Under the pieces are notes generated by a model. The model saw nothing but the letters and a program-made list of their open reading frames with translations. It did not search any database and was not told the origin of the DNA. 39,161 nt of DNA from an uncultured Sphingomonas sp. (GTDB lineage Bacteria > Pseudomonadota > Alphaproteobacteria > Sphingomonadales > Sphingomonadaceae): assembly GCF_937871615.1 (NCBI RefSeq), contig NZ_CALMPA010000055.1, positions 1 to 39,161 on the forward strand. Direction: 5' to 3'. The position numbers and the translations under genes were made by a program. Below are positions 1 to 39,161 of this stretch, piece after piece (position 1 is the first letter of the stretch; each line of letters starts with the position of its first letter).

Positions 1-335
1 AAAGGCCAGCGGACGCGTAAACTCGCCTTGTAACGCAGATGGCAGTCATGAGAGCATACAATATTGGCCGATTTGCCACATCTTGGTCACGTGCAACCGT
101 TGCTTGGGGGCGCTCGGGCAACCTTCGCGTGTTTGTCGAACGGGGCCGGCGATCGAAGAATGCGACGAGAGGTGGCGGTTGCTGGAGCGGTGGCACCAAT
201 AAACAGGTTGATACGACCAATGCGACTCGAGCCGATCGGCCACCTTGGAGAGAGGTGGCCTGGCAAAACCGCACAGCGAGATAAGTGGATTTTCTGCCTG
301 ATGGCGGCGAGGGCGGCCGCGTGACAGGAGTAGAG
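1..335. other. Region without a recognisable gene
   Basis: Several overlapping open frames cross this stretch on both strands, but none resembles a known family and none has a convincing ribosome binding site. It is the left flank of the IS3-family remnant that starts at 336 and may include that element's terminal repeat, which I could not identify. Confidence 0.5.
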
Positions 336-1054
336 ATGAGCAAGAGACCGCGCCGAAATCATAGCCCGGCATTTAAGGCGAAGGTAGCGTTGGCTGCGGT
401 GAAGGGGGAGAAAACGCTGGCGGAGTTGGCGCAACTGTTTGATGTTCGCCCGAACCAGATCACGACATGGCGCTCGCAGCTTCTGGAGGGAGCGGCCGGC
501 GTATTCGGCAGCAGGCGCGCAACGAAGCTGCGGAACCGGCGATCGACGTAAAGACGCTCCACGCCAAGATTGACGAACTGACGCTGGTGAACGATTTTTT
601 GTCCGGAGTGCTCGGCAAGGCGGGGCTGTTGCCGAGCGCAAAACGATGATCGACCGCTCACACGGCTTGCCGCTGGCGCGGCAGGCCCGGGAACTTGGGA
701 TCAGCCGGAGCAGCATATATTACCTGCCAAAGCCGGTGTCGCCCGCCGATCTGGCCATTATGCGGCGGATGGACGAGTTGCATCTGGAGTTTCCATCGCC
801 GGCAGCCGGATGCTGCGCGATCTGCTTCGGCAGGAACCGGAGATATTCAACACCGATCAGGGCAGCCAGTTCACTTCGCAAGCGTTCACCCGCGTGTTGC
901 TGCGCGAAAAGATTGGCATCAGCATGGACGGGCGGGGCGCGTGGCGCGACAATGTCGTGGTCGAACGCCTGTGGCGCTCAGTAAAATATGAGGAGGTTTA
1001 CCTGCGCGCCCATGGCGCGGTCAGCGAGGCCCGAGCATCGATCGGTCGATATCT
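336..1054 (+). pseudogene. Decayed IS3-family element (orfA + orfB transposase remnant)
   Basis: The ATG at 336 opens an IS3-type OrfA with an N-terminal helix-turn-helix (MSKRPRRNHSPAFKAKVALA, then ELAQLFDVRPNQITTWRSQL). The frame breaks near 512, where one base seems missing; the rest of OrfA (DVKTLHAKIDELTLVNDFLS) continues in another frame to 649. OrfB begins at 646 (MIDRSHGLPLARQARELGIS), suffers a second one-base loss near 795, and continues from 810 as MLRDLLRQE. That is joined directly to PEIFNTDQGSQFTSQAFTRV, so the middle of the rve integrase domain, with its first catalytic Asp, is missing. The NTDQGSQ motif (second Asp) and a VERLWRSVKYEEVYLRA block remain. The frame ends in ARASIGRYL, where the IS5-family element begins. 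The element cannot make transposase. IS3 assignment is by recognition of these motifs. Confidence 0.85.
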
Positions 1055-1925
1055 GAGAGCCGGACTCAAAATTCGAGCTTGGCGATACGGCGGGTCATTC
1101 GCCTGATGGATGAGATGACCATCCAGGCTTCGGACGATGCGATGGAGGCTTCCCAATCCTTGGCGAGGCGCCGGCACCGATTGAGCCACGCCAGGGTGCG
1201 TTCAACAACCCAGCGCCGGGGTAGAATGACAAAGCCGGACAGGTCGGAGCGCCTGATGATTTCGATCGTCAGCCGATCGATGTGCGCGACTCCAGCTTCG
1301 AGCTTTTGCCCGGCGTACCCGCCATCGGCGAATAGCTTGGCGAGTGTGGGATACGCGTCACAGGATCGCTCGATCAGGCCGGGCGCCCCGTCGCGATCCT
1401 GAACATCGGCACCATGCACCACGCCTTCCAGCATGTTGCCGAGCGTGTCGGTCACGACATGGCGTTTGCGCCCCTTTATCTTCTTGCCGGCGTCGTATCC
1501 GCGCGGCCCACCCGCTTCGGTGGTCTTGACCGACTGGCTGTCGATGATGCCCGCCGTCGGTGCCGGCTTGCGACCTTCCGAAACCCGCACCCATGCCATC
1601 AGCACTGCGTTGACGACATCGAGCAGGCCGTTGTCGCGCATCCGGTAGAAATGATACTGCACCGTCGTGAAGGGCGGGAAGTCCTTGGGCAGTTGCGCCC
1701 ATTGGCACCCCGTCGTCGCGATATACTGGATCGCATTCCACAGGTTCCGTGCACGGGGCTTACGCGGGCGGCCAACCTTGGTTGTCAGCCTCAACAACGG
1801 GCGGACGACAGCCCATTCCTCATCCGTGCAGTCGCTTGCATAGCGCAGGCGGCCTCTGTCATGCTCGCGGCGAGCGATTTCAGTCCAGCCCATGTGAGCC
1901 CCTGTAGTCTTTCCAAACCAGAGTG
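1055..1925 (-). mobile_element. IS5-family insertion sequence (approximate limits)
   Basis: The left limit is where the IS3 OrfB reading frame stops making sense; the right limit is placed just upstream of the transposase start. I could not identify convincing matching terminal repeats or a target duplication, so both ends are estimates. The missing IS3 3' end is not found on the right-hand side, which suggests a deletion rather than a clean insertion. Confidence 0.5.
1066..1893 (-). CDS. IS5-family transposase (intact)
   Basis: This 275-residue DDE transposase would catalyse movement of its insertion sequence. The N-terminal part carries the IS5-type helix-turn-helix region (SDCTDEEWAVVRPLLRL, then RNLWNAIQYIATTGCQWAQL). 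The catalytic core is complete: D118 in IIDSQSVKT, D190 in FADGGYAGQ and E231 in VVERTLAWLNRCRRLAKDWE, the Y/R/E signature of the family. The GKKIKGRKRHVVTDT block is also typical. Length fits the IS1031/IS427-like members and I see no frameshift, so it may still be active. It ends only a few bases from the breakpoint in the IS3 remnant. Confidence 0.93.
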   Translation of the reverse strand: MGWTEIARREHDRGRLRYASDCTDEEWAVVRPLLRLTTKVGRPRKPRARNLWNAIQYIATTGCQWAQLPKDFPPFTTVQYHFYRMRDNGLLDVVNAVLMAWVRVSEGRKPAPTAGIIDSQSVKTTEAGGPRGYDAGKKIKGRKRHVVTDTLGNMLEGVVHGADVQDRDGAPGLIERSCDAYPTLAKLFADGGYAGQKLEAGVAHIDRLTIEIIRRSDLSGFVILPRRWVVERTLAWLNRCRRLAKDWEASIASSEAWMVISSIRRMTRRIAKLEF

Positions 1926-1950
1926 AATCACAAGCCGCTGAAATCGCTCG
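1871..1950. repeat. 13-bp perfect inverted repeat around the IS5 transposase start
   Basis: CGAGCGATTTCAG at 1871-1883, inside the transposase gene, is exactly complementary to CTGAAATCGCTCG at 1938-1950 beyond its start codon. In the transposase mRNA the two arms would pair around the start codon. This may limit translation or simply reflect chance or an older rearrangement. Confidence 0.4.
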
Positions 1951-2077
1951 ACCAAATTTTCGCTCATGCTAGGATAGTCGATCCTGGAACCGGTCGTTCG
2001 TACAGATTGTTCGTTGCGCTCGGTTGGAAGCCGGCAAGTGACCCGCAACCAGCGGTGATCCATCCACTCCGGATAGT

Positions 2078-3091
2078 CTATATACTCATCAGATCGCTGC
2101 CGAATATCACCGGGCCAGCGTAATTTTTTCTGATCTCGGACAGCATATATTTTTCATCGGCGGTCTCTGCATTCGGCGGCAGCCCGATATGAGTTAGAAC
2201 TAGCTTCTTGACCTCCGTGCGCGCTGCCATTGCGCCAACATTTTCAGGGGTGAGATGCTCCATTTCCATATGGCGGATCATGGGCGTGTCATCGATATTC
2301 TTACCGGCGGCTTTGCGGCGGATATCCCCGATCACGCCCTGCAAGTCGATCACTTCGCTGATAAGAACGTCCGCGCCCATGGCCAGCTTTTCCACCGCCG
2401 GGCTCGGGCCCGTGTCGCCGGTATAGACAATGCTCCGCCAAGGCGTTTCGAAGCGATAAGAAAAGGACATATCCCGGCCGTAGGAATGCTCGGGCAGCTT
2501 CATGGTTGAATAATGGGTGTTTTCAACTGCGGTTACGCGCAGCACTTCGTCACGATAGACTTCCAGCGGCCCCGATTGCTTGATGTCCCGTCCCGAGAAC
2601 CATTGCTCCGGGGGCGTCGCCTGAGCGCTCTCGGCCCTGAAAATGTTCGCCTGGATTGATATCGCCTTCAGGGTGTCTTCGACCACCTGTTGCGTGCCCG
2701 GCGGGCCGTAGATGGGGACCGGCGTACTCCGAAGCCTTCGCATCGCCGCCTCGACCCAGTCCAGTGCAATAAAGGAGGCAAGGCCCGCCGAGTGATCGAG
2801 ATGGAGGTGTGAAATGAACGCAACGTCGATCTTGCTCAGATTGACCCCTGCCAGGGTCAGTTGATGGGTAACGCCTGCACCCAGATCGATCAGGTAGGAA
2901 CGATCGCCGATTTGCAGGAGGTTGGCCGGCTGAGCCCGCGTCTTGCGAGGGATAGGGCCGCCGCCAGTGCCGAGCAAAACCCAACGATCGGTTGGCGGAG
3001 CGGCCGCCCGGAGCGGTAGCGCCGAGGTTGCCATACCGGCTATTGCGGAGCCCAATATTCCCCGGCGTGTCATCGTTACCTTGGGCAGCAT
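2078..3091 (-). CDS. Tat-exported metallo-beta-lactamase-fold hydrolase
   Basis: This 337-residue protein belongs to the ribonuclease Z/arylsulfatase-like branch of the metallo-beta-lactamase superfamily. The N-terminus is a twin-arginine signal (TRRGILGSAIAGMATSALPL) with an Ala-rich cleavage region near residue 30, so the enzyme should act in the periplasm. The metal-binding signature SHLHLDHSAG supplies H95, H97, D99 and H100. Further likely ligands are H193 (ENTHYS), D226 (YTGDTG) and H301 (VLTHIG). The start at 3091 has a GGGAGA ribosome site; ATG at 3073 is an alternative. It lies 60 bp downstream of the TonB receptor on the same strand and probably shares its transcript. Substrate is not evident; hydrolysis of an ester, lactone or sulfate taken up or processed with the receptor is inference. 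Confidence 0.85.
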   Translation of the reverse strand: MLPKVTMTRRGILGSAIAGMATSALPLRAAAPPTDRWVLLGTGGGPIPRKTRAQPANLLQIGDRSYLIDLGAGVTHQLTLAGVNLSKIDVAFISHLHLDHSAGLASFIALDWVEAAMRRLRSTPVPIYGPPGTQQVVEDTLKAISIQANIFRAESAQATPPEQWFSGRDIKQSGPLEVYRDEVLRVTAVENTHYSTMKLPEHSYGRDMSFSYRFETPWRSIVYTGDTGPSPAVEKLAMGADVLISEVIDLQGVIGDIRRKAAGKNIDDTPMIRHMEMEHLTPENVGAMAARTEVKKLVLTHIGLPPNAETADEKYMLSEIRKNYAGPVIFGSDLMSI

Positions 3092-3151
3092 GATACTCTC
3101 CCGCTTTTATGATTGCGCGCAAACGGCCGCGGTGCAGCTCATCTCTTCGAT

Positions 3152-5368
3152 TTACAGTTTTACGCCGACTTCCAGAGCAATTGAACGTGGCGCGTCCGGG
3201 AATTTCAAAGCGCGTGGGATCGGCGTGAGGCTCGCCGGCAATACAAAGACGCTCGCTACGGTGTGAACGTCCGACAGGTTCCTGCCTACCAACGCGATGT
3301 GCCAATTCTCGCTGGTGGGCGCGAATTGCACGCGCAGATCGTATTTAATGTAGCCCTTCTGGTAACCGTAATTCGGATCCTGCGTGTCCGCGTCATAAAA
3401 GCCCGTTCGGCCGGCGCCGCCACCCGTCACATCGATCTTATAGTCGGCGAGATCGAAGCGCGCGTGCGCCTGCACCGATCCAGTCCATTTTGACGAATAG
3501 GGCGGACTGTAGCCGGCAAGATTGTTAGTCGCTGCGACGCACGTCGAGGGCTGGGTCGCAAGGCAGGCCGCACCGGGATAATCATCATATTTGATATCGA
3601 GATAAGCACCATTGGCCGAGATATCGAAATTGCGGATCGGACGCACCGTCAACGAACCCTCGAAGCCCTTGGCGGTCGCGCTGGCGGCATTGCTGATCAG
3701 GAAGCTCGACGTCGACGGCGAATAAACCGAAACCTGCAAATTCTTGAACCGCGTGTGATAGGTGGAAATGCTGCCGACGATCGCGCGATTGAGCGCGGCG
3801 AATTTAAGCCCGGCTTCGTAGTTTTCGGATTGCTCGGGAAGGAACTGGAACGTGGCGCTGGTGGTACCGTTGGTGTTGCTCGCGAAGCCACCGGATTTCG
3901 ATCCGCGGCCATAGGTTGCATAGGCCATCACGTCCGGCGCGAGATCGACCTGGATCGTGGCGGATGGATCGACGTGATCCTCGTTGATTTTGCCGACCGC
4001 GCTGGATGTGGCGTTCGTCGGTGAGCGGAAAATATCTCCGAAGAACGTCGCGTCTTTATGCGTGTTGGTATAGCGCAGGCTGCCGATCACCCGGACGATC
4101 GCGGCGGGACGGATGGTGACTTGTCCGAAAACCGATTTCGTATCGCTGTTCTGCGCAAAATTGGTGTGGATCGTCCTCTGATATGTCGGGAGATTGTAAT
4201 AACTCGTCCCGGCGAGGGAATATTTCCCGGTGTCGTAATATGCGCCCACGACATATTCGATCGTCCGCCCGGTTGGTGAGAGCAGCCGGACTTCCTGCGA
4301 GAACTGGCTGAATTTTTCCGGATAGGAATTGGCGATCGTAAGCGGAACGATGGTTCCCGATGGCGTATTCTGATCGAAGACATTGGTCGCGCGGCCGCTG
4401 AACCACGAATAGCCGGTGACGCTGGTAAGCGTGAATTCGCCGAAATGCGCATTCGCGGTGTTCGACAGCAGCACCGAGTGGTTCGTCCACCCCTCCGGCC
4501 CGAGCGGACTCGATTGGGTATAGCGGTCATACCCCGGATCCTGCCGCACGTTCAGCGGCGAAGAAACGGTCAGGCCGCCAGCGCGGTCGATATTGCCATA
4601 TTCGGCCTTCAGCGTGGTATCGAAGAAATTGGACGGTTCCCAGTGCGCGGTTACGCGGAACATCTGCATCTTGTCACGGCGATCCCACGCCCCGGTGCCA
4701 AGATTGTGAACATAGCCATCCTGATCCTGCAGGCGCAGGGCGAAACGGACGCCCAGCGTATCGGTGACTGGCCCGGACACATAGCCATCGAGCAGATAGC
4801 CTTTTTGGTCGAAATTATAGGTACCGGTCAGACCTGCGGACATCTCCTTGGTGGGGTTGGCCGAAACGACGCTGATCGCGCCGGCGGCGGTGTTCTTGCC
4901 GAACAGCGCGCCCTGTGGTCCGCGCAGCACCTCAACGCGCTCCACGTCGAAGAAGGGCGCGGCGGCCTGACGCTGCTTCCCGGTATAAATCCCATCCATA
5001 TAAAGGCTTACAGATGGATCGAAGGCGTAGTTACTGGAGGCCGAGCCAAAGCCGCGGATATAGATGGCGTCGTTACCGTTGGCGCGCTGGATCGCGACGT
5101 TCGGCACCGAATTGACGATCGATTTCATATCGGTCGCCTGAAATTCGGCCAACTTCTCGCTGCCGATAACGGTCATCGAGATCGGCACTTTTTGCACGCT
5201 TTGCGCGCGCTTGGTGGCCGTGACGATAATCTCCGGCGAAGCCGTGTTTTCTGTGGGAGCGGCGCGTTGGGCATCCGCAATCTGCTGTGCGTTCGCGGGG
5301 ACTGAGGCGACTGTCAGCGCGATGGCCGCAGAGCCGATCTTCAACGCCCAGTATGTCTTGCCAGTCAT
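3152..5368 (-). CDS. TonB-dependent outer-membrane receptor
   Basis: The 738-residue product has a Sec signal peptide ending ASVPANAQQ, a TonB box-like segment (PEIIVTATKR), a plug domain (VPISMTVIGSEKL through ERVEVLRGPQGALFGKNTAAG), and a long beta-barrel ending in an aromatic-poor but typical final strand (SIALEVGVKL). It lacks an N-terminal STN signalling domain, so it is a plain transporter. Sequence style matches the large sphingomonad family of receptors used for aromatic compounds, terpenoids or sugars rather than classical siderophore receptors. GGAGAG precedes the start. It is divergent from the MarR gene across a 273-bp AT-rich region and is followed by the exported hydrolase. Ligand unknown; the monooxygenase next door suggests a hydrophobic or aromatic substrate. 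Confidence 0.93.
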   Translation of the reverse strand: MTGKTYWALKIGSAAIALTVASVPANAQQIADAQRAAPTENTASPEIIVTATKRAQSVQKVPISMTVIGSEKLAEFQATDMKSIVNSVPNVAIQRANGNDAIYIRGFGSASSNYAFDPSVSLYMDGIYTGKQRQAAAPFFDVERVEVLRGPQGALFGKNTAAGAISVVSANPTKEMSAGLTGTYNFDQKGYLLDGYVSGPVTDTLGVRFALRLQDQDGYVHNLGTGAWDRRDKMQMFRVTAHWEPSNFFDTTLKAEYGNIDRAGGLTVSSPLNVRQDPGYDRYTQSSPLGPEGWTNHSVLLSNTANAHFGEFTLTSVTGYSWFSGRATNVFDQNTPSGTIVPLTIANSYPEKFSQFSQEVRLLSPTGRTIEYVVGAYYDTGKYSLAGTSYYNLPTYQRTIHTNFAQNSDTKSVFGQVTIRPAAIVRVIGSLRYTNTHKDATFFGDIFRSPTNATSSAVGKINEDHVDPSATIQVDLAPDVMAYATYGRGSKSGGFASNTNGTTSATFQFLPEQSENYEAGLKFAALNRAIVGSISTYHTRFKNLQVSVYSPSTSSFLISNAASATAKGFEGSLTVRPIRNFDISANGAYLDIKYDDYPGAACLATQPSTCVAATNNLAGYSPPYSSKWTGSVQAHARFDLADYKIDVTGGGAGRTGFYDADTQDPNYGYQKGYIKYDLRVQFAPTSENWHIALVGRNLSDVHTVASVFVLPASLTPIPRALKFPDAPRSIALEVGVKL

Positions 5369-5454
5369 TGCACACTCTCCGCTTTAGCAGTTTTTTGCCG
5401 ACGATTTTTCCCGCGAACGGCGCACTGGATGGCCGTCGAGGTAAATTTATTCTT

Positions 5455-5526
5455 AGACACCTAACCTTGCACGTTTCAAAAATATGTCAAATATTTTCCT
5501 AAAATATGGGTCGGGTGTCTGACCCA
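5455..5526. promoter_or_regulatory. Candidate operator cluster in the TonB/MarR divergent promoter
   Basis: The 5369-5641 intergenic region holds three symmetric signals. AAAATAT (5479-5485) pairs with ATATTTT (5491-5497). TGGGTC (5507-5512) pairs with GACCCA (5521-5526) across 8 bp. AGACACC (5455-5461) has its complement GGTGTCT at 5514-5520. Dyads of this size in an AT-rich divergent promoter fit binding of the adjacent MarR dimer; which dyad is used cannot be decided by reading. Confidence 0.45.
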
Positions 5527-5641
5527 ATTGGGCGGTATGGCGCGCAACCGTCATCGCCAAGGCTTGCGCCTCCGCTCATACTGCAACACAGCGAGGCGCA
5601 GATGTCGTGAAATTCGACCCCATGCTTGATAAGGCATCCAG

Positions 5642-6127
5642 ATGAGCAACCCACGCCTGATGATGAGGCTTTTGACAGCCGTCTATTGGTTCGATGAGGG
5701 GTTGCAAACGGCGCTGAAAGAAGCCGGCGTGCCCAATGTCACCCGCGCGCAATCGCTGCTGATTGCGAACATTTCCGCCGGGGTGAATCGTGCATCGAGA
5801 ATCGCTAAAAACCTGGGAATTACACCGCAAGCAGTGGGGCAAATGCTTAATGAGCTGCAAGCCAGGGGCGTGGTGGAGATCGTGACTGATCCGGCGGATG
5901 GCCGGGCGCGAATTGCGCGGCTCGTCGGTCCGGCGGATCAGAGCTACAGGGCGGCGGCCAGGACGCTCGACTATATGGAGCTCGAACTCGCCCAACGCAT
6001 CGGGGTGGCGCATTATAACGGCCTGCGGGATGCGCTGAACAAGGATTGGGGGGAGCCACCCAAGGTTCCTGCCACCCTGCAACATGCGGACGCGGGGAAC
6101 GAAGATGTCGTATCGGCGCCCTCATAA
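5642..6127 (+). CDS. MarR-family transcriptional regulator
   Basis: This 161-residue winged-helix protein likely senses a small aromatic or hydrophobic ligand and controls the divergent TonB receptor and the downstream monooxygenase. The recognition region runs SRIAKNLGITPQAVGQMLNEL, followed by ELQARGVVEIVTDPADGRAR, the beta wing with the conserved D-x-x-D-x-R pattern of MarR proteins. Flanking helices (residues 1-35 and 100-140) would form the dimer interface. It lies 85 bp upstream of the monooxygenase in the same direction. The start at 5642 is the first ATG of the frame and fits the family length. Confidence 0.9.
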   Translation: MSNPRLMMRLLTAVYWFDEGLQTALKEAGVPNVTRAQSLLIANISAGVNRASRIAKNLGITPQAVGQMLNELQARGVVEIVTDPADGRARIARLVGPADQSYRAAARTLDYMELELAQRIGVAHYNGLRDALNKDWGEPPKVPATLQHADAGNEDVVSAPS

Positions 6128-6151
6128 AAATAGGAAAGAATATTTCTTAAA

Positions 6152-6192
6152 TTGACTTCCTGTTTGTCGTCTCCGATGATCGTGGCGATCAT
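6152..6192 (+). promoter_or_regulatory. Promoter and palindromic operator before the monooxygenase
   Basis: TTGACT (6152-6157) is followed after 17 bp by GATGAT (6175-6180), a plausible sigma-70 pair. A perfect dyad, ATGATCG-TGG-CGATCAT (6176-6192), overlaps the -10 element, as expected of a repressor site. A weaker AAGAA-TAT-TTCTT dyad lies at 6136-6148. The MarR protein encoded just upstream is the obvious candidate binder, by inference. Confidence 0.5.
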
Positions 6193-6212
6193 AAAGTGGG
6201 AGTCGGAAGCTC

Positions 6213-7481
6213 ATGGGTGTCGTTGCCATTGCGCAGAAAGCCAAAGCAGAGGCGGTTGCCGACCGCCGTATCCCCAAGGGAGACGATTGGCTGTCCCGCG
6301 AAGAGCTTGAGGCGCTGACCCCCGAAGAGTTGGTTCGCCGCACCACCGCGCTAAAGCCGCTCATCGCCGCCCACGCGCTTGAGTGCGAGCAGTTGCGCAA
6401 ACCTGTTGATGTGGTCTGGGATGCTATTCGGAAAACCGGCTGTTTTTATCATTTCGTGCCGAAGCGTTATGGCGGGTTGGAATTCGACGTCGATACGTTC
6501 ATCGATGCAATGCTGCCCATTGCCGAAGCTTGTGGCTCGACCGGCTGGGTGACCGCGTTCTGCGTAGAACACAACTGGATGTTTGCGCAATTTTCCGAAC
6601 AATTTCAAGAAGAAACCTTCGGCGGCGATTTCCCCTATATGATCGCACCGGGGGCAACTAATCCGCCCGGCGTCGCCCAGCCCGTGGCCGACGGATATCT
6701 CCTGTCGGGACAATGGAAATGGGGCACCGGCATTATGAATGCCGATTGGGTGATGGTCGTCGGGGTCAATCCAGAGACCAGGCCGCCCCAGCCGCTCATG
6801 CTGGCCCTTCCGGCGAGTGAAGTGGACGTTATCGACACCTGGTTCGTCGACGGCATGATCGGCACCGGCAGCAACGACATTCGGTGCGAGCAGGTTTTCG
6901 TCCCGGCGCATCGCGTGATAAAAATGGCGGAAATGCGCAACGCGAGCGGGCCTGGAGCAACGTTACATGCCCACAATCCGGTTTATCGGATGCCCATGAC
7001 GCCCTTTCAGGCCGTGACAGCGGCGATCGGCGCGGTCGGCGTGGCGCGATCGGCGATTGCGCATTTCAAGGAGCGCATCGGCGTAAGAGCGTTGGTGGGC
7101 ACCACCGTCAAACAAAACGAAAAGCCAGCGGCCCATATGCGTCTGGGCGAGGCAAGTGCCAAGGTTGCCGCCGCCGAAATGATTTTACGCAAAACGGCGC
7201 GCCGCAATGTCGAACTAGCGGCCGGCCCCGATCCGGTCCGCGATGAAGACCGTATCGCGCTCAGGGCTCAAGTAGCGCTGGCGATGAACCTTTGCCAAGC
7301 CGCCATTCGGCTCATTGCCGAAGGGGCCGGCTCCAGCGCGCATATGCTCAACAACCCGATTCAGCGCGCGCTTCGTGACGTCAATGTGATGGCCAGCCAT
7401 GTTGTCTATGATTTTGACGGCGCCAATGAACTTCTCGGTCGCTCACTGATCGGACTGGAACCTAATAGCTACATCTTTTGA
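6213..7481 (+). CDS. Acyl-CoA-dehydrogenase-fold flavin monooxygenase (group D oxygenase)
   Basis: The 422-residue protein matches the oxygenase components of two-component FMNH2/FADH2-dependent monooxygenases (the HsaA / p-hydroxyphenylacetate hydroxylase C2 / IacA group), which share the acyl-CoA dehydrogenase fold. Visible blocks are an N-terminal helical domain (VPKRYGGLEFD, then ACGSTGWVTAFCVEHNWM), a middle beta domain (LSGQWKWGTGIMNADWVMV, then TGSNDIRCEQVFVPAHRV), and a C-terminal four-helix domain ending ASHVVYDFDGANELLGRSLI. No fused reductase is present and none is seen nearby, so a partner flavin reductase must be encoded elsewhere. Role: probably hydroxylation of an aromatic or polycyclic substrate imported by the neighbouring TonB receptor. 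A catalytic carboxylate typical of true acyl-CoA dehydrogenases is not evident. Confidence 0.8.
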   Translation: MGVVAIAQKAKAEAVADRRIPKGDDWLSREELEALTPEELVRRTTALKPLIAAHALECEQLRKPVDVVWDAIRKTGCFYHFVPKRYGGLEFDVDTFIDAMLPIAEACGSTGWVTAFCVEHNWMFAQFSEQFQEETFGGDFPYMIAPGATNPPGVAQPVADGYLLSGQWKWGTGIMNADWVMVVGVNPETRPPQPLMLALPASEVDVIDTWFVDGMIGTGSNDIRCEQVFVPAHRVIKMAEMRNASGPGATLHAHNPVYRMPMTPFQAVTAAIGAVGVARSAIAHFKERIGVRALVGTTVKQNEKPAAHMRLGEASAKVAAAEMILRKTARRNVELAAGPDPVRDEDRIALRAQVALAMNLCQAAIRLIAEGAGSSAHMLNNPIQRALRDVNVMASHVVYDFDGANELLGRSLIGLEPNSYIF

Positions 7482-7613
7482 TGTTTGGAGGCTCGGTTGA
7501 ACTCGCAGGCTCAGCCTTTCCTTGCGAGCGGGCTGCTTAGTATTTTAAGCAACATCCCGATCGACGATGCCCGACAATCGGCGCGGGTGGCAGGTTAGCC
7601 GTAAGCGCTGTGC

Positions 7614-7853
7614 TCAGACCACGGCTGTCCATGGCATGAGGCTGCCGACGTTGTTGGCGGGATGACCGTTGGCGAGTTCGGTAAGGGTGCGGGTCAGCCA
7701 GTCATGCGGGTTGATGCCGGTGAGCTTGCAGTTCTCGATCAGCGTCGCGATCACCGCCCAGTTGTCGCCGCCCTCGTCGGAGCCGGCGAACAGGGCATTC
7801 TTGCGATTCAGAGCGATTGTGTGAATCGGCTTCGGGATTGGGCGCCGATCGGC
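7614..7853 (-). pseudogene. 3' remnant of an IS66-family transposase
   Basis: Read on the minus strand, the frame ending at 7614 encodes IALNRKNALFAGSDEGGDNW, AVIATLIENCKLTGINPHDW, then LTRTLTELANGHPANNVGSL ending in MPWTAVV. This is the C-terminal segment of IS66 TnpC transposases. Recognisable sequence starts around 7853; the rest of the gene, including the catalytic core and tnpA/tnpB, is absent. It is a scar of a deleted element between the catabolic locus and dnaE2. The 132 bp before it (7482-7613) hold nothing I recognise. Confidence 0.9.
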
Positions 7854-7973
7854 ACGAATAGTCTATCGAATTCAAAGATCGTTGCGGGTCAAGATTGGGA
7901 TCCGATTCACGCCGTGGCCTCGCGCAGGATGTTGACCGCACGTTCGACGGTCCCGCCGACGCGGGCCTTCGCC

Positions 7974-10900
7974 TCAGTGGAAGTCATGGCTGCGGATGCG
8001 GAGGATTTCCTCTTGCTCCTGAACCGTACCGAACGGAGGCGATGCCAGCGTGCGCCCACGTGGGAAGCTCGGATCGCGTGGATTCGGGCCGCCGCCATTG
8101 TGGGCGCCATCGCCGCGGCCTGGAGCGACCGCGAAGCTCGTCCGGCTGATAGAACGTAGCATGTCGTCATGATTGGTGATCCGATCGCAGATGATATGGA
8201 TGACCTCGCCTTCCTTTTGCAGGCGCCCGCGCATCGCGATCATCGATGCGGACATGACCTGGCGCCGGTAGATCTCGAACCTGTTGGGCCAGAGGATGCC
8301 ATTGGCGATGCCGGTCTCATCCTCGATCGTGATGAACAGCACGCCCTTGGCCGAGCCGGGGCGCTGGCGAACGAGGACGACGCCGGCAACCTCGACATTG
8401 CGGCCATCGCGGATGGTCGCGAGATCCGCACAGCGGACGATCCGCATCGCGTCGAGCTCACCACGCAGGAAGCTTATGGGATGCCCGCGCAGCGACAGCT
8501 GAAGCGAGCGATAGTCCTCGACGACCTCACGCCCGGCGGTCAGCGGCGCGAGGGCCACATCCGGCTCGCGTCCTTCGGGCGAGAAGCGTGCCTCGCGCGC
8601 ATCGGCGGCGGCGAACAGCGGCAACGGCGCTTCGCCCAGCCCCTTCACCTTCCACAAACCCTGCCGCCGATCTTCCGCAATGCAGTGAAACGCATCGGCT
8701 TCCGCGAGGCGTTCGATCGTCGTGCGCGGCACGTCGGCGCGGCGCCAAACCTCCTCGACGCTGCCATAGGGCATGTCGCCGCGCGCGACCGCGATCTGGG
8801 CACCATGGATGTTGGCGAGACCGCGCACCTGGCGGAAGCCGAGCCGCACGGCCATGAGCCGGCCCCTCGTCGGCTCGAGCGTGCAATCCCAATGGCTGTG
8901 GTTGATCGAAACGGGCCGCACCTCGACGCCATGCTTACAGGCGTCCTGCACGATCTGTGCCGGGGAATAGAAGCCCATCGGCTGCGCATTCAGCAGCGCG
9001 GCGCAGAACACATCCGGGTGGTGATGTTTCACCCAGCAGCTTGCATAAGCAATCTTTGCGAAGCTCGCAGCGTGGCTTTCGGGGAAGCCATAGCTTCCGA
9101 ACCCCTCGATCTGCTTGAATGTGCGTTCGGCGAAATCCTTGGGATAGCCGCGGTCGATCATCCCATTGACGAGCTTGTCGTAGAAGTGGCTGACGCCACC
9201 GGTCAGCTTGAACGTCGCCATGGCGCGGCGCAGCTGATCGGCTTCGACCGCCGTGAACCCCGCGCCGACGATCGCGACCTTCATCGCCTGTTCCTGGAAG
9301 AGCGGCACGCCCAGCGTCTTCTCCAGCACGGCGCGGAGTTCGGGCTTGGGATATTCGGGCTTCTCCTTGCCCTCGCGGCGGCGGAGATAGGGATGGACCA
9401 TGTCGCCCTGGATCGGTCCGGGACGCACGATCGCGACTTCGATCACGAGATCGTAGAATTGCTTGGGCTTCATGCGCGGGAGCATCGACATCTGCGCCCG
9501 GCTCTCGATCTGGAAGACACCCAGCGTGTCGGCGCGCTGGATCATCTTATAGACCTCTGGATCGTCATCCTGCAGGTCCGCCATGCTAATCTTGATGCCC
9601 TTGTCCTGTTCGAGGAAGTTGAAGGCGCGGTTCATGCAGCCGAGCATGCCCAAGCCCAGCACGTCGACTTTCATGAACTTGAGCGCGTCGATATCGTCCT
9701 TGTCCCATTCGATGATCTGCCGGTCCTCCATCCGCGCCGGTGCGATCGGCACGAGATCGTCGAGCCGGTCCTGGGTCAGGACGAAGCCGCCGGGGTGCTG
9801 CGAGAGGTGCCGCGGCGTGCCGATCAGCTGGCGCGCGAGGCGCAGCGTCAGTTTGAGGCGATGATCCTGCGCATTGATGTTGAGGCTCTCGATCTGATCA
9901 TCGCTGATCCCGTCCATCGACCAGCCCCAGACGAGGCCGGTCAGCATCTTGGTGAGATCGCGCGGGAGCCCAAGCGCCTTGCCGACTTCCGACACCGCGC
10001 CGCGCGTGCGGTAGCGGGTGACGACCGCGGTCAGCGCCGAGCGATCACGACCGTAGGTCTCGTAGATCCACTGGATGATCTCCTCGCGCCGCTCATGCTC
10101 GAAATCGACATCGATATCGGGCGGCTCCTTCCGCTCGCCCGAGACGAAGCGCTCGAACAGCAATTCATGCTGGATCGGGTCGATCGAGGTGATGCCGAGC
10201 AGATAACAGACGCAGCTGTTGGCGGCCGAGCCCCTGCCTTGGCAGAGGATGCCGCGCCGGCGGCTCTCGGCGACGATCGAATTGACCGTCAGGAAATAGG
10301 GCGCGTAATCGAGCTGCTCGATGAGGTGGAGCTCATGGGCAATCTGGTCGCGATAGCGCTGCGGCACCCCGTCGGGGAACTTCGCCGCCGCCGCCTCCTC
10401 TGTCATTTCGGCCAGCGCTTCTTGCGCGGTGCGCCCGGCCATCACCTGCTCATAGGGATATTGGTACTGGATCTCACCGAGGTCGAAGGTGCAGGCGCGC
10501 GCGATGTCGGCGCTGGCCTGGACCGCGTCGGGAAACGCCTGGAAGCGCCGCTCCATTTCCGCGGGCGTCTTCAAATGGCGGTCCATGAAGCGCTCGCGCC
10601 GGTAGCCGAGGGCGTCAACCGTCGTCTTCTCGCGGATCGCCGTCACCACGTCCTGCAACGGTCGTACCTCCGGGCTGTGATAGAGCACATCACCGGTCGC
10701 GACGGCCCGCACACCGTGCCGGCCCGCCAGGGCGGCGAGTTCGTAAAGCCGGATCGCGTCGTCCGGTCGGCGGCGGAACGACAGCGCGCAATAAGCGCCC
10801 GTGCCGAACGCCGCCGCGATGTCGGCAAGCTGACCCGCGGTCCTTTCGTCGGGAAGATCGGGCAGCAGGATGCCGACGAGGTCTTCGGCGTGATGGACGA

Positions 10901-11234
10901 TGTCGGCCCAGCCGAGAATGCAGCAGCCCTTGCCGCCGCGCGCCTTGCCGATCGACAGCAGCCGGGTCAGCCGGCTCCAGGCGGCGCGGTTCTGCGGATA
11001 GAGGAGAAGATCATGGCCCTCGGTCGCACGAACGCGGGCGCCCGGGATCATGCGCACGCCCGTCGTTTTCTGGCCGTCCCAGCCGCGTACAACACCGGCA
11101 ACGCTACCCCAGTCGGCGAGCCCGAGTGCGCTGTGCCCCTGCAGCGCCGCGGTCGCAAACAGCTCCTCGGGCGAACTCGCGCCGCGCAGGAACGAGAAAT
11201 GGCTCATCACCTGAAGTTCGACGTACGCCGTCAT
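7974..11234 (-). CDS. dnaE2: Error-prone DNA polymerase DnaE2
   Basis: This 1086-residue C-family polymerase carries out mutagenic translesion synthesis with ImuA and ImuB. Order of domains: an N-terminal PHP domain ([20 protein letters not shown]), the polymerase palm with the catalytic [16 protein letters not shown] block near residue 370, fingers and helix-hairpin-helix region ([20 protein letters not shown]), and a C-terminal OB fold ([20 protein letters not shown]). The GASSPEEL and ending RSHDFH are typical of alphaproteobacterial DnaE2 rather than replicative DnaE. Its ATG overlaps the imuB stop by one base (TGATG), which implies translational coupling in the SOS-controlled imuA-imuB-dnaE2 operon. 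A 26-codon frame begins inside its last codons, but nothing supports it as a gene. Confidence 0.97.
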
Positions 11235-13039
11235 CAGCCGAACATCCCATGGATGTACCAGCTCAAGTCGCCGGTCTCGGGCTCGACGCCGTCACCGCGC
11301 CGGAACAGCCAGAAGCGCTCGCCGCTCTCGACCTCGACGCGGAAATAGTCCCGCACCGCCCATAGCTCGGTATCGGTCCGCCACCATTCGCCGTGGATAC
11401 GCTCCGGGCCATCGCCAGCGATCACACGATAGGGCCGGCCGCGCCAGGTGAAGCGCCGCGGTGGATGGTCGGGAAGCAGCGCCACGACATGGGTCAGATG
11501 CTCCGGCCGGCGCAACATGCGGACCGGGCGCTTCCATCGCGGCCAGCAACCTGGTTCCTCCAACGGCCCGACGCGCCGTATCGCGCGTTCCGGCACGTCG
11601 CTTTCGTTCGGGCCGACGCGGAACACGGCATCCTCGCCGGCGCGCCCGACAAGCTGATCGATCGCCGGTGCCAGATCCGCCGCAGCGCCTTCCGACGTGA
11701 TGAGTGAGCCGGCGATGCTCGCACCGAGCGGCTCGCTGTAGGGCACGGTGAGATGCATCGCTTCGATCCCGAGTCCGGGCTCGAGCCGATCAAGCTTCAG
11801 GGTGAACATGCGCTTCAGATGCCTGGCGTCACGTGTTGCGCGAGACGCGCCGATCACGATCCGCTGTGCCTCCCCATCGACCCTGACCGCCACGAGCAGC
11901 GCGGTGCGGACGCCAAGACCGCGCTCCCGGAGCAAGCCGATCAGGTCATCGACGAGATCCGAGATCACCAGAGTGATACTCTTGGGCGTTCCAATCGGTT
12001 CCAGCAGGCGAAGCGACACAGCAGGTGCCTCGAATGGCACGACCGGGGTGATCGGCTCGGCGATATGGCCAACCGCCTGGTCAAGGCGCGTGACGGCCGC
12101 GAGGCCGAGCCTTTTCGCCATCGGGCCGCGCGGCAGCCTGATGAGGTCCGCTACCCGGTCGAGGCCAAAGCGCGCCGCCGCCGTCAACGCAGCCGGCTCG
12201 AGTCGCAGCGCCGCAACCGGGAGCTCGGCAAGCGCTGCCGTCTCGGCTCCGGCGTCGAGAATAAGTATGTTCCTACCGCTATAGCGCGCGAGTGCATGCG
12301 CCGCGCCCGGCGTGCCGGCGATTGCGATGCGCGCCGTGAAGCCTAGCCGCTCCAGGAAGCGGAGCAGCCGGCGACAAAAGCGTTCCTCGCCCCCGAAAAG
12401 ATGGGTTGTGCCGGACAGATCGAGCCACAGACCATCGCCGCCTGAGACACTGGCGGTCGGCGTCCAATGCGTGGCGGCATGCAGTGCCAGCCGGTCGAGC
12501 CAGGCCTGGTCACCGTCGGGATCGGCATCCCGCACATCCAAATCGGAAACCAACACCCGGGCATGAGCCGCGACCATTCCCCGGGTCAGGCCAAGCGACA
12601 ATGCGACCGGACAGGCCGAGCGGACCAGGTCGCGCTGTCCGACGCGTTCGATCAAGATTGTCGGTCGATCGGGCCGGAAGTCGATGACGGGCATCGGTGT
12701 CGCGCTGCGACCGCCTTCATCTGGTGGCAACGCCTTGAACGGATGTTCGACGGGTTCGGAACGACGCCCCAGCATGCGCATCGGTGGGCGCTGGTGAGCC
12801 GGCAACTGCGCGATTTGGCCGATGGCCTGGGCCTTGGTCAGGCCGCGGTCTCGCGCCCAGCGTGCGCCCGGTCGCCAGCCGCCGCCGCGCGGAACCGAGC
12901 AGGTGCCGGGGTCATCGTCGACAGGCGAAGCGAGCGGCGCTGCGTGAGCGCGCGGTTCAAGCGGCCTGGCTGGCCGCTCCGACCGCCGCAGCCGCTCGAT
13001 GGCGAGCTGGGGCAGGTAGAGCGAGGCGACCCGTGTCAT
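11234..13039 (-). CDS. imuB: ImuB, Y-family polymerase-like mutasome hub
   Basis: The 601-residue protein is the non-catalytic Y-family homologue that links DnaE2 to the beta clamp during SOS mutagenesis. I place the start at 13039 ([19 protein letters not shown]), because upstream residues of the longer open frame lack family similarity. The first Y-family carboxylate site reads [12 protein letters not shown] and has no Asp, as expected for inactive ImuB. Further Y-family blocks are [20 protein letters not shown], the palm and finger region, and [20 protein letters not shown], a helix-hairpin-helix. The Arg/Pro-rich insert at residues 20-90 ([20 protein letters not shown] and after) is longer than in most ImuB. 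The gene overlaps imuA by 83 bp and dnaE2 by 1 bp. Confidence 0.93.
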
Positions 13040-13733
13040 CGCATGCCTCGAGCACGATAGAGAATGGATTGCCGTTGCGCTGCCGCACCAGCTCGACCGA
13101 CCAGCAGGCGCGGCCGACGCCTGGCGCAGGCAAGGGCAGGGAGGGTGCACAGCCGATCCGCCAGCGGGTCATCGCCGCGGACGGACGTTCGAGCGGATCG
13201 CGGCTGGTCCTGGCCCAGCGCCGGAGCAGCAACATCGGCGTCCGGCCATCGGCGGCGGCCAGTTGCAGCCGCCGTGTGGCGGTCTGGTCAGCTGCCTTCA
13301 CCTCGGCGACCACGGCGGCAAAACTGCCGTCGCGCAGCGAGTCTTCGGCGAGCGCCAGCGCCATCACCTCGTTTTGGTCCTGGAGGTAGAGCAGTTTGGC
13401 AGCCGGCAGCCCGGCCTGTTCAAGACCGGGCGCATAGAGATCGAAGCGGGTGAGCGCCCAGGCGACGGTGGCGCCGGCCCCAGCAGCGAATCGGGCGGCA
13501 AGCCCCGCGAGGAACAAAGTAGCGGCAGCATCGTCGCCGAGCGTCGGCGAGGCGGCGGTGATTTCGTGCAGACCGCCGCCGTCGATACCGCCGGCCCCGA
13601 GCCGCCGGTCTAGCTCATCGACGCCGAACGGAAGCGCGTCGATCGTCTCGCCTGCCTTGATCGCCACCGATGCGCGAAGAGTATTGAGCACATGCGCACG
13701 GTCGGGAACGGTCAGGGCGGGCACGTAGGACAT
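12957..13733 (-). CDS. imuA: ImuA, RecA-like mutasome component
   Basis: This 258-residue protein belongs to the ImuA/SulA-like family that acts with ImuB and DnaE2. I chose the ATG at 13733 (MSYVPALTVPDRAHVLNTLR), because starts further upstream would place the LexA box inside the coding region. The core resembles a degenerate RecA fold: IDALPFGVDELDRRLGAGGI, then GGLHEITAASPTLGDDAAAT in the place of a Walker A loop but without its GK[ST]. The middle segment VAWALTRFDLYAPGLEQAGL and the region LLYLQDQNEVMALALAEDSL are typical. The C-terminal tail overlaps the imuB start by 83 bp. Confidence 0.9.
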   Translation of the reverse strand: MSYVPALTVPDRAHVLNTLRASVAIKAGETIDALPFGVDELDRRLGAGGIDGGGLHEITAASPTLGDDAAATLFLAGLAARFAAGAGATVAWALTRFDLYAPGLEQAGLPAAKLLYLQDQNEVMALALAEDSLRDGSFAAVVAEVKAADQTATRRLQLAAADGRTPMLLLRRWARTSRDPLERPSAAMTRWRIGCAPSLPLPAPGVGRACWSVELVRQRNGNPFSIVLEACDDTGRLALPAPARHRAAAAVGAASQAA

Positions 13734-13754
13734 TGCAAGGGAATCTACTCTTTT

Positions 13755-13769
13755 GTTCCCTCTATGTTC
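13755..13769 (+). promoter_or_regulatory. LexA (SOS) box of the imuA-imuB-dnaE2 operon
   Basis: GTTC-CCTCTAT-GTTC is an exact match to the alphaproteobacterial SOS box GTTC-N7-GTTC. It lies 22 bp upstream of the imuA start, written here on the plus strand while the operon runs on the minus strand. LexA bound here should block transcription until DNA damage. Confidence 0.9.
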
Positions 13770-14328
13770 ACAGACTCGGCCATCCGCGTCAAGTTGCTGA
13801 GCAGCCCCCTGCGCTAAATGGCGAGTTTGGGCTGCTCGGTCGCGGGCGGATAACCCCGCCCATTGCTTCACCTGCGCTCATGCGCGACAACAATGGTCGG
13901 TCTCTGGTTGCCGTTGAATGAAAAGCGGGGGTCACGTCACTTACGAATACATCGTCAAAATCTGGACTTCAGAACCAGAGCGGTTCATCGTCAACCCGAT
14001 CCACCAGATGCCGGGACTGAACACCTAGGCTGTCAGTGCACTTGAATTTTGCCGCTTGGGCTCTAGGCTGATTTCCGCGCCGCGAGGATGCGGCGCCGAG
14101 GCGTGAGAACCTCGCTTGAGGAATTGGTTTCGCGATCACTGCGGCCGGGTGGCCGGCGCGTATGTTCAGGCCGTTCGCGGCTAAAGGCGTCGGCGCATGC
14201 TCAAGCGTGTTCTCAACACCCGGCTTTTGACGGCCGTGCCTCGTTACGGGAGCATGGTCGCAGATGCGCGCGAGAGGGTGGTGTCATAACGACGAAGGTG
14301 CAAGCGTCCCGGGACGGACGGCGAGATC
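13770..14328. other. Intergenic region between imuA and the ECF sigma gene
   Basis: No supported gene is seen. A perfect 9-bp inverted repeat, GAGCAGCCC (13799-13807) and GGGCTGCTC (13829-13837), could form a hairpin with a 21-nt loop but lacks a T-run. The short frames here have no family resemblance. The promoter of the sigma factor operon must lie within it, but I see no decisive -35/-10 pair. Confidence 0.5.
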
Positions 14329-14919
14329 GTGCGCCTGAGTTTCGACCCCGAGTTGGAGAGCGGCGCGGCGGGGCTGTGCGATGTAGAGCACGTGCGAGAG
14401 GGCGGCCGCGGGCACACTCCGCCTGAGCGGTCCACACTCGAGGCGCTCTACCATTCCCAGGCCGCTCGACTGTTTCGCCTGTTCCGACGGCGCGCTGATC
14501 GGCAAGAGGCCGAGGATCTGGTGCAGGAGACCTTCACCCAATTCGCGCATGCCGATATCGGGCGGCCGTCGGCGATCGACTGTCCCGAGGCCTATTTGAC
14601 CGAAGTGGCGGGCAATGTGCTGCGCAGGCGCGCGAGGACCGCGGCGCGGCGATCGGCGGCATTGCATGTATCCATCGACGACGTGCCGCTCGTCGGACAC
14701 GATCTGGAGCGGTCGCTCGAGGCGCGTGATATGCTAAAGCGACTGGAAGTCGCTATGCTGGCGCTCAAGCCGATGACCCGAGAGATTTACTTTGCCTGCC
14801 GTTTCCATGGCTACAGCCGGGCGGAAATCGCCGAGCGCACCGGGCTCCGGATGAAGGCGATCGACAAGCATCTGGGCAAGGCGACCGCGCATATCCGTCG
14901 CACGATTGGCGCGCGGTGA
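14329..14919 (+). CDS. FecI-like ECF sigma factor
   Basis: The 196-residue product is an extracytoplasmic-function sigma factor. Region 2 is LEALYHSQAARLFRLFRRRA followed by EAEDLVQETFTQFAH; region 4 is LALKPMTREIYFACRFHGYS followed by RAEIAERTGLRMKAIDKHLG, a helix-turn-helix. The start used is GTG at 14329; a later in-frame GTG near the family N-terminus cannot be excluded. Its stop overlaps the FecR start by one base (TGATG). With FecR and an STN-bearing receptor directly downstream, it fits the FecI-FecR-FecA surface-signalling scheme, in which receptor occupancy releases the sigma factor to transcribe the receptor operon. In published lasso isopeptidase clusters, such pairs are a recurrent companion. 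Confidence 0.92.
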   Translation: MRLSFDPELESGAAGLCDVEHVREGGRGHTPPERSTLEALYHSQAARLFRLFRRRADRQEAEDLVQETFTQFAHADIGRPSAIDCPEAYLTEVAGNVLRRRARTAARRSAALHVSIDDVPLVGHDLERSLEARDMLKRLEVAMLALKPMTREIYFACRFHGYSRAEIAERTGLRMKAIDKHLGKATAHIRRTIGAR

Positions 14920-15941
14920 TGCTGCGCCATCCTTTCCGATCGCGAACCGCGCGGCGTGAAGCGAACGACTGGCTCGTACGGGTCCAGTTGAGCGACGCGT
15001 TCGATCGCGACGCGTTCGAGGCATGGCGGTCGGCCGACCCCGCTAATGCCGCTGCTTATGACGATCTGATCCAGGATTTGACCATCAGCGCCCCGCTCGC
15101 CGATACCGAGATGGTGCGGACGGCGGAATTGCGCCGGGCGTCGTTTCTCGAACGCAATCCCGGCGCCGGCTATGCAATTGCCGCCAGCGTCGCCGCGATG
15201 CTGCTGGCCGGTACCGGTGTCAGCCTGCGCGAAGCGGGCTATTGGGGGGCGTCGACCGCCGCCAGCCAGGACACGCTCTACGCCACCCGGGTCGGAGAAG
15301 TTCGAACGATCACGCTCGCGGACGGCTCCCGGGTCACGCTCGATACGGATTCGATCCTGCGCGTCGCCTTCACATCGAGCGAACGTGCGGTGCGGCTCGA
15401 TGCCGGCCGCGCGCGCTTCGAGGTCGCGCACGATGCCGCGCGTCCATTCATCGTCAACGCGGGAAGTGGCCGGGTCATCGCGCATGGCACGATCTTCGAC
15501 GTCAGCATCCGGCCGGCAGGGGTCAACGTTGCGCTGCTGCGTGGCGCGGTGGAGGTGACGCGAAAGGCAAGCGTTGGCACTGGGCAGCCGGACGCGCCGT
15601 CCCGTCGCCTCAGCCCGGGTCAGCAGGTGACGTTTGACCAGATTCATCCGATTCCGCCAGCGCAGCCGCTGCGTCCCGCCGCGTTGCGCTGGACTTCTGG
15701 CATGCTCATGTTCGAAGGCGCGCGGCTCGCCGATGCCGTGGTCGAATTCAATCGCTATAATCAGCGCAAGCTTTCGGTCGCGGCGCCCGCTATCGGCGAT
15801 CTCAGGATTACGGGGGCCTTTCGCGCCAGCGACGTGCGGCGTTTCGCCGATGCGATGGCGGCATCGTTCGATCTTGTCATCCTCGACCGGGCGGGAGGCG
15901 GACTGCTGCTTGCACCGCGTACCATCCCCCAGGCGCCGTAA
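14919..15941 (+). CDS. FecR-like inner-membrane sigma regulator
   Basis: The 340-residue protein should hold the neighbouring sigma factor inactive until the outer-membrane receptor signals. The N-terminal cytoplasmic part has the FecR-type DUF4880 motif (ANDWLVRVQLSDAFDRDAFE, then AWRSADPANAAAYDDL). One transmembrane helix follows at about residues 85-105 (YAIAASVAAMLLAGTGVSL). The periplasmic FecR domain includes VGEVRTITLADGSRVTLDTD, VRLDAGRARFEVAHDAARPF and NAGSGRVIAHGTIFDVSI. The C-terminal STN-like DUF4974 segment (ARLADAVVEFNRYNQRKLSV) would contact the receptor's signalling domain. ATG at 14919 overlaps the sigma stop codon, so the two are coupled. Confidence 0.93.
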   Translation: MLRHPFRSRTARREANDWLVRVQLSDAFDRDAFEAWRSADPANAAAYDDLIQDLTISAPLADTEMVRTAELRRASFLERNPGAGYAIAASVAAMLLAGTGVSLREAGYWGASTAASQDTLYATRVGEVRTITLADGSRVTLDTDSILRVAFTSSERAVRLDAGRARFEVAHDAARPFIVNAGSGRVIAHGTIFDVSIRPAGVNVALLRGAVEVTRKASVGTGQPDAPSRRLSPGQQVTFDQIHPIPPAQPLRPAALRWTSGMLMFEGARLADAVVEFNRYNQRKLSVAAPAIGDLRITGAFRASDVRRFADAMAASFDLVILDRAGGGLLLAPRTIPQAP

Positions 15942-16024
15942 GAAAAAATACGGGGAACAATTCCGCGCGTCGGGATCAAGCGCTCCGGACGATGCCATTT
16001 TCGAGCGTCGTCGGGGGAGAGACG

Positions 16025-18604
16025 ATGCGATTTTCGCCATTTTCAGCAAAGGCATTCGGGTGCACCGCAAGCGCGATCGCGATGATCGCGGGGGCGCCGG
16101 GCGCGCATGCCGAGGACGCCGGACAGTATAGCTTCAACCTGCCAGCGCAGCCGCTCGGCATATCGCTTCGCGCGGTCGCGATCATCACTCACCGCAATAT
16201 CGTTGTGGCCTCGACGCTCACCGACGGCCGGACGGCGCCCGCGTTGTCCGGGGATCTTACCCTTGACGAGGCACTCACGCAGCTTCTTGCGGGCACCGGC
16301 CTCGCTGTCACCAGAATGGGCAATACGCTCGTCATCCGCGCCGCGGCGGCGGGGCTGAGCGCCACCGGTGAGAACGCCGCAGATGTCGTCGTTACGGGGA
16401 CACGGATCCGCGGTGCCGCGGTCGCCTCGCCGGTTATTACGCTCGACCGTGAAACAATCCGCGACGCCGGGCAAGCTAGCCTCGGCGATGTCGTGCGCAG
16501 CATCCCGCAGAGTTTCGGCGGAGGACAGAATCCCGGTATCGGTTTCAATGTACCGGCGATCAACGGTGTCGACACCGGGGGCGGCTCGTCGATCAACCTG
16601 CGTGGCCTCGGCAGCGATGCGACGCTGACCCTGCTCAACGGGCATCGGGTTGCCTATAGCGGCTCGCGCCAGAGCGTCGATGTCTCGACGATCCCGCTCG
16701 GCGCGCTGGACCGGATCGAGATCGTCCCCGACGGCGCGTCGGCGCTCTACGGTTCCGACGCCGTCGGTGGCGTCGCCAATATCATCCTGCGGCGTGATAT
16801 GGCCGGCGTCGAGACAGCGGCACGGATCGGGCGCGCCACCGAGGGCGGCGATTTCCAGCAGCAATATAATGCGACGGGCGGCGCGCGCTGGGCGTCGGGC
16901 GGATTTATCGCCGCCTATGAATTCAATCGCGCCACCGCGATCGACGCGCGTGACCGTGGCTATGCCGCGACGCGTTCGCCGGGGCTCAGGCTGCTGCCGT
17001 CCGCGCGCAACAACAATGCGCTGATCAGCGCCCATCAGACGATCGCGCCGGGACTCGATTTCACCATCGACGGGCTGTTCAACAAGCGCGGCACCTTCTT
17101 CCTTTATCCGCAAAATCCGGCGGGGGATCTTGCCGTCAGCCGGTCGGAGCAGGCCACGACCGATACCGCGTTCGCGGTCGCGCCCGCGCTGTCGCTGGCG
17201 CTGGGGGAGGGGGCCCGTCTCGCGCTGTCGGGGAGTTATGCCGAGGACAGGGTCGATTATCGCAACGATCTCGTCACCCCCGCCGCGCGGACGTTGCTCG
17301 CCGCCGGCTGCTATTGCAACCGCACCGAGTCGGTTGAACTCTCGGGCGACGGTCGGCTCTTTCGCTTGCCGGGGGGCTGGGCGAAGGCCGCGATCGGCAT
17401 CGGTTATCGCAACAGCGCGCTCCTGAACGATCGCGGTGCCGGCAACGCGCTCAATTTCAATCGCTCTCAAGCCAATCATTACGCTTATGGCGAATTGAGC
17501 CTGCCGCTGGTCTCGCCCGACAATGGTGTCGCCGGTGTCACGCGGCTGACGCTCAGTGCCGCTGCCCGCTATGAGCATTATGACGGGATCGGTTCGGTCG
17601 CCAATCCCAAGCTGGGCCTGGTCTATGCGCCAATTCCCGCGCTTGACCTCAAGGCAAGCTGGGGCCGCTCGTTCCGTGCGCCGACCCTGTTGCAACGCTA
17701 CCAGCCCCCCGCGCTGACCCTGCTGCGCGCTGCGACACTCGGCGCGAGCGGGGTTCCGGCCGCGGCGAGTGTGCTTTACCTCCAGGGCGGCAATCCGGCG
17801 CTCAAGCCCGAGCGCGCCGCGAGCTGGTCGCTGTCGGCTGCATTTCATCCGCCCGCGTTGCCCGGCTTCAATGCGGAAGTCAGTTATTTCTCGACAAATT
17901 ATACCGACCGGATCGTGACGCCGATCGGCTTCATCACCCAGTCATTGAGCAACCCGATCTATGCCGCGCAGGTCACGCGCTCGCCCTCGGCCGCTCTGCT
18001 GGCGGCAACTCTCGCGAGCAGTGGGTTGTTCACCAACAGCACAGGCGCGCCCTATGATCCCGGCGCTGTCGTTGCGCTGGTCGACAACAGCAACGTCAAC
18101 GCCGGCCGCCAGCCGATCCACGGCATCGACGCGCTCGTCTCCTATCGCACCGATCTCGGTCCACGCGACAGCATGACGCTGACCGGCAATGCGAGCTATC
18201 TCGTCAGTCACCGGCAGATCAGCGCCGACCAGCCCGTGCTCCCGCTCGCCGGTATCCTGTTCAATCCCCCGCACTGGCGGGCGCGGGCGAGCGCGGGATG
18301 GCGGCACGACGGGATGAGCCTGACCGCGGTCACCAATTATCTCGGACCGCTCAGCGACACCCGCGCGACCCGGCCGCTGCGGATTCCGGGACAGGCGACG
18401 ATCGACCTTACCTTGCGCTACCGGACGCCGGACCGGGCTCCGGGAATCCTGCGGGGCCTCGATGTCAGTTTGTCGGTGCAGAATCTGTTCGATGCCGCGC
18501 CGCCGTTGATCGCCACCGGGCCAGTGACCGACACACCGTATGATTCGACCAATTATTCGGCGGTTGGCCGGTTCGTCGCTGTCACGATCGCCCGAAAATG
18601 GTGA
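16025..18604 (+). CDS. TonB-dependent receptor with STN signalling domain (lasso cluster)
   Basis: This 859-residue outer-membrane receptor has a signal peptide (ASAIAMIAGAPGAHA), then an STN secretin/TonB short domain at about residues 33-85 (QYSFNLPAQPLGISLRAVAI, then DEALTQLLAGTGLAVTR), a plug (DVVVTGTRIRG to DRIEIVPDGASALYGSDAVG), and a long barrel ending in FVAVTIARKW with terminal aromatic residue. The STN domain makes it a transducer that can contact FecR. ATG at 16025 has GGGGGAGAG upstream; an ATG at 15992 would lengthen the signal region and is less likely. It overlaps the isopeptidase start. Inferred role: uptake of the cluster's own lasso peptide and induction of its operon through FecR/FecI. 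Confidence 0.92.
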   Translation: MRFSPFSAKAFGCTASAIAMIAGAPGAHAEDAGQYSFNLPAQPLGISLRAVAIITHRNIVVASTLTDGRTAPALSGDLTLDEALTQLLAGTGLAVTRMGNTLVIRAAAAGLSATGENAADVVVTGTRIRGAAVASPVITLDRETIRDAGQASLGDVVRSIPQSFGGGQNPGIGFNVPAINGVDTGGGSSINLRGLGSDATLTLLNGHRVAYSGSRQSVDVSTIPLGALDRIEIVPDGASALYGSDAVGGVANIILRRDMAGVETAARIGRATEGGDFQQQYNATGGARWASGGFIAAYEFNRATAIDARDRGYAATRSPGLRLLPSARNNNALISAHQTIAPGLDFTIDGLFNKRGTFFLYPQNPAGDLAVSRSEQATTDTAFAVAPALSLALGEGARLALSGSYAEDRVDYRNDLVTPAARTLLAAGCYCNRTESVELSGDGRLFRLPGGWAKAAIGIGYRNSALLNDRGAGNALNFNRSQANHYAYGELSLPLVSPDNGVAGVTRLTLSAAARYEHYDGIGSVANPKLGLVYAPIPALDLKASWGRSFRAPTLLQRYQPPALTLLRAATLGASGVPAAASVLYLQGGNPALKPERAASWSLSAAFHPPALPGFNAEVSYFSTNYTDRIVTPIGFITQSLSNPIYAAQVTRSPSAALLAATLASSGLFTNSTGAPYDPGAVVALVDNSNVNAGRQPIHGIDALVSYRTDLGPRDSMTLTGNASYLVSHRQISADQPVLPLAGILFNPPHWRARASAGWRHDGMSLTAVTNYLGPLSDTRATRPLRIPGQATIDLTLRYRTPDRAPGILRGLDVSLSVQNLFDAAPPLIATGPVTDTPYDSTNYSAVGRFVAVTIARKW

Positions 18605-20757
18605 GCATGGATCGGCCGATCCGGACCGCGCGGCTGGTCGGGATGATAGTGGCGGCACTGGCAATGCTATCGGCTCCGCGCGCCGAGGCCGCGTGTGCCG
18701 ACTGGAGTCCGCTCGACAATCGCGGCGCTGCGGTAGGTCGGGCGGTGACCGCAGCCGATTTGATCGGACTGGTCAATTTCGGGCGCCCCGACGCCGAACC
18801 GGTCGGGGGTCCGAGCCCGCTGGCGCTCTCGCCGGACGGTCGATGGGTCGCCACGATCCTCCAGCGCGCCGACCTCGCGACCAATGGCTATTGCCAGGCG
18901 CTGGTTGTGATCGATCTGCGCGGCCGCACCATGCCGCGCGTGCTCGATCGCGGTGGCGACTATCTCATGACGACGGTCGCGATGCGCGCGATGTCCATCC
19001 CCAACGGCTTCCCGCGCCTCAACGCGCCGCGCTGGTCGCCTGACGGACAGGCGATCGCCTATCTGCGGCGCGACAATGGCCGGACGCAATTGTGGCGCGT
19101 TCGGCTCGCGGGCGGGCCCGCGCAACCGGTCACCCACGCACCGGTGGACGTGGATGCCTGGGCCTGGGCCGGGGATGGCCATTCGCTGGTCTATGCGAGT
19201 GCGCCGGACCGGATCGCGGCGGAAGCGTCGATCGACCGCGAAGGGGTGGCTGGATGGCATTATGACGCGCGGACAGCGCCGGCTTACGGTATCCGACCCC
19301 AGGTGCACGCGCCGCTACCGCAGGTGACCGTGCTGGTCGACCCTGAAACGGGCGCCACATCGCCGGCGAGTGTCGCGGACCAGCGCCCGGTGGCGCACGA
19401 TGGCGATGAGCCGCTTGATCTGCGCCGTACTAACGCGCGGGGCGACATGGTCTGGGCCGAGCGGGAAGGGGCGTCGCCACTTGCGCCGTGGCGGCTTCAC
19501 GCGCGCCGCGCGGGTGGTGCCTCCGCGCCGTGCGGCGCCGATGCCTGCGTCGGACGGATCCTTGGTCTGTGGTGGGACGGCGATGGTCGGCACATGACCT
19601 TCCTCAAACGGGAAGGCTGGAACGAGCGTTTCGCCGCGCTCTATCGTTGGTCGCCGGGCCGCGACACGCCGCGCCGGTTGTTGCGGACCGATGACGAGTT
19701 GGGTGGATGCCGGCTGGCGCAACGCGCGCTGCTCTGCGTCCGCGAAGGCGCGACCCGACCGCCGCGCCTGGTATCGATCGACCTCGGCAATGGCCGCGAT
19801 CATCTGGTGTTCGATCCCAATCCGTCCTTCGCGCGGCTTTCACTGGGATCGGTCAGGCGGCTCGTCTGGCGCACCGACGCCGGCCGCGAGGTCTATGGCG
19901 ATCTCGTGCTGCCGCCCGATTATCATGGGCGCGCGCGACTACCGACCCTGATCGTCCAATATAGCTCGCGTGGATTTCTGCGCGGCGGCACCGGCAATGA
20001 ATATCCGATCTATCTGCTCGCCGCGCGCGGTTTCGCGGTGCTCAGCATCCAGAAGCCGGCAATGGTCGCAGCCTCCTTCCCGATGCTGACATCGTTCGAC
20101 GAAATCAGCGTGGTCAACACGCGCGACTGGGCCGAACGCCGCAATATCGCGTCGGCGATCGAGCGGGGCGTGGAGCTGTTGGTCGCACGCGGCATCGCCG
20201 ATCCGGCGCGGCTCGGCATCACCGGCCTCAGCGACGGCGCATCGGCGGTGCGCTTTGCGCTGAGCCGATCGCGCCTGTTCGCGGCGGCGGCGATCAGCAG
20301 CTGTTGCGTCGAAGAATCCTCCGACACGCTCATGGGGCCGGCCTGGGAAGCCTATAGCCGGACGATCGGCTATCCGCCGGCCTATCCGGTCGATCGCGCG
20401 TTCTGGCGCCCCTATTCGCTGGCGCTCAACGCCGATCATATCGACACGCCGCTGCTGATGCAGCTCGCCGATTCCGAGCTGCTGACGGGGCTTCCGGCGT
20501 ATACGGCGCTCCACGCCTATCGCCAGCCGGTCGATCTCTATGTCTTTCCCGGGGAATTTCACATCAAATGGCAACCGCAACATCGGCGCGCGGTGTTCGA
20601 ACGCGTGCTCGACTGGTTTTCCTTCTGGTTGCAGGGACGCGAGGATCCGGCGCCGGCCAAGGCAGCCCAATTCGCCCACTGGCGCGCGCTGCGCGCTGCG
20701 GGCGATCGCGCGGGGCGCCCGGACCATCCTTCGCTCACAGCCGCGTCACGCCCATGA
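18598..20757 (+). CDS. Lasso peptide isopeptidase (AtxE2-like S9 family)
   Basis: The 719-residue protein is a prolyl-oligopeptidase-like hydrolase of the lasso isopeptidase type, which cuts the macrolactam bond and linearises the threaded peptide. It has a signal peptide (LVGMIVAALAMLSAPRAEA), a beta-propeller with repeats such as PLALSPDGRWVATILQ and APRWSPDGQAIAYLRRDNGR, and a C-terminal alpha/beta hydrolase domain. The nucleophile is the Ser in ITGLSDGASAVRFA (residue 542 counted from the ATG at 18607) and the catalytic His is in FPGEFHIKWQP (652); the acid probably lies in LADSELL. ATG at 18598 overlaps the receptor gene by 7 bp; ATG at 18607 is equally good. Its 3' end overlaps lasso C tail to tail by 12 bp. 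Confidence 0.92.
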   Translation: MVSMDRPIRTARLVGMIVAALAMLSAPRAEAACADWSPLDNRGAAVGRAVTAADLIGLVNFGRPDAEPVGGPSPLALSPDGRWVATILQRADLATNGYCQALVVIDLRGRTMPRVLDRGGDYLMTTVAMRAMSIPNGFPRLNAPRWSPDGQAIAYLRRDNGRTQLWRVRLAGGPAQPVTHAPVDVDAWAWAGDGHSLVYASAPDRIAAEASIDREGVAGWHYDARTAPAYGIRPQVHAPLPQVTVLVDPETGATSPASVADQRPVAHDGDEPLDLRRTNARGDMVWAEREGASPLAPWRLHARRAGGASAPCGADACVGRILGLWWDGDGRHMTFLKREGWNERFAALYRWSPGRDTPRRLLRTDDELGGCRLAQRALLCVREGATRPPRLVSIDLGNGRDHLVFDPNPSFARLSLGSVRRLVWRTDAGREVYGDLVLPPDYHGRARLPTLIVQYSSRGFLRGGTGNEYPIYLLAARGFAVLSIQKPAMVAASFPMLTSFDEISVVNTRDWAERRNIASAIERGVELLVARGIADPARLGITGLSDGASAVRFALSRSRLFAAAAISSCCVEESSDTLMGPAWEAYSRTIGYPPAYPVDRAFWRPYSLALNADHIDTPLLMQLADSELLTGLPAYTALHAYRQPVDLYVFPGEFHIKWQPQHRRAVFERVLDWFSFWLQGREDPAPAKAAQFAHWRALRAAGDRAGRPDHPSLTAASRP

Positions 20758-22533
20758 CCGCAGCCACACTTCGACATCCGCCAGCCGCATCACCCGGGCA
20801 TAATCATGCCCCCTGGTCGGCGCGGTATCGTCGAGCACCGCGGCGATCGCGGCGCGGTCGAGCAGTCCGTACGCGGCGAGCATCCCGTCGAGCAGCAGCG
20901 ATTTGAGATGCGTCCGGTGCCGCTCGAAGAGCTCGACGATGAAACTGTCCATCGCCCCCTTCGAGCGGCGCCATGCGATGCCTGGCGGGAGCATCGCCGA
21001 GAAGCCGTGCCGGGCGATCGCGCGGTTGCGCCCGCGATCGAACCAGCGCCACGTCGGCACCGACAAACATGCCTCGATCACCGGTTGCGCGAGCAGCACC
21101 GCGATCGACGGGAGCGACGCGCGCGCATCGGGGCTTTGCACCAGGCTGAGCGCGCCCAGGACAAGTGCGACATGCGCCGCCGAGCCCGGCATGGTGCCGG
21201 GAGGTGCTGCCAGCCACGGGTGGGCGAGCGCCGCCTCGCGCTGCCCGGCGGCGTCGACCGACAGCAGGCTCGTGTCGCCGCGCCAGCGATAATCCGGCCG
21301 GCCGCGCCAGACCCGCGCCATCGCCTGCTGCAGTACGGCGAACGTCGTCGTCTGGGCGAGCGCTGCAATGTCCCGGGCCAGGTTGGGGAGGTCGGTGCCG
21401 ATTTTCCCCGCCAGGATCAGATCGGCGACCGGTGCCGCTGATTGCAGCGCGCAAAAGACATTGTCGCCCCCGCCGCCATGGACGATCGCGCTGGCGCCGA
21501 GCGACGCCGCGGCGGTTTCCGCCGCACGCATCGTCGCCTGGCTGAAGCTGCGCGCGATGGGATAGGGAAGTCCGGCGGCGGCGGAATGCGCGATATCGAC
21601 CATTGCGGTGTCGCGGACGATTTCGATCAGCGGCATCGCGAGGTGCGACGCGGTCGCGCGGGCATGCGCGCGCTCGTCACCGCCGGCATCCCGCGTGACC
21701 ATGGTGATCGCGGTGCAGCACCGCTGCGCCCGTGCCAGTGCCGCTGCGACGATCGAGGAATCGAGACCGCCCGACAGCAGCAGGATGGTCACGTCATGGT
21801 GCGCGGTACGCGCCGCCACGACCTCGCACACCGTATCGGCGACGCGGCGTGCCGCCAGCGCGGCGTCGTCGCAGCGGCGTTCGCGCGTCACGCAGGACCA
21901 GGGCGACCAGATCACCTCGACCGACGCATTGCCGCGCAGCGACAGACGCTCGCCACCCGTCAGTTCGCGCACGCCGGCAAGACACGTCGCCGGATGCCGG
22001 ATATCGGCCGCGATAAGATGGGCAGCGATCGCGTCGAGCTCGAACCGCGGCGCATAATCGCCCAGCCGCATCAGGAGATCGATGTCCGAGGCGAGCATCA
22101 TTCCTGCGGGGCAAGCGTGATAATAGCAGGCGAGGTCGCCGAACGGCGCGCGCACCACGCTGGTTCCGTCGTGCGGGTCGGGAAGGATGGCGACATAATC
22201 GCCCCAGAAAAGGTCGATCAATGCGCCGCCGCGCGTGTCGCGCAGCATCTGTGCTTCGGACGCGGTGAGTGTCGCGGCAGCGGCGACCTCCCCGCGGCGG
22301 AACGCGCTCCCGATCACCACGCCGCTATCGTCCCCGTCGCAATCCTCCGCGCCGCGATCACCCCCGCGGTTGTCGACCCGGAGCGCCGCGCGCGTGGTGA
22401 GGACAGTGGCGTCCCTGCTGGCGAGCGTCACATCAAAGCCGGCGTGCGCGGCCTTCGCCGTCAGTGCCGCCCGCCAGCGTTCACCGGTCGCGGCATCGTT
22501 GGCTAGGAAAACGAAATAGCGCCCGCCAGTCAT
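20746..22533 (-). CDS. Lasso peptide cyclase (C protein, asparagine synthetase-like)
   Basis: This 595-residue ATP-dependent enzyme adenylates the Asp/Glu side chain of the core peptide and closes the macrolactam with Gly1. Residues 1-200 resemble the glutaminase half of asparagine synthetase but lack the N-terminal catalytic Cys, as expected of lasso cyclases. The synthetase half has the pyrophosphate loop SGGLDSS at 254-260 (TILLLSGGLDSSIVAAALAR). Other blocks are IVHGGGGDNVFCALQSAAPV and, near the C-terminus, GIAWRRSKGAMDSFIVELF. Its ATG overlaps the B gene stop (ATGA), so the two are coupled. It converges with the isopeptidase gene, overlapping it by 12 bp. Confidence 0.93.
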   Translation of the reverse strand: MTGGRYFVFLANDAATGERWRAALTAKAAHAGFDVTLASRDATVLTTRAALRVDNRGGDRGAEDCDGDDSGVVIGSAFRRGEVAAAATLTASEAQMLRDTRGGALIDLFWGDYVAILPDPHDGTSVVRAPFGDLACYYHACPAGMMLASDIDLLMRLGDYAPRFELDAIAAHLIAADIRHPATCLAGVRELTGGERLSLRGNASVEVIWSPWSCVTRERRCDDAALAARRVADTVCEVVAARTAHHDVTILLLSGGLDSSIVAAALARAQRCCTAITMVTRDAGGDERAHARATASHLAMPLIEIVRDTAMVDIAHSAAAGLPYPIARSFSQATMRAAETAAASLGASAIVHGGGGDNVFCALQSAAPVADLILAGKIGTDLPNLARDIAALAQTTTFAVLQQAMARVWRGRPDYRWRGDTSLLSVDAAGQREAALAHPWLAAPPGTMPGSAAHVALVLGALSLVQSPDARASLPSIAVLLAQPVIEACLSVPTWRWFDRGRNRAIARHGFSAMLPPGIAWRRSKGAMDSFIVELFERHRTHLKSLLLDGMLAAYGLLDRAAIAAVLDDTAPTRGHDYARVMRLADVEVWLRSWA

Positions 22534-23198
22534 AGGATGAGGATCGGTGTGAATGGTCGTACGACATGCTGCCGGTCACTGATCAGCACGCCGTCGATCA
22601 GCACCCACGCATGGGCCTGGAACGGGCGGAGCCTGACCCCGAGCAGCAGATCGGCCGGGAAACCAGAGGCCAGCGCCCGCCGCGCGATCGCCAGCGACAG
22701 CGCGAGGCATTGGTCAAGCGCGCCGACGATCCGCCCGGCTGCGTGGAACGCGGCCGCCAGCGCGGCCAGTTCCTGCGGATCCGGCCGGCGGTGCGGCGAT
22801 AGCGCCGCCTTGGCCGCGCCGAACGTGGCGCACAGCTGATGCAATGGGCGCCGACGCAACTCGAGCTTCGCGCGCGCGAGGCCGAACGCCGCGCGCGCGA
22901 CCGCTGCAGCCCCGACACGCGGCAGCTCTTCGCCATCGAGCGGCGCGGCCCCGATTCCGGCCGGCGGACAGGGGTGCGGCCTTGCCCCGTCGCGACCGGC
23001 AACAAGCAAGCCGCTTTGCCGCAGGCGGTCGAGCCGCGCGCGCGTGTCACTGTCGAGCACGGCGCCGCTCACCAACGCGGCGAACGCCCGGTCGGCGACA
23101 CTTTCGAGACAGAAATAGCGGTCGTTGGGCAGGTCGAGGAACAGGTGACGCCCGCCTGCGTCGCAGAAGCTGATCCCGGGTGCGAGCGCGAAGCACAT
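22530..23198 (-). CDS. Lasso peptide B protein (leader binding plus leader peptidase)
   Basis: The 222-residue protein combines the two functions that are split as B1 and B2 in Gram-positive clusters. Residues 1-60 form the precursor-recognition (RRE) part (GRHLFLDLPNDRYFCLESVA). Residues 110-222 form the transglutaminase-like cysteine peptidase that removes the leader. The triad is visible: C164 (LDQCLALSLA), H196 (FQAHAWVLI) and D208 (VLISDRQH), with the same 12-residue H-to-D spacing as I recall for McjB. It follows the precursor gene after a 51-bp gap holding a strong hairpin, and its stop overlaps the cyclase start (ATGA). Confidence 0.92.
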   Translation of the reverse strand: MCFALAPGISFCDAGGRHLFLDLPNDRYFCLESVADRAFAALVSGAVLDSDTRARLDRLRQSGLLVAGRDGARPHPCPPAGIGAAPLDGEELPRVGAAAVARAAFGLARAKLELRRRPLHQLCATFGAAKAALSPHRRPDPQELAALAAAFHAAGRIVGALDQCLALSLAIARRALASGFPADLLLGVRLRPFQAHAWVLIDGVLISDRQHVVRPFTPILIL

Positions 23199-23215
23199 GG
23201 TCAGATGCCCGACTA

Positions 23216-23243
23216 GCGCGCGCGGGGACTGACCCGCGCGCGC
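23216..23243 (-). terminator. Hairpin between lasso precursor and B gene
   Basis: GCGCGCGCGGG (23216-23226) pairs perfectly with CCCGCGCGCGC (23233-23243) around a 6-nt loop. It begins 6 bp after the precursor stop codon and has no T-run, so it probably acts as an attenuator or 3'-end stabiliser that favours precursor mRNA over the downstream enzyme genes rather than a full terminator. Confidence 0.7.
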
Positions 23244-23249
23244 CTGCGG

Positions 23250-23369
23250 TCAATCGTTCGAAAGACCGGTGGCGACGAGCCCGATAAAGTCGTCGCCCGG
23301 CTGGAGACCCGGGCCCTGCGTCTCGATGCTGGCGGTGCCGAGCTCGATCACATCGTCTTCGCGTTCCAT
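23250..23369 (-). CDS. Lasso peptide precursor (A gene), 39 residues
   Basis: Read by eye on the minus strand: leader MEREDDVIELGTASIETQ (18 residues) followed by a 21-residue core, GPGLQPGDD then FIGLVATGLSND, ending at TGA 23250-23252. The leader has Thr at the -2 position and the L-G-x-A-S-x-E-T-x signature of proteobacterial lasso precursors such as astexins. The core starts with Gly1 and carries Asp at 8 and 9, giving an 8- or 9-residue macrolactam ring with the tail threaded through it. AAAGGAAA upstream is a good ribosome site. The GPG start, GD at 7-8 and GLSxD end resemble, from memory, sphingonodin-type cores. It sits directly upstream of the B and C genes. Confidence 0.93.
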   Translation of the reverse strand: MEREDDVIELGTASIETQGPGLQPGDDFIGLVATGLSND

Positions 23370-23487
23370 GGCTGTTTCCTTTCGATCGCTGCGATTCTGC
23401 AGCGCCTCGAAATTATGCCCATGAGCGCGCTATTCGAATTTTATACGGGGAATATATCGAGATAGTTTTTGCGAAATGGGCGCACGC
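23370..23487 (-). promoter_or_regulatory. Probable promoter region of the lasso A-B-C operon
   Basis: This 118-bp gap between gntR and the precursor is the only sizeable spacer in the luxR-to-C run. It holds an AT-rich core (23431-23465) with a TATAAA on the minus strand at 23440-23445 and TTCGAA and ATTCGAAT palindromic motifs nearby. No convincing -35 or lux-box was recognised. A GntR- or FecI-dependent promoter here is inference. Confidence 0.45.
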
Positions 23488-24102
23488 TCACGCGTGCGGC
23501 GCGTAGATCGCGCGGACGATATCGGCGACCTGCTGCGCGCGCCGGCGATGATAGGCATTGCACAACCTGCGCAGCACCGGGCGATCATCCGCGCACCACG
23601 CGCTGCGTAGCGCATCGAATTCCTGTTGGCGGTCGGCGATGACCTGCCCCTCGACGAGGCGTGCGACGTGCAGTCGCGCATTCGCCGACGCGATCGCGCC
23701 GCGATGCTCGATATTGCCCGATCGCCCGGCGATCATGGCGAAGAGACGCGCGGTATCGTCGACGATGTTATCTGTGTTACCTGTCGCGTCGGCGGGCAGC
23801 GCCTCGACGTGCGGCCCCCGCCGCGCGCCGATGCCGACCCCAAGCAATTGCGCGGTCCAGATATAGAGATCGCGCAGCCCGATCTCGTGGATGGCGGGAA
23901 TATGAAAGCCGTCGCTGGTGCGGCTGTCGACCAGACCCTCGCCGGCCAGGAGGTGCAGCGCATCGCGGATCGGGGTGACGCTCGCTGAGAGTGTTTCGGT
24001 GAAGGCGGCCGGATCGAGCCGGATGCCCGGGCGAAATTCACCGCGCTGGATGCGGCGCTTGAGCGCGTCATAGACGCGCTCGGACGTCACCCCGGCATTC
24101 AT
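23488..24102 (-). CDS. GntR-family transcriptional regulator (FadR/FCD-like)
   Basis: The 204-residue protein has an N-terminal GntR winged helix (ERVYDALKRRIQRGEFRPGI, then ASVTPIRDALHLLAGEGLVD) and a helical C-terminal effector domain of the FCD type (ANARLHVARLVEGQVIADRQ, then RPVLRRLCNAYHRRRAQQVA). It overlaps the end of phyH by 4 bp (ATGA) and lies 118 bp before the lasso precursor. GntR regulators are, as I recall, a recurrent member of isopeptidase-type lasso clusters. It probably controls the A-B-C promoter. The effector is unknown. Confidence 0.88.
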   Translation of the reverse strand: MNAGVTSERVYDALKRRIQRGEFRPGIRLDPAAFTETLSASVTPIRDALHLLAGEGLVDSRTSDGFHIPAIHEIGLRDLYIWTAQLLGVGIGARRGPHVEALPADATGNTDNIVDDTARLFAMIAGRSGNIEHRGAIASANARLHVARLVEGQVIADRQQEFDALRSAWCADDRPVLRRLCNAYHRRRAQQVADIVRAIYAPHA

Positions 24103-24992
24103 GATGCCCGGCGTTGCGCGCCGACGAAATCGGCGATCAACCGTTCCTGGTCGGGGCGCAACGCGTCGATCGCCCCGAGCGGTCCGCCATCATGCTCGCC
24201 GAGCAGGATCGATGGGCATTGGCCTTCGAAATTGCCGAGATTGGGGCGATGCTGGCGATAGCCGACCAGTGCGGCGAGGTCGGGCGCAAAATGACGCGCG
24301 ACAGCCGGCGGGTAGGCGAGCCACTGATTCTCATAAGGCTTGAGCCAGCCGAGGCAGTAGCTCACGATCATCCCGCGCCGCACCGCTGCACTGTCGTTCC
24401 CGCCCGCGCCGTGCAGCGTCGATCCGAGAAACATCAGCGCGGTGCCGGGTGACATGGCGGCGATGACCGGATCGTTGGCCGGTGCGGTTTCGCCGACGTT
24501 GTCGCCGTGGCTGCCCGGCCAGATCAGCGTCGCGCCATTCTCGCTATTATAGTCGGTGAGCGGCCACATCACATTGACGAGATATTCGATTCTGCCAGTC
24601 TCGCCCCGCCACATATCCTGGTCGCGGTGCGGGAGCTGCGGCAGCGCGCCGGGATGAAGCGCGATCGCCTGGGTGAGGTTGAGCTGTATCACATCGCAAA
24701 ACGGGCGCAGAATGCGCTCGGTGATGCCGAGGATGAGGTCATGCTGCACCAGCGTGGCGGCGCGATCGGAGCGCGTGAGCAACCGCCCGAACCGTTTCGT
24801 GCGCCGGCCATAGAACAGACCGTCGCAAAACGGCGTGTCGGCAAAGGCGCCCGCGAGGTCCGCGTCGAGCGCGGCGATCTCCGCCGTCGGCACGAGGTCG
24901 GGGATGACGACATAGCCCTGCTCGAGCAATTGCGTGCTCCAGCGTTCGACCGCCTTGTCGCTGGCCGGCGCGATGATCGGGTCATGCCGCAT
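24099..24992 (-). CDS. Phytanoyl-CoA dioxygenase (PhyH) family protein
   Basis: This 297-residue protein is a non-haem Fe(II)/2-oxoglutarate-dependent oxygenase. The iron ligands appear as H-x-D in LPHRDQDMWRGE and the distal His in GSTLHGAGGNDS, with a 2-oxoglutarate-binding Arg in RRGMIVSYCLGWLKPYENQW. It overlaps luxI by 11 bp and gntR by 4 bp, so it is translationally coupled within the quorum-sensing unit. A phyH gene directly after luxI is, as I recall, a conserved arrangement in Sphingomonadaceae. Possible roles are hydroxylating the acyl chain of the signal or, less likely, tailoring the lasso peptide; the sequence does not decide. Confidence 0.9.
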   Translation of the reverse strand: MRHDPIIAPASDKAVERWSTQLLEQGYVVIPDLVPTAEIAALDADLAGAFADTPFCDGLFYGRRTKRFGRLLTRSDRAATLVQHDLILGITERILRPFCDVIQLNLTQAIALHPGALPQLPHRDQDMWRGETGRIEYLVNVMWPLTDYNSENGATLIWPGSHGDNVGETAPANDPVIAAMSPGTALMFLGSTLHGAGGNDSAAVRRGMIVSYCLGWLKPYENQWLAYPPAVARHFAPDLAALVGYRQHRPNLGNFEGQCPSILLGEHDGGPLGAIDALRPDQERLIADFVGAQRRAS

Positions 24993-25596
24993 GGGACAGC
25001 TCCTCGACGCTGGCGCCGTGCCACGTTCCTGCCTCGTCCAGCAGCGCCGGGGTCTCAGGCGTGATCTTGATCTCGAGGGCGCCGAGCAGCGCGCTCCCCG
25101 ACGTCAGCGGGAGGCCGAGCGGGCGGCAATGCCAGCCGAACGCCAGTATCTGCTGCAGCCAGCCGATCTCGGCGACGCCGGTATAGCTTGAGATGCCGGT
25201 CGCTAGCGCATGGTCGACCAGCGTGCTGACGAGGCGGTTGCGGACCGTCAGGCGCTCGGCCGCGCGCAACCGGCGATCGAGGCAGAAACGGGTTATCTCG
25301 AAGATCGTCGGCCCGCTTGGCGCGGGGCCCTCGCACAATCTCGCAAACAGCGTATCGAGGATATGCGGCCGTGTCGTCGGGAGCAGACGCGCAGAGGCGA
25401 GGTGGGTGCCGGCTGCATCGGTCAGCAGCACATAGATCGCGCCCGGGCGGTCGAACTGATCCACCTCGAAACGGTCCGCGACGACCGGTACGTCCCAGCG
25501 CAGCAGGTCGACGAACACGCGCTTGCGCGCCGCGAACATCGTGCACAACCGCGGGTCGTCGCGCCAGCGCGGGGAATAGCCGATAATATGCAGCAT
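24982..25596 (-). CDS. Acyl-homoserine-lactone synthase (LuxI family)
   Basis: The 204-residue enzyme joins an acyl group from acyl-ACP to S-adenosylmethionine to make an acyl-homoserine lactone. All classical LuxI positions are present: R24, F28 and W34 (FAARKRVFVDLLRWDVPV), D46 and D49 (FEVDQFDRPGA), R70 (LASARLLPTTRP), E100 and R103 (IFEITRFCLDRR). The acyl-chain length cannot be read off. The 75 bp upstream separate it from luxR on the same strand, and its end overlaps phyH by 11 bp. Initiation at 25596 gives the normal MLHIIGYS N-terminus. Confidence 0.95.
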   Translation of the reverse strand: MLHIIGYSPRWRDDPRLCTMFAARKRVFVDLLRWDVPVVADRFEVDQFDRPGAIYVLLTDAAGTHLASARLLPTTRPHILDTLFARLCEGPAPSGPTIFEITRFCLDRRLRAAERLTVRNRLVSTLVDHALATGISSYTGVAEIGWLQQILAFGWHCRPLGLPLTSGSALLGALEIKITPETPALLDEAGTWHGASVEELSHAA

Positions 25597-25671
25597 GATC
25601 TCGCCTCCATCCTGTGAGGCGGCGAAGATCGATCGGGTGGCGATGCGCCGCTATTCCCAGAAATGGGCATA

Positions 25672-26418
25672 TCATCGCCGGAAAATGTCGGCGAAGCTGA
25701 TCGTTCCGTCGAACAACGTCCGGATCAGCAATGATGTCCTTTTCTGTACGCCATAACGCTCGCGCGCCTGTTTGAGGTGTCGGATCACCGTTTCTTCGCT
25801 GACATCGACGATGCGGCTGGTCTCCCAGTCCGATTTGCCGCGCGCCACCCAGATCAGGCAATCGCGTTGCCGGTCGGTGAGTTTGGGGATGGCGAGCATC
25901 GGCGCGCGCATGCGCCTCAGGCGTCGCGCGCCTTCGAACGCGAAGGCGCCGGCGAGTTGCGCCGCCGACAGCATTTCTGTGGGGAGGGGGCGGCCGGCAA
26001 TAGTGGCGAAGGACACCGATCCATTGGCTTCGCCGGGAATATGCGCGGGTATCGTGAAGCCCTCGCCGATGCCATGCTCACGGGCGTGCGCCAGAATCTC
26101 GTGATCGCCAGCGGTGAGATTGATCATGCGCGGCACCTGCGACCAGGCGAACCCGACATTGGTGTGCTCACTGGCGCGGTGGACCGGATCGGAGAGGCCA
26201 AGCCGGTTGCGATCGAAGAACTCGACCCAGCTTTCCGGATAATTGTGCAGCCGGACCGCCTCATCGCCGATGTGCAGCATATCGACGTGATGGGTCAGCG
26301 CGAAATAATGAAAACCCAGCTGGCTGGTGATCAGCGACAGGCTGGCGTGCAGCGCGCCGGGCGACGAAAGATGCGCGGCCGCGCGGGCGAATTCCTCCAC
26401 CAGAGGCAGCAGGTTCAT
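25672..26418 (-). CDS. LuxR-family quorum-sensing regulator
   Basis: This 248-residue transcription factor should bind the signal made by the adjacent LuxI. I use the ATG at 26418 (MNLLPLVEEF); the longer frame upstream has no family similarity. The autoinducer-binding domain shows W64, D77 with P78 (GLSDPVHRASEHTN) and W92 (FAWSQV), corresponding to W57, D70 and W85 of TraR. The C-terminal LuxR helix-turn-helix is KLTDRQRDCLIWVARGKSDW, then IVDVSEETVIRHLKQARERY. It is transcribed in the same direction as luxI, phyH, gntR and the lasso genes. Confidence 0.93.
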   Translation of the reverse strand: MNLLPLVEEFARAAAHLSSPGALHASLSLITSQLGFHYFALTHHVDMLHIGDEAVRLHNYPESWVEFFDRNRLGLSDPVHRASEHTNVGFAWSQVPRMINLTAGDHEILAHAREHGIGEGFTIPAHIPGEANGSVSFATIAGRPLPTEMLSAAQLAGAFAFEGARRLRRMRAPMLAIPKLTDRQRDCLIWVARGKSDWETSRIVDVSEETVIRHLKQARERYGVQKRTSLLIRTLFDGTISFADIFRR

Positions 26419-26629
26419 CGGCTCAACGTACGATCCCGAGCAGTGCCTCAAGTCACCGGTCGTCTCGCGATCGCCCTTTCCCCCGGGCATCGGCCAGAGG
26501 CCGGGCTCTCATGCCGGCATCGTGCGCATCCGAAAGCGCAAGGATATGGCCAGACCCTGCGGGTTTCGAGCCATGGTGCATCGACTCGTCTCGTGATAGC
26601 AACGCTTCAACCACAAACGCCGCAAGCGA

Positions 26630-27473
26630 ATGGTGGGTGAATTTCCCGGCCGCAAGCGCGTTGCGGCCAGATTGCACACGATAGAGCCTGCCGCACCGGT
26701 TTGCGACTGGCGCGATGACCAGGTCTATGCCCGTCTGGCGGGCATCGATCGTGCCGGGTTGATGTGGGAGTGGCTGCGGCGCGACCCAGGCTATATCGCC
26801 TGGCACGCGCGCGCCAGTGTCGTGACGCGTGGTCACGCGTCAGGGGATGTTCCCGACGTCGACCCGATCCAATGGGGTCTTCACTTTCGCCGAGAGTCCG
26901 GGCCGCACGGCCCCCGACGCCCGGCTGATCTGGCATGCCGATTGTGATCCCGGGATATTGCGCGCCACCGCCGCCCCGACATCGTCGTCCGATCCCGACG
27001 GTATCACGCCGGCCTTGCTTGGGCGCTGGCTGAGCGTCGTCGCGGATATGAGCGGCGAGCACGTGGTGCTTTCCGATGGCTGGCGTCATATCAGGCTCGA
27101 TATCGCGTGCGGCAGTCTCGATGCGGGGCCAGTGGTGCTGCATTACCAGCTGGCGGGATTGGTGAGCGCCGAGCATGCGATCCTCCCGCTCAGGCGTTTT
27201 CTCGATCTGTGCCGCAATCGTCGGTTTTCCGTTTCGCTCTATCCTCCCGACCGGCGCGTCGCGCGGTGGATCGTGGTCCTGCGTGTTCATGATGCGCTTG
27301 TCGCCGGCGCGAGCCAGCGTGACATCGCGCGGGTGCTGTTTGGCGGCGACCTGGCATTGGACACAGGGGCGAGAGAATCGGATTCGCTCAGGTCGCGCGT
27401 GCGACGGCTGGTCGCCGATGCGCGGCGGCTCGCCGGGGGCGGATATCGCCTTCTGATGCACCAGAAGGAGTGA
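26630..27473 (+). pseudogene. DUF6499/DUF2285 protein with a frameshift
   Basis: The first part (26630 onward) encodes DWRDDQVYARLAGIDRAGLM, then WEWLRRDPGYIAWHARA, the DUF6499-type N-terminal region. At about 26887 one extra C shifts the frame: IQWGLHF should continue as AESPGRTAPDARLIWHADCD, which is found in the other frame and runs to 27473 through the DUF2285 domain (GHILPLRRFLDLCRN-like region, then VHDALVAGASQRDIARVLFG). DUF2285 proteins are typical of sphingomonad and rhizobial integrative conjugative elements. It is either a pseudogene or carries a sequencing error; the DNA alone cannot tell. Confidence 0.75.
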
Positions 27474-27482
27474 TTCTGCGTC

Positions 27483-27504
27483 TCGCACGGCCCTGGCCGT
27501 GCGA
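27483..27504 (+). terminator. Hairpin terminator after the DUF2285 gene
   Basis: TCGCACGGCC (27483-27492) and GGCCGTGCGA (27495-27504) form a perfect 10-bp stem starting 10 bp after the DUF2285 stop. There is no T-run, so termination strength is uncertain. Confidence 0.6.
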
Positions 27505-27998
27505 CCGCGCTCTATGGCCCGCCTTCTCGGCGATGCCACCGAGCCCCGCGCGGCGGGGCTCGGCCTGGCGGTCACGATCGCTGACGCGGGGCAGTGTCGC
27601 ACGCTGCCGGGCGCTACGCGCGCCCACAAAGAGACGGATGCTGTTGGAAGATGTCGATGCAGCGTGGCTAGGGTGCGGGAAAGCGCGCGGGCAGCATTTC
27701 AGAATGCGAACTGGCTGAGGCGGGCATTCGTCTGCCTGCGCCGCCGCGCCTGACTCCGACTATCCTCTGTCGAACGACACCGCCGGCAGCAGTCGACCAG
27801 CTCAAGACATTCAGCGTCGTTGATGTGAGCGGCGGTTCTTGCTGAAACCCGCCATTCGTTTCGCGCAAACCAGCCGACCGGCTTTGCGCCCCTAAATGCG
27901 ACGTTCAGACCATAGCTCGCGATAGTGGAAGCAGCCGTGCCGAGGCAGTCGCTGGCGACCCGCACGTCAACCTCCGACCCCAAAGGGCCTCACCAGGC
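27505..27998. other. Intergenic region with a second hairpin
   Basis: A second perfect stem, GAGCCCCGC (27541-27549) and GCGGGGCTC (27553-27561), follows the first. The remaining DNA to 27998 encodes nothing I can support; the short frames have no family resemblance. Confidence 0.5.
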
Positions 27999-28703
27999 TT
28001 ATTTCGTCCACTTCTTCGCGCGCGCTGCCACTTCGCCTGCGCGATCCAGCGGTTCGCCTGCGATGACGGACTGGATGAAGGCCATCTCGCCATCATCGGT
28101 GCCGGCCATGCGATAATCGCCTTTTGACGCTGTTGCTGCCGACCCGTAGCGTAATTGCCAGCCACCATTTGCGCGGCAGGCGACACCGGCGATATGCGAG
28201 GCGATGAAGCTGCGGCATAGATCACCGTTGCGATCGCGATAAGAAAGGGCGATGCGGACCGTGCCGGGTTCTCCCGCCAATTGTTGATCGAGTGCGGTCG
28301 CAATCGGCGGCGACAAGGCGAGCGCTCCTGAACTGTCGGCAAGGCCTGAGCTTCCGTTCATGCCATATCCGGTCATCAGGCCAACGAGCAGGCTCGCCGC
28401 GATGGCCCCCGGGATCGCCCACCGCGACGGAGCGGATCGTGCTGTATTACCCGCGTCGCGCCGCTTTCGCGCCGCTTCGAGTGAATGAACGGAGGCCGGC
28501 GGCGATACGGGCATGGCCACGGCTTCATCCCCGATTTGATCGAAGGCAGCGGCGAAGCACGCCTTTATCCGGCGATGCCGCTCCGCCAAAACAGCAAGTG
28601 CCGGGTCCTGCGCAACGGCCGCGATAACGCGCGCTGCTGCCCCGTCATCCAGTTCGCCATCTACCCAGGCAATGATCGTCGCCTCGTCGATCGGCTCAAC
28701 CAT
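27999..28703 (-). CDS. Anti-sigma factor (transmembrane)
   Basis: The 234-residue protein starts with an anti-sigma-like cytoplasmic domain (EATIIAWVDGELDDGAAARV), then has a Lys/Arg-rich linker, one transmembrane helix at about residues 93-113 (IPGAIAASLLVGLMTGYGM) and a periplasmic domain with two Cys (GDLCRSFIASHIAGVACRAN). No HxxxCxxC zinc motif is seen, so it is not a ZAS anti-sigma. It starts 3 bp after the sigma gene stop, with GGAGGA inside the sigma gene end, which indicates one operon. It should sequester the sigma factor encoded upstream. Confidence 0.87.
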   Translation of the reverse strand: MVEPIDEATIIAWVDGELDDGAAARVIAAVAQDPALAVLAERHRRIKACFAAAFDQIGDEAVAMPVSPPASVHSLEAARKRRDAGNTARSAPSRWAIPGAIAASLLVGLMTGYGMNGSSGLADSSGALALSPPIATALDQQLAGEPGTVRIALSYRDRNGDLCRSFIASHIAGVACRANGGWQLRYGSAATASKGDYRMAGTDDGEMAFIQSVIAGEPLDRAGEVAARAKKWTK

Positions 28704-28706
28704 GGC

Positions 28707-29186
28707 TCAATCCTCCAGCATCGTCATTAGCGCCTGGCGCCCGCGCACGAGCCGGCTGGTCAGCGTGCCGATCGGAATGTCGAGCACCTCGGCGGCATCG
28801 GCATAGGCAAGACCTTCGATCATCACCAGTGCGACGGCTTCGCGTTGCTCGTCGGGCAAAGTTCCCATCGCCCGCATCAGATAACCAAGCTCCACATTGG
28901 CCTCGGCGTTGCCGTCCACGCCGACAGACCAGCCTTGTTCTTCCGGCGCGAGCACCGCCTCGCGCCGCTGGCGACTCCGCGCCGTGTCGATCCACAGATT
29001 GCGCAGGATGCGATAGGCCCATGCATCGAAATTGGTGCCCGGCTGCCATTGGGCGCGCGATTTCAGGACGCGCTCGGCGGCGGCCTGCGTCAGATCGTCC
29101 GCGTCCGCCCGATTGCGGGCAAGGCCGTGCGCGAAGCGGCGCAGGCGGGGCAGCAGGCTTGCCAGCGCGCGTTCGACCTCGTCCAA
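28707..29186 (-). CDS. ECF RNA polymerase sigma factor
   Basis: The 159-residue protein has sigma region 2 (LRRFAHGLARNRADADDLTQ, then DAWAYRILRNLWIDTARSRQ) and region 4 (LPDEQREAVALVMIEGLAYA, then DAAEVLDIPIGTLTSRLVRG). The start is probably TTG at 29186: GAGGG lies 6 bp upstream, an in-frame stop lies a few codons before it, and no ATG precedes region 2. It is coupled to the anti-sigma gene downstream and divergent from the secreted protease; the shared promoter region holds a perfect inverted repeat. Confidence 0.9.
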   Translation of the reverse strand: MDEVERALASLLPRLRRFAHGLARNRADADDLTQAAAERVLKSRAQWQPGTNFDAWAYRILRNLWIDTARSRQRREAVLAPEEQGWSVGVDGNAEANVELGYLMRAMGTLPDEQREAVALVMIEGLAYADAAEVLDIPIGTLTSRLVRGRQALMTMLED

Positions 29187-29208
29187 TGATCGCCCTCATG
29201 TTCATGTG

Positions 29209-29238
29209 GATGAAACGATACCCGTCCGTCGTTTCATC
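29209..29238. promoter_or_regulatory. Perfect inverted repeat in the divergent sigma/protease promoter
   Basis: GATGAAACGA (29209-29218) and TCGTTTCATC (29229-29238) are exact complements separated by 10 bp. Each strand therefore presents GATGAAACGA facing its own gene, which could be a pair of ECF-type -35 elements or an operator. It lies 23 bp from the sigma start and 28 bp from the protease start. Confidence 0.55.
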
Positions 29239-29265
29239 CCTCGACACGGGAAAAAAGGAAAGAGC

Positions 29266-30579
29266 ATGCGCACGATCGCGACTATTTGGATTACTGCGGC
29301 GATGGTCGGGATGGCCGCGCCGGCATCGGCGCAACTTCTCGGCGGTCGTGGCGGAGGCATTCTGAATGGCGGCCAATTAGGCAGCGTCGCTGGCGATCTG
29401 CTCGGACAATCGACCGGGGCGCAGGGCAATGTCCTGGGCGCCGTCGCGGAGCCGCTGATTACGGTCGGCGACACGCTGAGCGCCACGACCCCCAGTGACT
29501 TGCTGTCGCTGCGCCGCCAACGCATCACCACGCTCGTCCGCGACAATCGCGACGTGCTCGACGTGGATGAACGTGGAAACGCGATCCGACGCGACGAAAT
29601 CATCGGGATCGCGTTGACGAAGGAACAGATCGCGCAGGCTGTCGCTGCCGGTTTCACCGTGCGGGGCCAGGAATCGGTCGAAGGACTGGCGCTCGATGTC
29701 ACCACCTTTGCGCCACCAAAGGGCAAAACCGCCCGCAAGGCTATTGCGGCGCTGCACGCGCTGGTGCCCGAGGCGCAGTTCACGCTCGATCCGATCTACG
29801 AGCCGGCACGCGCACCGCTCGCGCCGACCGGAGGGAGCATCGCGGGCGACGATGCGTCGTCGCGCGGCGCGCGCATCGGGCTGATCGACGGGGGCGTTGG
29901 CACCCATCCCGCGTTTGCCGGCGCGCGGATCGAGCAACGCGGCTTCGCCGGTCCGCCCAAGCCGACCGGGCATGGAACGGCCGTAGCTTCCCTGATTGTC
30001 GGCAGCGCCGGTATATTCCGTGGCGCAGCGCCGGGCGCGACACTTCTGGTTGCGGATGTCTATGGCGGGTCGGCGGCGAACGGTTCGGCGGTGGCGATCG
30101 TGCGAGCGATGGGATGGCTGGCCGCCAGCGGCGCGCGCGTCATCAACATCAGCCTCGTCGGTTCGCCCAACCCATTACTGGAGGCCGCGACCAAGGAGCT
30201 GATCTCACGTGGCATTCTCGTCGTTGCGGCGGTCGGCAACGATGGTCCGGCGGCACCGCCGCAATATCCCGCTTCCTATCCCGGCGTGATCGCGGTCACC
30301 GGCGTGGATGCGAAAGGTCGCGCGTTGATCGAGGCGGGCCGTGCGCTCCATCTCGATTTCGCGGCGCCCGGCGTCGATATGGTCGGTGCGGTCCCCGGCG
30401 GGGGCTGGGAAGCGTTGCGCGGTACCTCGTTCGCAGCGCCACTGGTCGCGGCCCGGCTGGCGCGCGTGGGAGGCGTGCAGGCGCTTGCAGCAGAAGCGCG
30501 GCCGGGCAGCGGGCGCGTAGGGCGCGGCATCGTCTGCGGCGTCTGCGCGACCACGCCGAAAAGCGTTGGCCTAAAATAA
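29266..30579 (+). CDS. Secreted S8 (subtilisin-like) serine protease
   Basis: The 437-residue product has a signal peptide ending APASAQ, then a Gly-rich stretch (LLGGRGGGILNGGQLGS), an N-terminal prodomain-like region to about residue 195, and a subtilisin domain. The triad is D208 (IGLIDGGVGTHP), H236 (GHGTAVASLIVG) and S388 (RGTSFAAPLVAA), with oxyanion Asn325 (VAAVGNDGPA). I use the ATG at 29266 (MRTIATIWIT), preceded by AAAGGAAAGAG; the longer frame upstream is shadow. It is divergent from an ECF sigma/anti-sigma pair and followed by a secreted Gly/Ser-rich protein with the same AQLLGG mature N-terminus, suggesting joint export or processing. Confidence 0.93.
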   Translation: MRTIATIWITAAMVGMAAPASAQLLGGRGGGILNGGQLGSVAGDLLGQSTGAQGNVLGAVAEPLITVGDTLSATTPSDLLSLRRQRITTLVRDNRDVLDVDERGNAIRRDEIIGIALTKEQIAQAVAAGFTVRGQESVEGLALDVTTFAPPKGKTARKAIAALHALVPEAQFTLDPIYEPARAPLAPTGGSIAGDDASSRGARIGLIDGGVGTHPAFAGARIEQRGFAGPPKPTGHGTAVASLIVGSAGIFRGAAPGATLLVADVYGGSAANGSAVAIVRAMGWLAASGARVINISLVGSPNPLLEAATKELISRGILVVAAVGNDGPAAPPQYPASYPGVIAVTGVDAKGRALIEAGRALHLDFAAPGVDMVGAVPGGGWEALRGTSFAAPLVAARLARVGGVQALAAEARPGSGRVGRGIVCGVCATTPKSVGLK

Positions 30580-30670
30580 ATCGCGGCCCAACGGGATTAA
30601 ACGCGAATTCAACATCGTTGCTCTTTCGAGGCCGGGAAAATGGACCCGGTCGCCGAGAAGGAGAAGAGTA

Positions 30671-31426
30671 ATGAACAATGTTCGGATTCCCCTGATTGCG
30701 GCGGCGATGATCGTAGCCGGAACGACCTCGATGCCAGCTGGCGCACAGTTGCTTGGCGGCGGCGGCCTGCTTAGGGGCGCGGTCAGCCAGACCGGAAGCC
30801 TCGGCGGCGCCTTGTCGGGTAACGGCGATCTGGGTGGAGGCCGCCTCGGCTCCACGACCGGCACCCTGTCGAACAGTGTGTCCGGATCGGGCAGCGTCAG
30901 CGGCCACCGTTCGGTCAACACCAAGTCTGGCAACGTCTCGGGCGACGCCAGCCTGGCGGGCAATGTGAGCCGCAGCACGAACGCGTCACTGGGAGCCACT
31001 GGCGGCAACGGTGGCACGTTGGCCGGTTCGGCGAGCAACGCAGGCAGCGCCAGCGCAAGCCGCAATGTCGGCGGGAGCGCCCAACTGGTCGGCACCGATC
31101 AGGTATCGAACACCGTGAACGCGACCCGCAGCTATGCCACTAATTCGGTCGGCACGACCCGCGATACCGCAACCAGCGCGGTCAGCGTGGCGCACACCAC
31201 GGCGGGCGACGTCGCCAACGCTACTACCGCTCGCCTGGGTTCGGTTGCCGGCAAAGCGCGTGACCGTGCGGGCCAGTCCGTCAACCGCGCGCGTGAGACG
31301 GCGGGCTCCGCCAGCGCCAATGGGTCGGGCGGCCTTGCAGGAACGATAACCGGCGAGGCAGGCTCGGTAAGCGGGTCCGGCGCTGCGAACGGGAGCGGTT
31401 CCGCCAGCAGCACACCAAATAACTAA
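30671..31426 (+). CDS. Secreted Gly/Ser/Ala-rich low-complexity protein
   Basis: This 251-residue protein has a signal peptide (IPLIAAAMIVAGTTSMPAGA) and a mature part made almost wholly of Gly, Ser, Ala, Thr and Asn (for example GGALSGNGDLGGGRLGSTTG and NVSRSTNASLGATGGNGG). Its mature N-terminus, AQLLGGGGLLRG, matches that of the protease just upstream. It has no Cys and no recognised domain. AAGGAGAAGAG precedes the ATG. It may be a cell-surface or matrix protein, or the substrate or stabiliser of the protease; the family is not known to me. Confidence 0.8.
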   Translation: MNNVRIPLIAAAMIVAGTTSMPAGAQLLGGGGLLRGAVSQTGSLGGALSGNGDLGGGRLGSTTGTLSNSVSGSGSVSGHRSVNTKSGNVSGDASLAGNVSRSTNASLGATGGNGGTLAGSASNAGSASASRNVGGSAQLVGTDQVSNTVNATRSYATNSVGTTRDTATSAVSVAHTTAGDVANATTARLGSVAGKARDRAGQSVNRARETAGSASANGSGGLAGTITGEAGSVSGSGAANGSGSASSTPNN

Positions 31427-31452
31427 AGCGTCAGTTCCTAAGCAGGTGAACA

Positions 31453-31483
31453 GACTGCCGGGCGATTATGCCCGGCAGTCTTT
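31453..31483 (+). terminator. Strong intrinsic terminator
   Basis: GACTGCCGGGC (31453-31463) pairs perfectly with GCCCGGCAGTC (31470-31480), loop GATTAT, followed by TTT. It closes the protease/Gly-Ser-rich unit. The following DNA up to 31733 holds no gene that I can support. Confidence 0.85.
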
Positions 31484-31733
31484 GGCAGTGACGGGGAGGC
31501 AATTTGTACGCCAGTTATGCGCCCATTTGTAGCCGTTCCTGCTTTCGATATCGCTTCCTGAAACCGGACTGTCTGCCTTTTATTTGTGAGAGAGCATCGG
31601 TGGCGATTGGTATGGCTTGGGTCTTGGCAATCTCGGTCAGTCTGGTAGGCGGTGAATCGGTGTGCGGCGCTGTCATCGACGCGCTCGAGTGGGGCGCGGG
31701 CCTTCACAGGGTACTGCGACCTTGCCTCGTAAC

Positions 31734-32339
31734 TCACGTCCGGCGCCAGTTCGCAGCAACACCTTCGCAATTGGCACTGGTCGGGCCCGGACCCGGATCG
31801 GTTTCGTTGACGATGGTCTCGGCCACTTCGAGCCGCGCAATGGGAAACCAGATTGGCGAGCGATAGAGGTGGACGGTGTAACCGCTGTCGCTGAAGGCGG
31901 CGCCCCAACTCGTCACCCGGCAGGTCAACTGATCATCCAATCGCCGGTCGTGGATTGCTGGCGACAGATAGTCGCCAAGAACGAACATTAATCCCAATAT
32001 TCCGATCGTGGCGACCAGTAACGATGGTATGACCGGGGCGTAACAGAAAACGCCCACGATGATGCGGAGCGCGATATGGGGAATCCTCAAGGCCGCCGCC
32101 GCCAATATCCACCACGCATATAGTGCTGAAAGGCACGAGACGAAGTTCAGCGTCGTAGACGACCATTGCAGGCCCGAAACCCAGCAGAGCGGAACCAATA
32201 CAATGAGGCTCCCTGCGAGCACGACGACACGCGCGAGCGGCACACCCTGCACCTGCCTCGTCTTCATCAGGAATAGACAAATGAGCGGCGCGGCAATCAA
32301 TGAGAGCCACACGCTCCAGAAGCCGAGCAACAATAGCAT
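31734..32339 (-). CDS. Integral membrane protein of unknown function
   Basis: The 201-residue protein has about four to five hydrophobic segments (LLLLGFWSVWLSLIAAPLIC; VVVLAGSLIVLVPLCWVSGL; SALYAWWILAAAALRIP; VIPSLLVATIGILGLMFVLG) and a soluble C-terminal part with SDSGYTVHLYRSPIWFP. I do not recognise the family. It begins 39 bp after the diacylglycerol kinase gene on the same strand and could be the last gene of that operon. Confidence 0.65.
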   Translation of the reverse strand: MLLLLGFWSVWLSLIAAPLICLFLMKTRQVQGVPLARVVVLAGSLIVLVPLCWVSGLQWSSTTLNFVSCLSALYAWWILAAAALRIPHIALRIIVGVFCYAPVIPSLLVATIGILGLMFVLGDYLSPAIHDRRLDDQLTCRVTSWGAAFSDSGYTVHLYRSPIWFPIARLEVAETIVNETDPGPGPTSANCEGVAANWRRT

Positions 32340-32378
32340 CTAAGAATCTCCCGAACGATGAGCGGCTCGCGATCGCGC

Positions 32379-32789
32379 TCATTGTTGCGGCGCGGCGATG
32401 GGAAAATGTGGGGCGAAGACCGAGATTCCGATCGCCGCGGCAACGAGCGCCGTCACCAAAACCGCGCCGGCTGCGAAATCCTTGGCCGCGCCAATCAACG
32501 GATCCCGCGTTGGACAAATACGATCGCACAATCGCTCAATCGCCGTATTGAAGCTTTCGGCAGCCCATACGAGCCCGCAGGCCAATGCGATCCACCGCCA
32601 TTCTTCCAGCGAAAGTCCCGCAAACGCACCGGCGATCACAACGGCGAGCGTTGCGAACAGATGCAGTCGGGCATTGGGCTCCTGGCTGACCAGCAGGCCA
32701 AGTCCATGTGCGGCATAACCGATGCTGCGCCATCGACTGAAAATCCCGGCATGGATGCGTGCAACGAAATCCGGCACCATCTCAAACAA
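32379..32789 (-). CDS. dgkA: Diacylglycerol kinase / undecaprenol kinase family protein
   Basis: This 136-residue inner-membrane kinase phosphorylates diacylglycerol or undecaprenol. It shows the family signature: QEPNARLHLFATLAVVIAG, then the EWRWIALACGLVWAAESFNT helix followed by AIERLCDRICPTRDPLIGAA and KDFAAGAVLVTALVAA, with the catalytic Glu in the AESFNTAIE block. Length (130-140) is normal. Its start overlaps the small gene upstream by 8 bp, so it belongs to the regulated minus-strand operon that begins at 34060. Confidence 0.9.
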   Translation of the reverse strand: MFEMVPDFVARIHAGIFSRWRSIGYAAHGLGLLVSQEPNARLHLFATLAVVIAGAFAGLSLEEWRWIALACGLVWAAESFNTAIERLCDRICPTRDPLIGAAKDFAAGAVLVTALVAAAIGISVFAPHFPIAAPQQ

Positions 32790-33090
32790 CCGGCTGAAGC
32801 GTGAGCAGGGCGCGCCGCCGGACCATCAACGAGACCGTCAGCACACCACGATTGTCTGCCCGCGCAAAACCGGATTGCGCACCGTCGAGTCTATAGAAGC
32901 GTCGCGATAGGAGACCGGTAACCCGCAAGGTGGTGGAAGTATCGCACCGGCGCCCAGGCTCGAGCCAAATCGCCAACCCTCGCCCGCTATCGGTGATGAC
33001 CGCCTCGAGCAGTCTCGCTCCATTCGTTCTCGCCGAAATGGGTCCGACACTTTGCAATGCAAAGTTTGTGGGCAAATGAGAGGTGCTCAT
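32782..33090 (-). CDS. Small protein of unknown function (102 residues)
   Basis: I do not recognise this protein. Support for it being real is positional: its ATG overlaps the winged-helix regulator stop (ATGA at 33087-33090) and its stop overlaps the dgkA start by 8 bp, a chain typical of a coupled operon. The sequence has a basic C-terminal region (GVLTVSLMVRRRALLTLQP) and no clear membrane segment. A 17-bp palindrome lies inside it near the start. It might be a PilZ-like domain protein, but I see only a weak hint (LEAVITDSGRGLAIWLEPG). Confidence 0.6.
   Translation of the reverse strand: MSTSHLPTNFALQSVGPISARTNGARLLEAVITDSGRGLAIWLEPGRRCDTSTTLRVTGLLSRRFYRLDGAQSGFARADNRGVLTVSLMVRRRALLTLQPVV
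33049..33065. promoter_or_regulatory. Palindromic operator ACTTTGCAATGCAAAGT (intragenic copy)
   Basis: A perfect 17-bp palindrome inside the small unknown gene, 25 bp after its start. A near-identical copy lies at the operon promoter (34070-34086). It probably binds the winged-helix regulator encoded between the two copies. Confidence 0.7.
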
Positions 33091-33455
33091 GCTGGCCGGG
33101 TCCGCAGCGGGCTGGGAGTGGGCGCCCCGCCGTTCGCTTGCGATGCCTGTCGCACGACATCATGCAGCGTCACGAGATAGGCGCCGAACCGCTCGCGCCC
33201 CTTGTCGGTCAACTGGCACCGCGTCACCGCCCGCCGGCCGTCATGGCCCTTCCGCTGCTCGACGAAGCCGGCTTCGTCGAGGACCTGGAGATGGCGCGCG
33301 AGATTGCCGTCAGTCAGCCCGCACAGCGCCTTGAGTTCAGAAAAACCCAGCCCTTGCGGGTGGCCGGCAAGCGAAGTCACGATACCGAGCCGGGCACGCT
33401 CGTGAAAGACGCGGTCGAGCCCCTCATAGGCATAAGGTGCCTTGTCCTTGCTCAT
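33087..33455 (-). CDS. Winged-helix transcriptional regulator (ArsR/MarR-like, PF13601 type)
   Basis: The 122-residue regulator starts at ATG 33455 (MSKDKAPYAYEGLDRVFHER), overlapping the membrane gene stop (ATGA). Its helix-turn-helix is FSELKALCGLTDGNLARHLQ, followed by VLDEAGFVEQRKGHDGRRAV, the wing, and a short dimerisation helix (RERFGAYLVTLHDVVRQAS). Such proteins often repress their own operon. Palindromes of the right size lie at the operon promoter and inside the next gene. Confidence 0.88.
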   Translation of the reverse strand: MSKDKAPYAYEGLDRVFHERARLGIVTSLAGHPQGLGFSELKALCGLTDGNLARHLQVLDEAGFVEQRKGHDGRRAVTRCQLTDKGRERFGAYLVTLHDVVRQASQANGGAPTPSPLRTRPA

Positions 33456-34060
33456 ATTGTCTCTTGCGTCGCACGATGGAGAACAACGGCGACCGCGATC
33501 TGCCCGACCCCGAACGGTACGCCCATCATCCACGGATCGAGCGCCAGAGTTTGCGCACCGACGATTAGCGTGATCACCGCGCTCGCGAAATACCATCCTG
33601 CCGCCCAGACGATCGCGCGGGGCAGGGTGGATACCGAGCAAAAGCCGGCAAGTGCGATCAGCACTTGCCACAGGCCCGGCAGCATCCATGCGCTTTGCGG
33701 CGCGAACCGCAGCACGATCAGTGCGAGCGCGCCGCCTGCGACCACGAACGGCAGCAACAGGCTTAACGTGCTGGCGATCAACATATCCGCCATCGAGCCG
33801 TGCAATCTTCGCGCGCGGATCAGTGCTTCGCCACCGATCAGCCCAACCGCGACCAACGCCACGACCGACCAGACGGCGATATAAGCGAAAGCCGTCCCCG
33901 CTAGCGGCGCCGGCCAATGCGCTTGAACGAATGCGGTCGCCAACGCGAGCAGCCCCGTGCCGGCCACCGCCTGCGGCGCCAGTCCGTCAAAGCGCGTGCT
34001 TGCCGCCAGCCGCTGCTGGATAAAAGCAATATCTGCCATCGCACGTTCGAGATCGGTCAT
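33452..34060 (-). CDS. Membrane protein co-encoded with the winged-helix regulator
   Basis: The 202-residue protein has about six predicted helices (AVAGTGLLALATAFVQAHW; FAYIAVWSVVALVAVGLIGG; MLIASTLSLLLPFVVAGGAL; WQVLIALAGFCSVSTLPRAI; AIVWAAGWYFASAVITLIVG; FGVGQIAVAVVLH). I use the ATG at 34060 (MTDLERAMADIAF), because an ATG at 34078 lies inside the operator palindrome. It is the first gene of the operon and overlaps the regulator. Pairs of this kind, a small membrane protein with a PF13601-type regulator, occur widely; function unknown. Confidence 0.8.
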   Translation of the reverse strand: MTDLERAMADIAFIQQRLAASTRFDGLAPQAVAGTGLLALATAFVQAHWPAPLAGTAFAYIAVWSVVALVAVGLIGGEALIRARRLHGSMADMLIASTLSLLLPFVVAGGALALIVLRFAPQSAWMLPGLWQVLIALAGFCSVSTLPRAIVWAAGWYFASAVITLIVGAQTLALDPWMMGVPFGVGQIAVAVVLHRATQETI

Positions 34061-34069
34061 CACGACTCC

Positions 34070-34086
34070 ACTTTGCATTACAAAGT
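34070..34086. promoter_or_regulatory. Palindromic operator at the operon promoter
   Basis: ACTTTGCATTACAAAGT, one mismatch pair away from the perfect palindrome at 33049-33065. It lies 10 bp upstream of the membrane protein start codon, a position suited to autorepression of the operon. Confidence 0.75.
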
Positions 34087-34626
34087 CTCATTCGTTCGGC
34101 CAGGTGTCAATTGAAAACCAGCGATATCGGCCTCGGCCCTCGGTTCTTGCTTCGCGATCGTCGGCTCGGCGCCCAACTTCGGTCGTTCTTCCGCTCCAGC
34201 AGCGCTCCGCGTCAGTGAATGCCGACGGCTGGGTGGTTGGCTAACGATCTAAAGTGCGGAAGCTCGTGACGTTTCCGAGTGTGTTACGATGCGTCGGCTG
34301 CTGACCTCGACATAGGGCTAGATGCGCGGGCTTTCGAAAGCCGCAGATCACGGTGAATTTCGATGGAATAAAAACTTGCCATTCCGGCAAGAGTGGCGAT
34401 GGGACGATCTGCCTAACCATCTCTCGTGGATAGACTGGCGGGTCGAATCGCCGACACTGAGCGCAGGTGGTGGGGGGCATGACCGCGGCGCGGGGCGCGA
34501 TCGAGGGTGATATCATTCGGATCGAGCCGCGCTGAACGATCCTGCGGTTGTGTTTGGAGCATGCTCTTCAACGTCCGCTGTCAGCCACCATATCGCACCT
34601 GAAACGAGCGTGTCGGGGGTGGTGTA
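34087..34626. other. Intergenic region, one doubtful short frame
   Basis: An open frame at 34322-34510 on the plus strand encodes RWNKNLPFRQEWRWDDLPNH, then LSWIDWRVESPTLSAGG, which looks protein-like but then runs into a low-complexity Gly end; the better-looking continuation (MTAARGAIEGDIIRIEPR) lies in another frame. It may be a broken small gene. Nothing else is recognised. Confidence 0.4.
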
Positions 34627-35826
34627 ATGGGCCGAGCAAAAGCGTGGCAGATGGAGCAGGAAGAGCGCGGCTATTACGAGGCCGACGGAGCGATCTGTGA
34701 GGACTGCGTGACCGACCCCGCGCTCAAATCTTGGGTGTCGGACAATGTGTCGGAAACGCAGTGCCGGTTCTGCGGCGCGGAATCGGATGACCCGATCGCG
34801 GCCAGCTTCGATGCGTTCATCGGCGTCGTGCTGACAGGCGTCCGCTTCGACTGGAACCACCCCGACGACGAGGGGATCATGTATATCTCGGCGGAGGGTG
34901 GCTACCAGGCGCCAACCAGTGACACTTGGGAAGTGCTCGGCGAGTACGATATCAGTGAGGACAGCGATGTCATCGACGCGATCATCGAGCTGGTCGGCAG
35001 CGATGGCTGGGTTGAGCGTGAATTCTACATCGGCGACAAAAGCCAGCGGCTCGAATGGGGCTGGGATGCCTTCAAGGAGACCGTCAAACACCAGACGCGC
35101 TATGTCTTCCTTACGCCCGACGATAGCGACCACTCGCCGGAGGTTCCGCCATCGCGGATGCTGGCCGCGATCGGCGAAACGGTGGTCGACGAACTCGCCG
35201 AGCTCAATCTCATCGTCGAGATCCAGGCCGATACCGACCTCTTCCGCATCCGCATCGGCGCTGAACCCTTCCATACCGGCGCGCAGATCGGCACGCCCCC
35301 GGCGCAGTTCGCAACCCAATCGAACCGGATGAGCCCGGCGGGCATTCCCATGTTCTACGGAGCCTTCGACGTCGAGACAGCCCGGCTCGAAACCTTCGAT
35401 CCCGAGCACCATGCCGGTCAAACCCTTTCGATCGGGACATTCCGCGCGACCCGCAGCCTGCGAGTGCTCGACCTTGCTGACCTGCCCGATATCCCGAGTG
35501 TGTTCGAGGAGGACGGGCATCACCGCATCCATCCGTTGCGGTTCCTTCACGCCTTCGCGCGCGACATGGTGAAACCGATCGCGCGCGACGGACGTGAGCA
35601 CATCGAATATGTTCCGACGCAGATCGTCACCGAATATTTCCGGCGGGTGTTCCGCGACGCCGAAGACCGCGCGATCGACGGCATAATCTATAGCAGTTCC
35701 AGGGAAGGCGGGGAGCGCGCGTTCGTCCTGTTCTGTGAGAATGAGCAATGCTTCGCGGTCGAGGATGGACCGGTGTTCCTCGAACAGATGTTGAACCTCA
35801 CCGCGGTGGCGCACCAGCAGGCCTAG
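34627..35826 (+). CDS. RES-domain protein with HEPN-associated N-terminal domain
   Basis: This 399-residue protein has an N-terminal region with two CxxC pairs (C24/C27 and C46/C49: ICEDCVTD and QCRFCGAE), a probable zinc ribbon, followed by the HEPN_RES_NTD1-type region (FDAFIGVVLTGVRFDWNHPD). The C-terminal half is a RES domain: LFRIRIGAE, AGIPMFYGAFDVETARLETF, TRSLRVLDLADLPDI and DGIIYSSSREGGERAFVLFC, containing the conserved R, Y, E and S. RES toxins degrade NAD+. No Xre-type antitoxin gene is adjacent, so it may be a solitary defence effector. GGGGGTGGTGTA lies before the ATG; no strong ribosome site. Confidence 0.82.
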   Translation: MGRAKAWQMEQEERGYYEADGAICEDCVTDPALKSWVSDNVSETQCRFCGAESDDPIAASFDAFIGVVLTGVRFDWNHPDDEGIMYISAEGGYQAPTSDTWEVLGEYDISEDSDVIDAIIELVGSDGWVEREFYIGDKSQRLEWGWDAFKETVKHQTRYVFLTPDDSDHSPEVPPSRMLAAIGETVVDELAELNLIVEIQADTDLFRIRIGAEPFHTGAQIGTPPAQFATQSNRMSPAGIPMFYGAFDVETARLETFDPEHHAGQTLSIGTFRATRSLRVLDLADLPDIPSVFEEDGHHRIHPLRFLHAFARDMVKPIARDGREHIEYVPTQIVTEYFRRVFRDAEDRAIDGIIYSSSREGGERAFVLFCENEQCFAVEDGPVFLEQMLNLTAVAHQQA

Positions 35827-35911
35827 AGTTGATTTCTGATTGATTGAATCGAAGGGGATTCCCTTTTTGCCTGAGGTCTGATTCAACTTCGTCGAGGTTG
35901 AGGAGGGAGCG

Positions 35912-36710
35912 ATGGCGAGGCCCTATTCGAATGATCTTCGTGATCGGGTGGCGGCGGCGGTGGTTTCGGGCCGTTCCTGCCGCGAGGTGGCGCAGACCTT
36001 TGGGGTGAGCGTGGCGAGTGCGGTGAAATGGTCCCAGCGCTTGCGGGCGACGGGGACGGCCGCGTCGGGCAAGATGGGCGGCCATCGCAAGGTGCTGCTT
36101 GAGCCGCACCGGGATCTCGTTCTGGCGCGGCTGGCGGCGTCACCTGACATGACGATGCGTATGCTGGTAGCCGATCTGGCGGAGCACGGGGTGGTGACGA
36201 GCACGGTATCGGTGTGGCGCCTGGTCCGTTCTGCCGGGATCACGTTCAAAAAAAACTCTGTTCGCCGTCGAGCAAGAGCGGCCTGCGATAGCGCGCAGGC
36301 GGGCGCAGTGGCGTAAATATCAAGGCCGGCTTGATCCCCGGCGCCTCGTCTTCATCGACGAAACATGGGCGAAGACCAACATGACCCCGATCCGGGGTTG
36401 GAGCGAGCGCGGCCAAAAGCTGGTCGGCAGGGCGCCCTTTGGGAAATGGTCGACCCTGACCTTCGTCGCCGCGCTTCGATCAGACCGCATCGATGCGCCC
36501 TGTGTGCTCGACGGCCCTATCAATGGCCAAAGCTTCACCGGCTGGATCGAACAGTTCCTCGTCCCGACACTCGCACCCGGCGATATCGTCATCATGGATA
36601 ATCTGGGCAGCCACAAAGGACCCGGCGTCAGAAAAGCGATCCGGGCAGCAGGCGCAAAGCTTCTCTTCCTGCCGCCATACTCGCCGGATCTAAACCCCAT
36701 CGAGAAAGTG
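35912..36710 (+). pseudogene. IS630-family transposase, 5' part (interrupted)
   Basis: The first frame, from 35912, has the IS630 helix-turn-helix (SNDLRDRVAAAVVSGRSCRE, then VAQTFGVSVASAVKWSQRL) up to ITFKK. A run of eight A (36248-36255) separates it from the second frame, which continues LFAVEQERPAIARRRAQWRK, FIDETWAKTN (first Asp), VIMDNLGSHKG (second Asp) and YSPDLNPIEKV (Glu). Such two-frame layouts can be joined by slippage on the A-run. The gene then stops matching: after NPIEKV it reads QPWNL and a stop, and the missing C-terminus is found at 39001, beyond a 2.3-kb insertion. All three catalytic residues are present, but the protein lacks its C-terminal end. Confidence 0.88.
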
Positions 36711-36718
36711 CAGCCCTG

Positions 36719-36739
36719 GAACCTCTGAGTCACAGGTTC
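36719..36739. repeat. Inverted repeat near the left end of the recombinase element
   Basis: GAACCT (36719-36724) and AGGTTC (36734-36739) flank a 9-bp spacer just inside the left border of the insertion. It is a candidate recombinase-binding site; a weaker GAATCTGA sequence lies near the right border. Confidence 0.4.
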
Positions 36740-36802
36740 ATTTAGCGCCTTATGCGGGCCATCGTGCGCTTCTCAGCCTGGCCTGTTGGGTCGCGAGGCG
36801 TG

Positions 36803-36955
36803 ATGATGTCGTATCGCAAACATGTCCGGTGGATGGATCTGCCGATCGAACGGCGCCGACGGCTTGTCGTCATTCTGGGAGAGTTGATCCAGCGGCGGAT
36901 GTCGGCGAACCGGGAGACAGACCATGAAGATGGAACTCGCCGCGGCGCTGCCTGA
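36803..36955 (+). CDS. Small protein preceding the serine recombinase
   Basis: The 50-residue frame from ATG 36803 (MMSYRKHVRWMDLPIERRRR, then LVVILGELIQRRMSANRE) has a GAGG ribosome site 5 bp upstream and overlaps the recombinase start by 32 bp. It is basic with one amphipathic helix. I do not recognise a named family; the coupling suggests a recombinase accessory or regulatory protein. A longer frame from 36752 is less likely. Confidence 0.55.
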   Translation: MMSYRKHVRWMDLPIERRRRLVVILGELIQRRMSANRETDHEDGTRRGAA

Positions 36956-38975
36956 AAAGATCCGGCAACGACATCAGGAGCGGCAGGCGATCGTCTATGT
37001 TCGCCAATCGACGGTGCGGCAGGTGACGCAAAACCGGGAGTCCACCCGGCTGCAATATGGTCTGGCGGATCGGGCCTGTCATCTTGGTTGGCAGCGCGAA
37101 CAAGTGACCGTCATCGATGATGATCTTGGTCGTTCCGCTTCCTCCACCCTGGACAGGCCGGGCTTCCAGCGCCTCGTCGCGGAGGTGGGCCTCGGCCATG
37201 TCGGGCTGGTGCTGGGAATCGAAGTGTCTCGCTTGGCGCGATCCTGCCGAGACTGGCATCAGCTTCTCGAAATGTGTGCGCTGTTCGACACGCTGATCGG
37301 TGATGCTGACGGCATCTACGATCCCGGGACATATAATGACCGGCTTCTGCTCGGGCTCAAGGGCACGATGAGCGAGGCTGAACTGCACATCCTGAAGGCC
37401 CGCATGCATGAGGGGCGACGCGCCAAAGCGCGCCGCGGCGAACTCATCATGGGCCTTCCGCGCGGCTATGTGCTGAAGCCGTCAGGCGACGTCGCGCTTG
37501 ATCCTGATGAAGGGGTTCAGCGCGCGATCCGTCAGGTCTTTGCCGTCTTCGAACGGCGTCGATCGATCAGCGGCGTGCTGCGTTATCTTGTCGATCATGA
37601 CCTGCAACTGCCCGACCGCGTTCGGAGTGGCCCAAACAAAGGCGACATATGCTGGAATCGCCCCAATCGTGCGACGCTGTCGGACATGTTGCGGCACCCC
37701 GTTTACGCCGGTGCCTATGTCTTCGGCCGGCGACATTATGATGGTCGCCGCCGGCTTCCCGGCAAGCCGCACAGCGGGCGCCATTATGTGCGTGACCCGC
37801 AGAAATGGATGGTGCTCCACCAGGATGCTTTACCGGCCTATATCGACTGGAGCAGCTTCGAGAGGAACCAGCAGCAGATGGCCATAAACCGCTCTCGGCA
37901 CACTGGCATCCCTCGCGGCGGGGCAGCACTGCTGGGAGGCCTGATCACCTGCGGGGTGTGCGGACGGCGGATGTTCACCACCTACACAGATGATGGCCGC
38001 GACGCGCGCTATATCTGCCATCAGCTCGCGACAACTTATGGCGAATCCCGCTGCCAATCGATTAGTGCGCGGCCGGTTGACGGCTTGATCACGACGCTGA
38101 TCCTCGAGGCACTCTTGCCAGCCGCCATTGATGTGAGCCTGCAGGCCGCTGAGGATATCGAACTCGAACGTCAGCAGCTTCATGGTCAATGGAAGCTTCG
38201 ACTGGAACGCGCCGGATATGAGACCGCGCTTGTGCGCCGTCGTTACGAGGCGGTTGACCCGGATAATCGCTTGGTTGCCCGTACGCTGGAACGGGACTGG
38301 GAAGACGCACTCGCCGCCGAGCAATCGCTTCGGGGCGAACAGCAACGCGCCCTGGCTGAAGAGCCCGAGCAACTCACCGAGGTCGACCGCGACGCCATAC
38401 GGCAGTTGGCGCAGGATATCCCGGCACTTTGGCGAGCGGCATCGACGACGCCACGAGATCGCCAAACCATTGCGCGCATGATGCTTGAGCGTGTTGAAGT
38501 CCTCGTTGCCGGGGAAACCGAGCGCGCCGAACTCACCTGTCACTGGTCGGGTGGTACCACAACCAGGCACGCGTTCACCCGACCGGTACGACGGTTCGAA
38601 CAGCTGGAGCACTTCGACAAGCTGCTCGCCCAGATCATGTACCTGCGAGGTCAGGGCGCGACAGCGCAGAGCATCGCTGAAAAGCTCAATGCCGAAGGCT
38701 GGACGCCGCCCAAGAAGGACAGCTTCAACGCGCCGATGATCCACCGCCTGCTCCAACGGCGTGGGCTCGGGACCACCCGGCCGATCTGGTCAGGTAATGT
38801 CCCGCGCCAGCATGATGGCGAGGTCACGCTTCAGGAATATGCCGACCGCGTCGGGGCTCACCGCCAAACCGTCTATGGATGGCTCCGCCGCGGCCGGATC
38901 AAGGGACGACTGGCCAAGGTCGGTTCGCAACGCATCTGGCTCGTCAATGCCGCAAATACCTCAACAGGAATCTGA
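36924..38975 (+). CDS. Large serine recombinase
   Basis: The 683-residue protein is a large serine recombinase that would integrate and excise its element. The N-terminal catalytic domain has the nucleophile Ser in IVYVRQSTVRQVTQNRESTR and the GLVLGIEVSRLARSCRDWHQ block with its conserved Arg. It is followed by the recombinase domain (LLLGLKGTMSEAELHILKAR, then ATLSDMLRHPVYAGAYVFGR), a zinc ribbon (LITCGVCGRRMFTTY and a later Cys pair SRCQS, with YICHQ), a coiled-coil-like helical stretch at about residues 410-490, and a C-terminal helix-turn-helix (TLQEYADRVGAHRQTVYGWL). ATG at 36924 overlaps the upstream small gene. Confidence 0.94.
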   Translation: MKMELAAALPEKIRQRHQERQAIVYVRQSTVRQVTQNRESTRLQYGLADRACHLGWQREQVTVIDDDLGRSASSTLDRPGFQRLVAEVGLGHVGLVLGIEVSRLARSCRDWHQLLEMCALFDTLIGDADGIYDPGTYNDRLLLGLKGTMSEAELHILKARMHEGRRAKARRGELIMGLPRGYVLKPSGDVALDPDEGVQRAIRQVFAVFERRRSISGVLRYLVDHDLQLPDRVRSGPNKGDICWNRPNRATLSDMLRHPVYAGAYVFGRRHYDGRRRLPGKPHSGRHYVRDPQKWMVLHQDALPAYIDWSSFERNQQQMAINRSRHTGIPRGGAALLGGLITCGVCGRRMFTTYTDDGRDARYICHQLATTYGESRCQSISARPVDGLITTLILEALLPAAIDVSLQAAEDIELERQQLHGQWKLRLERAGYETALVRRRYEAVDPDNRLVARTLERDWEDALAAEQSLRGEQQRALAEEPEQLTEVDRDAIRQLAQDIPALWRAASTTPRDRQTIARMMLERVEVLVAGETERAELTCHWSGGTTTRHAFTRPVRRFEQLEHFDKLLAQIMYLRGQGATAQSIAEKLNAEGWTPPKKDSFNAPMIHRLLQRRGLGTTRPIWSGNVPRQHDGEVTLQEYADRVGAHRQTVYGWLRRGRIKGRLAKVGSQRIWLVNAANTSTGI

Positions 38976-39000
38976 ACTGGAGAGTCATCATGAACACACG

Positions 39001-39161
39001 ATCGAACAGGTCTTCGCCAAGCTCAAACTCATGCTCCGAAGGGCCGCCGAGCGGACCGCCGAAGACACATGGAGACGCATCGGCTCCCTGCTCGACCGCT
39101 TCCCGCCAGTAAGCGTGGTCTGCGGGCCGCCTTGCCCATCGAGCCGTAGCCGGGATGCTTG
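39001..39161 (+). pseudogene. IS630-family transposase, 3' part
   Basis: The frame IEQVFAKLKLMLRRAAERTA, then EDTWRRIGSLLDRFPPV is the C-terminus of the IS630 transposase broken at 36704. It stops resembling the family at about 39108 (VSVVCGPPCP), where another rearrangement or a divergent end occurs near the window limit. Confidence 0.85.

Follow-up and report, generated by a model that had tools for sequence, protein, structure and literature searches.

The window, by which we mean the whole stretch of 39,161 nucleotides analysed here from an uncultured Sphingomonas sp., contains a complete isopeptidase-type (benenodin-family) lasso peptide cluster joined to luxR-luxI-phyH-gntR. From sequence comparison, we consider it probable that the cluster is under quorum sensing (QS), with LuxR and acyl-homoserine lactone (AHL) acting on luxI-phyH-gntR and GntR acting in turn on the precursor and maturation genes A-B-C. 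The peptide, the QS enzymes and the receptor are each of a known kind. New here are a conserved predicted lux box between luxR and luxI, a separate conserved candidate promoter element of the precursor gene (the A-box), which goes mostly with the GntR lineage of the luxI-phyH side, also where those genes stand at another site of the genome, and a gene pair, divergent from luxR, that resembles the conjugation activator FseA.

The receptor and isopeptidase side lies on the plus strand and comprises fecI, coding for an ECF sigma factor (14329-14919; Pfam Sigma70_r2 and r4_2), the anti-sigma regulator gene fecR (14916-15941; Pfam FecR, 3.5e-21), a TonB-dependent receptor with an STN signalling domain (15992-18604; Pfam TonB_dep_Rec, Plug and STN) and an Atxe2-type lasso peptide isopeptidase (18598-20757; NF033523, 781.6 bits, cut-off 400, 7e-235). 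On the minus strand are the genes for the asparagine-synthetase-like lasso cyclase C (20746-22533; Pfam Asn_synthase, 7.4e-24), the leader peptidase B (22530-23198; NF033537, 64.4 bits, cut-off 33) and the precursor A (23250-23369; NF033522 benenodin, 47.7 bits, cut-off 33; PF24178 Subterisin, 57.2 bits). The precursor has 39 residues, MEREDDVIELGTASIETQ-GPGLQPGDDFIGLVATGLSND, and its benenodin leader motif recurs in relatives; judging from this motif, with Thr at -2, cleavage would occur before Gly19, and the lasso ring, as read from the precursor sequence, would join Gly1 to Asp8 or Asp9. The profile match of B covers the B2 domain only, and from its length we assume an N-terminal B1/RRE part, while C scores below the cut-off of the NCBIfam lasso cyclase model (57.9 of 525 bits) and is identified via Pfam Asn_synthase. 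The members by which an isopeptidase-type cluster is recognised were all found, namely a benenodin precursor with Gly1/Asp ring residues, B2, C, Atxe2, a TonB receptor and FecI/FecR. Clusters of this type normally include the components needed for return signalling via the receptor, as far as the available text of PMC9266682 goes, and fecI holds an equivalent place in many related loci.

The minus strand continues with gntR (23488-24102; Pfam GntR), coding for a FadR/VanR-like regulator assigned by its clade to a QS-linked lineage, the QS-module gene phyH, coding for an Fe(II)/2-oxoglutarate dioxygenase (24099-24992; Pfam PhyH, 1.1e-23), the AHL synthase gene luxI (24982-25596; Pfam Autoind_synth, 1.8e-18) and luxR (25672-26418 or -26490, with two possible starts; Pfam Autoind_bind, 9e-29, and GerE). 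The positions and families of all the genes listed in the earlier note, from luxR to C and the converging fecI, fecR, receptor and isopeptidase genes, were confirmed, as were the overlaps of luxI/phyH (11 bp), phyH/gntR (4 bp) and B/C (4 bp); the gaps are 75 bp (luxR-luxI), 118 bp (gntR-A) and 51 bp (A-B). LuxI has the conserved catalytic residues, with R24, F28, W34, D46, D49, R70, E100 and R103 invariant in 63 of 63 alignment rows (window counted twice), and matches AHL synthases in the PDB by sequence; LuxR, encoded by the adjoining gene, has AHL-binding and HTH domains. In a search anchored on the luxR stop, a dyad-symmetric predicted lux box, ATGCCCATTTCTGGGAAT, was located upstream of luxI at 25653-25670 on the minus strand (23.1 bits). 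In a leave-one-out test it scores 20.4 bits, where the best of 30 shuffles gives 17.2, and it is the sole match without mismatch genome-wide to the consensus-derived pattern. Of the 39 lasso-linked luxR-luxI segments, 31 contain a site of at least 12 bits, the other 8 scoring lower; among luxI-phyH segments whose stretch has no lasso genes, such a site was found in 4 of 14. The loci scored with the lux box and A-box matrices were also those used to train them, and related loci are not independent observations in these or in the A-box and GntR counts.

The A-box lies at 23430-23460 on the minus strand, ending 60 bp upstream of the start codon of A. It scores 38.0 bits with the full matrix, against at most 23.5 in 20 shuffles, and 34.4 bits after removal of the window and of near-identical sites from the training set, with 30 shuffles reaching at most 15.8. 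At a presence threshold of 14 bits or more, an A-box of its own stands upstream of A in 41 of the 50 loci with a recognised precursor, some of them without luxI nearby; 12 of 62 lasso loci with B have no recognised precursor and were left out. With GntR classes drawn from the same tree, the element was found before A in 33 of the 34 loci with a gntR of the QS lineage (one of the 33 being a re-fetched copy), in 1 of 7 with the other gntR lineage, in 1 of 2 of ambiguous lineage and in 6 of 7 with no gntR found in the stretch. All six loci of this last group come from genomes in which luxR-phyH-gntR occurs at another site, in five cases together with luxI. Locus L107 has an A-box with a divergent gntR, and no luxI was found in its genome. 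The distances of gntR co-vary more with those of luxI (Mantel r 0.78) than with those of the isopeptidase (0.50). The AlphaFold model of GntR (pLDDT 83) matches GntR-family entries of the PDB; a scan of genome contigs with the single GntR gave 4 loci, of which 3 were used. An outgroup locus from another family (L206) argues against a strict GntR reading: it has an A-box-like element of 29.2 bits upstream of A and a LuxR-like gene, with no gntR detected in the stretch, so the element may predate the QS link or be partly a plain promoter. In another outgroup locus (L207), matrix matches reach up to 30.7 bits, not placed relative to a precursor.

The earlier note had supposed a single run of genes from luxI to C, through which AHL could control the peptide. 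One transcript from the lux box through luxI-phyH-gntR-A-B-C would agree with the co-directional genes, which overlap or are separated by short gaps, and since no intrinsic terminator was predicted in the gntR-A gap, some read-through from gntR into A may occur. The sigma-70 consensus scan was uninformative (1 site versus 0.8 expected). But a conserved element of its own precedes the start codon of A by about 60 bp, whether luxI lies upstream or not, which means that A-B-C cannot be seen just as the downstream end of a luxI operon; moreover, luxI-phyH-gntR points away from A or lies across the cluster from it in several layouts, so read-through cannot be the general mechanism. We therefore regard direct AHL control over one long transcript as rather unlikely. 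Direct action of LuxR on A-B-C is not supported in the window, where the matrix scan gave no lux box at the promoter of A and none at fecI either. The link between QS and the lasso peptide is more likely to pass through GntR than through one luxI-to-C run.

For this route through GntR, we infer the regulatory arrows and their signs, the signal, and the structure and function of the peptide from what is observed here: the genes present, the two cis elements and the extent to which they are conserved, and the correspondence of the A-box with the lineage of GntR. AHL made by LuxI would bind LuxR, which would then bind the lux box and drive luxI-phyH-gntR, probably one mRNA in view of the overlapping genes. 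PhyH, as part of the signalling module, is likely to modify either the signal or its acyl donor. GntR would act on the A-box and set the transcription of A-B-C, with possible contributions from a basal promoter and from some transcripts reading through from luxI. Its FadR/VanR-like fold suggests a repressor, in which case peptide production may be shut off at quorum or, should a ligand release GntR, be turned on. Once mature, the peptide would leave the cell and return through the STN receptor, which could signal via FecR/FecI, and the isopeptidase would linearise the returned peptide.

The linkage was examined in 298 genomes of the family Sphingomonadaceae, with 54 lasso isopeptidase matches and a distance limit of 20 kb. 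A luxI gene was present within this distance of 30 of the 54 matches, with linked pairs in 19 of the 20 genera having isopeptidase matches, and phyH stood beside luxI in all 30 linked loci. Chance adjacency was ruled out, since 2000 random placements in a 3.6-Mb genome gave 1.0 linked pairs on average and never more than 6. The adjacency, for which the earlier note had called for a genome search, thus extends well beyond one strain, and the outcome that the note gave as refuting, adjacency in this strain alone, was not seen. In a genus sample, luxI was near 11 of 14 isopeptidases over the cut-off, and an isopeptidase near 11 of 12 luxI genes. The linkage is kept through rearrangement among related loci (window order, mirror orders and split orders); the order of the window is found, for example, in Sphingomonas paeninsulae. 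Recurrence of the pairing in many related bacteria suggests that crowding controls the peptide; the proposal of AHL control made in the earlier note gains strong comparative support from the conserved adjacency across genera, the several rearrangements survived and the conserved lux box before luxI. The other 24 isopeptidase matches lack a luxI gene within 20 kb, which means that an isopeptidase-type cluster does not need QS.

The FseA-like pair (26630-27473, plus strand), which the earlier note does not list, consists of ORF 1 (26630-26947; DUF6499-like by the in-frame motif WEWLRRDPGY, a motif assignment alone) and ORF 2 (26829-27473; DUF2285/RovC DNA-binding, PF10074, 1.9e-16), the latter in the +1 frame of the former, which is the arrangement of FseA-type genes (a DUF6499 ORF with a WEFLRR-like motif followed by a DUF2285 ORF in the +1 frame). 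ORF 2 is conserved beside luxR in related loci, and in 33 of 49 lasso-luxI loci, or 31 of 47 without two re-fetched copies, no more than 700 bp separate luxR from an FseA-like gene. QS in ICEMlSymR7A is of the TraR/TraI type. According to the available text of PMC10359603, from whose AWEFLRRN motif ORF 1 takes its name, FseA control in that element likewise places a DUF6499 and a DUF2285 ORF, in +1 relation, downstream of QS, but its output is element excision and transfer, unlike the lasso setting of the window; the terms lasso, phytanoyl, luxi and sphingo are absent from that text.

These genes raise the question of whether luxR-luxI-phyH with the FseA-like gene is a module for conjugative transfer control, and the lasso cluster its unregulated neighbouring cargo. 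Besides the proximity of the FseA-like gene to luxR, four named relatives are plasmid-borne, beside tra/trb or parB genes, and distance correlations resolve two modules; the weak co-variation of luxI and isopeptidase (Mantel r 0.33) would fit two recombining modules. However, 22 of the 30 linked pairs fall in one spacing class (4.2-5.9 kb), always with luxI on the strand opposite the isopeptidase, gntR, which published descriptions count as part of the lasso cluster, is located within the QS operon and belongs to a lineage that corresponds to the A-box, and no transfer gene was found among the 20 window proteins scanned by Pfam, part of the window's ORFs. Unregulated cargo therefore seems an improbable account next to control of A-B-C through GntR. 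Tentatively, one Sphingomonadaceae AHL circuit might serve both the lasso peptide, by way of a GntR lineage dedicated to it that could also act in trans on lasso clusters elsewhere in the genome, and conjugative transfer, through the FseA-like pair, so that peptide production may be linked to plasmid transfer. If so, the receptor-isopeptidase loop would read the peptide back, and the peptide would act as a second signal, slower and private, or as a public good, placed on QS and tied to gene exchange. A plasmid search at the DNA level with the whole locus as query gave 3 records, each covering 3-4% of the query.

In the family sample, phyH, which follows luxI directly in the window and has H122, D124, H194 and R205 invariant in 62 of 62 alignment rows (window counted twice), lies within 3 kb of 86 of 119 luxI genes (91 rows of at least 231 bits, a split phyH in genome G067, at 221 and 190 bits, being left out). 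An isopeptidase was found within 20 kb of 30 of these 86 and of none of the 33 luxI genes without phyH. With the G067 gene included, 87 luxI genes have phyH and 32 do not, and an isopeptidase or, among the 150 matches listed, a B2 gene is near 34 of the 87 and 0 of the 32. A role of PhyH in tailoring the lasso peptide by hydroxylation, which would account for the place of PhyH in the cluster and has a precedent in Fe/2OG hydroxylation of a lasso peptide by CanE (a title cited in PMC9266682), was rejected as very improbable, because phyH accompanies luxI without lasso genes, 53 of the 86 luxI-phyH loci having neither an isopeptidase nor, among the matches listed, a B2 gene within 20 kb, and co-varies with it in distance (Mantel r 0.82).

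The astexin, benenodin, sphingopyxin and sphingocin clusters share with the window A, B, C, isopeptidase, TonB receptor, a FecI/FecR-type pair and a GntR-like gene before A, as given in the available texts (PMC9266682; for sphingocin, PMC11006600). The cluster description in PMC9266682 names no luxR, luxI or phyH, unlike the window, whose own feature is a gntR of distinct lineage joined by overlap to the luxI-phyH operon. The gene order luxR-luxI-phyH equals that of novR-novI-phyH in sphingomonads; in Novosphingobium, phyH stands beside novI in 4 of 5 pairs and was proposed to be QS-regulated, and the word lasso is absent from the available text (PMC3704786). On plasmid Lpl of PP1Y, a luxI-phyH pair, apparently one of the five novI pairs, adjoins a complete lasso cluster. 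The remark in the earlier note that the joint arrangement was not a familiar one was nearly right: in the searchable open-access literature, the union of lasso peptide and QS appeared only as an antiSMASH label, one paper having a 'lassopeptide-homoserinelactones' hybrid region in Sphingomonas sp. So64.6b, with no use of the word quorum in the available main text (PMC9716278). That region (locus L098, genome G033, strain matched by coordinates only) apparently has the same arrangement as the window.

The conserved tie to AHL signalling indicates when the lasso peptide should matter, and suggests a reason why such clusters may stay silent in pure culture. A promoter element and a regulator can now be named as targets for testing, and the widespread luxI-phyH module of sphingomonads gains a candidate target. 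The same genome carries a second lasso-luxI locus, in which the gene arrangement differs from that of the window.

The luxI-lasso arrangement of the window is a family-wide pattern. In the family sample (298 genomes, with isopeptidase matches taken to E 1e-100 and 50 of the 54 above the family cut-off), luxI was found within 20 kb of 30 of the 54 isopeptidase matches; genes placed at random in a 3.6-Mb genome would give about one isopeptidase-luxI pair at that distance. The earlier note had left it to genome comparison whether the adjacency is confined to one strain, and by this count it is not. The 30 linked pairs were spread over 28 of the 41 genomes and 19 of the 20 genera having isopeptidase matches; the two genes were 4.2-5.9 kb apart on opposite strands in 22 pairs and 7.9-13.5 kb apart in the other eight. 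Within the genus sample (37 genomes out of 61 searched; 12 luxI and 14 isopeptidases above cut-off), an isopeptidase lay less than 20 kb from 11 of the 12 luxI genes, and 11 of the 14 isopeptidases had a luxI close by. In the rest of the class such isopeptidases are scarce: with the window's own genome excluded, one of 307 class-wide genomes gave a match, and luxI was absent there. Two genomes of the same order and another family carry luxI and isopeptidase unlinked. In the family sample, phyH lay within 3 kb of 86 of 119 luxI genes; at least 33 of those with phyH also had, within 20 kb, a gene for the isopeptidase or for B2 (leader peptidase). Among the 33 luxI genes without phyH, none had an isopeptidase within 20 kb and at least one had a B2 gene; that one, the luxI of genome G067, has a split phyH that was left out of the count.

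All genes and overlaps listed in the earlier note were recovered in the window, and every gene falls in its expected family by profile matches, with the general Asn_synthase model as the sole basis for the cyclase C. The contig (39,161 bases, all of it the window) belongs to a 3.99-Mb genome. The 39-residue precursor A scored above the cut-offs of the benenodin (NF033522) and subterisin (PF24178) precursor models, and the isopeptidase matched NF033523 with 781.6 bits. Family-conserved LuxI residues are kept in 63 of 63 aligned rows, and the likely metal and co-substrate residues of PhyH in 62 of 62 (window counted twice in both). By sequence, the closest solved relatives are AHL synthases for LuxI, SdiA, CviR and LasR for LuxR, and 2-oxoglutarate dioxygenases (e.g., AusE and EasH) for PhyH.

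The joint arrangement of lasso genes with luxR-luxI-phyH-gntR is new; its component parts are known. Earlier papers describe the standard isopeptidase-type lasso cluster, GntR included (PMC9266682), and the luxI-phyH pairing (PMC3704786), and list a 'lassopeptide-homoserine lactone' hybrid cluster (PMC9716278). No account of lasso peptide control by a linked luxI was found in the portions of the open-access literature covered, and the words quorum and LuxR are absent from a paper that links a sphingomonad lasso cluster to phenanthrene use (PMC11006600). In Burkholderia, a repressor with AHL-raised expression lowers capistruin genes (PMC6963729); this is a different case, and the passages covered name no linked luxI.

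Lasso-luxI loci show four layouts, the window's order among them. In the others, gntR-phyH-luxI-luxR is divergent from fecI (numbered loci L068-L071, L073 and L077-L079), luxR-luxI-phyH-gntR runs into fecI (L081 and the second locus of the window's genome, on contig 23), or luxR-luxI-phyH precedes fecI with gntR near B (L082 and L097, with which we grouped L096, whose gntR starts at the stretch edge). In L100 and L101 no phyH was found, and fecR-fecI sit between B and gntR. The contig 23 locus (L062, L063; about 59-72 kb) is a second lasso cluster with its own luxR-luxI-phyH-gntR in a different layout. The named examples are four plasmids: Lpl of Novosphingobium sp. PP1Y, unnamed1 of Sphingomonas paeninsulae, pBSY18_2 of Blastomonas sp. 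RAC04 and pCHQ1 of Sphingobium indicum UT26S. On pCHQ1, fecI is about 4.5 kb from the luxI-phyH pair, and the lasso cluster retains its own gntR, which is outside the lineage encoded beside luxI-phyH (hereafter the QS lineage). A phyH without luxI found beside it occurs in L153 (12681), L154, L155, L156 and L143, four of the five having luxR; that of L153 adjoins a lasso cluster.

Control of the lasso peptide by AHL, as proposed in the earlier note, is likely. The lux box (consensus ATCCCCAGATCTGGGGAT) is an 18-bp palindrome 3' of the luxR stop in most segments examined, and with the same matrix it reached at least 12 bits in 31 of 39 lasso-linked versus 4 of 14 lasso-free luxR-luxI segments. 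The window site (25653-25670, 23.1 bits; 20.4 bits with its own and near-identical sites left out, 30 shuffles giving at most 17.2) is predicted to serve luxI. It is the only perfect match in the whole genome to a pattern drawn from the consensus; of three one-mismatch matches, one (C23:71308) is upstream of the second luxI, and up to two mismatches gave 29 matches versus 3 for a reversed control.

Differing from the lux box is the A-box, an element with TATA-like repeats about 11 bp apart that lies about 60 bp 5' of the precursor start codon, for which 43 of 45 segments were above the inclusion limit of 3. Over all loci, 54 of 60 matches of at least 18 bits were located at A or a short way upstream of B. 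The window A-box (23430-23460) scored 38.0 bits with the full matrix, 20 shuffles reaching at most 23.5, and 34.4 bits in leave-one-out versus at most 15.8 in 30 shuffles. Because this conserved element precedes the precursor, A-B-C probably has its own promoter region. Our best guess is that the AHL signal would reach precursor transcription via GntR; direct read-through into A-B-C is one main rival to that route.

The GntR tree separated a lineage mostly beside phyH (45 rows, 40 adjoining phyH) from the others. The precursor was recognised in 50 of 62 lasso loci having B, and the A-box was called present at 14 bits or more. Of 34 such loci whose gntR belongs to the QS lineage, 33 had the A-box (L149 among the 33 being a re-fetched copy of L075); the exception, L082, is borderline in class (160 vs 145 bits). 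The A-box was present in one of seven loci with gntR of the other lineage (L147, 15.4 bits), one of two with unclear lineage, and six of seven whose stretch showed no gntR; the seventh is L096. The six genomes (G033, G169, G203, G230, G312 and G356) encode a QS-lineage gntR elsewhere (L098, L127, L152, L143, L126 and L151, respectively), the G230 module comprising luxR, phyH and gntR without luxI. Regulation in trans would be expected to leave such a pattern. Two loci run counter to it: L206, from another family, has an A-box-like element (29.2 bits) before A and a LuxR-like gene, in a stretch that yielded no gntR, and L107, whose genome gave no luxI match, has an A-box and a divergent gntR. 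The AlphaFold model of GntR (four sequences, pLDDT 83) matches members of the GntR family, among them AlkR/VanR and McbR; repressors are numerous in this family.

The other main rival is mere hitch-hiking, with the lasso cluster beside luxI and no regulatory tie. Distance correlations (up to 34 non-redundant loci having both genes of a pair) of luxI were 0.82 with both phyH and luxR, 0.78 with gntR, 0.42-0.44 with C and B, and 0.33 with the isopeptidase. The isopeptidase gave 0.77-0.78 with C and the receptor, and gntR gave 0.50 with the isopeptidase and 0.57 with B. By these distances, the locus appears to be two modules with gntR between them. On the LuxI tree, 40 of 43 lasso-linked rows fell in one group of 46 and three among the remaining 16; the lasso-link label needs seven changes, four forced by well-supported branches, and lasso-luxI links have therefore been repeatedly gained or lost.

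Divergent from luxR, and absent from the earlier note, is a DUF6499-like ORF (26630-26947, +; motif WEWLRRDPGY) overlapped in the +1 frame by a DUF2285/RovC ORF (26829-27473, +). PMC10359603 reports a +1 frameshift and quorum-sensing control for FseA of ICEMlSymR7A, and the layout given there is that of the window's two ORFs. Of 49 lasso-luxI loci, 33 have a DUF2285 gene no more than 700 bp from luxR (31 of 47 once the re-fetched copies L149 and L163 are removed). Among 27 other phyH loci the number is 6; one of the 27 (L153) has lasso genes and lacks luxI. The open frame of the DUF2285 gene is preceded at about 30 bp by a lux box (16.6-19.8 bits) in L068-L071, L073, L077 and L078; in the window there is none at that place (0.9 bits). 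The retention of an FseA-like pair beside luxR in many relatives hints at mobile-element control. The lasso-luxI region is flanked, as in mobile DNA, by an IS4/5-type transposase (1066-1893, -), a HEPN/RES-domain protein (34627-35826, +) and a large serine recombinase (36924-38975, +). phyH of the window kind (E up to 1e-40) occurs in 38 plasmid records, most of them from sphingomonads (18 from Sphingobium) and others from Variovorax, Hydrogenophaga and Methylocystis. The large ORFs adjoining the lasso-luxI cluster at 7974-13871 (-) presumably correspond to a dnaE2/imuB/imuA mutagenesis cassette, which they resemble.
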